A DNA stretch of 64,000 bases from Prolixibacteraceae bacterium. Lineage in GTDB: Bacteria > Bacteroidota > Bacteroidia > Bacteroidales > Prolixibacteraceae. Below are positions 1-64,000 of the stretch, in pieces; position 1 is the first letter of the stretch; every line of letters begins with the position of its first letter. The DNA lies in assembly GCA_028282195.1 (NCBI GenBank), contig JANQII010000165.1:1-64000 (forward strand). The letters run 5' to 3'. A program made the translations under genes and the position numbers. The notes beneath the pieces were generated by a model. That model did not search any database and was not told the DNA's origin. It saw nothing but the letters and a program-made list of their open reading frames with translations.

Positions 1-174
1 ATTGATAACACCTTGCACAATCAGCCTATCAACCGAATCGGAAGAGGCCGAATCAAGGATTTCCCTGAATATTCAGCTTCAACCCTTGATTCACATTAAT
101 AGTAATCATTTATCTAATCTTCAATTATTTCTGTATCGCCCCCTTCTGTCTTTCATCTTTGATGAACAGACATT

Positions 175-193
175 TTCCCCCATGTTGGGGGAA
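175..193. terminator. Perfect 8-bp palindrome TTCCCCCA-TGT-TGGGGGAA, terminator-like hairpin
   Basis: Read directly in sequence. Confidence 0.4.
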
Positions 194-242
194 GAAAGAG
201 ATGGGGGTTAATTTTCTAAACTTAAAACCTGTATAAATAACG

Positions 243-270
243 AAGGCCACCCTCACAAGAGAATGGCCTT
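243..270. terminator. Hairpin AAGGCCA...TGGCCTT, candidate terminator
   Basis: 7-bp inverted repeat followed by an AT-rich tract. Confidence 0.35.
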
Positions 271-437
271 TAATAAATATTGTTATAGTCCATACCCTTT
301 TCAGGTTCCCGCGGCTACGACAACTGCTGCAATAAGAATATGGATTGATTTTGTCATCATGTGTAAACAAAGAAAGTGATTATTTTTTTATTCAAATCAT
401 TTTACTGTCTAATGTTAAATATTTTTAAGTTTCAGTT

Positions 438-2531
438 TTATTCTTTCAGCCACTTATCTAGCCAGTTTTTAAATACCCGCTGCCAGAGGATTCCGTTTTG
501 AGCTTGCAATACCCAGTGGTTTTCTTCCGGGAAAAACAGGAACTGAGCAGGAATATCACGCAGAACGGCAGCATTGAACGCTCCCATTCCCTGTGCATAT
601 GGAATGCGGAAATCATTTTGACCATGAATAACCAAAATTGGAGTATCCCACTTTTCTACAAAATGGTGTGGTGAGAATGTATACGAACGTTGAGCCGCTT
701 TATTGGTTTTATCCCAAAATGGGCCGCCAATATCCCAGTTTTCAAACCACATCTCTTCTGTTGTCACATACATTTGCTCAAAATTGAAAATACCACAGTG
801 TGAAATAAATGCTTTAAAACGTCCATCATGATGACCAGCAAGGTAATTCACCGAAAAACCACCATAACTCGCTCCTACTGCCCCTAAACGGGTTTCATCA
901 ACAAATGGTTCTTTTGAAACTTCATCAATTGCACTCAAATAATCTTTTATGTTTTGTCCACCATAATCTTTACTGATTTGTTCCAGCCATTCCATACCAA
1001 AGCCTGGCAATCCACGGCGGTTAGGTGCAACAATAATATAATCGTTGGCTGCCATCATCTGGAAATTCCAGCGGTACGACCAAAACTGGCTAACAGTTCC
1101 CTGGGGCCCACCCTGGCAATACAAAACAGTCGGATATTTTTTATTAGGATCAAAATGTGGCGGGTAGATAAGCCAAACCAGCATGTCTTTATTATCGGTG
1201 GTTTTTACCCAGCGCTCCTCAACCTTACCCATTTCAAGTTGGTCAAGAATGCCTTTATTTACTGAAGTTAAAACAACATCTTCCCCTGTCACCTGATCTA
1301 CCAGATAAAGCTCTGCAGGTTGCGACATAGAAACTTTTTGGGCTACAAGTTTTCCATTAGCTGCTTCTGCTACTGTTTGGTAATTGTGAACACCATCTGT
1401 CAACCTGTGTCTTTTTCCATCAACTAAATCAAGGCGATAAATTTCTTCTGTAGCATGAATTCCACTAATAAAAAAGATCGATTTACCATCTTTTGACCAG
1501 TTTAAATGACCAGCATTCTGCTCCCAATTTTCAGAGTAGTTGGTTTTCCCGCCAGTTGCTAAATCCATTACAAATAAACGAGTTTGATCAGATTCATAAC
1601 CATCACGCTCCATGCTCGTCCAGGCTAATTTTTTACCATCTGGGGAAAAAACAGGTTCTTTATCGTAGCCCATCATTCCTTCGGTAAGATTTCTGGTTTT
1701 TCCACTCTCAATATCGTATAAATAAATATCAGAGTTCGTTGATTCAGAGTAAGCTTTACCTGAAAGCTTCTTACATGAATAAACAATTTGCTTTCCATCC
1801 GGGCTCCAGTTAACCTGCTCTAATCCATCAAACGGCTTACCCGGACTATCAAACTTCTCCCCTTCTAAAATATCTTTTCCGGTTGTAATCTCACCATTTC
1901 CATATTCAGCAACAAAAATGTGAGTATAGGTATAATCGTGCCAGCTATCCCAGTGGCGGTACATCAAATCATTTTCCAGACGTGCATTGGCTTTCGGTAA
2001 ATCGGGAAATAAATCTTGAATATTATCATCCAACTTTACAGCCTTAGTATAAAAAATAAGCTTTTGATCTGGTGAATATTTAAAGCCACTTATTCCACCT
2101 TCAACTTTTGAAACCTGCATAATTTCAGTACCGTCCGGATTCATTTCCCAAAGTTGTGTGTCCCCTGATTCAGAAAAAAGAAAACCAATTTTTTTGCCAT
2201 CAGGACGCCACATAGCACTACCTTCTCTAACAGCTGTATCAGTGATCCTTACAGCTTCACCCCCTTCAACTGAAACAGTATATAAATCCCGGTAAGATTT
2301 GTTTTCTTCAATGTGATAATAAGTTACCCCATAAAGTACAGTTTTACCATCAGGCGATAATTCAGCACCACCGATCCGCCCAAAGGACCAAAGTACTTCA
2401 GGAGTCATTACATCAGACTCCAAAGTAGGTGTCTCAGGAACAAAATTCTTTTTTTCTTCTGCCATTTTTTCTTGATTTGTGCATGCTCCAAATAATAAAG
2501 CCATGCAAAAGACTGCGATTGATTTTTTCAT
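438..2531 (-). CDS. S9 family peptidase (prolyl oligopeptidase/dipeptidyl aminopeptidase) with TolB/WD40-like N-terminal repeats, lipoprotein signal
   Basis: MKKSIAVFCMALLFGACTN lipobox; repeated SPDGK propeller motifs; GASYGG nucleophile motif; C-terminal VIHGQNDFRIP and ENHW. Start trimmed from 2564 to the MKKS methionine. Confidence 0.93.
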   Translation of the reverse strand: MKKSIAVFCMALLFGACTNQEKMAEEKKNFVPETPTLESDVMTPEVLWSFGRIGGAELSPDGKTVLYGVTYYHIEENKSYRDLYTVSVEGGEAVRITDTAVREGSAMWRPDGKKIGFLFSESGDTQLWEMNPDGTEIMQVSKVEGGISGFKYSPDQKLIFYTKAVKLDDNIQDLFPDLPKANARLENDLMYRHWDSWHDYTYTHIFVAEYGNGEITTGKDILEGEKFDSPGKPFDGLEQVNWSPDGKQIVYSCKKLSGKAYSESTNSDIYLYDIESGKTRNLTEGMMGYDKEPVFSPDGKKLAWTSMERDGYESDQTRLFVMDLATGGKTNYSENWEQNAGHLNWSKDGKSIFFISGIHATEEIYRLDLVDGKRHRLTDGVHNYQTVAEAANGKLVAQKVSMSQPAELYLVDQVTGEDVVLTSVNKGILDQLEMGKVEERWVKTTDNKDMLVWLIYPPHFDPNKKYPTVLYCQGGPQGTVSQFWSYRWNFQMMAANDYIIVAPNRRGLPGFGMEWLEQISKDYGGQNIKDYLSAIDEVSKEPFVDETRLGAVGASYGGFSVNYLAGHHDGRFKAFISHCGIFNFEQMYVTTEEMWFENWDIGGPFWDKTNKAAQRSYTFSPHHFVEKWDTPILVIHGQNDFRIPYAQGMGAFNAAVLRDIPAQFLFFPEENHWVLQAQNGILWQRVFKNWLDKWLKE

Positions 2532-2639
2532 TTGTATTAAGTTTTCAGAAAGTGCAAAATACACTTTTAAGCAGAATTATAAAAACTTATCAGTCATTGG
2601 AAAATTGGAAACCAATAATTGGTATAAGGAATCTCTTCC

Positions 2640-2668
2640 CAATGGCTAATGACTAATGACTAATGACT
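2640..2668. repeat. Tandem ATGACTAA-type short repeat
   Basis: aatggctaatgactaatgactaatgactgatt; similar text at 8195-8240 and 13385-13412. Confidence 0.6.
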
Positions 2669-2737
2669 GATTACAAAAAAACACCCATCCATCAATAGAC
2701 GGACAGGTGCTATCTCAACCAATTGATATTCTACGTA

Positions 2738-3418
2738 TCAATAGCGGTAAACTCCGGAGTAGGTAAAATCTTCTCCATCAAAATCATCACCTGTAACCAC
2801 AAATTGTACTGAATCCTGTCCGGCAATCTGCAAAGATTCCAGGTCAAATGTAACAAAAGAAGACAACCTATAACGTTCTTCATCATCCCGGTTATTATGT
2901 CTCAATTCCAATTGAACCGGAACATCTACGCTAAATACACCTGGAGGTCTCACCAGGTTTATGTAATGAACTTTATTATATCCGTAATAATCAAGTTCAA
3001 ACGTCAGCAGGTTGTTCGATTGCCAAACATCGTTTACATGAATTGGATCATTTCCAATACTGTCTTCAGTTTCTGCAGTAATCTCAAAAATCCCTTTATA
3101 AAGAATATCTTTTAACGAATTTATCTTCACATAATATTCTTCATTTTCTTCATCAACATTTTTATCCCCAAGTATGGTATAATTAACAAGAACACGGTCA
3201 TAATCATCTATACTTTTCCAGGAGTGATAGGAAGTAACCGGAAATAACACAGAACCATCATCCATCTTTATTGTGAATGTATCCTCATGGGTATCATCAA
3301 TCAAACCAAAACCAACCCAAAACTTACCTAAAGAGTAAGAATCATCATCATCTAAATCACAACTAAACAAGCAAATCGCCAGTAGTGCAATTAAACTTAA
3401 TTTCAATAAATTTTTCAT
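2738..3418 (-). CDS. NigD-like lipoprotein
   Basis: Lipobox LFSCDLDDDDSYSLGKFWVGFG resembles NigD-family N-termini; C-terminal LRHNN..ERYR. Start trimmed to MKNLLKL. Confidence 0.75.
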   Translation of the reverse strand: MKNLLKLSLIALLAICLFSCDLDDDDSYSLGKFWVGFGLIDDTHEDTFTIKMDDGSVLFPVTSYHSWKSIDDYDRVLVNYTILGDKNVDEENEEYYVKINSLKDILYKGIFEITAETEDSIGNDPIHVNDVWQSNNLLTFELDYYGYNKVHYINLVRPPGVFSVDVPVQLELRHNNRDDEERYRLSSFVTFDLESLQIAGQDSVQFVVTGDDFDGEDFTYSGVYRY

Positions 3419-3587
3419 ACACATTTTCCTCTTATTTTCTTTAAGATTAAAACAAGTATAATTTGGTTGCGTCACATAAAAAATGACTGGGATTTTTTCT
3501 TTAAAACAAACTTTAACACTTTTTTTTATTTGGCATGATGATTGATATCTAATTTTCTATATATTTGTATTCTTAAATTTAATTAGC

Positions 3588-4091
3588 ATGAAAAAGCTTA
3601 TAACATCAATTGCCTTTGCATCACTTATATTTGCAGGATGCCCGGGCATTGCTAAAGAAAATAAATCAGTCACCACAACTGCTGCAGAAACAGTAGCTTC
3701 GCATGAAGGAGAAGTAGAGAAAATCACCAAAGAACGTTTCTTAAAAGAAGTCTGGAACTATAATGAATCACCAAAAGAATGGAAATATTTAGGCGATAAA
3801 CCAGCCATTATTGACTTTTACGCTGATTGGTGTGGGCCATGCCGAACTGCATCCCCTATTCTGGATGAAGTATCCAATGAATTTGCAGATAAAATAATTG
3901 TATATAAAATTGATACGCAAAGGGAGCGTGAACTTGCCGGGGTATTCGGGATTCAAAGTATACCTGCTTTTTTATATATCCCCCTGGAAGGAAAACCTGT
4001 AATGATGGCTGGAATTGGCAGAACCAAAGCAGAAACAAAAGAGATGTTTGTTTCAAATATTAATAAGTATTTGCTTGGGAAACAGCCTTAG
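3588..4091 (+). CDS. Thioredoxin-family protein with lipoprotein/secretion signal
   Basis: FYADWCGPCRTASP active site and cis-Pro SIPAFLY. Confidence 0.9.
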   Translation: MKKLITSIAFASLIFAGCPGIAKENKSVTTTAAETVASHEGEVEKITKERFLKEVWNYNESPKEWKYLGDKPAIIDFYADWCGPCRTASPILDEVSNEFADKIIVYKIDTQRERELAGVFGIQSIPAFLYIPLEGKPVMMAGIGRTKAETKEMFVSNINKYLLGKQP

Positions 4092-6298
4092 TCTCCCAAA
4101 TACAAAACTTTGGATTTGTAGACTTTTTCATCGGTAATAACCCTAACGAAATAAGTTCCGGTTTTATAGCCGGAAAAATCCAGGTCAAGCCATTTGGTAG
4201 GTGAAGACTGGTTAAGGTCTTCATAAACCAGGCGTCCGGAAAAGTCATAGATTCCTATTCGTTTAGGGTTAACTTCTTCTTCAAATTGCAAAAACAACTT
4301 TGAATTACCAGAGCTAACAGGATTTGGGAATGCTTTTAAAGGTGGCACTTCTGTTATAATATCAATATCCTTAAGGTTATAGTCAATGTTGCACAAAACA
4401 ACCTCCATCAATACGGCTGATCCTACTGAGCCAGTCGTTTTATCCTGGTAGGTATACCACTCATTTCCATCTTTTATATAGAACGAATTTGTTGGATTAA
4501 CTTCACGTTTCGCTAAATAAACTGAAAGGGTATCCTCTGAATGCAATTGATCGATTGAAAATGCAATAAAGAAATTGTTCTCAACAGTAACCCTTTCATC
4601 AAATGGAAAATAATTCATTACTCCCGGATCAATATCAACAAGATTATATTCTTGTTCATACATCAGTTTTTCCGGGAAAGAAGCTCCCGTGTATACAAGT
4701 AACTTAAATTTTGAACCGGAAGAGGCAGAATTAAAATCAGCAAGTGCTATCCCAATCGAAACCCCCAGTATATCAGAGCTGGAATCTTTTTCAAACTTTT
4801 CAGCAAAAGTATCATAACCGTACTCATTAACACCAGCCCAATAGCCTTTTTTAATTTCCCCTTCAGTAATCTCAAGATTCTCATGAACATCATCATCCGA
4901 AAAGTTTGTAAATGCCCGGCAAAAATCTTTCCCTTCATAAGGTACCAGGCCACCTATGGCTTGTCTGTCAGAACCATCAGGATCAAGCCAGTCTTTTAAC
5001 CTCATTGCCGGGTCATCAAAATAATCCCAGGCTACATGCAACCTTGAAAAATAATCTCGTACAGGGCTATTGCAGTTTGCAGCACCGCCTGTCAGGCTTC
5101 CAACAAAATTGCCATCCTGATTAAATAGTGCAGCTCCGGATGACCCTTTTTCTGTCGTTCCTTCCTCCCAATTTCCGTTTAAGAAAAAAGCATTGTCAAT
5201 ATATTCATCCCCATATGAATTAATCTTTGGACTATGTCTATCAATTGCAATCTTTTTAATATCACCTTGAGGATGGTGAATACAAACACTAGAATCTGGC
5301 AACGAGCTACTTCTATCCCAACCAACATAATAGGGTCGATAAGCGGGAGGTGGACCTGAACTCATTTCTACCAGGCAAAAATCCAGGCTATCAGAACGTG
5401 CCTTCAGAATACTACCACTAACAGAATTTTTGACGTCACCATCAATCTCACCACAATAAGGTGATTCGTAATTAAAAAGAAAAATGGATTTACCTGCGTC
5501 GTCTCTGGTTTTTATGCAATGTCCCGCGGTATATATGTATGGAGTTCCATCATTTTTAGAATTATTCATCAATGTACCTGAACAAAGTTCAGTTCCACCA
5601 GCTACTATTCGAACGATACCATTTGACACATCACCATAATCATCAAGGTAATCACAATTAATATTTACATTGCACTCTCCTGATAAACCATTTGGTCGTC
5701 TTCCAGCTTTTAAATCAAGTATCCCAATAAAATCGTGATTTACTTCCCCAACTGATATTTTTCCATCAAAGTCAGCATTTTTAGGTTCTTCGTACTGAAT
5801 AACAATGTGGTCGCCATAAACAGGTTCTGTGGCAAGAATGCCTGATGCTTTATTATTATCAGAAGTAAATGCCCCTATTAAATCTTGTTTGTCTGCCGAA
5901 TAAATAAATAAGCGAGCTCCAACAGGCAAGTCATATTCATCAAAAATAAGGTTCAAAGATTTTGCACCCTCTGAACGAATTTCAAGTGTCCAGATATTAT
6001 ATCCTCTATACTCAACCCACTCCCCGGAATTGGAAGTATTTAAGCAAACCGGAATTGATTCAGCAAACCTTAATGATTTTAATTTCAAATCATTAGAATT
6101 AGCTAAACTAGCCTTTACAAGCTTATCATTATTTAAATAGGGTAAGTCAACTAAAACCTTATCGGAAAGCTTTTTTAACCTTGGAAATTCTATTGGATTG
6201 CCTCCTTGAGAAATCTGCGCGAAACCTTGAATTCCAAAAAGAGAAATCAATATGATTAGTATGATTCTTCTCACTACACCTTTTCTGATCCTGGTCAA
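4088..6298 (-). CDS. Secreted trypsin-like serine protease with T9SS type A C-terminal sorting domain
   Basis: TAGHC, GSSGAALFNQDG serine motif; C-terminal FPNPVSSGNSKLFL...GRLVYED...GTYFVRVITDEKVYKSKVL. Confidence 0.88.
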   Translation of the reverse strand: MTRIRKGVVRRIILIILISLFGIQGFAQISQGGNPIEFPRLKKLSDKVLVDLPYLNNDKLVKASLANSNDLKLKSLRFAESIPVCLNTSNSGEWVEYRGYNIWTLEIRSEGAKSLNLIFDEYDLPVGARLFIYSADKQDLIGAFTSDNNKASGILATEPVYGDHIVIQYEEPKNADFDGKISVGEVNHDFIGILDLKAGRRPNGLSGECNVNINCDYLDDYGDVSNGIVRIVAGGTELCSGTLMNNSKNDGTPYIYTAGHCIKTRDDAGKSIFLFNYESPYCGEIDGDVKNSVSGSILKARSDSLDFCLVEMSSGPPPAYRPYYVGWDRSSSLPDSSVCIHHPQGDIKKIAIDRHSPKINSYGDEYIDNAFFLNGNWEEGTTEKGSSGAALFNQDGNFVGSLTGGAANCNSPVRDYFSRLHVAWDYFDDPAMRLKDWLDPDGSDRQAIGGLVPYEGKDFCRAFTNFSDDDVHENLEITEGEIKKGYWAGVNEYGYDTFAEKFEKDSSSDILGVSIGIALADFNSASSGSKFKLLVYTGASFPEKLMYEQEYNLVDIDPGVMNYFPFDERVTVENNFFIAFSIDQLHSEDTLSVYLAKREVNPTNSFYIKDGNEWYTYQDKTTGSVGSAVLMEVVLCNIDYNLKDIDIITEVPPLKAFPNPVSSGNSKLFLQFEEEVNPKRIGIYDFSGRLVYEDLNQSSPTKWLDLDFSGYKTGTYFVRVITDEKVYKSKVLYLGD

Positions 6299-6373
6299 AA
6301 TTAGTTTAAAACATCATAAAAAACGAATTTTATTCAGAAACATTATAATTTTGGGTAAAAACACCATAAAAAA

Positions 6374-6787
6374 ATGAAGGTACTGGTAATGTATGTTAAC
6401 GAGTTCAGTTACAAGCCAAAAGAAAAAAACCTGGAGGATGCCCCAGAAATAACTGAAGGCAAAACCTGCCATAATGCGATATTGGCTTTTGTTCAGGTTG
6501 AAGGGCAGGACGAAGCGAAAGATGTGAAAAGCAGAGAGAAAAAGCTTGTAAACCACTTGAAATGGACAGCCAGAAAAAACAATACTAAAAGTGTTATTCT
6601 ACATTCATTTGCACACCTTTCAGAATCAAAAGCTTCGGCAGAATTTACCAAAGAACTTTTTGATTTGGCTGAAAAACGACTTCAAAATGCGGATTTTACG
6701 ACCATGCAAACTCCTTTTGGCTACTTTTTAGATATGAAAATAGATGCTCCGGGATACTCATTAGCAAGAATATGGGCAAGTTTGTAA
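6374..6787 (+). CDS. Standalone archaeal-type threonyl-tRNA synthetase editing domain protein
   Basis: MKVLVMYVNEFSYKP, VILHSFAHLS, TPFGYFLDMKIDAPGYSLARIW match the tRNA-Thr editing domain pattern. Confidence 0.75.
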   Translation: MKVLVMYVNEFSYKPKEKNLEDAPEITEGKTCHNAILAFVQVEGQDEAKDVKSREKKLVNHLKWTARKNNTKSVILHSFAHLSESKASAEFTKELFDLAEKRLQNADFTTMQTPFGYFLDMKIDAPGYSLARIWASL

Positions 6788-7428
6788 ACATACATACACA
6801 TTCACCTAACTCTGAAAACATTGAAGTAATCAATCAATTTGTTCAGGCTAACTGGAGTCCAGATTCCAACAATATTTACTCTGTAGGTTTTCATCCCTGG
6901 CATATCGATGATTTTGAGATTGATGTAGAAATTGAAAAGCTAAAAAGGCTTGCTAACGCTCCTCAAGTATTGGCCATTGGCGAATGCGGCTTAGACAGGG
7001 CAATTGAAACACCATTGGAAAAACAAGAAGAAGTCTTCAGAAAACAAATTGAAATTACTGAATCAGTGAATAAGCCACTTATTATTCATTCTGTAAAAAG
7101 TTATCCGGACCTGATTCGAATTAAAAAATCAACAAAATCTCATATTCCATGGATTTTGCATGGATACAGCGGAAATATGCAAACAACCGAACAACTCCTT
7201 TCACATGATTTCTATTTTTCATTTGGCGCTATAATCTTGAAAAATCAAGCTAAACTGATTGAGTCATTAAAAATTATTCCTTTGAATAAATTGTTTTTTG
7301 AAACTGATGAAAGCTCCGGTCAAATCGAAACTATTTATACATTTGCAGCCAAAACACTTCAACTCCCTTTGGAAGAGTTGAAAACCAAAATTTTCAAAAA
7401 TTTCAAATCGGTGTTTAACTATGGCTAA
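6772..7428 (+). CDS. TatD family hydrolase
   Basis: NIHTHSPN, GFHPWH, AIGECGLDR, KPLIIHSVK, ILHGYSG, FFETDES metal-site motifs. Confidence 0.88.
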   Translation: MGKFVNIHTHSPNSENIEVINQFVQANWSPDSNNIYSVGFHPWHIDDFEIDVEIEKLKRLANAPQVLAIGECGLDRAIETPLEKQEEVFRKQIEITESVNKPLIIHSVKSYPDLIRIKKSTKSHIPWILHGYSGNMQTTEQLLSHDFYFSFGAIILKNQAKLIESLKIIPLNKLFFETDESSGQIETIYTFAAKTLQLPLEELKTKIFKNFKSVFNYG

Positions 7429-8143
7429 ATGGCAGGAACGAACAGCCCTTATGTTGGGTGAAGAAGGATTAGAGAAACTAAAACAAGCGCATGTTTTAGT
7501 GATTGGCCTGGGCGGTGTTGGGGCATATGCAGCAGAGCAACTTTGTCGTGCAGGTATTGGAACAATGACCATAGTTGATGGCGATGTGGTTGAAGAAACA
7601 AATCGCAACAGGCAGCTTCCCGCACTAATCAGCAAGCAGGGAAAGCCAAAAGCAGAAGTTTTGGCAGAACGTTTTTTAGATATCAATCCTGAGCTTAATC
7701 TAAAAGTAATCAATGAATACCTGAAGGATCAGCGAATGGTAGAAATTCTTCATGAAGCCAAATACGATTATGTGGTTGATGCCATTGACACACTTGCTCC
7801 AAAAGTATTTCTAATTTACCATACGGTTCAGGCTGGCTTACCTATTGTGAGTTCGATGGGTGCTGGCGGTAAGTTCGATCCTTCACTGGTTCAGGTTGCC
7901 GATATTTCAAAAAGCTACAACTGCAAATTGGCCAGGGTAATCCGGAAACGACTTCATAAATTGGGTATCCGAAAAGGAATTCCCGTGGTTTTTTCGCCTG
8001 AAGCAGTAGACCCCAAACGGGTCAAGCCGGAGGAATCACAAAACAAAAAATCTACTGTCGGAACAATCTCATATATGCCTCCACTTTTTGGTTGCTTCTG
8101 TTCGTCTGTAGTTATCCGCGACTTGCAAGACAGAAAACAATGA
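7421..8143 (+). CDS. tcdA: tRNA threonylcarbamoyladenosine dehydratase (TcdA/CsdL, E1-like)
   Basis: VIGLGGVGAYAAEQLCRAGIGTMTIVDGDVVEETNRNRQ; GAGGKFDPS. Confidence 0.9.
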   Translation: MAKWQERTALMLGEEGLEKLKQAHVLVIGLGGVGAYAAEQLCRAGIGTMTIVDGDVVEETNRNRQLPALISKQGKPKAEVLAERFLDINPELNLKVINEYLKDQRMVEILHEAKYDYVVDAIDTLAPKVFLIYHTVQAGLPIVSSMGAGGKFDPSLVQVADISKSYNCKLARVIRKRLHKLGIRKGIPVVFSPEAVDPKRVKPEESQNKKSTVGTISYMPPLFGCFCSSVVIRDLQDRKQ

Positions 8144-8194
8144 ATTAATTTGTAATTTATAACCAGAATCTCAAATCAAGATACACTAAAGTTT

Positions 8195-8292
8195 GTCATT
8201 GGTCATTAGTCATTGGTAATTAGTAATTGGTAATTAGAAAATAGTCAACTGCCATTGGTCATCTTCCTGCTTCTGGCTTCTGACTTCCAACT
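8195..8292. repeat. Low-complexity intergenic repeat (GTCATTGGTCATTAG and CTTCTGGCTTCTGACTTCC types)
   Basis: Short tandem/interspersed units read directly; related text at 9205-9240 and 63945-63980. Confidence 0.6.
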
Positions 8293-8468
8293 TTCAGTCA
8301 TTTATGTATGAAAGCTTGTTAATACACAGATTTACCATAAATTCGTCAACTTTAGTTTTTGGAATTTTACTGAAAACTGAATCCTGAAATTGTAAACTTA
8401 CTTCTGAATTTGAATATTTCTGGCACAAGATTTGGTAAGTTTGTGAACGAAACAGAAAGATTACAGCT

Positions 8469-9200
8469 ATGAAACACAAATTTACCTTATTCAGCTTAGC
8501 CCTAATTACAGTTATTTTATTTCATGCCTGCTCCGGACCACAAAACATTATCAAACTTAAACCTGAAGAAGAAGGTGGCAAGTGGTTATACGGACAAAAC
8601 TTTGTTGCAGACTCGCTTTACGGTGTTATTTATGAAGTTGGTTTCGACAAATTTCAAGATAATGAATACTGGTTCGATTTTAACATTGTCAACCGCTCTA
8701 ATATGCCCGTTTTAATTGACCCTTTATATTTTAAATGCCAGGCATACGATGGAGAGCAGCAACCACTAACAACAGAAAAACAAAAAGCGATTGATCCTGA
8801 AGGCGAAATTTTTGAATTGGAAAAAGATCTTTCCAAAAATGAAGCACGACAAAAAAGCAGTGTTGGCTTAAGCCTGATGGCTGCCGGAATTGATATAGCC
8901 TCAGCGATTGCAACATCCACCGATGACAACCCCAACAATGACCATTTTCGAACTCATATTCTTGGCGATGTTCTAATTGATAATGCTGAAACAAAATTTG
9001 AAGCTGAAAGCATTAACGATTTATTACATACCTGGAAAAGTTCTACTATCCGAAAAACCACACTCGAAACAAACTACTCCATGCAAGGAAAAGTATTTTT
9101 CCCGGCTAATCGGGAGGCAGCATACTTCAAAATATTTCTTCCTGTAGATGACGAATATGTACAATTTAATTTTGTGCAAGTGCAGTTTCCGGTAGAGTAA
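8469..9200 (+). CDS. Hypothetical lipoprotein
   Basis: MKHKFTLFSLALITVILFHACSGPQ lipobox; intact ORF. Confidence 0.75.
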   Translation: MKHKFTLFSLALITVILFHACSGPQNIIKLKPEEEGGKWLYGQNFVADSLYGVIYEVGFDKFQDNEYWFDFNIVNRSNMPVLIDPLYFKCQAYDGEQQPLTTEKQKAIDPEGEIFELEKDLSKNEARQKSSVGLSLMAAGIDIASAIATSTDDNPNNDHFRTHILGDVLIDNAETKFEAESINDLLHTWKSSTIRKTTLETNYSMQGKVFFPANREAAYFKIFLPVDDEYVQFNFVQVQFPVE

Positions 9201-9401
9201 AAGAGCTGGAAGACAGAAGTCAGAAGTTGGAAGCTGGAAGTTTTTCAAGTTTCAAGCTTGCTTAATAGTATATTCAACTGAAGATTGTAACTGCGACTGA
9301 ACACTGGTTATTAGTCAATCTCGAAACTCCCAACCCACTACTCATGAGTTGTTCCTTTGTTAATTTTCAGCTAACATTATTTAAACTTTTTCTAAATAGG
9401 T

Positions 9402-9431
9402 TTTGTTTCTTCAGAAAAATAACTAGGTTTG
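9402..9431 (+). promoter_or_regulatory. Bacteroidetes-type promoter TTTG-N18-TAGGTTTG upstream of the aspartokinase operon
   Basis: Matches the established TTTG/TAnnTTTG consensus with 18-nt spacing. Confidence 0.6.
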
Positions 9432-9445
9432 CAACAACATTAGAT

Positions 9446-9581
9446 GCATAACATGACGAAATTTAATTCATATCAACACACTTTCGCTGCTCAAACCAAG
9501 AGCCGTGTTGTATTTGTTATGCTTTCCAAATCTATGTTTATGCAATAGCCTTCTTTCGGTACACAGCTATTGATTGAAGGC
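9446..9581 (+). promoter_or_regulatory. Structured 5' leader: nested three-stem hairpin followed by an apparent H-type pseudoknot
   Basis: GCATAACA/TGTTATGC, CAACAC/GTGTTG, GCTC/GAGC nested at 9446-9522; CAATAGC/GCTATTG and CCTTC/GAAGG interleaved at 9543-9580. Confidence 0.45.
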
Positions 9582-9632
9582 ACACCCGTTTCCGAGTTTA
9601 TTTTACCAACTTTCATTTCAAATTCTTTTATC

Positions 9633-12292
<2,660 letters not shown>

Positions 12293-12334
12293 TTTTTCAT
12301 AGACTATAGTTGTTATTTTAACAGCATCTAAGTC

Positions 12335-12358
12335 CCCGGGAGTATATTTGCTCCCGGG
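12335..12358. terminator. Strong hairpin CCCGGGAG-TATATTTG-CTCCCGGG between metY and metA
   Basis: 8-bp perfect GC-rich stem. Confidence 0.55.
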
Positions 12359-12382
12359 ATTTCAACATTAAAACAGAAAACA

Positions 12383-13351
12383 ATGCCACTTAATATTCCT
12401 GACAAATTACCAGCGATCGAATTGCTTCGGGAGGAAAATATTTTTGTTATTGATGAAACCCGTGCCATTCATCAGGACATACGTCCTTTAAAGTTGGTCA
12501 TTTTAAACCTGATGCCTCTAAAAATTTCTACTGAAACAGACTTGTTGCGATTGTTATCGAATACTCCCCTGCAGGTAGAAATTGACTTTTTAAAAATTCG
12601 GGGACATGAGCATAAAAATACATCAGCTGAACATATGAGGATGTTTTACACGACCTTCGATAAAATCAGTGATAATAAATATGATGGCATGATTATTACC
12701 GGCGCGCCTGTTGAACACCTTCCTTTTGAAGATGTGACCTATTGGGATGAAATGAAGGAGATCATGGATTGGTCAGTAAACAATGTTACTTCATCGCTCT
12801 TTATTTGCTGGGCAGCGCAAGCCAGCCTTTTCCATTTTTACGGTGTTCCGAAATATCCGCTTGATAAAAAAATGTTTGGCGTTTTTAAACATCAGGTATC
12901 TGACCATAAATTGCCCATTTTCAGGGGGTTTGATGATGAATACTATGTTCCTCAGTCGCGCCATACCGAGCTTAGGGCTGAAGACATTGTGCAGGTAGAA
13001 AAATTAGATATTGTTTCTCAATCGAAAGATTCGGGGGTAAACATGGTAATGGCTAAAAATGGCAAGCAGATATTTGTTACCGGCCATTCCGAATATTCAA
13101 GGGAAACATTAAATAATGAATACCAGCGTGATCTTGGTAAAGGATTACCGATTGAAGTACCAAGGGATTATTACCCGGATAATGATCCCAAGCAAAAGCC
13201 AATTATGAAATGGCGATCGGCAGCCAACCTGTTTTTCACCAACTGGCTGAACTACTATGTTTACCAAAAAACACCTTACAACCTGGATGATATAGGCAAA
13301 AATGACAAACCGTTGCTGTTTGATTATCATTCTGACGGAAGTGGGATTTGA
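12383..13351 (+). CDS. metA: Homoserine O-acyltransferase (MetA/MetAS family)
   Basis: MPLNIPDKLPAIELLREENIFVI, RPLKLVILNLMPLKI, ITGAPVE, FICWAAQAS, VTGHSEY. Confidence 0.95.
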   Translation: MPLNIPDKLPAIELLREENIFVIDETRAIHQDIRPLKLVILNLMPLKISTETDLLRLLSNTPLQVEIDFLKIRGHEHKNTSAEHMRMFYTTFDKISDNKYDGMIITGAPVEHLPFEDVTYWDEMKEIMDWSVNNVTSSLFICWAAQASLFHFYGVPKYPLDKKMFGVFKHQVSDHKLPIFRGFDDEYYVPQSRHTELRAEDIVQVEKLDIVSQSKDSGVNMVMAKNGKQIFVTGHSEYSRETLNNEYQRDLGKGLPIEVPRDYYPDNDPKQKPIMKWRSAANLFFTNWLNYYVYQKTPYNLDDIGKNDKPLLFDYHSDGSGI

Positions 13352-13500
13352 GAAATCAAAAGTAGCAAGATATTGGTGGTAATTGGTCACTTGTCATCAG
13401 TCATTAGTAAATGGTAGCTTTTTAAGCTTATAGCTTGAATCTTTATACTGAATACTGTGACTGCCCACCTTCCTGGAAAAGAATTTGTCAAAGAAATAGT

Positions 13501-13610
13501 AACCGCGAAGAATAATAAGAATGTGCCAGGAACGCAAAACCAAGTTGCAGGATATTTATTTTCTTATAATCCTTTGCGCAATTTTACGCGATCTTTGCGG
13601 TTAAAATTCT
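13501..13610. repeat. MITE-like repeat with inverted ends (ACCGCGAAG... / ...CTTTGCGGT)
   Basis: Imperfect inverted termini; related text ttaaccgcaaagaatattaag at about 62287. Confidence 0.4.
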
Positions 13611-13853
13611 ACTTTTTAGGCAAGTTCACTCATTTACCCCACTCCTTCCTGTTTTATAAATCACGAATTATGTTTGCTGAAATATTTACCCCTATTGGTT
13701 TTCAATCATTAGTTAATTATTTTTACTGTACTAAAATGATGAGCCCTAAAGTGATTTAATTTTTTAGTTAAGCATTATACTTAATAGTACCTAATCGTAA
13801 TAAAAAAATACACTTACATACCAGTTGAAACACCTTTATCTAAATAATCCATC

Positions 13854-14069
13854 ATGAAAAACAAAAACATAAATCTCCTAATTAAAATAGCTTATAACAC
13901 TTCAGCAGTTTTAGTTTTACTTGGAGCTTTCTTTAAACTATCACATTATCCTCACGGTTCGCTTATTTTTACGATAGGTTTTATATCAGGAATGGTAACA
14001 ATGTCTATTGAAAATTACAGCTTAAAGAAAAAAATTAAAGAGTTAGAAAAGGAAAACCAAAATTCTTAA
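13854..14069 (+). CDS. Small two-TM membrane protein, weakly GldL-like
   Basis: ORF with hydrophobic segments (LLGAFFKLSHYPHGSLIFTIGFISGM) and a basic tail. Confidence 0.55.
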   Translation: MKNKNINLLIKIAYNTSAVLVLLGAFFKLSHYPHGSLIFTIGFISGMVTMSIENYSLKKKIKELEKENQNS

Positions 14070-14163
14070 AACTAAGCATCTGGTCATAACCATTTCCAGG
14101 TTCATTCGTAAGAAGAAACTAGTGATTAAAACTTCTACTAATTATTAATTTAAAACCCTTCTT

Positions 14164-14568
14164 ATGAATGTAAAACGATTTTTATTGGCTGCTCTGGCTG
14201 TATTCGTCAGCTTTCAGGTTCTTGACTATGTAATCCACATGCTCATTTTATCCCCAGATTATGAAGCAGTTGCTTCGGTTTGGCGTGCAGACATGATGGA
14301 TATCTTCTGGATCATGTACATAACCGGTGCTGTTATGTCCTTATTATTTGTGTACATTTTTACTAAAGGTTACCAGGGGAAAGGAGTAATGGAAGGAGTG
14401 CGATACGGGCTGGTTATTGGAATTTTTATGATGGCAATTGGAGCTATTAATCAATACGTCATTTATCCAATTCCATTTATTTTGGCTGTAAAATGGTTAA
14501 TATTCGGAACAATTGAGTTTATTATTGCAGGTATAATTACTGCATTGATTTATAAACCAAAACAATAA
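14164..14568 (+). CDS. Hypothetical four-TM membrane protein
   Basis: Hydrophobic segments throughout an intact ORF. Confidence 0.7.
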   Translation: MNVKRFLLAALAVFVSFQVLDYVIHMLILSPDYEAVASVWRADMMDIFWIMYITGAVMSLLFVYIFTKGYQGKGVMEGVRYGLVIGIFMMAIGAINQYVIYPIPFILAVKWLIFGTIEFIIAGIITALIYKPKQ

Positions 14569-14597
14569 AATACCTCCACTTTCTTTTAAAATCCGGT

Positions 14598-15776
14598 TTG
14601 TCTGGCATTCCGGATTTTTTGTACCAAACAAATTTATTAATTAAGCCAGTCGTTTTGAACTTCAATATTTATAACTGTTTAATTATTGCAGGAATCATCC
14701 AGGGGATTGTTTTCTTTTTAATTGTTCTTTTCTCAAGAAAATATAAAGACAATAGTACAATCGCGTTAGGATTTTTGGTGCTGTCATATGCCTTGGGAAA
14801 TTTACAATATATACTGGCAGATGTCGGTTTGCTTTCATTAATATCAATGTACATTTACATCTATTTACCTTTAGCATCGCTAATTCCTGCTATCATATTT
14901 TTCTATACCAACCTTTTTTTACATCCTTCCAGAGAAATCGGATTAAAACTGAAACTGGTATTCTTACCATTTGTCTTTTTTTTATTGATCACTATGATTT
15001 TCAGGACGATCTTTGTTTTTTCCGATATACAAACCGGCATTTTTGAGAGTTACAGTTTTTTTATACACTTTGTTGAAATATTTTCAATTGCTTTCACATT
15101 GATCCTTCTGACCATATTGATCTCTAAAGTGCGAATTTTTAAAAAACATCAAAACTCGTTCTCCACAAATAAAATCAATACAAACGTTAGCTGGTTGGAG
15201 TACACGCTGTACACAATGTTTTTTTTCACACTGGTTTGGGCGTATCTCATCTACGAAAACCTATATATAAAAAATGGAGAAACCTCATTCTATTTATTAT
15301 GGGTGGCAATTGCTACAACCATTTATTGGCTCGGACATGCTGGTATTTACAAGTATGGTATTATCGAAGAACGGAAGAAACTTAGACAGTACAGTGCCAA
15401 TATCAAAAGAAATAACTTTAAAAAAGAAGGTATCGGGAGTGAACATATCATCCGTCTGGAAAATTTATTAGTGAACCAGAAGTTCTTCTTAGATCCTAAT
15501 TTAACCCTTGATAATGTGGCAAAGAAACTGAATATAAGCCCTGCTCATTTGTCCCGTATAGTAAAGCGGGACATTAATACCAGTTTTGGAGACTATATCA
15601 ACAAGCTTAGGGTAAATGAGGCAAAAGAATATCTTAAAAACCCCGAATTTTCGAGATACACCATTACGGCCATAGGTTTAGAGGCCGGCTTCAATTCCAA
15701 ATCGGCTTTTTATGATGTTTTCAAAAAACAAACGGGTCAAACGCCACTTGCCTATAAAAAGGAAGCTTTAAACTAA
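14598..15776 (+). CDS. AraC-family regulator with N-terminal multi-TM sensor region
   Basis: C-terminal NLTLDNVAKKLNISPAHLSRIVKRDINTSFGDYINKLRVNEAKEYL...AGFNSKSAFYDVFKKQTGQTP; start uncertain. Confidence 0.85.
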   Translation: MSGIPDFLYQTNLLIKPVVLNFNIYNCLIIAGIIQGIVFFLIVLFSRKYKDNSTIALGFLVLSYALGNLQYILADVGLLSLISMYIYIYLPLASLIPAIIFFYTNLFLHPSREIGLKLKLVFLPFVFFLLITMIFRTIFVFSDIQTGIFESYSFFIHFVEIFSIAFTLILLTILISKVRIFKKHQNSFSTNKINTNVSWLEYTLYTMFFFTLVWAYLIYENLYIKNGETSFYLLWVAIATTIYWLGHAGIYKYGIIEERKKLRQYSANIKRNNFKKEGIGSEHIIRLENLLVNQKFFLDPNLTLDNVAKKLNISPAHLSRIVKRDINTSFGDYINKLRVNEAKEYLKNPEFSRYTITAIGLEAGFNSKSAFYDVFKKQTGQTPLAYKKEALN

Positions 15777-15969
15777 TTGACAAGAATATCTCTTTGAATT
15801 TTTACTTCTAACCGAATTAGTCCTAATTTTTGATATCTACGGGATTTCCGGACTTAATAAGTTTGGCTGTTAACTATGTTTATATTGTTTAGTTTGAAAA
15901 ATACAACTTCGTAACTGAAGCTTTTATTTAAACTTAACTCTTAATTCGAAATACTTTAAACTAACAATT

Positions 15970-16560
15970 ATGAAAAAAGTTATTTATTTATTGCTCATTT
16001 TTTGTCTTCTGCAATCTTTTAAAAGCAATGCGATATTAACTGAATTAGTTTTAATTGGAGGCATTGGTGCAGCAGGGATTAGTGGAAGTGAAAGCTGGAA
16101 AGATCCGGTCGGTGTTCAATTTGCTGCTGTAACCAAAATCCTGGAGATTAATGAAAAATCCTCAGTCAATTCTGGTATAGGCTTTACCCGGCAAGGTGCC
16201 GGATGGGAAGAGGATATTTATTCTGGCAGAGTAAATTTATCCTATGTCAATGTTCCGGTTCTTTACAAGCATGAAATTAGTCGCGGCTTTTATGGGGAAC
16301 TTGGACTACAACCTAGCCTTTTATTAAGCGCAAAGGACAAGTATAATGGCATGACTGAAGACTACAAGGATAGTGTTAAAAAATTTGATTTGGGATTACC
16401 CATTGGGGTTGGTTACAAAATAAATGATCAATTAAGTGTTGGAGTCAGGGCTACTTTTGGTTTAACTAACCTGGATAATACCGGGAGTGAAATTTCCGAC
16501 CATAATTATATCGTTGTAGGATTAGTAAAGTATTCTATTAATTGGCCTGGGAAAAAGTAA
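15970..16560 (+). CDS. Outer-membrane beta-barrel protein (PorT/OMP_b-brl-like)
   Basis: Signal peptide, alternating strands, YVNVPVLYKHEIS, GYKINDQLSVGVRATFGLTNL. Confidence 0.7.
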   Translation: MKKVIYLLLIFCLLQSFKSNAILTELVLIGGIGAAGISGSESWKDPVGVQFAAVTKILEINEKSSVNSGIGFTRQGAGWEEDIYSGRVNLSYVNVPVLYKHEISRGFYGELGLQPSLLLSAKDKYNGMTEDYKDSVKKFDLGLPIGVGYKINDQLSVGVRATFGLTNLDNTGSEISDHNYIVVGLVKYSINWPGKK

Positions 16561-16730
16561 ATACAAAATATTTTTTTTGAGTACAAAATGAATCACCATT
16601 TGATTATGCATGGAGAAGTAAATAAAGGCTGCAGTAATCTTTCTTTTTGATATTATCCGTACTTCCAGACAATACAAGTATGCCACTAACTATATTTAGT
16701 AGTCTAAAATAGAAACAAAACGTTGTAACT

Positions 16731-16832
16731 ATGCTGCTAAAAACCCTGTTTAAACTAATACTCGTTGTGTTTGCCTCATACCTCATATTGTTTGTGTTTT
16801 TGAGACGGGGTGAATTAGAAGGTCATATATAA
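16731..16832 (+). CDS. Possible 33-aa single-TM peptide MLLKTLFKLILVVFASYLILFVFLRRGELEGHI
   Basis: ATG-initiated small ORF with TM-like sequence; not in the ORF track. Confidence 0.3.
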   Translation: MLLKTLFKLILVVFASYLILFVFLRRGELEGHI

Positions 16833-17130
16833 GCATAGCCATTCACAGAAGTTGTCAAGACATTTTAATCAGACTGCCGACTAATTCAAAATCCTTTTAG
16901 ATGTCTTTAAAGGAATTTCCCGTACCTCCAGGGAAGTCCTGCAAAAACAGAACCAACATATTTTTCGGTTTAACCACTCTCTCAAGATTTAACTTACTAT
17001 GACTCGAACTGAAATAAGTCCTGAATAGTGATCATATAATATATCCGGAGTAAAGACTCATTTTTAAAAAATACCTTACTGGTGCCTTTAACCCTTTCCC
17101 ACAATAGGTTACTCAAAACTAACCCAGATT

Positions 17131-17820
17131 ATGGAAACACCAGTAAAGATATGCACCGTAAGGTATTTTTTAACGATTTTTTTGACAGTATTCCACTGCT
17201 TTATTTTTGCTCAAACTAACCCCAAAGAAAACGGTGGTAAAAGATTAGGTATTAACTATGGATTGGGAACCCAGCAAAAATTTCCTTTTAATTTAAACTC
17301 ATATACCTATGATGTTGAGTTTATAAAACTTAACTATAGTCAGAATCTGACCAGAAATAAAAACCTGAATATCGCCTTAAGTATCGAGCCGGGAATTTAT
17401 TTTAGCAAAGTAAGTGAAACTGATACCTTCACCTTCGGTGAAAACAACAATGATATGACCGCCAAGTTAAAACATTCAGTCTCCGAAAAAACAATAAACC
17501 GATCGAATGAAATGAATGAATATGTGCTCAATGTGGGTCTGCAAATGATTTATTCAATAAATGAAAACCTTAGTCCGTATCTATTGGGCAGTGTCGGTCC
17601 CATGGTCATAGATAAACAGACCAAAAGACAAAAAAAAGGCTTTGCTTTTTCAGACATATTCGCCATAGGACTTCTTTACAGGACAAATGATATCATCCTT
17701 GATTTGAGGTTTGGGATTCGACATGTGTCCAATGCAGGGTTTGGCCATCCCAACAAAGGTTACAACAGTTCAAATTTTGAAATAGGCCTTTCACTTCCCA
17801 TACAAAAACCTGAAAGATAA
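17131..17820 (+). CDS. Lipid A 3-O-deacylase (PagL)/acyloxyacyl hydrolase-like outer-membrane protein
   Basis: LRFGIRHVSNAGFGHPNKGYNSSNFEIGLSL fits the PagL C-terminal motif. Confidence 0.7.
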   Translation: METPVKICTVRYFLTIFLTVFHCFIFAQTNPKENGGKRLGINYGLGTQQKFPFNLNSYTYDVEFIKLNYSQNLTRNKNLNIALSIEPGIYFSKVSETDTFTFGENNNDMTAKLKHSVSEKTINRSNEMNEYVLNVGLQMIYSINENLSPYLLGSVGPMVIDKQTKRQKKGFAFSDIFAIGLLYRTNDIILDLRFGIRHVSNAGFGHPNKGYNSSNFEIGLSLPIQKPER

Positions 17821-17836
17821 TATTTTATAAATGATT

Positions 17837-18030
17837 CCACGCCACTTTACCAATAAACCAAGATAGGTTATCTTTGTGGAAGAATAAAGAATATGAACCT
17901 ATTAAATTTATTGAACAATTTCCGGACTGGTATGACTATAATTCCCATTTGAAAGAAGACAGGGAAAGACAGATCATTGTCTTCAAAAAGAGCGGGTATT
18001 TCAAAATGAAAGTACCTGAAGTCCCGTAAA
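17837..18030 (+). pseudogene. C-terminal gene remnant without start (NQDRLSLWKNKEYEPIKFIEQFPDWYDYNSHLKEDRERQIIVFKKSGYFKMKVPEVP)
   Basis: Protein-like open stretch with no ATG, between intact genes. Confidence 0.4.
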
Positions 18031-18150
18031 CCGGAAATACTTTGGGGAAAGAATTTTTGACAGATTGTCCATCGCAATAATGACACCTTGCTGATATAAA
18101 AATGAATAATCAAACATAAAAAATTAAAAAACTTTTAAATTAAAAACCAG

Positions 18151-18801
18151 ATGAAAAAAATAGCAGTTTTATTATCAGGATGCGGGGTTTATGATGGTGC
18201 AGAAATCCACGAAGCCACGTTAAGTTTACTTGCCATTGCACAACAGGGTGCCTCCTACTCTATTTTCGCCCCTAATGTAGATCAACACCATGTAGTTAAC
18301 CACATGACAGGTGAAGAAATGCCTGAAACACGCAATGTATTGACTGAATCGGCAAGAATTGCCCGTGGAAACATTGCTGACTTAAAAGACTATGATCCTG
18401 CTGACTTCGATGCCCTTCTTCTGCCCGGTGGATTTGGAGCTGCCAAAAACCTGAGCTCGTTTGCATTTGAAGGCCCTGAATGTACTGTTAACCCTGATGT
18501 AGAAAAAGCGGTTGCAGAAACTGTAAAAACAGAAAAACCACTTGGTGCACTTTGCATTGCTCCTGCTGTTATTGTTCGAATCCTGAAAGATGCTGAAGTA
18601 ACTATTGGACAAGACTCAGGAACAGCTACAGCAATTGAAAAAATGGGTGGCAAACACACCAATACAACACACGGCGAAATTGTTATAGATGAAAAGTACA
18701 AGCTGGTAACGACACCTTGCTACATGCTTGATGCAAATATTGAGCAAATTTATGCAGGTGCAAACAATGTGGTAGCAAAGTTGATTGAAATGATTTCCTA
18801 A
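18151..18801 (+). CDS. elbB: Isoprenoid biosynthesis glyoxalase ElbB (DJ-1/PfpI superfamily)
   Basis: KKIAVLLSGCGVYDGAEIHEATLSLLAI, LLPGGFGAAKNLSSFA, PLGALCIAPAV. Confidence 0.94.
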   Translation: MKKIAVLLSGCGVYDGAEIHEATLSLLAIAQQGASYSIFAPNVDQHHVVNHMTGEEMPETRNVLTESARIARGNIADLKDYDPADFDALLLPGGFGAAKNLSSFAFEGPECTVNPDVEKAVAETVKTEKPLGALCIAPAVIVRILKDAEVTIGQDSGTATAIEKMGGKHTNTTHGEIVIDEKYKLVTTPCYMLDANIEQIYAGANNVVAKLIEMIS

Positions 18802-18809
18802 AGAGGAAT

Positions 18810-20774
18810 CTATTTAAGAGATAGTATACGAAACTCTGTTCGGCGGTTTTTAGCACGGCCGCCGGCAGTTTCATTTGTATCAATTGGCTTAGACCAGCCA
18901 TAACCTTTAAATGACAACCGGTCAGCATTTACTCCGCGGTCAAGTAAGTAGTTATAGACCGCTGAAGCCCTTTTCTCTGATAACTGATTGTTATATTCTT
19001 CTGTTCCAATAGTATCAGTATGACCACCAATCTCGATTTTAACAGTAGGGTTATTAGCCAAAAACCCTTTTAGCAGCTCCAGTTCGGCAATTGATTCTTT
19101 TAGCAGCTCATACGAGTTGGTTTTAAAGAAGATATTCCGCAAAACGGTACTATTGCCAACTTTAATTCGTTTCAGCTTAATTTCCATAATTTTTGGATCG
19201 CTAACATCCCGTACTTCCTTAAGCGAAAAGTTTTCTGAAAAAAACAGATATCCCTTACCCGAAACATTAAATGCATACTCTTTTCCTAACGGAAGGCACA
19301 TCATAAATTCTCCCTGCCCATCACACCAAATAGTTTTTGCAGTCAGTTTGTTAGCTTCAACATCAATTAACTCTACCTTAGCACATACCGGAAAATATTC
19401 TTCTTCATCAATAACCTTTCCTTTTACATAGGAAACAGGATTTGGCCTGGCTTTTTTAAACAGCTCAAACCGATAAATATCCAAACCTTTTGAACCGGGC
19501 CTGTTCGATGAGTAATAGGCGTTCCTGCCTGAAGCATCAACAATCAGGCCTTGCTCATCTTTGTGTGTGTTAATCGGATAACCTAAGTTGGTGGCTTTTT
19601 GCCAAACGGTATCGTTTTTAAGCCGTGAATAAAAAATATCTAATCCACCCATTCCCGGCCAGTAATCTGATGCAAAATATAATGTTTTGCTATCTGAATG
19701 AATAAAAGGTGACATTTCATTCCCTTTGGTATTAATGGCTTCGCCAAGATTTTCCGGTTTTCCCCAAACCAGGGAGCCGTTAGTTCGTGCTCCTTTCAGT
19801 CTGCATCTCCATAAATCCATTCCACCAACACCTCCGGCACGGTTACTTACAAAATACAAATACTCTCCATTAGCCGAAATAGCAGGCTGAGACTCCCAGG
19901 AAGCAGAATTCACAGGTGCTCCCACATTTTTAGGTTTGGTCCAGTAATTGTCTATTTTTTGTGTGAAGTAAATATCGCAACTCCCGTAGCCATCAGTCTG
20001 TGTGCAAGCAGTAAAGAATATCAGTTTTCCATCAGCCGAAACACTTTGCGCCCCTTCATTGTAGGGTGTATTGATATCTTTTAATGGTTTAGCTTCTTCC
20101 CATTTACCATCAACCAATGACGACATGTAAAAATCTTCCTGAAAGTGAGCTCGTTGCTGATTGGATAAAACAGAAGGTGAAAGCCTTGTAAAAATTATTG
20201 TTTTACCATCAATCGTGAGGCTTGGCCAATACTCATCAAAATCCGTATTTATAGCCTTTCCCAGGTTCTCCGCTTCGTAATCAACAGGATTATTCATAAG
20301 CGAAAGAGCAAATTTACAACGCTTGACATTCTCAACAGATTTCTTGTAAAAGGGGTGATTCCCCGAGTTCTTGTTGATATAGCTTTCAAACGCATTTTTA
20401 GCTTTACCGTAATTGCCCATTTTTAAGTAAGCATTCCCAAGTACATAGAAAATCTTAGGGTATTTAGAAATATCAATCTCCACTGCTTTTTCGAGTGAAG
20501 TTATTTGAAGGCGGGTTGAATCAAGCTCTTTGTAAATATCTGCTGCAAGCAAATGTCCTTCAAAAAAAGAACTGTCTTCAGCAAGTGCACCCTGAAGCAA
20601 CTTTATAGCCTCTAAATCATTTCTAAGGCTATAGGCATCCTGGGCCTCAAGAAATAACTTTCGTGCTTTTTTATTTTCTGTCGAAAGTTTTTGGGCAGAA
20701 ACTATTCCTGCAAGAAAAATTAATATGACTACAACTAATTTCTTCAAATGTCTGGAATTAAGACAATAAGTCAT
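18810..20774 (-). CDS. PorE-like protein: TPR, PD40 propeller, carboxypeptidase-regulatory-like and OmpA C-terminal domains
   Basis: N-terminal TPRs, repeated SxDGKxIxFT, KVRDV..LKRIKVG, and IEIGGHTDTIGTEEYNNQLSEKRASAVYNYL OmpA motif. Confidence 0.85.
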   Translation of the reverse strand: MTYCLNSRHLKKLVVVILIFLAGIVSAQKLSTENKKARKLFLEAQDAYSLRNDLEAIKLLQGALAEDSSFFEGHLLAADIYKELDSTRLQITSLEKAVEIDISKYPKIFYVLGNAYLKMGNYGKAKNAFESYINKNSGNHPFYKKSVENVKRCKFALSLMNNPVDYEAENLGKAINTDFDEYWPSLTIDGKTIIFTRLSPSVLSNQQRAHFQEDFYMSSLVDGKWEEAKPLKDINTPYNEGAQSVSADGKLIFFTACTQTDGYGSCDIYFTQKIDNYWTKPKNVGAPVNSASWESQPAISANGEYLYFVSNRAGGVGGMDLWRCRLKGARTNGSLVWGKPENLGEAINTKGNEMSPFIHSDSKTLYFASDYWPGMGGLDIFYSRLKNDTVWQKATNLGYPINTHKDEQGLIVDASGRNAYYSSNRPGSKGLDIYRFELFKKARPNPVSYVKGKVIDEEEYFPVCAKVELIDVEANKLTAKTIWCDGQGEFMMCLPLGKEYAFNVSGKGYLFFSENFSLKEVRDVSDPKIMEIKLKRIKVGNSTVLRNIFFKTNSYELLKESIAELELLKGFLANNPTVKIEIGGHTDTIGTEEYNNQLSEKRASAVYNYLLDRGVNADRLSFKGYGWSKPIDTNETAGGRAKNRRTEFRILSLK

Positions 20775-21063
20775 CCACTGTGAATTTATATAACGAAAAA
20801 TAGTGCAAATAAATTTTATATCAATAAAGAAAATCCTTAAAATTGACTATCCTCGTGGTTTTTTAGGGGATACCTGCCTGTTGACAGGTTTCGCTAATTT
20901 TATTTCAGCATTTAGGCTTAAAATCGGATTTTCAGTATTTTACCCCTCTGTCATCCGGTAGTTGCCGGACGACATCCCTGCCTGCGGTAGTCAGGTCTCC
21001 TTATTTCAGGGGAGAAAATAAGGAAACTCAGGGGCAAGCCCCGAGGATTTTTTTGATTAAATA

Positions 21064-21087
21064 TCCACCCTCAAAGAAGGTGGGTTT
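21064..21087. terminator. Hairpin CCACC-CTCAAAGAA-GGTGG
   Basis: Inverted repeat; sister hairpin with almost the same loop at about 21297-21320. Confidence 0.45.
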
Positions 21088-21296
21088 GATTTGCACCCAT
21101 AGGGTACTTAAAAGGAAAATAACACGGAAAGTCAAAATAAGAAATAAGGAACAAAAAATGGATAAAAACGGGGAAGGAACTTTCTGATTGGATATTCCCT
21201 GTCTGCCGTCCCTTCGGGAGGAAATCCGACAGGCAGGCTTATTCGATAGTTTACATTTCATGGTATGAAAATAAAGGCACAGCCCTTTAAACATGA

Positions 21297-21320
21297 CCAC
21301 CATCAAAGAAGGTGGTTTTT
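21297..21320. terminator. Hairpin ACCACC-ATCAAAGAA-GGTGGT followed by a T-run
   Basis: Inverted repeat plus TTTTTT. Confidence 0.55.
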
Positions 21321-21375
21321 TAGATTATAATAAAAGAGAGTTACGATTAATAAAGATCATAACCCTTTTCAAACC

Positions 21376-21394
21376 AGGTAGCGAGAGGCGGGCT
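21376..21394 (-). repeat. Left attachment remnant, 19 bp of tRNA-Met 3' end (aggtagcgagaggcgggct)
   Basis: Identical to 54963-54981. Confidence 0.8.
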
Positions 21395-21517
21395 ATTTTT
21401 TTATTATTCTTTTTTACATCATCAATCTACTTATAAAATTTAATCCCTTTATTTATAGGCGTTTTTGTTCATTTTTTTTACTTTTGAGTTAAATAAAAAA
21501 AGATACAATTAAGACTT

Positions 21518-21537
21518 TGTGTCCCAAATGTGTCCCA
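21518..21537. repeat. Element 1 left tandem repeats TGTGTCCCA-AA-TGTGTCCCA (11-bp period)
   Basis: Mirrors GTGCCCCA-AA-TGTGCCCCA at 28936-28954. Confidence 0.75.
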
Positions 21538-21558
21538 CAAATCACTATTTAACTCAAA

Positions 21559-22932
21559 ATGGCAAATATCAATTTTGTACTTCGTGACACTTTTAAAAAA
21601 GGAACTTCAGAAAAAGTCAGAGAAGCAAAACTGGCAAAACGTAGATTCGACAATTATTATAACCCAGAGGATACCCCAATACTTCTATATTTTGGTTTTG
21701 ATCGAACACATCGTTTTAAATGCAAAACGGATTTAAAAATAAAACCGAAAGAATGGGATTTTAATAGACAAAGGAAAAAATCCAACATCACAGGAAGCTT
21801 TGAATTCAACAACAGATTAGACTTGCTCCAAAAGAACACGAATGATTTTTACAATAGTATTGCAGTAAATAATCCTGAAATAACTTTTAATAAAGTCAAA
21901 GAGCTGATAGTCGAATTCATAAAAAAAGATCAAAACCCAGATTTTGAAGAAGGAACTGGGTTCTTTGACGTGTTTAGTCAATACATTGAACGCAATAAAA
22001 CAAAAGTATCACCAAGAACGATTCAAAAATTCAATACCCTTAAAAAACGTCTTATTGAGTTTACGCAAGAGAAGAAAACATATGAAAACCTAACATTTTC
22101 TCAAATTGACTTAAACTTCTATGATGATTTCAAAAACTACCTCATACTTGAAGTTGATAATCCCAGAACGGGGAAAAAAGGTTACCTGAACGACACAGTA
22201 GCAAAATATATTGAAAACCTGAAAAATTTCATGAGCTGGTCACTTGACAGGAATTTCCACAACAATAGAGAATTTCAGAAGAAGGACTTTTCATCCAGTC
22301 GCAACCAGAAACAAGATATTGTAACGCTTAGCAAAGAAGAACTTAAAAGTTTATACGAATATGATTTTTCAAACAATAAGAGACTGGAACAAGTAAGAGA
22401 TATATTTTGCTTTGCCTCATTCACCGGTCAACGATGGACAGACATTGCTAATTTGAAGAAAGAACAAATCATTGATGACTCATGGATTTTCATAGCCGAC
22501 AAAACAAAAAAAAGAACTGTTATTCCATTTTTAGGTTTTATCTCTCCCGCATTAGAGATTTTAAAAAAATATAATTACAAACTCCCCTCAATAAGTAACC
22601 AAAAAGCCAATGAATACATTAAGGAAGCCGCTGAAATTGCGAAATTAAATAGACCTGTTAAAATTGAACGGCAAAAAGGAATTGACAAAGTTATTATATC
22701 TAAGCCATTGCATAAGGCTATAAGCATGCACACTGGGCGTAGAACCTGTGTTTCTTTACTTCTAAATGTTGAAAAGATGCCAATTCCTCAAGTAATGGAC
22801 ATTACCCAACACACTGACTTTAAAACACTCAGAAAGTATATCAACGAAGACCCCGACGCACTTAGAAATAACTTAAAAAATACAAGAAGTGTAATTGATT
22901 TTGAGTTAAAAGTTATCAAGAAAGCAAACTGA
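21559..22932 (+). CDS. Tyrosine-type recombinase/integrase (element 1)
   Basis: N-terminal Arm/SAM-like region; FTGQRWTDIANL, MHTGRRTCVSLLL, ITQHTDFKTLRKYI. Confidence 0.93.
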   Translation: MANINFVLRDTFKKGTSEKVREAKLAKRRFDNYYNPEDTPILLYFGFDRTHRFKCKTDLKIKPKEWDFNRQRKKSNITGSFEFNNRLDLLQKNTNDFYNSIAVNNPEITFNKVKELIVEFIKKDQNPDFEEGTGFFDVFSQYIERNKTKVSPRTIQKFNTLKKRLIEFTQEKKTYENLTFSQIDLNFYDDFKNYLILEVDNPRTGKKGYLNDTVAKYIENLKNFMSWSLDRNFHNNREFQKKDFSSSRNQKQDIVTLSKEELKSLYEYDFSNNKRLEQVRDIFCFASFTGQRWTDIANLKKEQIIDDSWIFIADKTKKRTVIPFLGFISPALEILKKYNYKLPSISNQKANEYIKEAAEIAKLNRPVKIERQKGIDKVIISKPLHKAISMHTGRRTCVSLLLNVEKMPIPQVMDITQHTDFKTLRKYINEDPDALRNNLKNTRSVIDFELKVIKKAN

Positions 22933-22941
22933 AAAACCTAA

Positions 22942-23943
22942 TTGCAAATGAAATTAAAAGAATACATTAATAAAGAAGGCTATCACTTGCCTAGATTAAG
23001 TGCTTTTTACAAAAAATACTCAGTAGTTTTTAAAGATTATTATATTTGGGCGTACAATAATACTGTATTCCGAAATGACCCTAAAAACGAAACTATTTTC
23101 ATTCTTTTATCTAATGAACTAAAAGAATATCACAGAAGACTTGACAACAAACTATATTATTCTAATAATCAAAGCACGCCTGCAAGTAATGAGGAAATTA
23201 TTGAAATTGAGAAAATATTCTCTAAAGGTTTTGAAGACGGATTTAATGATCTTGAATTTGCCCTACACCTAAGACGGAATATTATTGACAACATAATTTA
23301 TCGAAATCCATTCTCTCATTCATACTTTGGTTATGGAATTTTAAAAATAAAAGGATATTCAAACGAAAATAAAACTTACCAACTTGAATCAAAAGAAGTA
23401 ATGTATCGAGAAGGATATCGAGAAGGCCGAAAGTTTAAGTCTTTCTTTATATACATAGAGCTTTACGACCATTTTCTCGATTATCCCCAACCATTTTTAA
23501 GACCATTAAAATATTTCAAAAATGAAGCCTATGAATCCTCTATACATTTTACGGAGAAAAAAGACTTTGATCTAAAAAGAGTTCAAAACATAGATGCAAA
23601 AGACAACCGATTAATAGTAAAACAAAATGCAGAGGAACTAATCAATCTCTTTACAACTAGACTAGATGAGTGGTATTCTGATGAAGATATTAAACACTTT
23701 TTAAAAGCTAATTTTAAATGTTTTTTGAAAAAAGAAAAACCAAAACTTCTCAACTCAAACCAAGAAAACACATCTGGGCTCAAAACTATTTTAAATAAAA
23801 TCACTTACGAGCTTTTTGAGATGCAAGGGAAAAAAAGAGAAAAAAGGATACGCTTTGCTGAAATGCTGAAAAATAATTTCACGGTTTTTGAAGATACTTC
23901 TCTAGGCAGCATCGATTCTAATTTATCTAGATATAAAAATTGA
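22942..23943 (+). CDS. Hypothetical protein adjacent to integrase
   Basis: Intact ORF, no motif recognised. Confidence 0.65.
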   Translation: MQMKLKEYINKEGYHLPRLSAFYKKYSVVFKDYYIWAYNNTVFRNDPKNETIFILLSNELKEYHRRLDNKLYYSNNQSTPASNEEIIEIEKIFSKGFEDGFNDLEFALHLRRNIIDNIIYRNPFSHSYFGYGILKIKGYSNENKTYQLESKEVMYREGYREGRKFKSFFIYIELYDHFLDYPQPFLRPLKYFKNEAYESSIHFTEKKDFDLKRVQNIDAKDNRLIVKQNAEELINLFTTRLDEWYSDEDIKHFLKANFKCFLKKEKPKLLNSNQENTSGLKTILNKITYELFEMQGKKREKRIRFAEMLKNNFTVFEDTSLGSIDSNLSRYKN

Positions 23944-23948
23944 CTCTA

Positions 23949-23989
23949 TTTTATACGCAAAGAAAAAAACATACAACGTGCGTATAAAA
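23949..23989. promoter_or_regulatory. 11-bp inverted repeat TTTTATACGCA...TGCGTATAAAA upstream of the HTH gene
   Basis: Perfect arms at 23949-23959 and 23979-23989. Confidence 0.5.
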
Positions 23990-24039
23990 CGTATTTATTT
24001 TATTTCATTATTTCGGTCTCTAGTTAATCACTAAAAGAA

Positions 24040-24342
24040 TTGATTATGAGACCAGAAAGCATTTTACTACAAAACATTTCTCCCGAAGATTTAAAGCAAC
24101 TAATTTCAGAAGCCGTTGAGGAAAAGTTAATCCAGTTTCAACCTCAACAAGCAAAAAATACAAAGTACTTAACCCGAAAAGAAACTTCTGAGCTTCTTAA
24201 AATCTCACTTCCCACCCTAAACGAATATACAAAGTCAGGTAAAGTTAAAGGACACCGAATAGGTGGTCGGGTTCTTTATCTTGAAAGTGATATTGAACAA
24301 TCACTTACCGAAATTGAAACGTTTAAGTATAAAAGGAGCTAA
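24040..24342 (+). CDS. Excisionase-like helix-turn-helix protein (MerR/HTH_17 type)
   Basis: YLTRKETSELLKISLPTLNEYTKSGKVKGHRIGGRVLYLESDIEQSL. Confidence 0.85.
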   Translation: MIMRPESILLQNISPEDLKQLISEAVEEKLIQFQPQQAKNTKYLTRKETSELLKISLPTLNEYTKSGKVKGHRIGGRVLYLESDIEQSLTEIETFKYKRS

Positions 24343-24344
24343 AA

Positions 24345-25256
24345 ATGTTAGACAATCTAACATTAGAAATATTTGCCCCTGAATATCTTGAACACGCAAA
24401 GGGCAAACAACAACCGTTTAAATATAGAGAGCTTGAATTTAACCCAAATTATTTCAAAGGACGGATTAATTACTGGTATGCCATGCTTGAAAATCTCAGA
24501 ATCCAAATATTTTCGGACACCTTAAAAATTTCAAACTCAATTCACAAATACTATAAAGGGAATAACTATTCCGACTTCCATTTATCAGAATTGCATGAAG
24601 CTTTTGAATTACTATCTAAATGCCTGGGAATTGATATCTTCAAAGCCCAAATAAAGAGCTTTGAAATTGGTTGCAATATTTTGTTTAAAACACAAAAACC
24701 TTTCTTAAATGGACTTAACTCATACAACGGAAACTATTTTGATCCAATGAAAGACAAGAAAACAGAATATGGGAAAAAACTATTTGCAACCGATTACAAC
24801 ATTAAGTTCTATGACAAAACAACTCAGGTTAAAATTAAAGACAAAATAACAATCCCAGATCACTTACTAAGATTTGAGTTTGAAGTTAAGTATTTAAGAT
24901 ATTTACAAAAGAAAGGTATTCCAATTTATAGCGTTGAGGACTTATTTAAACCGAAGATTATAGGAAAGATAATTCATGAGATTTTCAAAGTATATAAGGG
25001 ATTAAATAAAATCATTATTCCAGACTTAACAAGTTTAGATATTGGAGAATTAAAATGCTATGCCATACTAAAAGATAAAGAGCTTACAAATGTGGTTAAG
25101 TCAAAATCAATGCGCAATTATTGCAGTTACAAAAAAAAGATTTTAAATAAAATCGACAACTCAATTTTTGATAAAGTTGAACAGCTTATAGCTGAGAAAT
25201 TCACTCAACTATCAGAAGGTTATTTTCAAACTTGTAATATAGTTGAAAAAGCATGA
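24345..25256 (+). CDS. Phage/plasmid replication initiator, gpII/CRI-like rolling-circle Rep candidate
   Basis: TDYNIKFYDKTTQ...LLRFEFEVKYLRYLQKKG resembles the IKxYDK...LRFExK signature of gene II/X-type Rep proteins. Confidence 0.6.
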   Translation: MLDNLTLEIFAPEYLEHAKGKQQPFKYRELEFNPNYFKGRINYWYAMLENLRIQIFSDTLKISNSIHKYYKGNNYSDFHLSELHEAFELLSKCLGIDIFKAQIKSFEIGCNILFKTQKPFLNGLNSYNGNYFDPMKDKKTEYGKKLFATDYNIKFYDKTTQVKIKDKITIPDHLLRFEFEVKYLRYLQKKGIPIYSVEDLFKPKIIGKIIHEIFKVYKGLNKIIIPDLTSLDIGELKCYAILKDKELTNVVKSKSMRNYCSYKKKILNKIDNSIFDKVEQLIAEKFTQLSEGYFQTCNIVEKA

Positions 25257-25366
25257 AAGATAATGCACTAACAATAGAGAGAATTAAGATAAAATCATGA
25301 AAAGGTAAATATTCTCTTTCTCTAAGCATTTAGGTTTTATTTAAAGAGTATTCTCACACCTAAAAA

Positions 25367-25987
25367 ATGGGCAGATATAAAACAGGCGCTAAAACAACAA
25401 GCTCAGTAATTAGACTAGAACTTAGCTACCTAATTAAAAACAGATATATCCAAAGAGGGGAAAAAATAGCTCGTATTTTAAGCTGGACAAATGGTGATAG
25501 CATTGGAATAGAAAGTGTTTACAATGAAAAAGAATCATATATCAGGCTAACTTATATTAATTCGCTCCAAAACGGCACAACTACTGAGCATGATTATAAG
25601 ATACCCGTAACCACAATACCCAGCAATTTAGGAATTGGGGAGGTTCTTTATTTCGTATGTCCCGTAACAGGTAATAAATGCCGGATTCTTTATAAGTGTT
25701 ATGGTTCTTTGACTTTCAAGAGCAGAACTGCATACTCAAAGCGGATTTACTACGACTGTCAAATCTGCTCTAAATTATATTATCATACTGAGAGATACTT
25801 CACACTTGAAAGCCGCCTCAACAAGCTTAAAAAACCTATTAAAACACACTACAGGGGCTTAGCTACTAAATCATCAATCCAATACCAGAGAATCTCAGGA
25901 TTAAAATTGAAACATGATATTGAAAGATGGAAAATTTTTGATTTGGTAGTTGAAAAATATCGAAATAAACTACAAACGCTTCCATAG
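25367..25987 (+). CDS. Zinc-ribbon protein (four-Cys motif), element-associated
   Basis: VCPVTGNKCRILYKCYG...YYDCQICSKLYY. Confidence 0.6.
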   Translation: MGRYKTGAKTTSSVIRLELSYLIKNRYIQRGEKIARILSWTNGDSIGIESVYNEKESYIRLTYINSLQNGTTTEHDYKIPVTTIPSNLGIGEVLYFVCPVTGNKCRILYKCYGSLTFKSRTAYSKRIYYDCQICSKLYYHTERYFTLESRLNKLKKPIKTHYRGLATKSSIQYQRISGLKLKHDIERWKIFDLVVEKYRNKLQTLP

Positions 25988-26069
25988 CCTAACCTGAAAT
26001 AAGTCTATAAAAACAATATTGCTCTATCAAATAAAAACACCTAAATTTACATCATTAAAATATTAGCGT

Positions 26070-26199
26070 AAACTTATATTGTTGTTTGGACAAATCTAGC
26101 AAATTTCAATGGCAACGACAGTAAAAGTGTGCGCCCGTTACGGGCGTGGTATCACTTATTTTGCCATGGTTTTGCTAGAACCTGTCCAAAGATAAGTTT
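26070..26199. repeat. Imperfect 130-bp palindrome with CGCCCG-TTA-CGGGCG tip
   Basis: AAACTTAT..TTTGGACA..CTAGCAAA..ATGGCAA..AGTG.. paired with complementary segments at 26145-26199. Confidence 0.8.
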
Positions 26200-26261
26200 T
26201 GATTCCACGCTTTCTTTTTTTAATCCCATGTCAGGGGTCAGCATGGATAATAATTATCAAA

Positions 26262-26774
26262 ATGAATAATTTTAAACTTCTATTCTTATCTGTTTTAACA
26301 ATCTCAGTATTATCATGTAGTAAAGATGATGACAAAGAATTATCGGTTGATGAGATGATTTTGGGGACATGGTATCCTGCCGCTGAATACCAACCATGTT
26401 ATGAAAATGATCCAGCCTATGAGCGTAAGGGAATGGGCGTGGCTTATTATGAGTATGACAACTCCAAGGAAGCTGATGAGTGCGTATTGTCAAGCTATCT
26501 TACTTTTAAAGAAAAAGGGAAAGCAACAGTTAGGGCTTATGACTTCTTTGATATCGTGATCACAGATGAGAATGGCAGTCGTATTGGAGAAGAATGTGTA
26601 TTGCTCGATCCTGTTGATGCTGCCTGGATCGTAAGTGGTAATACACTGATGATTACAATGGACGAAGAAATAACAGAGCATAAAATCGAGGAAATAACAG
26701 AAACAACACTGAAATTAATCTATGAATCAGACTGTACTAGCGAACAGCACCATACGGAGTATAGGAAAAAATAA
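26262..26774 (+). CDS. Lipocalin-like lipoprotein
   Basis: MNNFKLLFLSVLTISVLSCSKDDD lipobox; MILGTWYP; start trimmed from 26199. Confidence 0.65.
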   Translation: MNNFKLLFLSVLTISVLSCSKDDDKELSVDEMILGTWYPAAEYQPCYENDPAYERKGMGVAYYEYDNSKEADECVLSSYLTFKEKGKATVRAYDFFDIVITDENGSRIGEECVLLDPVDAAWIVSGNTLMITMDEEITEHKIEEITETTLKLIYESDCTSEQHHTEYRKK

Positions 26775-26784
26775 AAAAACTCAA

Positions 26785-27495
26785 ATGAGCTACAAAGGTC
26801 TTATAAATTCATTACTATGTGTTATAGCTGCTACTATGCTTAGTAATTGCAACAATCCTAACTACCAAAAACCTCATCTTAACAAAAGTATCTCAATCTC
26901 TGCAAAAGAAAAACAAAAAGAATTCGAAAAGCAACATGAGATCAACAAACAAAAAGAAATTGAGAAACAAAAAAGAGATAGTCTAATTAAGGCGCAAGAA
27001 AAAATTGCATTTAATAATATCAACTTTGGGATTACAAAATCAGAGTTTGAAACAAAAAGAAGATTATTTCTAAATACTTGCAAAGGAGGAAAAGAATACA
27101 AAATCGGAGGGTATGAATTTAGATATATCTATGGATCATTTCATGAAAACAAACTTTACAGCATTAAATTCATGGGACGACATTTTAGTTGGCAAGATTA
27201 TGATCTCTACATGCCTGGCCAATACAAAAGCTTGCTTTCCATGATGAAAATAAAATTTGGAGAACCTACTCGAACATATGGATTACCAAAATGGAATGAA
27301 ATGCGCAAGAATGACATTAAATATTGTACTCAATGGACTATTGGAGTTAAAGAAGTTACAATTCTTGTAAGATGCAATGGAACTGATTACTCTCTTTATG
27401 TACTTATTGACAGAAAAGACATATTAAGCCTTAAAATTAAAGAAAAGGAAAAGGAACAGGAGAGGGCTAATATTAAGGGAGCTGATATGTTTTAA
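26785..27495 (+). CDS. Hypothetical lipoprotein with charged coiled segment
   Basis: MSYKGLINSLLCVIAATMLSNCNN lipobox; EKQKEFEKQHEINKQKEIEKQKR; start trimmed. Confidence 0.6.
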   Translation: MSYKGLINSLLCVIAATMLSNCNNPNYQKPHLNKSISISAKEKQKEFEKQHEINKQKEIEKQKRDSLIKAQEKIAFNNINFGITKSEFETKRRLFLNTCKGGKEYKIGGYEFRYIYGSFHENKLYSIKFMGRHFSWQDYDLYMPGQYKSLLSMMKIKFGEPTRTYGLPKWNEMRKNDIKYCTQWTIGVKEVTILVRCNGTDYSLYVLIDRKDILSLKIKEKEKEQERANIKGADMF

Positions 27496-27554
27496 CATTT
27501 TAAAAAAATTGTCAAAATCGAATCCTTTAAATCAAGAAAAATAAATCTACCAAT

Positions 27555-28070
27555 ATGAAAAAACTATTTTTTATTACAATATTTTTATGCTTTACCAGCA
27601 TTTCTTTTGCTCAAGAACTAAAAGTAAATGAAATTGACGATTTTACAAACGAGAGAGTTAAAATTACGTCGTGGAAAACAATCACAATGAATATGCAATT
27701 CACGGCATATTTTAAAATTGCTAAAATTAATGATAACATATTTTTTCACTTAAAATTGATTTTTGGCAGTAGAGTATTCTCAATTAAAGAAGATCAGGAA
27801 CTAATGTTTAAGCTGGAAAACGGAGACGTAATCTCACTTTTTAACCCAAAATTCATAATATCATGCAGAGGGTGTGGCTCAATAGACATCAATGGAAGTG
27901 GAATGCAGGGAGTTCATATCGCTTTTCCAATGCCATATCAGAAATCTGTGATGTTAGAGGACAATGTCATTGAGAAGTTCAGAATTTATACCAGTAAGGG
28001 TTATATTGAAAATTGGTTAAAGCCTAAAAATGACAAAAAAATTAAAAAAGCTCTTGCTTTAGTTGAATAA
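27555..28070 (+). CDS. Hypothetical secreted protein
   Basis: Signal peptide MKKLFFITIFLCFTSISFAQ. Confidence 0.6.
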   Translation: MKKLFFITIFLCFTSISFAQELKVNEIDDFTNERVKITSWKTITMNMQFTAYFKIAKINDNIFFHLKLIFGSRVFSIKEDQELMFKLENGDVISLFNPKFIISCRGCGSIDINGSGMQGVHIAFPMPYQKSVMLEDNVIEKFRIYTSKGYIENWLKPKNDKKIKKALALVE

Positions 28071-28171
28071 GGAGCACATAAGACAAAAATCCACTTTATT
28101 GCTTGACTAATCATATATCACAAAATATTAATAAAAAAGAACATTGATTTACATCACATTACTTTTACAAA

Positions 28172-28450
28172 ATGCTGAAAAGGACAAAAACATACTTATC
28201 AAATATTGATTCTACAATTCTCTTTTTCACAATAAGTGGATTATTTATCATGGTTATTCTGAGTGGACTTCATGTTATGTTTATTCGTAATTGGGAAGAT
28301 GTATTAGTTGAAGCTCACGGTCTTCTTTTCGATATTATTCTATTTGGCATTATTTTAACAGTCTTCAGTCAAAGAATCGATAAAAAAATGAAAATTCTGA
28401 GATGCCACGAGGAAATTGAGGATTTTTTATACTGGGAAAAAAGAAGCTAA
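28172..28450 (+). CDS. Small two-TM membrane protein
   Basis: Two hydrophobic segments. Confidence 0.5.
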   Translation: MLKRTKTYLSNIDSTILFFTISGLFIMVILSGLHVMFIRNWEDVLVEAHGLLFDIILFGIILTVFSQRIDKKMKILRCHEEIEDFLYWEKRS

Positions 28451-28480
28451 TCAACTATTAACTAAACAAATATCTAGACT

Positions 28481-28777
28481 ATGATTCAATACTTAATCGC
28501 ATTATACATTATAGCTTGTGCTTTAGTTGGCACAATTGGAATGGGGAGACAAATTGGCTTTTTTCTTGCCTTTTTTATTTCATTATTAACAACTCCTATA
28601 ATTGGATTAATTGTAACAGCATTATCTAGTAAAAGTAGTGTTGAGGTGAATCAAGAAAATCAATCAAAAAATGTTTCAGTTTCTGATGAGCTTTTGAAAT
28701 TGAATGAGCTTAAAGAAAAAGGAATACTTACAGAAGAAGAATTTAATAGACAGAAGGATAAAATACTTTTCCCATAA
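28481..28777 (+). CDS. SHOCT domain membrane protein
   Basis: N-terminal TMs; C-terminal LLKLNELKEKGILTEEEFNRQKDKIL. Confidence 0.75.
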   Translation: MIQYLIALYIIACALVGTIGMGRQIGFFLAFFISLLTTPIIGLIVTALSSKSSVEVNQENQSKNVSVSDELLKLNELKEKGILTEEEFNRQKDKILFP

Positions 28778-28935
28778 AGACTCATTATAAGTACTGTATT
28801 TTCTCACTACTTATTATCTGTTTAATATTAAACTACCGGATTTATAATATTTCTCCCAATAAAAATAAAATAGAAGATTTTTTAGGGGTCATTACGCGCG
28901 TGTATTTGGTTCATTTTTCCTAAAAAGCTAGCAGC

Positions 28936-28954
28936 GTGCCCCAAATGTGCCCCA
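28936..28954. repeat. Element 1 right tandem repeats GTGCCCCA-AA-TGTGCCCCA (11-bp period)
   Basis: Counterpart of 21518-21537. Confidence 0.75.
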
Positions 28955-29012
28955 ACAAGAAAACAAAAAAGCCTGAAAGGATTAATCTAACAGGCTTATG
29001 TGAATTTTTAAT

Positions 29013-29058
29013 GTAGCGAGAGGCGGGCTTGAACCGCCGACCTCATGATTATGAATCA
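29013..29058 (-). repeat. Internal attachment copy, 46 bp of tRNA-Met 3' half
   Basis: Identical to 54965-55010. Confidence 0.9.
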
Positions 29059-29181
29059 AATTACATATATTTTCTTTGTTTTTTATCTATTTTCTTCATT
29101 TTGTTAATATGCACATAATCAGAACAATACACAAGAGTTGATCGATTTATGATTTGTTCATTTTGGATATAATCGCTAAGT

Positions 29182-29221
29182 TTGTGTGCAAATTGTGTGC
29201 AAATTTTTCGATTTGCACACA
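29182..29221. repeat. Element 2 left repeats: TTGTGTGCAAA x2 plus inverted TTTGCACACA
   Basis: 29182-29203 tandem, 29212-29221 inverted; tandem pair recurs at 54896-54916. Confidence 0.8.
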
Positions 29222-29235
29222 GAATTTGAAAACAC

Positions 29236-30468
29236 ATGTTTAGTTATGCAAATAATGGTATCACAGTTGCTTCAATCCTTGATCAACGCCGTGAAACAAA
29301 AGAAGGAACATATCCTGTAAAGATACGGGTAACGTTTAAACGAGAACGGAAATATTACTCCACGGGGAAAAATCTGAATATGGACGAGTGGGAAAGACTA
29401 TCGGAAACGAAAAGTAAGAAACTGATCTCTACTCGAACAGATATTCAATGGTCTTTTGATAAGGTAAAGAATGCTGTTATGCAATTAGAGCGAGATGATA
29501 GATTTACTTTTACGGCATTAAACAGCTACTTAAAAAAAGGGGCAGCAGATACTTTGAATTTTGCATTTCAAACCAAACTCGATTCTTTACTTAAAAATGA
29601 CCAAATCAATACACATGAATACTATAGCTATACATTAAAAAGTGTTGAAGATTTTGCAGGAAAAAACATTCCTTTAAGTTTCATTACGCCGGAATGGTTA
29701 AAGAAATATGAAAAATATTTACGGAATGAAGGAAAGTCATATACAACTATAGGGATGCGAGGTCGTGCCATCCGAACTATTATGAACAACGCAAAAGATT
29801 TAAATATCATTAGGGAGATTCAATATCCTTTTGGGAGGGGCAAATATGAAATTCCAGCAGGTCAGGGAAGAAAGCTGGCTTTGACTTTACAACAAATAAA
29901 AGCGCTTGTAACTTACTCCGATGAAAGCAAGGCAACCGAATATTACCGGGATTTATGGTTTTTCTCTTATCTCTGTAATGGAATCAATTTTGCAGATTTA
30001 ATTACCCTGAAATATGCTAACATCCAGAATGACGAAATATATTTCACCCGGGCTAAAACGCTTAATACTTCGAGAGTAAAAAAAGAGATTTGTGCTGTTA
30101 TTACACCTGAAATGAAAGTGATTATGGACAAATGGGGAAATTCAGACAAAAGCCCGGATTCTTACATCTTTGGTTTTCTTAATGGCGGGGAAACACCCAT
30201 ACAGATAAAGAAGAGAGTTCGCGACGTAACCAGTAATTGCAACAGGCGTCTTCGAAAGATTGGCAAAGCAATAGGTATTGAAGGACTTAGTACCTATACT
30301 GCCCGACACTCATACGCTACTGTGCTTAAGAGGTCTGGTGCTAATATTGCTTACATCTCTGAAAGTTTAGGCCATAAAGATTTAAAGACGACGGAAAACT
30401 ATCTGGCCTCTTTTGAAAAAGAGGAACGGATGAAGAATGCAAGTGCCCTGACGAATTTTGGTGATTAA
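29236..30468 (+). CDS. Tyrosine-type recombinase/integrase (element 2)
   Basis: YLCNGINFADLITLKYANI, TYTARHSYATVLKRSGANIAYISESLGHKDLKTTENYL. Confidence 0.96.
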   Translation: MFSYANNGITVASILDQRRETKEGTYPVKIRVTFKRERKYYSTGKNLNMDEWERLSETKSKKLISTRTDIQWSFDKVKNAVMQLERDDRFTFTALNSYLKKGAADTLNFAFQTKLDSLLKNDQINTHEYYSYTLKSVEDFAGKNIPLSFITPEWLKKYEKYLRNEGKSYTTIGMRGRAIRTIMNNAKDLNIIREIQYPFGRGKYEIPAGQGRKLALTLQQIKALVTYSDESKATEYYRDLWFFSYLCNGINFADLITLKYANIQNDEIYFTRAKTLNTSRVKKEICAVITPEMKVIMDKWGNSDKSPDSYIFGFLNGGETPIQIKKRVRDVTSNCNRRLRKIGKAIGIEGLSTYTARHSYATVLKRSGANIAYISESLGHKDLKTTENYLASFEKEERMKNASALTNFGD

Positions 30469-30517
30469 TGATTAAAGAAACATTTATTACTACTTTTACT
30501 GAAAATATTGTGTGTGC

Positions 30518-31870
30518 ATGACAAAAACAATAGAAAATCAAAACATTGAATATAAAACTGTTTGGAAAGATATATATCTGAAATGGATATGTGGATTTGC
30601 CAATGCTGCCGGAGGAAAGATATACATTGGAGTTAACGACGACAAGGAAGTTGTAGGTGTTGATGATGTTAAAAAATTATCAGAAGATATTCCGAATAAA
30701 ATTCAGAATATACTGGGTATTGTTGCGGATGTGAATGTTCTGACAGATAAGGCAACCGGTAGGGATTATCTTGAAATAATTGTAGAATCGTACCCCTATC
30801 CTGTAAATTACAGAGGAGAATATCATTATCGAAGTGGTAGTACTAAGCAGGAGCTAAAAGGCTCGGCACTGAACAAATTTATTCTTGAACGTACGGGTAA
30901 GCATTGGGATGGAATTCCTATTCCAAAGATCTCCATTGATGATTTGTCATTGATTGCTTTACAGCGTTTCCGTAGAGAAGCGGCACGAAGTAGGCGTGTG
31001 GATGAAGATGTATTAGGTGATAGTACGGAACATTTATTACAGGATTTACATTTGATTGACGAAGAAACAGGTCTTCTTAAACGGGCAGCGATTTTGCTTT
31101 TTCATCCCGACCCAGAACGATTTGTAACCGGAGCATATATAAAAATCGGATTCTTCCGGGGCGATGATGATGATTTGGCATTTCATGATGAAGTACGTGG
31201 TTCTTTAATGGAGCAAATAGATAAAGCCATGGATTTACTGACAAGTAAATACATTACTTATTCTATAAGTTATGAGGGGGTGTCACGCAGGGAAACGCCG
31301 ACTTTTCCCAAGGCAGCATTGAGAGAAAGTCTTTTAAACTCGATTGCGCATAAAGATTATGCTTCCGGGGTGCCAGTTCAGATTAGTGTTTATCCTGACC
31401 ATATCGTATTTTGGAATCCAGGACATTTACCGGATGCTATTCCTATGGATACCTTATTACAAAAACACCCTTCTATTCCTTATAATCCAGATATTGCCAA
31501 TACTCTTTTTCGTAGTGGGGATATTGAAATATGGGGAAGAGGCTATCGAAAAATCATAAAAGCGGTATTGGAAAGTAAGCAGTTGCCACCTAATATCAAA
31601 GATATTGGAGGCCTAATGATTACTTATTACAGAGATATTCGTACTCAACTTTTGGAAGAAAAAGCAGATGAAAAATTGATACAAGTTATAGAATATGTCG
31701 CTACAAATGGTAGTATAACAAACTCGGAAATACAGAAAATATTGAACGTCAGCAAAGTAACAGCTACGCGTTTGTTGTGGAAAGCAGATGCATGGTTGGA
31801 ACAAGAGGGGAAAGTAGGGAAAGGGACTAAACATGTGTTTAAATGGAAAAAGATTGCAATTGGTTCATAA
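30518..31870 (+). CDS. AlbA_2/HATPase_c_4 transcriptional regulator (RecG-like putative DNA-binding protein)
   Basis: IEYKTVWKDIYLKWICGFANAAGGKIYIGVNDDKEVVG; LRESLLNSIAHKDYASGVPVQISVY. Confidence 0.9.
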   Translation: MTKTIENQNIEYKTVWKDIYLKWICGFANAAGGKIYIGVNDDKEVVGVDDVKKLSEDIPNKIQNILGIVADVNVLTDKATGRDYLEIIVESYPYPVNYRGEYHYRSGSTKQELKGSALNKFILERTGKHWDGIPIPKISIDDLSLIALQRFRREAARSRRVDEDVLGDSTEHLLQDLHLIDEETGLLKRAAILLFHPDPERFVTGAYIKIGFFRGDDDDLAFHDEVRGSLMEQIDKAMDLLTSKYITYSISYEGVSRRETPTFPKAALRESLLNSIAHKDYASGVPVQISVYPDHIVFWNPGHLPDAIPMDTLLQKHPSIPYNPDIANTLFRSGDIEIWGRGYRKIIKAVLESKQLPPNIKDIGGLMITYYRDIRTQLLEEKADEKLIQVIEYVATNGSITNSEIQKILNVSKVTATRLLWKADAWLEQEGKVGKGTKHVFKWKKIAIGS

Positions 31871-31978
31871 ATGGTTCATCGAATTTCTCAAATGGTTCTT
31901 AAAAGCAAGAGATTTAAATGTATATCATTGATTATCAATGACCAATTAGCTTTTTAAATTGGTTCATAATTGGTTCAT
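31860..31978. repeat. Two 11-bp-period pairs of TGGTTCAT
   Basis: TGGTTCAT at 31861, 31872, 31960, 31971 and TGGTTCTT at 31893. Confidence 0.6.
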
Positions 31979-32001
31979 CCAAAATATTAGTCAAGAATTA
32001 T

Positions 32002-32409
32002 ATGCCCCGTCGTAAGCAATACAAAATACCAGCCAGGCAAACGGCAATTTACGGTGCTATTGTTGCTGAACTTCAGAAAAATCCTGAATTGGCGGACTAC
32101 GATATGGAAACCATTGAAATATCGGTTAAAAAGAAAATTACTCCTCGTATCCGTGATATTGACAAAGCAATAGACAACCTAAAAAGGTATATTGCCGTGA
32201 ATAAAAAATTTATCCGAGTTGTCAACGGTGAAACAATAGTTTCGAAAAAAGATATTGCCAAAATGCTGAAAATTTCGCGGCCAACCCTTGATAAATGGAT
32301 AAGGGATGGATTTATAATTCCTGTACAATCAAATATTTTGCCCAATACTGAGGTATTTCCTCCTGACCTGATTCTGAAACAACTTCAAAATCAAAAGAAC
32401 AAAAAGTAA
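32002..32409 (+). CDS. HTH-containing hypothetical protein
   Basis: SKKDIAKMLKISRPTLDKWIRDGFIIPV. Confidence 0.65.
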   Translation: MPRRKQYKIPARQTAIYGAIVAELQKNPELADYDMETIEISVKKKITPRIRDIDKAIDNLKRYIAVNKKFIRVVNGETIVSKKDIAKMLKISRPTLDKWIRDGFIIPVQSNILPNTEVFPPDLILKQLQNQKNKK

Positions 32410-32423
32410 AAAAAGTTTTCAAC

Positions 32424-32552
32424 TTTACATTGTCTCTGGTTGTCTTCATTTGACTTCCCCATGTAAATAAAATTCGCACAATAAGAATTTTACATGGCGT
32501 TATTTTGTCTCCGTTGTCGTCGTTTGTCTTATTAATGTAAAGCTATTTACAT
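32424..32552. repeat. Repeat/palindrome block: TTGTCTC..GTTGTC..TTTG(A/T)CTT twice, bracketed by TTTACAT/ATGTAAA
   Basis: TTTACAT/ATGTAAA at 32424, 32461, 32489, 32535 and 32546. Confidence 0.6.
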
Positions 32553-32622
32553 GTTTGATTACCAATTATATTCAGTTTTATTTTACACCCGATTCAGTTA
32601 AGTATTAAGTGTAACTCTAAAA

Positions 32623-32970
32623 TTGAATACTATGTCAAACATTATTGTAACCACGCCCGAGGAATTACGGGCTATCGTAAGTGAAGCGGTTTCCGGTGTC
32701 TTACCGAAACAGGCTTCCACTCAGCCGCAAATTGATACCATGACCCTAAACGATACTTTGGAATTGTTAAAGGAACATGGCTACCCAACATCAAAAGCAA
32801 AGATTTACAAGTTAACTTCTACAGGTAAAATTCCCTGCAAAACGTACGGGAATAAACTGGTCTTTTCGCGGAAAGAAATATTGCAGTGGGCGGAAAACCA
32901 GACCAAACCCAAGCATGATTCAACAAAGGTTAGTTTAGCCCTTGTTCGGAGTGCCAGACGTAAAAGATAA
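32623..32970 (+). CDS. Excisionase-like HTH DNA-binding protein
   Basis: TLNDTLELLKEHGYPTSKAKIYKLTSTGKIPCKTYGNKLVFSRKEILQWAENQTK. Confidence 0.85.
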   Translation: MNTMSNIIVTTPEELRAIVSEAVSGVLPKQASTQPQIDTMTLNDTLELLKEHGYPTSKAKIYKLTSTGKIPCKTYGNKLVFSRKEILQWAENQTKPKHDSTKVSLALVRSARRKR

Positions 32971-32975
32971 CTGCT

Positions 32976-34178
32976 ATGAAAGGAAAAGCACAAAGTAAAG
33001 GAAAATACATCCGCGTTGGGACGACTTTGCATAAAATAGTACAACGCCCCCTGATCAGCGGAGATTACGTCGAGGAGAAAATTCCGTGGAGTTATGAAAC
33101 ACTCCGACAGGATTACGGGAAGAATAATCTTCCTGAGATTGATAAGTATGACGGATTTTGCATTATTCCAGACCACGTTCATTATAAGCAAGTACACGGA
33201 ACATATCTTAACCAATATGAACCGCTAAATTATGTGCCGGCACCGGGAGAGTTTCCTTATATCCAAAGTTTTCTGAACCATATTTTTGGAGAACAAATCG
33301 AACTGGGGTTGGATTACCTGCAAATCCTCTATACCCGGCCTGCACAAATGCTGCCTATTTTGCTACTGGTTTCCAATGAACGGAATACCGGGAAAACAAC
33401 TTTTCTGCGCTTTCTGAAAATGATTTTCGGCAAGAATGCAACGTTCAATACCAATGAAGATTTCCGCAGCCAGTTTAATGCAGATTGGGCTAACCGTCTG
33501 TTGGTATTGGTTGATGAGCTGTTACTGAATAAAATGGAAGACACGGAGAAAATCAAAAACCTCTCGACTGCTGGCGATTATAAGATGGAAGCAAAGGGCA
33601 AAGACCGGAGGGAGATTGAGTTTTTTGCAAAATTTGTTCTTTGTTCCAATAATGAGCGTAACCCCATTATTATTCCCAGGGAGGAAGTCCGGTTTTGGGT
33701 GCGTAAAATCAACCCGGTAGAAAAAGACAATATCCATCTCAGGGAACAAATGTCCAAAGAAATTCCATACTTCCTGAACTTTCTTCTTTCCCGGAAACTC
33801 TCTTCGAAAAATGAATCCCGGATGTGGTTTAATCCTTTGGAACTCGAAACTCCGGCATTGCAAAAAATCAAAAAGTACAATGCTAATAAAGTTGAAATTG
33901 AAATGGCTGCCTATTGTTACGAGGTTATGGAAGGCTTAGATCTGAATAAGATGCGATGTTGCCCCAAAGATCTTGCAGAAGTATTGCGGGAATCCGGCTT
34001 GCAGACAGACACTAATATAGTTCGGAGCATCCTTAAAGATAGTTGGGGCTTGAATTCTCAAAAGAATGGTGAATACAGTTTTTATCATATAGGCAAAGAA
34101 GGAGAAATTACTCCGGTGAAAAGAAAAGGACGTTATCTCGAAATTGCACTTACCGATATAGACAAAATCCTGTTGTAA
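32976..34178 (+). CDS. VapE/DUF5906-like primase-helicase ATPase
   Basis: LLLVSNERNTGKTTFLRFLKMIFG Walker A; RLLVLVDELLLNK Walker B. Confidence 0.85.
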   Translation: MKGKAQSKGKYIRVGTTLHKIVQRPLISGDYVEEKIPWSYETLRQDYGKNNLPEIDKYDGFCIIPDHVHYKQVHGTYLNQYEPLNYVPAPGEFPYIQSFLNHIFGEQIELGLDYLQILYTRPAQMLPILLLVSNERNTGKTTFLRFLKMIFGKNATFNTNEDFRSQFNADWANRLLVLVDELLLNKMEDTEKIKNLSTAGDYKMEAKGKDRREIEFFAKFVLCSNNERNPIIIPREEVRFWVRKINPVEKDNIHLREQMSKEIPYFLNFLLSRKLSSKNESRMWFNPLELETPALQKIKKYNANKVEIEMAAYCYEVMEGLDLNKMRCCPKDLAEVLRESGLQTDTNIVRSILKDSWGLNSQKNGEYSFYHIGKEGEITPVKRKGRYLEIALTDIDKILL

Positions 34179-34246
34179 TGTGGTGTTTAATCTTCAAGAG
34201 TATGAAAATCAAGAAGAAATATATCGCAACAAGACGGCAACATATA

Positions 34247-34318
34247 CACAACAAAATCCTGTTTGTTGTGACCGCAATGCAACATCATTACCGTTTGTTG
34301 AGATTTTGTTGTCATTGC
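34247..34318. repeat. Inverted/direct repeats of CAACAAA/TTTGTTG upstream of primase
   Basis: CACAACAAA/TTTGTTGTG; GCAATGCAACA/TGTTGTCATTGC. Confidence 0.5.
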
Positions 34319-34372
34319 AATTCGTTGTTATACTACTTATTAATGTCCTTTTTCAACAAAACAACAAAATAA

Positions 34373-35284
34373 TTGACAAGTATGGCTCTTTCAGACATAA
34401 AACAAATAAGTATCAGGGAGTACCTGAAGAATATGGATATCCTTCCAAAGAAAGATTTCGGTTATTACGGAATGTACTTTTGTCCGTTCCGCAAAGACCA
34501 GAATGCAAGTTTTAAAGTGGATTACCGTCAAAATATCTGGTACGATTTCGGTGCAAACGAAGGAGGCTCCATTATCGACCTTGTTATGAAGATGAACAAC
34601 TGTACTTTTCATGAAGCAGCAACCCGGTTGGAGAACGATTTTGCAGGTATTAGTCTGAGTTCTTTTTCTTTTCACCGGAGTAATATTTTAGATAAAAAGG
34701 AAAATAGAGAACCATCAATTATTATTCATGACATCAACACAATTTCTCATCCCAAACTAATAGAATGGATAAATGCGCGAAAGATTGATTTGTCGCTCGC
34801 AAATTTATATTGCCGGGAAGTTCATTACCAGGTTCGGAACAGAATGTATTTCTCGGTTGGGTTTGAGAATGACAACGGTGGATATGAACTGAGCAGTCCT
34901 CCCAATTTCAAATGCTGTGTTCCGCCCAAGGAAATTACGACTATAAAGAACGGTAATCACACCTGTTTAACTTTTGAAGGTTTCTGGGATTTCCTTTCAT
35001 ACCTAACCTTACAAAAAACTGAAAGGACAAGATACGATGTGGCTATCTTAAATTCCGTTACCAATGCCTCAAAGTCACTTCCTTTTCTGAAAGAACACAA
35101 AAATATTTGTGCCTATCTGGACAATGATGAAAGTGGACGAAAGGCATTTCAAAAGATAAAATCGTCTTGCTCTTCAACTAATGACATGTCGGTAAAATAT
35201 GTCGGGTACAAAGATCTGAATGATTACCTCTGCGGCAAGAAACAAGTTCAGGAAATAAAGAAAAGCAGGGGTTCCAGACTATAG
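34373..35284 (+). CDS. CHC2 zinc-finger/TOPRIM primase
   Basis: YFCPFRKDQNASFKVDYRQNIWYDFGANEGGSIIDLVMKMN; KNICAYLDNDESGRKAFQ. Confidence 0.88.
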   Translation: MTSMALSDIKQISIREYLKNMDILPKKDFGYYGMYFCPFRKDQNASFKVDYRQNIWYDFGANEGGSIIDLVMKMNNCTFHEAATRLENDFAGISLSSFSFHRSNILDKKENREPSIIIHDINTISHPKLIEWINARKIDLSLANLYCREVHYQVRNRMYFSVGFENDNGGYELSSPPNFKCCVPPKEITTIKNGNHTCLTFEGFWDFLSYLTLQKTERTRYDVAILNSVTNASKSLPFLKEHKNICAYLDNDESGRKAFQKIKSSCSSTNDMSVKYVGYKDLNDYLCGKKQVQEIKKSRGSRL

Positions 35285-35301
35285 GCGAATGACTTTTTTC
35301 A

Positions 35302-35345
35302 GCGGAGCAAGTTTGTGTTTTGGTCTGACCAAAACCTTGCTCTGC
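35302..35345. promoter_or_regulatory. Candidate oriT hairpin: GCGGAGCAAG..TTTTGGTC-T-GACCAAAA..CTTGCTCTGC
   Basis: 8-bp perfect inner stem plus near-perfect 10-bp outer arms, directly upstream of mobC. Confidence 0.6.
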
Positions 35346-35395
35346 GAGGCCAGAAACATCCCGTCGGTCTCTTTAACGATAAACATGGAATCCAT

Positions 35396-35758
35396 ATGAA
35401 AACGATAAAAAACAGAAATACCAATGGCAGGCCAGCTAAGAAACCTTCCGAAAAGAAAGCATATAAAATAACGGTAAAAATGGCCACAGAAGAATACTAC
35501 TCGCTGAAAGCCAAAGCTGGTTTGGCAGATATTAACCGCAGCGAATTTATCCGTCAGTGCATCCGTTCCACTGCGGTAAAACAACGGCTTACCCCGAAAA
35601 TGATGGGATACATTCGCCAGCTTTCCGGTATGGCCAACAATGTCAACCAGATTGCCCGCACAGCGAATGCTGCCGGATACCAGGAAGTACACAATCATTG
35701 TCTTGTAATGAATGAACGCCTGGATAAAGTAATTAAACGCATTGAAGATGATAGCTAA
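35396..35758 (+). CDS. mobC: MobC-family plasmid mobilization relaxosome protein
   Basis: RPAKKPSEKKAYKITVKMATEEYYSLKAKAGLADINRSEFIRQCI...MANNVNQIARTAN; start trimmed. Confidence 0.9.
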   Translation: MKTIKNRNTNGRPAKKPSEKKAYKITVKMATEEYYSLKAKAGLADINRSEFIRQCIRSTAVKQRLTPKMMGYIRQLSGMANNVNQIARTANAAGYQEVHNHCLVMNERLDKVIKRIEDDS

Positions 35759-36659
35759 GATTGTTCAGGGACGTGGTTTTAAAGGAGCGATAAACTATGT
35801 GTTGGATAAAAAGAATGCCTGTTTGCTTTTTGCAGAAGGAGTACGATTGAAAGACAAAGCATCCGTCATTCAGAGTTTTATTACCCAAAGTAAACTGAAA
35901 CCTAAAATCTCAAAACCGGTTGCACACATCTCGTTAGATTTTTCTGCTCAGGATAAAAGTCGGTTAACCGACAAATTGATGGTCGATATCGCACATGAAT
36001 ACTTAGCGAGAATGGGATATGAAAATACACAGTACATCATTACCCGGCATCATGATACCGACCATCCGCATTTGCACCTGGTAATAAACCGGATTAACAA
36101 CAACGGAAACCGGATTTCCGACCAGAACGAGAAACTTCGCAACACAAAAGTTTGTATGGAACTGACAAAAAAGTATGGTCTTTATATTGCTTCGGGAAAA
36201 GAGAACGTAAAGGAACACCGGCTGAAAGAACCGGATAAAACCAAGTACGAAATTTACCGGATACTCCAATCAACTATACCCAAATGCCGGAGCTGGCAGG
36301 AACTGAATGCAAAACTTAGGAGATTTAGTATCTCCACCGAATTCCGAAAGAATGGGAATACCGACAAAATTCAGGGAGTAAGGTTTAGCAAGAACGGGTA
36401 TGAATTCAATGGCTCAAAAATTGACCGGGCATTTAGCTATTCAAAAATTAATTACCGCCTCCAGCAAAATGCATGGTCAATGAAGATCCGATCAAACCAG
36501 ACACAAATGAACAAGTCGGACAACACAACAGGTTTTTCCACTTTGAGTGGGCTGTTCAATTTATCTAACCCATCATCCGGTTATGATGAAGACCAAGCCG
36601 AATTTTTGAGGCAGGAAGCCCAAAAGCGAAAAAGACGAAAAAAAGGACGCAGGTTATAA
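35742..36659 (+). CDS. Relaxase/mobilization nuclease (MobA/VirD2 family)
   Basis: GRGFKGAINYVLDKK; HISLDFSAQDK; YIITRHHDTDHPHLHLVINRIN. Confidence 0.95.
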   Translation: MKMIAKIVQGRGFKGAINYVLDKKNACLLFAEGVRLKDKASVIQSFITQSKLKPKISKPVAHISLDFSAQDKSRLTDKLMVDIAHEYLARMGYENTQYIITRHHDTDHPHLHLVINRINNNGNRISDQNEKLRNTKVCMELTKKYGLYIASGKENVKEHRLKEPDKTKYEIYRILQSTIPKCRSWQELNAKLRRFSISTEFRKNGNTDKIQGVRFSKNGYEFNGSKIDRAFSYSKINYRLQQNAWSMKIRSNQTQMNKSDNTTGFSTLSGLFNLSNPSSGYDEDQAEFLRQEAQKRKRRKKGRRL

Positions 36660-36679
36660 TCAATAAAAGTTAATTAGTT

Positions 36680-37357
36680 ATGAGCACTGGAAAAATGGAT
36701 TCTTCAACGGTTTATGCACTGTTTGAAGAATTAAAACAAAGGATAGATGAAATAGGTAAAGGTGAAATCACAGGCAAACGGGAAAATTCAGGTTTTGATA
36801 GCGAAGAAATTGCCACATTAATACATGAGTTACGCAACAAGGCGATCCAAAAACGGTTTACACCTGAGCAAATAAAGGAATTGCAAAACAACCTGGCACA
36901 GGTTTCTGCCTACTCATTAAGGAAAGTCAATAACGACCTTACCTCTGTATTAAAAGAATTAAAAGCCATAATTACTCCCATCGATGAAAAGCTTAGTTTG
37001 TTACAAAACTCGCAAAATGCAGTTATCTGCAAAAAGCATGGATTTATCGTGGATTTTCGAAATAGTAAAGCAGCTATTACCATCATTACAATGGTTTTAC
37101 TCATTTTACTTTCATGGGGCGGCAATATTTGGCAATTCAGGAAAAATAATCAACTAAAGGATAACGACCTGAAATACCGGTATATCAAAATGGAAGGAAA
37201 AACAAGTCCCCAAGTAATACTCCAATTGGAAACAATTTTTACTTACGACCGGGATCGGGCTAGTATTTCTGCCATCCGGGAACGGGTTGAAACTTATGAA
37301 CGATCAGTCAAAGAACAGGCTGAGAAAATCGAACAAACAAGGCTCAATGTTAAATGA
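36680..37357 (+). CDS. Mobilization-associated single-TM coiled-coil protein
   Basis: AAITIITMVLLILLSWGGNIW TM, coiled flanks; follows relaxase. Confidence 0.65.
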   Translation: MSTGKMDSSTVYALFEELKQRIDEIGKGEITGKRENSGFDSEEIATLIHELRNKAIQKRFTPEQIKELQNNLAQVSAYSLRKVNNDLTSVLKELKAIITPIDEKLSLLQNSQNAVICKKHGFIVDFRNSKAAITIITMVLLILLSWGGNIWQFRKNNQLKDNDLKYRYIKMEGKTSPQVILQLETIFTYDRDRASISAIRERVETYERSVKEQAEKIEQTRLNVK

Positions 37358-37448
37358 AGTGTCGGAAAATAGATATATTATAACAATTCAATGCGAATAG
37401 ATATTAGAAAATGTCAAAACATGGAAATAAAATGAATGAGGGCATCAA

Positions 37449-38246
37449 CTAAATTATTCCCAGTTTCGTTGCAAGAATTACAGCCTCGGAAGAGTTGGAA
37501 ACACTTAGCTTTTTTATCAAGTTCCGGCGATGGTTGTTTACCGTGTTTACACTGATAGAAAGGCTTTCAGCGATCTGGTTGCTTTTTTCTCCTTTCGAAA
37601 TCAATTCCAGAACCTCTTTTTCACGGGTGCTTATATTGTTCCCGTTTGGGCTTTCTCCCCTGAGCGAATAGATTACTTCCCCGGAACGCTTATCACGAAG
37701 TAAAAACTGACCGGGCATATCTAAATTCTGGTTTGGTGAAAAGTCACAAAGTTTAAGGTCAAGCCATATGTTTCCTTTTTTATCCAGCTCGAGAATTTCA
37801 TTTTGAATAAGCAACCGAATCCACTCATCATTATCATTTTTTATCCTGAATTCATGGATAAGTCTGAGATTTTTTCGCTTTTCAACAGGAAGTTGGTAAA
37901 AGTATTTTAAAGTCCAGACACTTCCAGTATTGATAACATAGTCATCCGGGTGGAAACGCCGCCTGAACCATTTGTGGTCGGCGAATGGCAAATGATTGTT
38001 ATGAAAGCCAAAAATACTGTTAAAATTTTCGGAGAAATAGAAATAATCACGCTTGTAAAAATCAAAAGCAACAACAATGCTTGTTTGCAACGAATCAATT
38101 AGTTTTAAAAAAGGGAGAAATTTCTTCTCTGCTTTTTCATAATCAATATCCTCTGACCTGATAACGATTTTATCAAATTGTCTAGCGTGTTCATTGATAC
38201 TTTGTTCTAACCTCTCCATAAGGGATTTTTTCTTAAAAGTAGTCAA
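37449..38246 (-). CDS. LuxR-type regulator with PAS-like N-terminus
   Basis: STREKEVLELISKGEKSNQIAESLSISVNTVNNHRRNLIKKLSVSNSSEAVILATKLG. Confidence 0.9.
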   Translation of the reverse strand: MTTFKKKSLMERLEQSINEHARQFDKIVIRSEDIDYEKAEKKFLPFLKLIDSLQTSIVVAFDFYKRDYFYFSENFNSIFGFHNNHLPFADHKWFRRRFHPDDYVINTGSVWTLKYFYQLPVEKRKNLRLIHEFRIKNDNDEWIRLLIQNEILELDKKGNIWLDLKLCDFSPNQNLDMPGQFLLRDKRSGEVIYSLRGESPNGNNISTREKEVLELISKGEKSNQIAESLSISVNTVNNHRRNLIKKLSVSNSSEAVILATKLGII

Positions 38247-38407
38247 AAATGACTATTGGACAATTCTCTAATTATAAATATCTTATTGAAGTTTATTTTC
38301 CTGGGGTGTAAGAGAGATGTACTATTTTTTTTACTAATTGGTAACCCGTAATGTCACATTTTTGATCATATGGGTACTAAAGGGCAAAACATGAAATTTA
38401 GAATATT

Positions 38408-38980
38408 ATGAAAAACATTTACTTTTTACTTTTGGGGATCATTGCGCTAAGTCTTATATCATGTAACAGTTCAAGAAAAATTACGAAAGAAACTGCATCA
38501 GGAGAAGGTCGGGATGTATTTATTGTGCCTTGCGCTGATTTTAGTAAAAACTCAAAAGATGCTTTTCGAGCCACAGCGAGTGCTACAAGCCCCAACCACC
38601 AATTTGCAAAAGAAAAGGCAACAACTTTAGCCAGGAGTGCACTGGCTCAAAAGATTGAAACGTCAGTTGAAACAATGATTGATAATTATGCAAATCAATA
38701 TGACGTTGATAATGAGCAGGAGTTTAAAGAGATTACAAAAGCAATTACCCGGCAGGTGGTAGATCAGAAATTAACTGGACTTAATAAGACATGCGAACAA
38801 AGCTTCACACTTTCTTCAGGGAAATATGAAGTATGGGTTGGTATTGAAATGCCTATGGATAATGTTGGTAAATCTATTTATGACAGCATTTCACAAGAAA
38901 AGAAGATCCGGTTAGATTACGACTATGAGAAATTCAAGGAAGAATTACAAAAAGAACTGGAAAAAAGAAGAGAACAATAA
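38408..38980 (+). CDS. LPP20-like lipoprotein
   Basis: LISCNSSRK lipobox; FAKEKATTLARSALAQKIETSVE. Confidence 0.7.
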   Translation: MKNIYFLLLGIIALSLISCNSSRKITKETASGEGRDVFIVPCADFSKNSKDAFRATASATSPNHQFAKEKATTLARSALAQKIETSVETMIDNYANQYDVDNEQEFKEITKAITRQVVDQKLTGLNKTCEQSFTLSSGKYEVWVGIEMPMDNVGKSIYDSISQEKKIRLDYDYEKFKEELQKELEKRREQ

Positions 38981-39002
38981 CTTTTGAAAACTTCCTGAAT
39001 CT

Positions 39003-40820
39003 ATGAAACTGCCTGTTATAATATTTATTTCATTATGGTCTATTTCATTGAACCTGGAAGCACAGTCCATAACCGAAATAAGAAAATCGGGGAGATATCT
39101 TTATGGGCTGGGAAAATCTGAAGTCTATGAAAAAGCAGACCAGGCAGCTTTAAGCGATTTAATCAGCCAGATAAGCGTTAATGTTGAAGACAGTCTGACC
39201 ATTTTAAGAACAGAGATTGAGGGGGATTATAAAGAATATGCGCATTCGGTCGTTAATACTTATTCATCGGGTAGTTTATCAAATGCACTGCGGCTGGAAG
39301 AAGAAAGAGGTGGGGCTTATACAGTAATCCGTTATTTACCAAAAACTGACCTGAATAAAATTTTCGAGTCCCGTAAACAAGCAATCATTAATTATACTAA
39401 GGAAGGACTTAGGGCAGAATGGAAATTGCAAATTGGCGATGCGCTTCGAAATTTTTACTGGGCAAATATACTTTTAAGAAGTCACCCGGAATACAACAGT
39501 TTAAAATATGTTGAAGGGAATGACACTTTACAGTTAAAAGTTTTTTTACCTAACCGGATAAATGAAATATTCTCAAATATTGAAATAGAAGTTCAGGAAC
39601 AAAGCTATAAACCAGAAGAAAAATACGCCAGATACACGCTTAACCTGAAATATAAAAATAAGGACATACAAAATCTTGATTACACCTATAAGTTCAAAAA
39701 TTCCTGGTCTGGCACTGTTGATGCTGCAAATGGTTTGGCATTTCTTGAATTTTATGGTGACGATGCAAAAAAAGATAAAGAAATTAAAATCAGGGTTGAA
39801 TACATGTATCGGGATAAAGCCTTTTTTGATAAAGATGTTCAAAGCGTACTTTCTTCCGATTTGGATTTACCCTACTTTAATCGTTGTGAACTTACCGCTC
39901 ATCTTGATAAAGTAAAAACTGAAAATCCTCCTCTTTTGGTGGATGTTGAGTCTAAAGAAAAGATTAGCAAAATAGAAAAGCAATCTTTTAAAGATAAGTT
40001 TCAAAGTTTGTTGACTGCAATCGAAAAAAATGAGGTATTTTCTGATACTTCCCTGTTTACCGCTGACGGATTAAAAGCATACAATCAACTAATCAGATAT
40101 GGAAATGCAAAACTACTAACGGATAACAATAATCTTGAAATCATTAAAATTAATAATGAATCGATGGTTCGGTCTGTCCCGATGAAGTTCTCATTCTCAA
40201 AAAACAGGGACTTTGTTGAGGATGTCGTATTTATCCTGAACAATCAAGGTAAAATTGACGATCTGAATTTTTCATTAAGCGAAACGGCTATAAACGATAT
40301 CCTTTCAAAAGAAGATCGTTTTGCCTCACAGGAAGTTAAATTTTTTCTTATCCGGTTTATGGAAAATTATAAAACGGCCTATTGCCTGAAACGGCTGGAT
40401 TACCTTCAAAAAATATTTGATGAGGACGCCCTGATTATTGTAGGAAAAGTAGTTAAAAAGTCAAATCGCCCAGATGATTCGTATTATTCCAACTTTTCAA
40501 ATGAAGAAGTAACATACCAAAAGCTCTCGAAAAAACAATATTTATCCAACCTGAAACGTGTGTTTGACCTGAATGAATTTGTAAATATCCATTTTGAAGA
40601 CAATACCATAAAAAAAGCGAAAAAGGATATCAATATTTACGGAATCCAGATAGCCCAACATTATACATCGGCATCTTATGCCGACAAAGGATATCTTTTT
40701 CTGATGATTGATTTGCGAGATACCTTAAATCCATTGATTCATGTAAGGACATGGCAACCACAAAAAAACAAAGATGGTTCAATTTACGGACTGGAAGATT
40801 TTCCTTTTGAAACCTTATAA
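39003..40820 (+). CDS. LPP20-like large secreted protein
   Basis: Signal peptide; SGRYLYGLGKSEVYEKADQAALSDLISQISVNVEDS. Confidence 0.65.
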   Translation: MKLPVIIFISLWSISLNLEAQSITEIRKSGRYLYGLGKSEVYEKADQAALSDLISQISVNVEDSLTILRTEIEGDYKEYAHSVVNTYSSGSLSNALRLEEERGGAYTVIRYLPKTDLNKIFESRKQAIINYTKEGLRAEWKLQIGDALRNFYWANILLRSHPEYNSLKYVEGNDTLQLKVFLPNRINEIFSNIEIEVQEQSYKPEEKYARYTLNLKYKNKDIQNLDYTYKFKNSWSGTVDAANGLAFLEFYGDDAKKDKEIKIRVEYMYRDKAFFDKDVQSVLSSDLDLPYFNRCELTAHLDKVKTENPPLLVDVESKEKISKIEKQSFKDKFQSLLTAIEKNEVFSDTSLFTADGLKAYNQLIRYGNAKLLTDNNNLEIIKINNESMVRSVPMKFSFSKNRDFVEDVVFILNNQGKIDDLNFSLSETAINDILSKEDRFASQEVKFFLIRFMENYKTAYCLKRLDYLQKIFDEDALIIVGKVVKKSNRPDDSYYSNFSNEEVTYQKLSKKQYLSNLKRVFDLNEFVNIHFEDNTIKKAKKDINIYGIQIAQHYTSASYADKGYLFLMIDLRDTLNPLIHVRTWQPQKNKDGSIYGLEDFPFETL

Positions 40821-40822
40821 TT

Positions 40823-41956
40823 ATGAAAAAATACCTACACCTGTTTTTTATTATCCCGCTTCTGATGATTTTCTGTAATTTTAAAAGTACAGTCCTTTGT
40901 GCCCAGGAACTAAAGGTAGTTAGTTTTAAACATCTTGAAGGGAATACTACAGCCCGTGTAAACAGAAAGCGCGATATTAATGGGCAGAATTGTGCAATTC
41001 TGATTATTAAACACAATTTTAATGATTTTAGTGTTGAAGCCGGAAAAGATTACGAGCATCGCGAAGAGAAAAAAGGCGAAACATGGTTATGGCTATCACC
41101 AGACGAATATCAGATTGTTATTAGAAAAACAGGTTATATTCCGTTACAGGTTTCTCTTAAAAATAAATTAAAAGAACTTGAAACTTACGAGTTGATCGTT
41201 ACCGATGAATTTGGCTCTGTTCATGTTAAGGCTCCTGAAGCGCAAATTTGGTTAGATGACAAAGCTGTAGCAAAAAACGAATATACATTCAGGTTAAAAG
41301 AGGGAAGATATATAATAAAAGCAACGCGCCACAAGTACTATTCTCAGGAAAAATTTGTTGCCTTAAATGCAGGTGATGACCTTGAATATATATTTAACTT
41401 AAAACCTATCATGGGTAATCTTAATATATTATCATCACCAAATGCCACTAAAGGGGCAGATATATTTATTGATAACAGGCTAATAAAGGAAAAAACACCA
41501 GCCAATATTCCATTACTTATCGGAAACTATTCTGTAAAACTAACCAAAGATGGTTTTTTACCATTTAATCAAACCGTAAAAGTAAATGAAAATATAACTA
41601 CAAAGATTACAGCACAAATGCAGGTTGATCCAACTTTGCTTATACAAAAACATAAACGTTTGAAAAATTTCTGGCTAATTTCCACTGTAATAACTTCTGG
41701 TATTGGAGGTTATTCATTGTGGCAGTCTGACAAATTGTATAATGAGTATAAAAGTGCAACAAATAATGCCAGTGATATTCGTCAAAAAGTTGAAATGTAT
41801 GATACGCTTGCTCCGATTGCTCTTGGAGTTTCAGGATTCTGTTTTATTGAATTTATCATCCATGCTTCGAAACAAGGCAAGGCTAAACAAAAACTGAATT
41901 TGTATTCCTCTTATACCAAAGGTGGGGGAATGATGACTTTAAGCTACAACTTTTAA
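40823..41956 (+). CDS. PEGA domain-containing protein
   Basis: GADIFIDNRLIKEKTPANIPLLIGNYSVKLTKDGFLPFNQTVKV; C-terminal TM segments. Confidence 0.85.
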   Translation: MKKYLHLFFIIPLLMIFCNFKSTVLCAQELKVVSFKHLEGNTTARVNRKRDINGQNCAILIIKHNFNDFSVEAGKDYEHREEKKGETWLWLSPDEYQIVIRKTGYIPLQVSLKNKLKELETYELIVTDEFGSVHVKAPEAQIWLDDKAVAKNEYTFRLKEGRYIIKATRHKYYSQEKFVALNAGDDLEYIFNLKPIMGNLNILSSPNATKGADIFIDNRLIKEKTPANIPLLIGNYSVKLTKDGFLPFNQTVKVNENITTKITAQMQVDPTLLIQKHKRLKNFWLISTVITSGIGGYSLWQSDKLYNEYKSATNNASDIRQKVEMYDTLAPIALGVSGFCFIEFIIHASKQGKAKQKLNLYSSYTKGGGMMTLSYNF

Positions 41957-41974
41957 ACCAAAAACCAGTATCCC

Positions 41975-43198
41975 ATGAGTTGGAAACATATAATTTTTCT
42001 GATTGGAATAATTTCTGTATTTCTTTCCTGTGAGAAAAAAAACTGGGATAATCCGTATGATGAACAGTCTTCCCCGGATTTAGACTGGGCTCCATTCATA
42101 TCAAGTATTAAACAAGAAGATGAAAGTATTGTATTGGAATTTGGTTGCAGTGAAACCAATTTTGATTCTTATGTGATAGAAAGAAGTGTTGATAATGGTG
42201 CATTCTCCAAAGTTGCAAGCCCTGCAAAAACTGCAAATAGCTGGACAGACAGTAATATCACATCAGGAGGGAAATTGTATAAGTATAAACTATACTGTAA
42301 GGCAGGGAATAATTTTAGTAATTCTGTTGAAAGAAGCATAACTCCTTATTTAATTCCTGTTATTAAAATTCAAATAGTTCAAGTTACACATATAAAAGCC
42401 AGTTGTAAAATAACAATTGAAAATGATGGTGGAAATACTAATTTGAAAACAGTCGCAGTTTGTTGGAGTCAATATGGATCACCAAATGTCAATAGTGATG
42501 GATACAATAATAAAATCTATAATAGTGATGAAGATTCTTATATAATTGAATTAACAAGATTAAATCCAAATACGACTTACTATTTAAAAGGTATTTTGTG
42601 GTATGGAACAAGTTACATTTATAGCAATGAGATTACTATACAGACTGATAAAATGATAATTGTCCAGACTGAAACTTTTATTGATAGCCGTGATGGACAA
42701 GAATACCCTACAATCAAAATAAACAATCAAACCTGGATGGCTAAGAATTTTTCGCTAAAAGTAAATGACGGATGTTGGGCATATGAAAATAAAGAAAGCC
42801 TGGTTGCCGAATACGGAAGATTATATACGTGGAAGAAAGCAAAGGAAATATGTCCAGCAGGATGGCATTTACCAACCACTAATGAATGGAAGGATTTAAT
42901 TGAATATGTTGGAGGTCAATTTGCCGGGGTAGATCGTTTAAGAACTACATTTGGTTGGTGGTTGGGTAATGGTGGAACTAATGGAAACAATGAAACCGGA
43001 TTCTCTATTTCACCTAGCGGTTGGCACAACATAAACGATGACAGTTTTGGACATCGATACTTGCGAGCTTTTTATTGGACAGCAACAGAATCAGGAAATG
43101 CTAAAGCAGATTATTTTAGTTTTGAATATACTGGTTCATATGGAGTTGGCTCTTATGACAAAAGCTTTGGTTTTTCTGTTCGTTATATTAAAGATTGA
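41975..43198 (+). CDS. FISUMP (Fib_succ_major) domain lipoprotein with FN3-like N-terminus
   Basis: DSRDGQEYPTIKINNQTWMAKNFS...CPAGWHLPTTNEWKDL...FYWTATESG...FGFSVRYIKD. Confidence 0.88.
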   Translation: MSWKHIIFLIGIISVFLSCEKKNWDNPYDEQSSPDLDWAPFISSIKQEDESIVLEFGCSETNFDSYVIERSVDNGAFSKVASPAKTANSWTDSNITSGGKLYKYKLYCKAGNNFSNSVERSITPYLIPVIKIQIVQVTHIKASCKITIENDGGNTNLKTVAVCWSQYGSPNVNSDGYNNKIYNSDEDSYIIELTRLNPNTTYYLKGILWYGTSYIYSNEITIQTDKMIIVQTETFIDSRDGQEYPTIKINNQTWMAKNFSLKVNDGCWAYENKESLVAEYGRLYTWKKAKEICPAGWHLPTTNEWKDLIEYVGGQFAGVDRLRTTFGWWLGNGGTNGNNETGFSISPSGWHNINDDSFGHRYLRAFYWTATESGNAKADYFSFEYTGSYGVGSYDKSFGFSVRYIKD

Positions 43199-43204
43199 AA
43201 AATC

Positions 43205-43891
43205 ATGAGGGGAAAAATATTAATATTAGTTCTAATAAGTTTGATAATTGTAACCTGTAACAAAAAGTACTGGGATAATCCTCATGATGAAAATACCTCT
43301 TCATATTTCGATTGGTCAGCATCTATAACAAGCATTAAACAGGAAGAAGAAAGTATTGTGTTAGAATTTGACTGCGATGAAACCAATTTTGATTCTTATG
43401 TGATAGAAAGAAGTCTTGACAATGGTGTTTTTTCTAAAGTTGCAAGCCCTACAAAAACTGTAAATAGCTGGACTGATAATAATATTACTTTAGGAGGGAA
43501 ACTTCATAAATACAAGATTTATGCTGAAGCAGGGAGTAATTCCAGTAATTATGATGAAGCAGAAATAGTTGCTTATCTCCCTCCAAAATTTAGTGCAAGT
43601 ATTACCCAGATTACATATTATTCATTTTCATGGAAGATTGATGTCTACGATAATGGGGGAGCGCCAATAAATCATCGGTATAATATTTATTACAAAGAAG
43701 AAGATGAAAAATTAAGATCTATAAATGTTAGTTCAAGAGGAGAAATCCCCATTAGTGGTACTTTATCAAACAACACTATGCTGTCAATAAAAGCATCCAC
43801 TGTTTACTATATTCAATTTGAAATAATAAATAATCAAAATAAAAAAGGACTAAGTGAATTTTTTAAAATCACAACAAAGGATGAACCATAA
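43205..43891 (+). CDS. FN3-like lipoprotein, paralogue of preceding N-terminus
   Basis: ESIVLEFDCDETNFDSYVIERSLDNGVFSKVASPTKTVNSWTDNNITLGGKLHKYK parallels 41975-43198. Confidence 0.8.
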   Translation: MRGKILILVLISLIIVTCNKKYWDNPHDENTSSYFDWSASITSIKQEEESIVLEFDCDETNFDSYVIERSLDNGVFSKVASPTKTVNSWTDNNITLGGKLHKYKIYAEAGSNSSNYDEAEIVAYLPPKFSASITQITYYSFSWKIDVYDNGGAPINHRYNIYYKEEDEKLRSINVSSRGEIPISGTLSNNTMLSIKASTVYYIQFEIINNQNKKGLSEFFKITTKDEP

Positions 43892-44019
43892 TATTTTGCT
43901 CATGATAAAAGTCAATGCTGTAAACAAAATTAAACTTAAAAAAATGAAAACTAACATTTAAAAAGGATTTAAGGTGAAATAAAAAAATCATTTATCAGCA
44001 ATAACTAAAATTTGCAAAC

Positions 44020-44988
44020 ATGAAAAGATTAACAATATTTTTAGTCTGTTTTCTAATCATTACAAATGGATTTTGTCAAGACATCGATGGTATGTTATGT
44101 GGATCTGAAGGTGAAAAACCTTTCTGGATTCTAAGATTTGATATAATTGACTCAGAAACTCATTATCCGATCGATGATGCGATAATAAATATTACTAGTG
44201 AAAGTGGCAAAGAGTTGAAGTGGCCCGCACACCGAGATGGATTCAGTATATTAATAGTAACAGATCCTAATTGTATTCCGGTTGATGGACAAATAGAAAT
44301 TACTTCCCCAAGGTATAGGTTCTATCAAAAGCCAATAAGACGAAATTATTTTAAAACTGAGAAAGATGATCGAATGATATATCTAGAAGGATATAACCAA
44401 AATTGGACCGATTTAAATCAATTACCAGAAACGCAAGAAATATTTGACAAAATAAGGGATAAAAGATACAGGGTTGGAGTGAAGGAAATTAATTCTGAAT
44501 TTGGTTTTAGGGTGGCAAACTTTGCCCCCGCTTGTTTTGAATACAGTGTTGAAATGGAAAGAATCAATGGAGAGGACTTTTACTCGGATCACAGCCCCTA
44601 TAATCGTGTACCTCAAAAAAATAATTCCAATCTGAGAGGATTTCAAATCCCTTCAATTACTTACAATGGAGAGACCATCTATGTTTTTCCCAATGATTTG
44701 ACGAATGGGCCATACCATTGGGATCAGGCTAAAAATGCGTGCAGTTTATTGAATCGGTTAGGTTATGACGATTGGTATTTGCCTTCAAAGGAGGAATTAA
44801 ACGTTTTATATATCAACAAAGACAAAATTGGCGAATTTAATGGATGGTATTGGAGTGCGACTGAGTCATCATCGAGAAATGCCTGGATACAAAATTTTAA
44901 GTATGGAACACAGGAAACCATATATAAAGGAACTACCTACAATATTCACAAAGGCAATATTAAAGTACGATGTATAAGAAAAGAATGA
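44020..44988 (+). CDS. DUF1566/FISUMP-like secreted protein
   Basis: ACSLLNRLGYDDWYLPSKEELNVLYINKDKIGEFNGWYWSATESS...IKVRCIRKE. Confidence 0.8.
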   Translation: MKRLTIFLVCFLIITNGFCQDIDGMLCGSEGEKPFWILRFDIIDSETHYPIDDAIINITSESGKELKWPAHRDGFSILIVTDPNCIPVDGQIEITSPRYRFYQKPIRRNYFKTEKDDRMIYLEGYNQNWTDLNQLPETQEIFDKIRDKRYRVGVKEINSEFGFRVANFAPACFEYSVEMERINGEDFYSDHSPYNRVPQKNNSNLRGFQIPSITYNGETIYVFPNDLTNGPYHWDQAKNACSLLNRLGYDDWYLPSKEELNVLYINKDKIGEFNGWYWSATESSSRNAWIQNFKYGTQETIYKGTTYNIHKGNIKVRCIRKE

Positions 44989-45360
44989 AAATAAATCTAA
45001 AGGTTACCTTTTTGTTACTGATTGTTCTACCAACTATACAGGAATCTGGATTAATAATGTGAGGTTTGGTTTTAACTGTAAATTGCTTGGTGGCGCAGGG
45101 CTTTCTTTTAACGAAGGAAAGTTATTTCAAATGTGGTTTTGCACAAACACAGATCTTAAAGAAATAATGACTCGTAATTTTGAGCCAGGAGTAAGGCATA
45201 GTTACTATACAGATGATAATAAAAGAGAATGGTGGGATGCGACAACTTATTCATGTTGATTATGAAGTTGGTTCTGTTTGGATAGAACAATGGAAAATTA
45301 ATGACAAAGCCTATCAAAGAGATCATAGAAGAACTGATTTTAAAAGATATTTAAGACTAA
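44985..45360 (+). pseudogene. Frameshifted small secreted protein gene
   Basis: MKINLKVTFLLLIVLPTIQ signal-like start, then VRFGFNCKLLGGAGLSF...WWDATTYS and HVDYEVGSVWIEQWKINDKAYQRDHRRTDFKRYL in other frames. Confidence 0.5.
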
Positions 45361-45373
45361 AAAATCAATCAAA

Positions 45374-45805
45374 ATGAAAAATTTTAATTATTACTTAGTT
45401 GTTATGGTACTTTTTGTTTTTCAAAGTACCTCTGTTTTCTCACAAGGAAAAATAAACAAAGTTATTGATGGGGATTTGTTCACAATTGTTGTGAAAGGAT
45501 ATGCATCTGAAAAATTGTGGATAGGATGTACAATTAATCCTGACACTTATAGCGAAATTGATTTAAAACCTAAACGTGTATCGAAGGGAAATTATGAAGT
45601 GTCATTTAACTTAAGTACTGGTGCTGCCAACAGTTTAATGCGGGGGAATTCTTCAATACCATATGTAGTTGCATTATGGGAAGAAAAAATTAGCTTGAAA
45701 GAATGTGAAAAAAGATATGGAAAAGGCTCAAAGCAATGTAAGTGGGCAAGAAAAAATGGATACCAGTTTGAGGGTAGGATTGATAGGTATTCAGGAAGAT
45801 ATTAA
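45374..45805 (+). CDS. Hypothetical secreted protein
   Basis: Signal peptide MKNFNYYLVVMVLFVFQSTSVFSQ. Confidence 0.6.
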   Translation: MKNFNYYLVVMVLFVFQSTSVFSQGKINKVIDGDLFTIVVKGYASEKLWIGCTINPDTYSEIDLKPKRVSKGNYEVSFNLSTGAANSLMRGNSSIPYVVALWEEKISLKECEKRYGKGSKQCKWARKNGYQFEGRIDRYSGRY

Positions 45806-45822
45806 CCATAAATTACTGAAAG

Positions 45823-46263
45823 ATGAAAAAGATAATAGTATTGGTGACCATATTCCTTCTTAGCATGAATGCATTCTCCTCTAAAATCATAGTAGTTGGT
45901 GTACTTGAAAGATACAACAAACATGAGGATTATTATTGTACTATTAAATCTATGAATGATGCTCCCGAAAGAGTAATTAGACTAAACATAGAAAATGAAC
46001 TAAAACAATACCCGGGATATAATGCGATGACCGATTTTATTCATGTATTTATAGGTTTTCCTGGTGAAAAACATCTTACCATAATTGAATATAAAAATAA
46101 ATATGGAGTAGGAATTGGATGTAATGAAAAAGAAGCATTGAAAAAAGCTGAAAATATAATAAAGCTATATTTTGGAATAGGAAGTTATCCTAAATTCGAA
46201 TTAAATAAAAAGCTTAATTATAAAATCAAATATTCAAAAAATTTAACTGATAAATTAAAATAA
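45823..46263 (+). CDS. Hypothetical secreted protein
   Basis: Signal peptide MKKIIVLVTIFLLSMNAFS. Confidence 0.6.
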   Translation: MKKIIVLVTIFLLSMNAFSSKIIVVGVLERYNKHEDYYCTIKSMNDAPERVIRLNIENELKQYPGYNAMTDFIHVFIGFPGEKHLTIIEYKNKYGVGIGCNEKEALKKAENIIKLYFGIGSYPKFELNKKLNYKIKYSKNLTDKLK

Positions 46264-46267
46264 AACT

Positions 46268-46909
46268 ATGAAAACAAATACTATTTTGCTTTTCCTTCTC
46301 TTTGTTTTCTTTAGCTCTAAAGCTCAAAACTCAGGAGTATTCACAGATAAGAGAGATGGTCAAAAATATAAATGGGTAAAAATAGGGAATCAAATATGGA
46401 TGGCAGAGAATTTAAATTATAATTCTGGGCGAGGTTCAGGTAAATATGGTTTAATCTATGGGCGTATTTATGATTGGGAAACCGCAAAAAAAGTTTGTCC
46501 GAGTGGCTGGCACCTACCATCAGACAATGAATGGAAACAATTAGAAGAAACATTAGGGATGCCAGTTTCAGAACTTAATAAAGAGGCTTCTTTTGACAGA
46601 GAGACCGGTCAGGTCGGATTAAAATTAAAATCGAAAAGTGGATGGAGGCTAGGAATGGGTAAACGCAATGGAAATGGCATTGATTTGGTAGGATTTAATG
46701 CTTTACCTGGTGGACATTATAATTTGAGATTAAAGCGTTTTCAACTTTATGGACACACTATTTATTTTTGGACTTCTGATATTCACTCTTGGGATGGTAA
46801 CTATCCAAATATCATCATCAGAGGTATTACTAATGATGATGATGGAATCAATCGTATTAGTTTCCCTGACACTTTTGGTGCATATATAAGATGTATAAGA
46901 AATAACTAA
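46268..46909 (+). CDS. FISUMP domain secreted protein
   Basis: DKRDGQKYKWVKIGNQIWMAENLNYNS...CPSGWHLPSDNEWKQLEETLG...GAYIRCIRNN. Confidence 0.92.
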   Translation: MKTNTILLFLLFVFFSSKAQNSGVFTDKRDGQKYKWVKIGNQIWMAENLNYNSGRGSGKYGLIYGRIYDWETAKKVCPSGWHLPSDNEWKQLEETLGMPVSELNKEASFDRETGQVGLKLKSKSGWRLGMGKRNGNGIDLVGFNALPGGHYNLRLKRFQLYGHTIYFWTSDIHSWDGNYPNIIIRGITNDDDGINRISFPDTFGAYIRCIRNN

Positions 46910-47025
46910 TATCAGGAGAGGCTGTCAAGTTCAGTTATCAAAATTCGGGAATTTGAAAAAGATTTCATATACCTACCTAATGAAAACCTTTAGGGGGCAG
47001 CTTTAATAAACAAAAAAACACAATA

Positions 47026-47346
47026 ATGAAAAAACCTCGTTTTGACTTTATTTACCTGTTGGTTGTATTAGGCATTATATTCCTGATAATACAATTTGAT
47101 ACTTTAAATACCACAACATTAATCACCTATCTGGCTTTTTTCGATATTATTTTGGGTTTCGTTCTCATTTTAAAAGGATTTATCAAATGGGATATGAGTT
47201 ACATATTCACGGGAGCATTTTGTGCTTTGTGCTCTTTTTACTCTTTTAAAGAAATGTCTGATTCCGCTCTTTTCTTTCTTATACTTGGTGGATTGGCAGG
47301 AGTTGGGAACCACGTTCGGAAAACGTTTAAAAATCTGTTGGGATAA
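47026..47346 (+). CDS. Hypothetical multi-TM membrane protein
   Basis: Hydrophobic segments. Confidence 0.6.
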   Translation: MKKPRFDFIYLLVVLGIIFLIIQFDTLNTTTLITYLAFFDIILGFVLILKGFIKWDMSYIFTGAFCALCSFYSFKEMSDSALFFLILGGLAGVGNHVRKTFKNLLG

Positions 47347-47366
47347 ATTGATTTAAACCAAAATAA

Positions 47367-47984
47367 GTGTCACAAACCATCCGAAATAAGTACAATAAAG
47401 TAGCGTATTCCGAAAAAGATTTAATTACGGGGATAATTCAAAACCAGGACTGGGCCATACGCGAAATTTACAAAACGCAATATGTAGTAATAAAAAAAAT
47501 GGTTTACACATTCAGAAATACAACACTTGAACCGAATGATATTTTCCAGGAGGGTTTAACCCGGGCAATCCTGAATATCAGGAAGGGGAAGTTTAACCAA
47601 CACAGTACTTTTAGTACTTACCTGAATGGAATCTGTAAAAACATTTGTTTAAAACAACTGCATCAGCAAAAAAATATACCCGTTATTGAAGAACAAACAC
47701 CTGATTTTCAAGAAGAAGATTTGTATTATGAAATGCTTTCGTTGATTAATCATATTAAGGCACATTTAAACACTAACTGCCGCGAAATTATTGACCTGCG
47801 TTTTAACCAGGACGATAAACAGACTGACAAATTAAATCCAAAGAATAAGCTAACCGGATTTGAAGAAATTGCCGAAAGGTTGAATATCACGACCGACAAT
47901 GCACGCCAACGTTTTAAACGTTGCCTCGAACAATTGCGGAAAATGGTTTTTGAACATCCTGAGTATAAAACATTATTTGACTAA
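47367..47984 (+). CDS. RNA polymerase sigma-70/ECF-type sigma factor
   Basis: LEPNDIFQEGLTRAILNIRKGKF..STFSTYLNGICKNICLKQL (region 2); FEEIAERLNITTDNARQRFKRCLEQLR (region 4). Confidence 0.88.
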   Translation: MSQTIRNKYNKVAYSEKDLITGIIQNQDWAIREIYKTQYVVIKKMVYTFRNTTLEPNDIFQEGLTRAILNIRKGKFNQHSTFSTYLNGICKNICLKQLHQQKNIPVIEEQTPDFQEEDLYYEMLSLINHIKAHLNTNCREIIDLRFNQDDKQTDKLNPKNKLTGFEEIAERLNITTDNARQRFKRCLEQLRKMVFEHPEYKTLFD

Positions 47985-47987
47985 ATC

Positions 47988-48668
47988 ATGAGTAAATTAA
48001 CTGATAAAGACTTCAACCTGATTGAGGATTTTATTTCAGGAATCCTTTCACCTGAAGAAGAAAAAAGATTTAGGGAAAGACTGGAAAAAGATACCGGGCT
48101 GGCTAAAGAATATAAGTTCCGTACTAAAATAAAGAAATACTGGAATGATGCAGAAACCTATTCAACCACAAAGGATAAAATAAAACATGTGATTGCTTTT
48201 GAAAAAAAGAAAAAAAGCAATAGGCTTGTTTGGTCAATAGCTGCATCTGTCGCGATCTTAATAGGAATTTCCGCATTGATTTATCCGCAATTAAACATAA
48301 AGGAATCTAGCCTGGTTGATACAAAATCTGATCCTGTTGTTCCCAGGGGTACGCCATTATACATAGAACAACAGCCAGAAAAAGGAAAATTATATACGCT
48401 ACCCCTGACTTTTACAACAAAAGATACTTTACTCATCAGGCGTAAACCGGATTTTCCAGACTCGGGAACAGTAAGTTTAATCGAACAGGAAAATCACAAA
48501 GAAATATTTAGGATGGAATACTCCCGGGAGATTGATTCCATTTTAATTCCTCTATCCCGGATAACTCCCGGAAATTACCAATGGACAATTAACGGCACCA
48601 TGTATTCCGGTAGTTTTCGGATTCAGGAAGGCAATTCACAACAAAACAGCAAAATGGAAGTAAGATGA
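47988..48668 (+). CDS. Putative anti-sigma factor-like single-TM protein
   Basis: N-terminal IEDFISGILSPEEEKRFRERLEKD, central TM VWSIAASVAILIGISALIYP, overlaps/next to sigma gene. Confidence 0.65.
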   Translation: MSKLTDKDFNLIEDFISGILSPEEEKRFRERLEKDTGLAKEYKFRTKIKKYWNDAETYSTTKDKIKHVIAFEKKKKSNRLVWSIAASVAILIGISALIYPQLNIKESSLVDTKSDPVVPRGTPLYIEQQPEKGKLYTLPLTFTTKDTLLIRRKPDFPDSGTVSLIEQENHKEIFRMEYSREIDSILIPLSRITPGNYQWTINGTMYSGSFRIQEGNSQQNSKMEVR

Positions 48669-50122
48669 AAAAAATAGTGTTGCTTTTGATATTCAATTCA
48701 ATAGGATTTTATTCCATTGCACAACCTGATTCCATTATCCGACAATTTCAAATGGATTTTGAAGCTTACAAAAATTCAGTGGATCAGGAATTTAAAAAAT
48801 ATAAAGCTCAAAACGATTCTGCATTTCTTCATTTTTTAGAACAAACATGGAAAGAATTCGAGATTTTTCGCAGGACACAGCCTGTGCGCCCGAAACCTGT
48901 TGAGCAACCTGTTATTAAAGAAAAAGAAGACACGATTCCCCAACAGATTGAAACAATTGTTCCTATTAAATCATCGGCACAGGTGGAAAAAGAAATGCCA
49001 TTCCCTGAATTAAAAGAAGCGGAGGCAATCAAGTTTGAAGCCCGGATAATTTCCCGTCCGTTCAATTGTTTTGGAGAGCAGGTGGAGTGTTATTATTACC
49101 CCGATAAGCTTCCCCGCCTGACTTTTATAAATGAGAACTCTATAAGACAGTTTTATAAAACATTAACAAAGAATGATATTCTTTGGAATTACAACCTCGC
49201 AGGGTTTGAAAAATTTAAAACAAGGCATAAATTAAACGACTGGGGATACTACCTGATAATAAAAAAAGCTTCTGAGAATATTTTCCCCCATCAAAATGAG
49301 CAAATTTTATTTATATGGTATGCTCTTTTGAAAAGCGGGTATCAGGCAAAAGTTAGTTATAACAATAATAAAATATACCTGTTACTCCCGTCACAACAAA
49401 GGTTATTTAATATACTTTATCTCAATGAAGAAGGGACAGATTACTATTTGTTGGACAATCAGGACAAAAAACCCGGAGAACTTAAAACCTATCCGGGATT
49501 TTTTACGAAGAATCCGAAAATCATTTCATTCAAATTAAACGAGCTTCCTGTTTTTAATCATGATAATATAAAAATTCGTCAGATTGCTTACGACCAGCAG
49601 AATATTCAATTAAAATTCAATCCGCAGTTAATCGATTTTTTCAACACGTTTCCCCAATGCGAATTAAACACATATTTGGGAACTCCCATATCACCTGAAA
49701 ATATTAAGATTCTGGATAACTTACTTAACCCTTTATTAACAGGGAAAAATAAAAGAGTTCAGGTGGATATTCTCCTGGATTTTATACAAAAAGCGATTGC
49801 CTATAAAACAGACCAGGAACAATTTGGGAAAGAGCGTTACATGTTTGCCGAAGAATGTTTGTATTATCCTTATGCAGACTGCGAGGACAGAACAAATTTA
49901 CTGGCGGAACTGGTTGCCCGATATACCCAACTGGCAACAATTGTATTAAACTTTCCCGAACATGTTACCCTGGCTGTGAACTTCCCAAATAACGAACAAG
50001 GCGATTTTGTACTTCATAAAGGGAAGAAATACCTTGTTTGTGACCCTACCTTTATAAATGCCAAAAGCGGAATGCTTCCGGTAGATTTAAAAAATAAGAA
50101 GCCAAAAATAGTTGTAAACTAA
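48665..50122 (+). CDS. Secreted transglutaminase-like protein
   Basis: YPYADCEDRTNLLAELVARY...FPEHVTLAVNFP...KYLVCDPTF resembles a Cys-His-Asp transglutaminase-like triad. Confidence 0.6.
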   Translation: MKKIVLLLIFNSIGFYSIAQPDSIIRQFQMDFEAYKNSVDQEFKKYKAQNDSAFLHFLEQTWKEFEIFRRTQPVRPKPVEQPVIKEKEDTIPQQIETIVPIKSSAQVEKEMPFPELKEAEAIKFEARIISRPFNCFGEQVECYYYPDKLPRLTFINENSIRQFYKTLTKNDILWNYNLAGFEKFKTRHKLNDWGYYLIIKKASENIFPHQNEQILFIWYALLKSGYQAKVSYNNNKIYLLLPSQQRLFNILYLNEEGTDYYLLDNQDKKPGELKTYPGFFTKNPKIISFKLNELPVFNHDNIKIRQIAYDQQNIQLKFNPQLIDFFNTFPQCELNTYLGTPISPENIKILDNLLNPLLTGKNKRVQVDILLDFIQKAIAYKTDQEQFGKERYMFAEECLYYPYADCEDRTNLLAELVARYTQLATIVLNFPEHVTLAVNFPNNEQGDFVLHKGKKYLVCDPTFINAKSGMLPVDLKNKKPKIVVN

Positions 50123-50135
50123 GAACTTTATAAAG

Positions 50136-53100
50136 TTGTCAGATATGTTCAAATTTTACCTAATCCATAGAAGAAAGTTGATTGCAGCATTTATTGTAAT
50201 TCTTTATTCGTTGCAATTAAATGCACAATTGGTAACTCCTGAATTAGCCCAAAAAGTTGCAGCAAATTTTTATAATTCACAAATGCAGTCAGACAAAAAC
50301 TTTAAAAGTGCTGATGTCGATCAACTCTCACTTGCAAAAGTGTGTTACAGTAAACAAACACTAAAAAATACAGATGAAGAAAAGATACCATTGTATTACA
50401 TTTTTAATATTGAAGATGATAAGGGATTTATAATTGTTTCAGGAAGAAATGGAATAAATCCAGTTATAGGTTACTCAACTAACGGTGAGTTTCCAAAGAA
50501 TAAAAAACATCCTATTTATGATTGGATAGAGTTTATGAAAATCCGGTTATCTTCAAGGTTAGAAAATAAATCGACTGGATTAGATACTAATAATATAAAA
50601 TTTAATTCTCAAGCGTATGCCACAGTTGGTCCACTATTAGGGAATATTGAATGGGATCAAGGTGCACCATATTATTGTTATGTTGTTGATCTTTATGATG
50701 AATTTGTACCAATGGGCTGTGTTGCTATTGCTTGTGCCCAAATAATGCAATATTATAAATATCCATTGATTGGAATAGGAAATATGAATTATAAGGAAAG
50801 TGGAAATGATCCTAAACTTGGGAATATTTATGTCAACTTTGAAGATAATTATTATAACTGGCATTTGTTTGAAGATAAAATAGAATTTAGAAATGATTTG
50901 AGTTGTGATAATGAAAAAAGTGGAGTCTCGGAAGTTATATTTGAAATTGCTGCTTCATTGGAAACTGATTTTGGAAATAGAGCGGATGATGGTAGTGTTG
51001 CATATATTGAGAATGTATTTGGCGCAGATGCACATCATGCATTGGAAGATTATTTTGGATTTAAAGGGATAGAATACAATGGTACTGGCTTGACAACAAG
51101 TTTTAATGAATGGAAAAATTTAATTATCAACGAACTGAACGATCATCGTCCCATAATATATTCTGCAAATGATGGAATAGTTGGTGAGGGACATGCTTTT
51201 ATTTGTGATGGTTATGATAGTGAGAATAGATTTCATTTTAATTGGGGATGGAGAGGTGAAGGAAATGGTTGGTTTTTATTAGATTCTATGCAACCAGATG
51301 TTAGGTGGGGAGATCCTGATTACTCTTATGAGATTTTTTTAACATCTATGTTAACTGGAATTGCGCCTGATTTCGACAATCCTGCTATAGATCAATTTGA
51401 ACCAGATAATACCTATAACAAGGCCACTACATTAGAACACAATAAACCTCAATTGCACAGTATTTCTCCCCAAACCGATCGTGATTATTATAAATTTATT
51501 TTAACCTCTTCTGCAAATGTCACTATCGAAACCAAAGGTGTCAATGGGAATACACAAATGTGGTTGTACGATTCAAATCAACAATACATGGACTATGATG
51601 ACGATTCAGGCGATTCTGGAAGTGGACCAAATAGTAAACTTGTAAGACAACTTTCCAAAGGTACATATTATGTGATGGTGGAAGAAAAAGGAGGTGATGC
51701 AAACATACCAAGTTATGTAATTTCATTGGATGTTGAATATCTTCCAACAAACGAACCGCAATTAAGTAACATTAGTTTTTCACCGCAAACCGGAGATCAA
51801 TCAACTACTTTTAACTTTTATGTGGATTATTACGATGCAAATGGAGATGCACCAGAACAAAATGGTGCAGAATGTTGCATAATCGGTGAAGGATGTAAAA
51901 CCATGCAGCGTATTAGTGGTACTCCTTCAAATGGTACTTACAGGTATTCCATACAATTACCAATTGGATCCCATCAATTCAAATATAACTTTACGAATAC
52001 CGTGGGAGAAAGAGTTGAAACTGAATATATGCAGGGTCCAATAGTTACTCAGGAAGTTGAAAATAGACCTCCAAATAAGCCAACATTAATTACGCCTGAG
52101 AATGGGATAACAGTTTCAGTGCCTTTTACATTTAGTTGGGATTGTACTGATCCAGATGGAGATCAATTGACTTATAATTTTGCAATTAGAAAGGATGGAG
52201 GAAATTGGGACAGTGAGGGATTCACTCAAACGTCATGGGAGATCACTGAAGAACTTGATGAAAATGAATATGGAACTTATGATTGGTATATTATGGCATC
52301 GGATGGAGAATTCGAAACTCAAAGTGATATATGGACATTTATTATACAAGAAAATACTCCCAGTATTAATGTAAATGATTCACTTGCACTTGTAGCACTT
52401 TATAATTTATGTAATGGCAATAACTGGACAAATAATTCAAACTGGCTAACGACTCCTGTTAAAGATTGGTACGGAATAACAGTGGAAAATGCCAGAGTAA
52501 CTCAAATAAATTTAAGTAATAATAATTTGGCTTATCATTTGCCTGAAGAAATCGGTAATTTAACTGAGCTTGTAAAACTTGATGTCGGGAAAAATAATTT
52601 GGAAGGAACAATACCAACTGAAATTGGCAATCTTACAAATTTGGTATATCTTATATTGGGAGACAATTATACTGGGGTTCACAATAAATTTACGGGTGAA
52701 ATACCGATTGAAATTGGAAATTTGAAAAAACTTATGATCCTAATACTAGACTTTAATGAACTGAGTGGAGAAATTCCGGATGAAATATGGAATCTGGAGA
52801 ATCTGATTTACTTAAGGTTACAAGGAAACCAATTCACCGGAAGAATTTCTAATAAAATAGGTAATTTATCAAATTTGCAGTTGTTATGGTTAGGAAAGAA
52901 TCAACTCATCGGAAATATTCCGCAAGAAATTGGGAACTTGTCCAGGTTAATTTATTTAAGTTTGATGAGTAATAAACTCACAGGAGAGATTCCAGAATCA
53001 ATTGATCAATTAACTAATCTAAAAAGTTTTAATGCAGCTGACAATGAGTTATCGTTAATTCCCAACTCATTAGGAAATCTGTCCGGGCTATATTCAATCT

Positions 53101-54500
53101 CATTACATAACAATCAATTTACAGGTGCAGTGCCTTCAACATTTACGAACCTTTCGAATTTAGAGTTGATAAACTTAAGAAATAATAAATTGACGGATAT
53201 ACCTGATTTAAGTAATCTCAAAAACTTAGTTCGGGTTGACCTCTCCAGTAATTCTTTTTCGTTCGAAGACCTTGAAGCTAATATGAATATTACTTTAAAT
53301 ACTGTAGGCCCATCTGGAAACCAATTTGGTAAAGGTTTTTATTACTCCCCTCAAAATAAAATTGGAGAAGCTTATTCTCTAGAAATAAACGAAGAACAAG
53401 ACTATACATTATCAGTTGATTGCGGAGGGACAAATAATCAATATCAATGGTTCAAAAATGATATTGCTTTAAATAATCCTAATTCTGATCCAAGATATAT
53501 TATCAACTCATTCGGTAAAGAAAATGAAGGTATTTATACGTGTAAAATATCCAATTCTTTGGTTCCTGATTTAGTTCTTGAATCTTACCCGATTACACTT
53601 ACAATGCAAGATTTAACGGCACCAACTTTGTCAGTTACCCCATTGTCAAGTTCCAATTTACCTAATCAATTTAGTGTTTTCCTCACTTTTAGCGAAGATG
53701 TAACAGGTGTTGTAGAAGGTATATCTGTAACTAATGGAGTTGCAAATATAACAGGTACCGGTAAAAATTATACTGTAATCATTAATGCAGAAGACAATAC
53801 TGAGGTAACATTATTCATCGCCAACACTGTTACCGATATGGCCGGGAATCATTTTGAAGGAATGTCATATAATTACTCAGTTGGAGATAATACACCTCCA
53901 GTGATGACTGCCTGCTATCCAAATGATACTATAATTGACGACAATCATCCTACTTTCAATTTTTCTTTTAATGAAGAAATCGTTTTGGGCAGTGGAAGCC
54001 TAAGAGTTTATCAGAAAAATGGTACCACAACTCCCACACTTTCAATTCCTTTTGTTGAAAATATGATCGATGGGAAAAATGTTTCGGTAACTTACGAATC
54101 CTCAACTAACAGAAATTTTGAATTAAATACCGAATACTTTGTTACAATAAATGCCGGTTCTTTTGCCGATTTGTCTGGAAATATATTTGAAGGTATTAAA
54201 GATAGTGATACCTGGCATTTCAAAACAGGAACAAATTATGCCACTTCTATAAAAATGATTGTTGACAATTCAATTAATATTTACCCTAACCCCGTAAGTC
54301 AACACCTAAATATTGAATTTACAACAATGCCCAGGAAATACGAAATTGAATTTTACAATACCGTTGGCCAAATGGTTATCCAAAAACAAAGCGCTAACCA
54401 GGTAGAGCAACTAAATTTAAAGGAACTTACAAACGGTATATATTATCTTAAGATTTATAATGAAGAATTTTCAAAAACTGAAAAGATAATCGTAAAATAA
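50136..54500 (+). CDS. C10 (streptopain-like) cysteine protease fused to PPC-like, Ig-like and plant-type LRR domains with T9SS sorting signal
   Basis: MGCVAIACAQIMQYYKYP, GHAFICDGYD..FHFNWGWRGEGNGWFLL; PPC YDSNQQYMDYDDDSG; repeated LxxNxLxGxIPxxIGNLxxL; C-terminal NIYPNPVSQHLNIEF...GIYYLKIYNEEFSKTEKIIVK. Confidence 0.9.
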   Translation: MSDMFKFYLIHRRKLIAAFIVILYSLQLNAQLVTPELAQKVAANFYNSQMQSDKNFKSADVDQLSLAKVCYSKQTLKNTDEEKIPLYYIFNIEDDKGFIIVSGRNGINPVIGYSTNGEFPKNKKHPIYDWIEFMKIRLSSRLENKSTGLDTNNIKFNSQAYATVGPLLGNIEWDQGAPYYCYVVDLYDEFVPMGCVAIACAQIMQYYKYPLIGIGNMNYKESGNDPKLGNIYVNFEDNYYNWHLFEDKIEFRNDLSCDNEKSGVSEVIFEIAASLETDFGNRADDGSVAYIENVFGADAHHALEDYFGFKGIEYNGTGLTTSFNEWKNLIINELNDHRPIIYSANDGIVGEGHAFICDGYDSENRFHFNWGWRGEGNGWFLLDSMQPDVRWGDPDYSYEIFLTSMLTGIAPDFDNPAIDQFEPDNTYNKATTLEHNKPQLHSISPQTDRDYYKFILTSSANVTIETKGVNGNTQMWLYDSNQQYMDYDDDSGDSGSGPNSKLVRQLSKGTYYVMVEEKGGDANIPSYVISLDVEYLPTNEPQLSNISFSPQTGDQSTTFNFYVDYYDANGDAPEQNGAECCIIGEGCKTMQRISGTPSNGTYRYSIQLPIGSHQFKYNFTNTVGERVETEYMQGPIVTQEVENRPPNKPTLITPENGITVSVPFTFSWDCTDPDGDQLTYNFAIRKDGGNWDSEGFTQTSWEITEELDENEYGTYDWYIMASDGEFETQSDIWTFIIQENTPSINVNDSLALVALYNLCNGNNWTNNSNWLTTPVKDWYGITVENARVTQINLSNNNLAYHLPEEIGNLTELVKLDVGKNNLEGTIPTEIGNLTNLVYLILGDNYTGVHNKFTGEIPIEIGNLKKLMILILDFNELSGEIPDEIWNLENLIYLRLQGNQFTGRISNKIGNLSNLQLLWLGKNQLIGNIPQEIGNLSRLIYLSLMSNKLTGEIPESIDQLTNLKSFNAADNELSLIPNSLGNLSGLYSISLHNNQFTGAVPSTFTNLSNLELINLRNNKLTDIPDLSNLKNLVRVDLSSNSFSFEDLEANMNITLNTVGPSGNQFGKGFYYSPQNKIGEAYSLEINEEQDYTLSVDCGGTNNQYQWFKNDIALNNPNSDPRYIINSFGKENEGIYTCKISNSLVPDLVLESYPITLTMQDLTAPTLSVTPLSSSNLPNQFSVFLTFSEDVTGVVEGISVTNGVANITGTGKNYTVIINAEDNTEVTLFIANTVTDMAGNHFEGMSYNYSVGDNTPPVMTACYPNDTIIDDNHPTFNFSFNEEIVLGSGSLRVYQKNGTTTPTLSIPFVENMIDGKNVSVTYESSTNRNFELNTEYFVTINAGSFADLSGNIFEGIKDSDTWHFKTGTNYATSIKMIVDNSINIYPNPVSQHLNIEFTTMPRKYEIEFYNTVGQMVIQKQSANQVEQLNLKELTNGIYYLKIYNEEFSKTEKIIVK

Positions 54501-54895
54501 AGTTTAAAAAACGGATTGCGAAATTTAGTTTATAACATCCAATGTATAAAAAAACTTTTGAAAACGAATAAATCGCTCACTTAGGAAGTTTAAGCCCGGG
54601 TCTGAGATCAGCCAAAAGACTACGGCATAAAACCATTCATTTCAAAATTGAAAGAATTGATTTCTATCATCGCTTAATGCCAATTTCAAAAAGACTTAAC
54701 CCTCATAAACTCTGATTAAAACTTTTTGAAACCCCACATTAATACTTCCAATTTTTCAATCATTATTTATTCCGTTTCCTTTTGTCCATTTCATCCCCTA
54801 TACTTACTGGGTACCTATGCGTTCAATTAAGCCGGACTATGGCAATTTTACAACTTTTTAACGGCCAATCTCACGGATCATTAATAGCTACAATC

Positions 54896-54916
54896 TGTGT
54901 GCAAATTGTGTGCAAA
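54896..54916. repeat. Element 2 right tandem repeats TGTGTGCAAA-TTGTGTGCAAA
   Basis: Same sequence as 29183-29203. Confidence 0.85.
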
Positions 54917-54921
54917 CAAAA

Positions 54922-54954
54922 AGAGATTACAACTTCATTCCTATTGTAATCTCT
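54922..54954. terminator. Hairpin AGAGATTACAA...TTGTAATCTCT between repeat and att site
   Basis: 11-bp perfect stem. Confidence 0.6.
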
Positions 54955-54965
54955 TGATTTTCAGG

Positions 54966-55039
54966 TAGCGAGAGGCGGGCTTGAACCGCCGACCTCATGA
55001 TTATGAATCATGCGCTCTAACCAGCTGAGCTACCTCGCC
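54966..55039 (-). tRNA. tRNA-Met(CAT), elongator type
   Basis: Cloverleaf: GGCGAGG acceptor, TAGCTCAG D-arm, CATGA-TTCATAA-TCATG anticodon arm, GGCGG-TTCAAGC-CCGCC T-arm. Confidence 0.92.
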
Positions 55040-55052
55040 AAAATATCTTTCC

Positions 55053-55137
55053 ATTTTGGAATCGACCTCATGATTATGAATCATACATTCTAATCATCCC
55101 GATAGCTATCGGGAGAGCTACCTCGCCATTCCAAAAT
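55053..55137 (-). pseudogene. Degenerate second tRNA-Met copy with CCCGATAGCTATCGGG insertion, enclosed in a 10-bp inverted repeat
   Basis: GGCGAGGTAGCTC and ATGATTCATAATCATGAGGTCG match the intact tRNA; T-arm absent; ATTTTGGAAT/ATTCCAAAAT flanks. Confidence 0.75.
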
Positions 55138-55260
55138 TGCGGTGCAAATATAGTATTTATTTTTTATCGACCTTTATTTCTTCCATATTTTTTACCCCCC
55201 CTTGCAGATGTGAATTGATTTATTCTCTGATTATCGCTATATTGCAAAAAATGTATTGAA

Positions 55261-55644
55261 ATGAATACAAAAACTAAAATACAATTAGAATACCCTATCA
55301 ATTGTTCCCCAAAAGTTTTATTTAATCGTCTTAGTACTGCTTCCGGGCTTGCTGAATGGTTCGCTGACGACGTGAGGGTCAGAGGGAAAAACTTTACTTT
55401 TATCTGGGAAGGGACTGAGCAAGAATCAGAAAAAACACTTCACAAAGAAAATAAGCTTGTTCGTTTTTCCTGGCTCGAAGAAGAACTTGAAGGAACTTAT
55501 TTTGAATTTAAGATTAATAAAGACGAACTAACCGGTGATGTATCTTTAATCATTATCGATTTTTCTGACGAGGACGAAGAAAAAGAAACAGCCGATTTGT
55601 GGGACACCCAAATTTCCGACTTAAAGCACATCTTAGGTTGCTAA
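55261..55644 (+). CDS. START-like/SRPBCC (AHSA1-type) domain protein
   Basis: IQLEYPINCSPKVLFNRLSTASGLAEWFADDV. Confidence 0.85.
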   Translation: MNTKTKIQLEYPINCSPKVLFNRLSTASGLAEWFADDVRVRGKNFTFIWEGTEQESEKTLHKENKLVRFSWLEEELEGTYFEFKINKDELTGDVSLIIIDFSDEDEEKETADLWDTQISDLKHILGC

Positions 55645-55707
55645 GCTTTTTTAACTTTTAATTTCTCCAAAATAACTTAGCTTTGTAATCGTTTCCAAAT
55701 ACGAAAA

Positions 55708-57210
55708 ATGAAGCGTTTACACACATTTATATTAAAAAGCTTTTTAGGCCCTTTTTTTATGACATTTTTTATTTGTGTTTTCATACTGCTTATGCAGTTT
55801 TTATGGAAATACATCGATGATCTTGTAGGAAAAGGGCTTGAATGGAATATTATTGCAGAGCTTTTGCTTTATGCTTCTTTTGCGTTAGTACCAATGGCTT
55901 TCCCGCTGGCAATGCTACTTGCTTCGATCATGACTTTTGGTGCACTTGGTGAAAACTACGAGCTGGTTGCAATTAAGGCTTCAGGAATTTCTCTTTTCAG
56001 AACGATGCGTCCACTATTCTTTGTGGCAATAATTTTATCAGGCTTTGCATTCTATTTTGCAAACAATATTCTTCCGGTAACCAATACAAAGTTCGGGCAA
56101 TTGCTGGTTAGTGTAAAAAGACAAAAACCAGAGATGGTTATAAATGAAGGTGTTTTTACCAATGATATTGACGGATTCAGCATCAGGGTTGAAGAAAAAA
56201 GCAGAACGAGCAATATGCTCTACAATATCATGATATATGACCATCGGGAAAATAAGGGAAATATCCAGGTGACTGTTGCTGATTCGGGGCATATGAAAAT
56301 CTCTGAAGATAAAAAATTCATGACCCTTACCTTGTTTAATGGTGAATCAAATACAAATCAAAACCCCAATGAACGGGGCAAGAACAAAAGATATCCGTAT
56401 AGGCGTGATAAATTTAGCAAACAGGTCATAAACATTAGCCTTAAAGACTTCGACTTTAAAAGGACTGATTCTGAGCGAATGCGTCCGAATTACAGAATGA
56501 TGAATATCGACCAGCTTAATCATTTTGAAGATTCACTTAACAACGACTATAAAGTAAGGGTGAGAAGGTTTGCTCTGAATATGCATTATAACTATGTTAC
56601 CAACAGGGAACTTGTAAACCTTACTCAAGCTCACGACTCCCTGATGAAGGTTCATAATTTCAAAGCCGACACGGTTATTGACTATACAAGCTTGTTTAAG
56701 TCACTGGATCCCATGGAGAAAAATCAAAGTCTGCAAGAAGCTATTGCAGGTGCCAGAAGCAATCTTCAAAAAATTGACCAGAATATTATTACCCTGTATA
56801 ATGTTAAGAAGAACCTGAACAAGTACACCATGGAAAAACACCGCAAATTCACACTTTCATTTGCTTGTTTAATTTTCTTTTTCATTGGGGCACCGCTTGG
56901 CGCTATAATTCGAAAAGGCGGCCTTGGAATGCCCGTTGTTGTTTCAATACTCCTGTTTATCACGTATTATATAATTTCAATTTCAGGTGAAAAATTTGCC
57001 CGTGAAGATTTATGGTCCATGTTTAGGGGCATGTGGTTCTCTACATTTATATTTTTACCCGTTGGTATTTATCTGACATACAAATCAGCTAACGATTCAG
57101 GAATGCTGAATATTGAAACCTATCAGAATCACATAAAACGGTTTATCCGATTTTTCAAAAAAAATAGCCGGGAAGAAACGATCAATGAAAATTCTTCAGC
57201 TAACAAATAA
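55708..57210 (+). CDS. LptF/LptG-family permease
   Basis: MKRLHTFILKSFLGPFFMTFFICVFILLMQFLWKYIDDL; GAPLGAIIRKGGLGMPV. Confidence 0.93.
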   Translation: MKRLHTFILKSFLGPFFMTFFICVFILLMQFLWKYIDDLVGKGLEWNIIAELLLYASFALVPMAFPLAMLLASIMTFGALGENYELVAIKASGISLFRTMRPLFFVAIILSGFAFYFANNILPVTNTKFGQLLVSVKRQKPEMVINEGVFTNDIDGFSIRVEEKSRTSNMLYNIMIYDHRENKGNIQVTVADSGHMKISEDKKFMTLTLFNGESNTNQNPNERGKNKRYPYRRDKFSKQVINISLKDFDFKRTDSERMRPNYRMMNIDQLNHFEDSLNNDYKVRVRRFALNMHYNYVTNRELVNLTQAHDSLMKVHNFKADTVIDYTSLFKSLDPMEKNQSLQEAIAGARSNLQKIDQNIITLYNVKKNLNKYTMEKHRKFTLSFACLIFFFIGAPLGAIIRKGGLGMPVVVSILLFITYYIISISGEKFAREDLWSMFRGMWFSTFIFLPVGIYLTYKSANDSGMLNIETYQNHIKRFIRFFKKNSREETINENSSANK

Positions 57211-58390
57211 AATCCCATGGCCTCCTAAAGACGGAGGTTCAATAGCAACATTGGCATTAACAAAAGGATTCTCAATGCTTGGACATGATGTTACTGTGCT
57301 TTCTATGAACACAAAAAAGCATCATGTTGAGTTTGATGAGATCCCGGAAAATATGAAAGCATCTACAGATATAATTCTTGTTGATGTTCCTGCCAAAATC
57401 TCATTCCAGGGCATTTTATTTAATCTGCTTTTTTCGAAACTGCCATACAATGCTGTTCGGTTTATTGATGAAAACTATAGCTGTAAACTTGTTGAGATTT
57501 TGAAAAATGAGACATTTGACATTATTCATCTTGAAGGATTATACTTATGCCCGTACATTCCTATTATCAGGAAATACAGTAAGGCTTTAATTGCTTATCG
57601 TGCTCATAATATTGAATCAGAAATTTGGGAGCGTAGCACCAAACTTGCAAAAGGAATAAGGCGATTCTATTTAAAAATTCTTGCTAAAAGAATTAAAGAA
57701 TTTGAGATTAGCTACCTCAACCAATATGATGTATTGGTGTCGATTACAGAACGTGATGGGTTGATTCTTGATCAACTGGGCAATACACGCCCTAAACATA
57801 CGGCACAATCCGGAATTGACTTAAACGCGATGGTACCCACTGCCAAAAACCTTGAATATCCTTCTTTATTTCATATTGGTGCATTAGACTGGGCCCCAAA
57901 CCAGGAAGGTTTGTTGTGGTTTTTTGATAATTGCTGGCGTAAATTAAGAAAACTACATCCTAATCTCAAGTTTTATCTTGCCGGAAGAAATGCCCCTGAC
58001 TGGTTTGAAAAGCTTATTGCTATTGATGGAATAAACTACCTGGGCGAAATTGATGATGCCCACGAGTTTATTAATTCGAAAGCCATTATGGTTGTTCCTC
58101 TTCACTCAGGAAGCGGAATGAGAATAAAGATTGTAGAAGGGATGGCCCTGGGGAAAGCAATAGTTACCACTGAAATTGGCACTGAAGGAATACCAACTAC
58201 CCACAAGGATAATATTATGGTTGCTAATGATCCTGATAGGTTCATTTCATCAATATCAGAATTAATTACCAATCGTCCTCTTTTTGATAAGATATGCAGG
58301 AACTCGGTAGATTTTATTCATGAAAAGTTTGATAACCTGGTTATCTCCGGTTCATTAATCGATTTTTACAAAAAACAAATTAATGATTGA
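57185..58390 (+). CDS. Glycosyltransferase (GT4-type)
   Basis: ILQLTNKIPWPPKDGGSIATLAL; PLHSGSGMRIKIVEGMALGKAIVTTEIGTEGI. Confidence 0.9.
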   Translation: MKILQLTNKIPWPPKDGGSIATLALTKGFSMLGHDVTVLSMNTKKHHVEFDEIPENMKASTDIILVDVPAKISFQGILFNLLFSKLPYNAVRFIDENYSCKLVEILKNETFDIIHLEGLYLCPYIPIIRKYSKALIAYRAHNIESEIWERSTKLAKGIRRFYLKILAKRIKEFEISYLNQYDVLVSITERDGLILDQLGNTRPKHTAQSGIDLNAMVPTAKNLEYPSLFHIGALDWAPNQEGLLWFFDNCWRKLRKLHPNLKFYLAGRNAPDWFEKLIAIDGINYLGEIDDAHEFINSKAIMVVPLHSGSGMRIKIVEGMALGKAIVTTEIGTEGIPTTHKDNIMVANDPDRFISSISELITNRPLFDKICRNSVDFIHEKFDNLVISGSLIDFYKKQIND

Positions 58391-59570
58391 AACTATCTTC
58401 CTGATATTATTTCTTACAGTTTTTTATACCTACATTGGGTACGCCATTTTAATCTGGATTTTGGTTTCTTTAAAACGATCTTTTAAAAAAAAGGATATAG
58501 TTCCTGAACTTGACTTAAATGAACTTCCGCGTGTTTGCTTATTCGTAACTGCTTATAACGAGATTGACTGTATTGATCAGAAAGTCAACAACACTTTCGA
58601 TCTAAATTATCCGAAAGAAAAGATTCAGTATTTATGGGTAACCGATGGTTCTGATGATGGAACTCCGGAACTATTAAAGAAGTACCCTCATCAACAAGTA
58701 ACACATCAACCCGAAAGAAAGGGGAAAATTGACGCAATTAACCGGGGAATGCAGCTGGTACAAGCACCTATTGTAATTTTTTCAGATAGTAATACGCTTT
58801 TAGGCGAAGACACCATCTCTGAGATTGTTAAAAAGTTCCAAAATCCTTCCGTTGGTTGTGTTGCAGGGGAAAAGCGCATACTAAACCTTGAAAGTGATAC
58901 AGCAGCTGGCTCAGGCGAAGGACTATACTGGAAACTTGAATCTGTTATTAAAAAGATGGATGCTGAATTAAGTTCAGCAATTGGAGCTGCCGGTGAGATT
59001 TTTGCTATTCGCAAAGACCTTTTTAAAGAAGTTGAAAAAGACACTTTGCTTGATGATTTTATCATTTCATTGCGAATTGCATTAGACGGTTACCGCATAG
59101 CCTATTCCCCAAACGCTTATGCCGTTGAAAGCGCATCTCTAAATGTAAAAGAAGAATTAAAACGAAAAACCAGGATTGCTGCCGGGGGAATTCAAACCCT
59201 GTTCAGGCTACCCAAATTGCTAAATCCATTTAAAACCGGCTGGCTAAGTATTCAGTATATCTCACACAAAGTTTTACGATGGACAATTGCTCCTTTTGCC
59301 CTTTTCCTGCTATTTTTTATCAATTTTTTAATCTTACTGAAAACCAACAATTGGTTAGATCCTACATTCTTTTCTTTATTCTTTTACCTACAAGCATTTA
59401 TGTACATAGTCGCAATAATTGGCTGGTTTTTCGAAAACAAGAAAATAAGGCTTAAGCTTTTCTTTATCCCTTATTACTTCGTTGCAATGAACTATGCTTC
59501 AATTAAAGGTTTTTTTCGCTATTTTATTGGGCAACAATCTGTTCTTTGGGAGAAATCCAAACGTGCATAG
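58383..59570 (+). CDS. Glycosyltransferase family 2
   Basis: VCLFVTAYNEIDCIDQKVNNTFDLNYPKEKIQYLWVTDGSDDGT; IFSDSNT. Confidence 0.92.
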   Translation: MIETIFLILFLTVFYTYIGYAILIWILVSLKRSFKKKDIVPELDLNELPRVCLFVTAYNEIDCIDQKVNNTFDLNYPKEKIQYLWVTDGSDDGTPELLKKYPHQQVTHQPERKGKIDAINRGMQLVQAPIVIFSDSNTLLGEDTISEIVKKFQNPSVGCVAGEKRILNLESDTAAGSGEGLYWKLESVIKKMDAELSSAIGAAGEIFAIRKDLFKEVEKDTLLDDFIISLRIALDGYRIAYSPNAYAVESASLNVKEELKRKTRIAAGGIQTLFRLPKLLNPFKTGWLSIQYISHKVLRWTIAPFALFLLFFINFLILLKTNNWLDPTFFSLFFYLQAFMYIVAIIGWFFENKKIRLKLFFIPYYFVAMNYASIKGFFRYFIGQQSVLWEKSKRA

Positions 59571-59583
59571 TTGCGTAATATCA

Positions 59584-59613
59584 TTTGTAAATTGATTATT
59601 TTCTTTAGTTTTG
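59584..59613 (+). promoter_or_regulatory. Bacteroidetes-type promoter TTTG-N18-TAGTTTTG upstream of ribBA
   Basis: Matches TTTG/TAnnTTTG with 18-nt spacing. Confidence 0.5.
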
Positions 59614-59642
59614 CAACGGCATTTGAAAACCAGTGAATTGTA

Positions 59643-60872
59643 ATGAGTGAATTCAAATTAAATACTATTCCTGAAGCAGTTTCTGCTATAAAAGACGGGG
59701 AGTTAGTGATTGTTGTTGATGACGAAAATCGCGAAAATGAGGGGGACTTTATTGCTGCTGCTGAATTAATTACACCAGAAAAAGTAAATTTTATGGTCAC
59801 TCATGGCCGTGGCCTTATATGTGCTCCAATTACAGAACAGCGCTGTGAAGAACTTGACCTTGACCTGATGGTTGGCAAGAATACTTCTTCACATGAAACA
59901 CCGTTTACCGTATCTGTGGACCTTATTGGACATGGATGTACAACAGGAATCTCTGCCAGTGACCGTGCAAAAACACTCAAAGCACTCGCGGATTATAATA
60001 CCAAACCGGAAGAGCTTGGGCGTCCGGGACATATTTTCCCTTTAAAAGCTAAAAACCGCGGTGTTTTACGCCGTTCGGGACATACTGAAGCAGCCGTTGA
60101 TCTGGCCCGCATGGCAGGCTTAAAACCAGCCGGTGTTCTGATTGAGATCATGAACGAAGATGGTAGCATGGCCCGCTTACCCGAGTTGGTAAAAATTGCT
60201 GAGAAGTTTGATCTGAAGATCATTACGATAAAAGACCTGATCGCTTTCCGCTTACAATCCGAAAGCTTAATTGAGCAAGGCGAGGAAGTTAATTTGCCAA
60301 CAAAGTATGGTGATTTTAGAGTAGTTCCATTCCGCCAAAAGTCAACCGGCGCTGAACATGTTGCCCTGATAAAAGGCAACTGGAAAGCTGACGAGCCTGT
60401 TCTTGTAAGGATGCATTCTTCGTGTATGACAGGGGATATTTTTGGGTCACTTCGTTGTGAGTGCGGGGACCAGCTCCGGAAATCAATGGAAATGGTTGAG
60501 AAAGATGGCAAAGGCATTATTGTATACTTAATGCAGGAGGGCCGTGGTATCGGGCTTTTAAATAAAATAGCTGCTTACAAACTTCAGGATGAAGGCATGG
60601 ACACCATTGAGGCTAACGTTCATCTTGGCTTTGATGCTGATGAAAGAGACTACGGGGTTGGCGCACAAATCCTTCGCAATCTTGGTGTAAAAAAGATGAA
60701 ACTGATCACAAATAATCCTGTTAAACGTGTTGGTATTGAAGCTTATGGATTAGAAGTTAATTCAATTGTCCCGATGGAAGTGGAACCAAACGAATTTAAT
60801 CAGCGCTACATGAAAACCAAGCGCGATAAAATGGGTCATTTTCTTCAAAAATTTAAATACGGCGACGAATAA
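59643..60872 (+). CDS. ribBA: Bifunctional DHBP synthase/GTP cyclohydrolase II
   Basis: [57 protein letters not shown]. Confidence 0.96.
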
Positions 60873-60880
60873 GTTACTCT

Positions 60881-61096
60881 ATGGGAATGTTTGATCACCT
60901 TTTCGGCGACAGTTACGACAACCTGGAAGAAGGCAAAGATTTCTACCTTCATAAAGGATACCGGGTAATGACTGAAAGCTATTTGGTGAGAAGAGGATAT
61001 TGCTGTTCTAATGGATGCAAACATTGCCCATACTCCCCAAAAGCCCAAAAAGGAAACAGGAAGTTAAGACCAGATATTGCAAAAAAATATCAATAA
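60881..61096 (+). CDS. DUF5522-like small Cys-containing protein
   Basis: VRRGYCCSNGCKHCPYSP. Confidence 0.8.
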   Translation: MGMFDHLFGDSYDNLEEGKDFYLHKGYRVMTESYLVRRGYCCSNGCKHCPYSPKAQKGNRKLRPDIAKKYQ

Positions 61097-61152
61097 TAAT
61101 TTATAAAACCTACCCCATTCTTTTATCTATCTTTGCACAAAATCTTTAAAGC

Positions 61153-62118
61153 ATGACAGGAAAAGACTTGCGTATTGTATTTATGGGAACGCCCGATTTT
61201 GCCGTTGCCAGCCTTAAAGCACTAGTTGAAAACGGCTACCAGGTTGCAGGTGTAATCACTTCACCGGATAAACCTGCCGGGCGTGGCCGAAAACTGAATG
61301 AACCGGCAGTAAAAAAATATGCCGTAGAAAATAATTTACGCATTCTTCAACCTGAAAAATTAAAGAACCCTGATTTTATTACTGAACTGGAATCATTAAA
61401 AGCCGATCTTCAGGTAGTGGTTGCTTTCCGCATGCTTCCTAAGATTGTATGGGACATGCCACGATTGGGCACATTCAATCTCCATGCTTCATTATTGCCT
61501 CAATACAGAGGTGCAGCGCCTCTAAACTGGGCTATCATAAATGGCGAAAAAGAAACTGGGGTTACAACATTCCTGTTAGACCATGAAATTGACACCGGAA
61601 GAATTCTTTTTAAAGAAAAGGTTGAAATTGAAAATAATGACAATGTTGGTGTTCTTCATGATAAATTGATGGAAATCGGTTCAAGACTAGTCTTAAAAAC
61701 TGTCGATTCCCTTGCTTCCGGCGATTATAAAGCCATTGACCAAGATGCGTTGGGGAAAGCTGAAAACCTGAAACATGCTCCAAAGATTTTTAAAGATGAT
61801 TGCAGAATTGACTGGTCGAAGCCGGCGCAAAAAGTTCATAACCTAATTCGCGGTTTATCGCCCTACCCCGCAGCCTGGACTGAATTAGTTGATGAAAATG
61901 ACCAAACCATTGGCCTAAAAGTTTTTGCTACAGAAATTGATGAAGAAACAAACAAAACATCAGGGACTGTTTCAACGGATGGAAAAACTTTTTTGAAAGT
62001 AGCTTCATCAGATAGATTTATCAACATCAAAGAGCTTCAGCTTGCAGGTAAAAAAAGAATGAAGACTGAAGATTTTTTACGAGGATTTCAAGATATTGTG
62101 AAATATAAGCTGACCTAA
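61153..62118 (+). CDS. fmt: Methionyl-tRNA formyltransferase
   Basis: RIVFMGTPDFAVASLKAL; NLHASLLPQYRGAAPLNWAIINGEKETGVTTF. Confidence 0.96.
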   Translation: MTGKDLRIVFMGTPDFAVASLKALVENGYQVAGVITSPDKPAGRGRKLNEPAVKKYAVENNLRILQPEKLKNPDFITELESLKADLQVVVAFRMLPKIVWDMPRLGTFNLHASLLPQYRGAAPLNWAIINGEKETGVTTFLLDHEIDTGRILFKEKVEIENNDNVGVLHDKLMEIGSRLVLKTVDSLASGDYKAIDQDALGKAENLKHAPKIFKDDCRIDWSKPAQKVHNLIRGLSPYPAAWTELVDENDQTIGLKVFATEIDEETNKTSGTVSTDGKTFLKVASSDRFINIKELQLAGKKRMKTEDFLRGFQDIVKYKLT

Positions 62119-62372
62119 AGATTTGATTTGGGTAATATAAAACATCAGTAGTCACCAGTTGATATTTCATGTTACGGAAGAATAAGAGAACACAGCTTAC
62201 TCACAGCTGATAATGAGAATCTTTAAATAATACATTAAGTCTTTTTTTGCTCTTTTCATTTAAGGGTTGTTCAGGAAGAAGAATAATTAACCGCAAAGAA
62301 TATTAAGAACCAGGTATTCAATAATCCAGATGTTGCACTCTTTCTATACCCTTAGCGTACATTGCAGTTCGT

Positions 62373-63323
62373 TCATTTTTTGGGTTTCCTGGTCCTAAGG
62401 TAAATAATAGAACCAACGACTGGTCTTTCATCCCTTTTCATTCGGTTCCGGCGATACAATGGTTTCAATTTTATTCCATACCGCTGCGAAATGAAGTGCA
62501 TGCTGTCATCAGCTTTAAACCGATGGGTTTTATGCCTTTTATTTGCTCTTTTCCGCTTTGGTTCTATGTACAAAATCTCATTTTCACGTAATCTTTTGCC
62601 TGAATAATAATCGTTATAAGTATATATCTCCCAGGCCTTCATTCCAAACTCACTCGCAATTGACTCAAAACTATCCCCGGTCTTGACCTCAATTGATTTT
62701 AAACCATTCCTGAGAGTCACTTTACGGTGCTTATATGGATTAATCAGATTCCCATTTTCTACTTTCTTCTTATGAAAACCATTCTTTTCCAGGCGTGCTA
62801 ATTCAGCTTTATCGAGCCCTTGATCATACAGGTAAAGCTTGCTTTCTTCAATAATTCGAATTAATTCTGTTGCATAGTGTGAAGCTGTTGCATAACCTGC
62901 TTTTTTCAATCCTCTTGCCCAGCCTTTATAATCCGTAATATCCAAATCAAAAAGGCTTGCATATCTTGGGTTTACCATTAAAAAATTTGAGTGATCGATA
63001 TATGATTCTTCAACTGAATTGTAGTGACGAAAGCACTCATTTCTCCTGTCATCATCATGATAAACCCGCTTACCTCTCCAAGAGCTTTTACATTTTATAC
63101 CAAAATGATTATTTGATTTTACACTAAGCTTACTATTTCCATTTCCTGACTCCAGACATCCCTGCGCCAGCTTTATACTTGCAGGAACCCCGCTTCGTAT
63201 CATTTCACGAATGGCCAGGTTTTTATATTTTTCAATGTACTGTTCGCGGGTTATAATCCGTTGAGAAAAACTATTGAGAGAAAGTATTGAGATGACCAAA
63301 ACAGCCAGGAATTTCGTATACAT
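62373..63323 (-). CDS. Glucosaminidase-domain protein with LysM repeats
   Basis: EQYIEKYKNLAIREMIRSGVPASIKLAQGCLESGNGNSKLSVKSNNHFGIKC; LysM-like SFESIASEFGMKAWEIYTYND. Confidence 0.92.
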   Translation of the reverse strand: MYTKFLAVLVISILSLNSFSQRIITREQYIEKYKNLAIREMIRSGVPASIKLAQGCLESGNGNSKLSVKSNNHFGIKCKSSWRGKRVYHDDDRRNECFRHYNSVEESYIDHSNFLMVNPRYASLFDLDITDYKGWARGLKKAGYATASHYATELIRIIEESKLYLYDQGLDKAELARLEKNGFHKKKVENGNLINPYKHRKVTLRNGLKSIEVKTGDSFESIASEFGMKAWEIYTYNDYYSGKRLRENEILYIEPKRKRANKRHKTHRFKADDSMHFISQRYGIKLKPLYRRNRMKRDERPVVGSIIYLRTRKPKK

Positions 63324-63410
63324 AAAATCAAAATTTTAGCAAAAATAAAAAAAGCCTCCATTTTTCAGCGCAGAAAACAGTACATTTGAAATGAAAGAAA
63401 TTATTCTTTT

Positions 63411-63893
63411 ATGAAAACGAAAGAAATCCGATTTATTATATCCGAATTTACCGACATTTTTGAGTTGAATTTAGACGATCAAAAACTTCTTGAGGCTGCC
63501 AGAAGTGTTTCTAAGAATGCATATGCTCCATATTCCAGATTTTGTGTGGGAGCTGCAGTTGAACTTGACAACGGTGAAATTATAACTGGAAGCAACCAGG
63601 AAAATGCAGCATTTCCGTCTGGCCTTTGTGCAGAAAGGGTTGCCCTTTTCTACGCTAACTCCCGATATCCTGAATCGGCAGTTAAAACGATTGCAGTCAC
63701 CGCTTTTAATAATGGGAAGCCTGTTTTAGAAGCTGTCGCACCATGTGGTTCCTGCCGGCAGGTTTTGGCCGAAACAGAATCCCGTTATAAAAATGATATT
63801 CGGGTTATTCTGGATGGAAAAAAGAATATTGTCCTTCTTGAAAATGCAAAAAGTCTGTTGCCCTTAACTTTTACTCCAGACTTTTTAAAGTAA
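63411..63893 (+). CDS. cdd: Cytidine deaminase
   Basis: YAPYSRFCVGAAVEL, NAAFPSGLCAERVALF, PCGSCRQVL. Confidence 0.95.
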   Translation: MKTKEIRFIISEFTDIFELNLDDQKLLEAARSVSKNAYAPYSRFCVGAAVELDNGEIITGSNQENAAFPSGLCAERVALFYANSRYPESAVKTIAVTAFNNGKPVLEAVAPCGSCRQVLAETESRYKNDIRVILDGKKNIVLLENAKSLLPLTFTPDFLK

Positions 63894-64000
63894 GCTATTT
63901 AACGTGAGTTTCTATAAATTTTTATGCGAAAAGGCTTGAAGTCTTACTTCTAACTTCCAGCTTCTTGCTTCTGGCTTCCAGCAAATGGGTTATTTCCCGA

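Follow-up and report, generated by a model that had tools for sequence, protein, structure and literature searches.

An integrative and mobilisable element (IME) in an uncultured Bacteroidales bacterium carries as cargo a real gene module, because the same gene order recurs in the chromosome of a distant relative. The core comprises two LPP20-like proteins (LPP20a and LPP20b), a PEGA-domain protein, lipoproteins of the C-type-lectin fold (FISUMP, FGE and Lcl types), a sigma factor (SIG), a putative anti-sigma factor (ANTI) and an exported transglutaminase-like protein (TG). We read it, with confidence about evenly balanced, as one conserved module: an ECF-switched protease/lipoprotein system for envelope remodelling. 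The parts of the cargo are of known kinds and the joined module is a new arrangement of them. As a first-pass annotation had supposed, the combination seems undescribed, no account of it being found in the open-access papers searched.

The mobile element

The window (the whole stretch of DNA analysed, 64,000 nucleotides) contains a 25,952-bp element integrated in a tRNA-Met gene, with a direct repeat at each end (29010 and 54962). The repeat corresponds to ~48 bp of the tRNA-Met 3' half; the copy at 29010 aligns with 54958–55010 over 53 bp at 96% identity. Positions 37449–54500 constitute the whole cargo, and the remainder holds the following features.

29010–29058, no strand: attL, the displaced 3' part of tRNA-Met at the left element end
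29236–30468, plus: tyrosine integrase of the element (PF00589, 1.4e-14), with SAM-like and arm-binding domains
32976–35284, plus: replication genes, a DUF5906 helicase-like protein and a primase (CHC2 zinc finger, Toprim)
35315–37357, plus: mobilisation genes, NikA/MobC (PF21983), a MobA-type relaxase (PF03432, 4.8e-36) and a 225-aa backbone protein
54962–55010, no strand: attR, the direct repeat within the intact tRNA-Met gene (54964–55039, minus)

From its integrase, att repeats and relaxase the element is classed as an IME, with excision and transfer predicted. The class was assigned because the element has a relaxase whereas the ORFs scanned yielded no family of type IV secretion, neither a conjugation ATPase nor a pilus family. 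In its integrase, primase, MobC/NikA, relaxase and tRNA-Met att repeats it resembles other tyrosine-recombinase IMEs resident in tRNA genes; it is ordinary as an IME, and its novelty is its cargo.

An Rfam scan gave tRNA as its sole match. A second, smaller integrated element lies directly to the left (21375–29010), with its own integrase at 21559–22932 and 20 bp of att core in common, and the two elements are a tandem insertion at one tRNA-Met. Just beyond the tRNA gene, at 55063–55096, there is an additional partial copy of the tRNA anticodon region (88% over 34 nt), which is perhaps the scar of an older insertion. In four relatives from the genus, tRNA-Met adjoins the right flank seen in the window and no element gene lies beside it; the left flank of the window was not found there.

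Cargo genes

The cargo genes are as follows.

37449–38246, minus: divergent PAS-LuxR regulator (GerE, 2.2e-17)
38408–38980, plus: LPP20a, an LPP20-like lipoprotein (LPP20, 1.4e-3) with lipobox LISC
39003–40820, plus: LPP20b, an exported LPP20-domain protein with a C-terminal NTF2-like domain (AF2 pLDDT 79; NTF2-like Foldseek matches)
40823–41956, plus: PEGA-domain exported protein (PF08308, 1.6e-12)
41975–43198, plus: FISUMP lipoprotein (PF09603, 7.9e-28)
43205–43891, plus: lipoprotein (fn3), a partial paralogue of the gene at 41975 without the FISUMP domain (repeat D1)
44020–44988, plus: Lcl_C/DUF1566 exported protein (PF07603, 1.8e-11)
45374–46263, plus: two small exported proteins of 143 and 146 aa, of no family
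46268–46909, plus: FISUMP exported protein (PF09603, 5e-31)
47026–47346, plus: 106-aa membrane protein (a weak LiaF-TM match only)
47367–47984, plus: SIG, an ECF-type sigma factor (TIGR02937, 1.4e-17, above cut-off)
47988–48668, plus: ANTI, a putative single-pass anti-sigma factor with a beta-rich periplasmic domain
48665–50122, plus: TG, an exported transglutaminase-like protein of LapG type, triad C406-H433-D460
50136–54500, plus: C10 protease (C10, 7e-42) with Spi propeptide, leucine-rich repeats (LRRs), Ig-like domains and T9SS sorting tail; accessory

Every gene that the first-pass annotation had named was confirmed in its place, with LuxR divergent and the rest on the plus strand; Pfam and NCBIfam models matched the LuxR, PEGA, FISUMP, Lcl_C, sigma and C10 proteins. 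Its view that nearly all are exported also stood: a simple hydropathy and lipobox check found an export signal or lipobox in 11 of the 14 plus-strand genes, the exceptions being the sigma factor, the anti-sigma factor and the membrane protein at 47026. The three proteins that it had grouped as FISUMP/DUF1566 resolve into two FISUMP proteins (41975 and 46268) and one Lcl_C/DUF1566 protein (44020). The lipoprotein at 43205–43891 keeps only the N-terminal part of its FISUMP neighbour, with 78% DNA identity over 300 bp, and is a recent partial duplication.

LPP20a and LPP20b both fall below the Pfam LPP20 cut-off (1e-3 and 2e-4, respectively). LPP20b matches the solved LPP20 protein 4kzs (2e-5), and an HH alignment links the two LPP20-like families (probability ~90). 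SIG has regions 2 and 4 without region 3 (PF04542, PF04545), which is the ECF layout. The putative assignment of ANTI draws on its position beside SIG, one transmembrane segment at ~79–102 and a weak model match, no family scoring above cut-off. The C10/LRR protein has the C10 domain, Spi propeptide and sorting tail that characterize C10 cargo of the T9SS. Intergenic gaps of 116–385 bp suggest that the cargo comprises three or four transcription units; promoter and terminator scans of the cargo region were at or below chance, with no shared promoter motif shown.

Conservation of the core

The gene order LPP20a–LPP20b–PEGA–FISUMP–FGE–FISUMP–(256-aa protein)–SIG–ANTI–TG is kept on a 50.9-kb contig (L032) of the Bacteroidales MAG AS22ysBPME_306, a distant relative. 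Identities between the window and L032 are 73% for LPP20a (the first gene of the L032 cluster), 61% for LPP20b, 48% for the PEGA protein, 52% for SIG, 39% for ANTI and 48% for TG, and the 3-bp spacing between SIG and ANTI and the 4-bp overlap of ANTI with TG are identical in the two. The L032 cluster lies amid chromosomal metabolism genes, its neighbours—judged from sequence starts—being of [FeFe]-hydrogenase type and from core metabolism, and the contig has no tRNA and no mobilisation gene. We treat the module as a unit because this order, with its close spacings, is found in a second, non-IME contig. The proposal of an envelope module that is carried by an IME and has a sigma/anti-sigma pair of its own was upheld. 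A module specific to IMEs was rejected, since this closest copy is chromosomal and gave no relaxase match (in a relaxase search that lacked a positive control). Spread by phage or plasmid was likewise rejected, as no LPP20b relative was found in viral contigs or plasmids.

Other genomes show parts of the same association. Of the 22 LPP20b genes outside the window (20 genomes), 17 have a PEGA gene ≤6 kb away, where density would predict 1.4% each, and in most copies PEGA adjoins LPP20b. TG is present in 25/32 genomes with LPP20b and in 47/262 others (Fisher 1e-11), with the two genes ≤12 kb apart in nine of the 25 genomes having both; these statistics treat genomes as independent although they are related, so that the p-values are rough. 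Runs of sigma, anti-sigma and TG genes also occur in L008/L041, L010, L033, L034, L035 and L037. The anti-sigma profile was not used as a module marker because 156 of 295 genomes gave matches to generic anti-sigma factors. LPP20b–PEGA(–TG) and sigma–anti-sigma–TG are mostly found apart and are joined only in the window and L032; because these two sub-modules also occur separately, the window and L032 represent the joined form.

The rest of the cargo is more loosely attached. The LuxR gene, the genes for the 106-, 143- and 146-aa proteins and the C10/LRR protease gene are not conserved: all are absent from L032, LuxR and the protease also from nearly all other loci, and the protease does not adjoin TG in any other sigma/anti-sigma/TG locus. 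FISUMP is a dispersed family, with no member in 8 of 20 LPP20b genomes and up to 26 scattered matches in others, and was rejected as a core member, as were LuxR and the C10/LRR protease. The co-occurrence of neighbours that the first-pass annotation had offered as a check leaves most of its claim standing: it holds for the order shared with L032 and for the PEGA–LPP20b and TG–LPP20b linkages; it fails for LuxR, the C10/LRR protease and the small genes. LuxR as regulator of the module, the protease as a member, a tight tie to FISUMP and restriction to IMEs were all given up, and a role in surface attack was not supported.

The cargo might instead be a composite, i.e., several independent envelope genes that the IME gathered and that share no one function. 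The unconserved genes and FISUMP copies, the several likely transcription units and the mostly separate sub-modules fit this explanation; the core order kept in the unrelated setting of L032 and the strong pairwise linkages among core genes argue against it, and we regard it as unlikely.

TG as a proposed LapG-type protease

Pfam has no family for TG at E ≤ 0.1, the LapG/BTLCP model included, and searching the PDB by sequence gave no match. TG carries a signal peptide, and its AlphaFold model has a pLDDT of 88. Foldseek matched the catalytic domain to LapG structures 4u65_E and 4fgq (probability 1.00, E ~1e-3), the match covering this domain only (140–150 of 485 TG residues, 15–19% identity), and also matched TG to a Cytophaga transglutaminase-like structure, 3isr; the label transglutaminase-like is thus backed by fold. 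C406, H433 and D460 do not vary across 39 diverse TG homologues, and the D-C-E-D motif around the cysteine presumably resembles the calcium-binding surroundings of LapG.

LapG is a Cys-His-Asp triad protease that cuts an adhesin off the cell surface (PMC3032545). Like LapG, the periplasmic cysteine protease (BTLCP/DUF920) of the Lap adhesin system, TG is exported and has a Cys-His-Asp triad and the same catalytic fold; unlike LapG, it has a long extra N-terminal region and no LapD- or LapA-like partner. The cargo was found to contain no LapD-type receptor or adhesin partner domains—neither a c-di-GMP receptor nor a giant adhesin of LapA type. Moreover, LapG is under c-di-GMP control, whereas TG adjoins a sigma/anti-sigma pair as its proposed regulator.

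These features, together with gene order, allow a mechanism to be proposed for the core. Judging from its anatomy, ANTI would sit in the inner membrane with its periplasmic domain outward and hold SIG inactive until a signal from the envelope or surface freed it. Freed SIG would then activate its own operon and, probably, that of the lipoproteins. Adjacency and export signals suggest that LPP20a, LPP20b and the PEGA protein may assemble in the outer membrane or periplasm and there display the FISUMP/FGE proteins. TG, whose fold and triad match those of LapG, would cleave or process a surface or envelope protein and so remodel the surface. LuxR and the C10/LRR protease would be added cargo. Counting against this reading are the lack of a receptor and adhesin in the cargo, a LapG match confined to the catalytic domain, the several likely transcription units and the usual separation of the two sub-modules.

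The cargo slot in related elements

The 225-aa backbone protein beside the cargo has matches, many of them weak, in 37 of 298 relatives, and related genomes hold IMEs of the same family with unrelated operons in the same cargo slot. A congener, G298, retains the integrase (72% identity) and the mobilisation genes (64–87%), with the element end again in tRNA-Met and att copies 20,390 bp apart. Its cargo (L187/L188, G298:C4, ~877–897 kb) comprises a sigma factor, a TPR-bearing anti-sigma factor, a 1315-aa secreted WD40-caspase, lipoproteins and a SecD-like protein. Elsewhere in the family, judged from sequence starts only, the slot holds sigma–FecR–SusC/D genes (L200, L209), TonB receptor genes (L201), phosphate-transport-like genes (L207) or RND efflux genes (L210). 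As the cargo differs operon by operon among family members, the slot accepts whole operons, and the family thus displays the swapping of entire regulated operons in one place. A remote LuxR relative occupies the equivalent position in another IME (L214); on gene arrangement, the divergent regulator at the slot start (LuxR in the window) is taken to be a feature of the slot, not of the conserved module.

As in the ECF surface-signalling operons of Bacteroidota such as FecR-SusC/D, the sigma gene of the window lies beside that of a putative single-pass anti-sigma factor, and in L200 and L209 the slot is occupied by FecR-SusC/D versions. The window module differs in having no TonB receptor, the downstream genes being for a protease and LPP20/PEGA lipoproteins.

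The G298 cargo bears on another explanation, in which the module serves conflict or regulated death: the sigma/anti-sigma pair would sense envelope damage by phage or competitor, and TG, within a caspase-linked protease network, would be an IME-borne defence or suicide effector. Of 46 TG loci (39 genomes), 11 have caspase genes ≤10 kb away (expected 1.2% each), and genes for secreted CARDB-caspase (C14) proteins, significantly linked to the TG family, occur in TG loci L034, L041, L054 and L168 among others. We keep this role in consideration, as a distinctly improbable one, because of TG's link to caspases and because the sister IME pairs a WD40-caspase with sigma/anti-sigma. On the other hand, the window cargo has no caspase; PADLOC models, run on 10 cargo proteins, matched nothing beyond generic LuxR-type DNA-binding domains; the cargo proteins are exported, as most defence effectors are not; and other IMEs of the family bear SusC/D, TonB and transport operons. 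A broader possibility, which we put forward only tentatively, is a new, transferable class of envelope systems in which a dedicated sigma/anti-sigma switch governs a LapG-fold periplasmic protease that works with LPP20/PEGA lipoproteins and, in sister loci, with secreted caspases. Such a protease network would lie outside the cytoplasm and serve to remodel the surface or to bring about regulated death.

Wider occurrence of the TG family

Although it has no Pfam name, the TG family is widespread, being present in 73 of 295 sampled genomes of the order (about a quarter) as well as in some records of Gammaproteobacteria. With an invariant triad and the recurrent company of LPP20, PEGA, sigma/anti-sigma and caspase genes, the family opens to experiment an envelope protease system that is widespread and apparently undescribed.

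Of 74 TG loci, 51 have LPP20-like genes within 5 kb and 11 have CsgG-like genes nearby. These neighbours, and the NTF2-like domain of LPP20b, could point to structural assembly, with TG maturing or cross-linking a surface filament or scaffold of LPP20/PEGA proteins, akin to curli-type export. The window shares LPP20-like lipoproteins with CsgG/LPP20 clusters of the curli or flagellar-ring type, but its cargo has neither CsgG nor a filament subunit and the best specific fold match of TG is a protease, not a cross-linker, so that this explanation is highly doubtful. We keep to the ECF-switched remodelling module as the preferred reading.

TG homologues also appear in records named Bacterioplanes, Psychrosphaera and Gynuella (L056, L087, L089, L098), and in L056 and L098 an LPP20a-like gene is directly upstream of TG. 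A long TG form (~870 aa) occurs in L043, L046–L048, L059, L062, L070 and L072, with an LPP20-like gene next to it and CsgG- and LPP20b-like genes in divergent orientation; to judge by sequence, this neighbourhood is another conserved, unnamed cluster.
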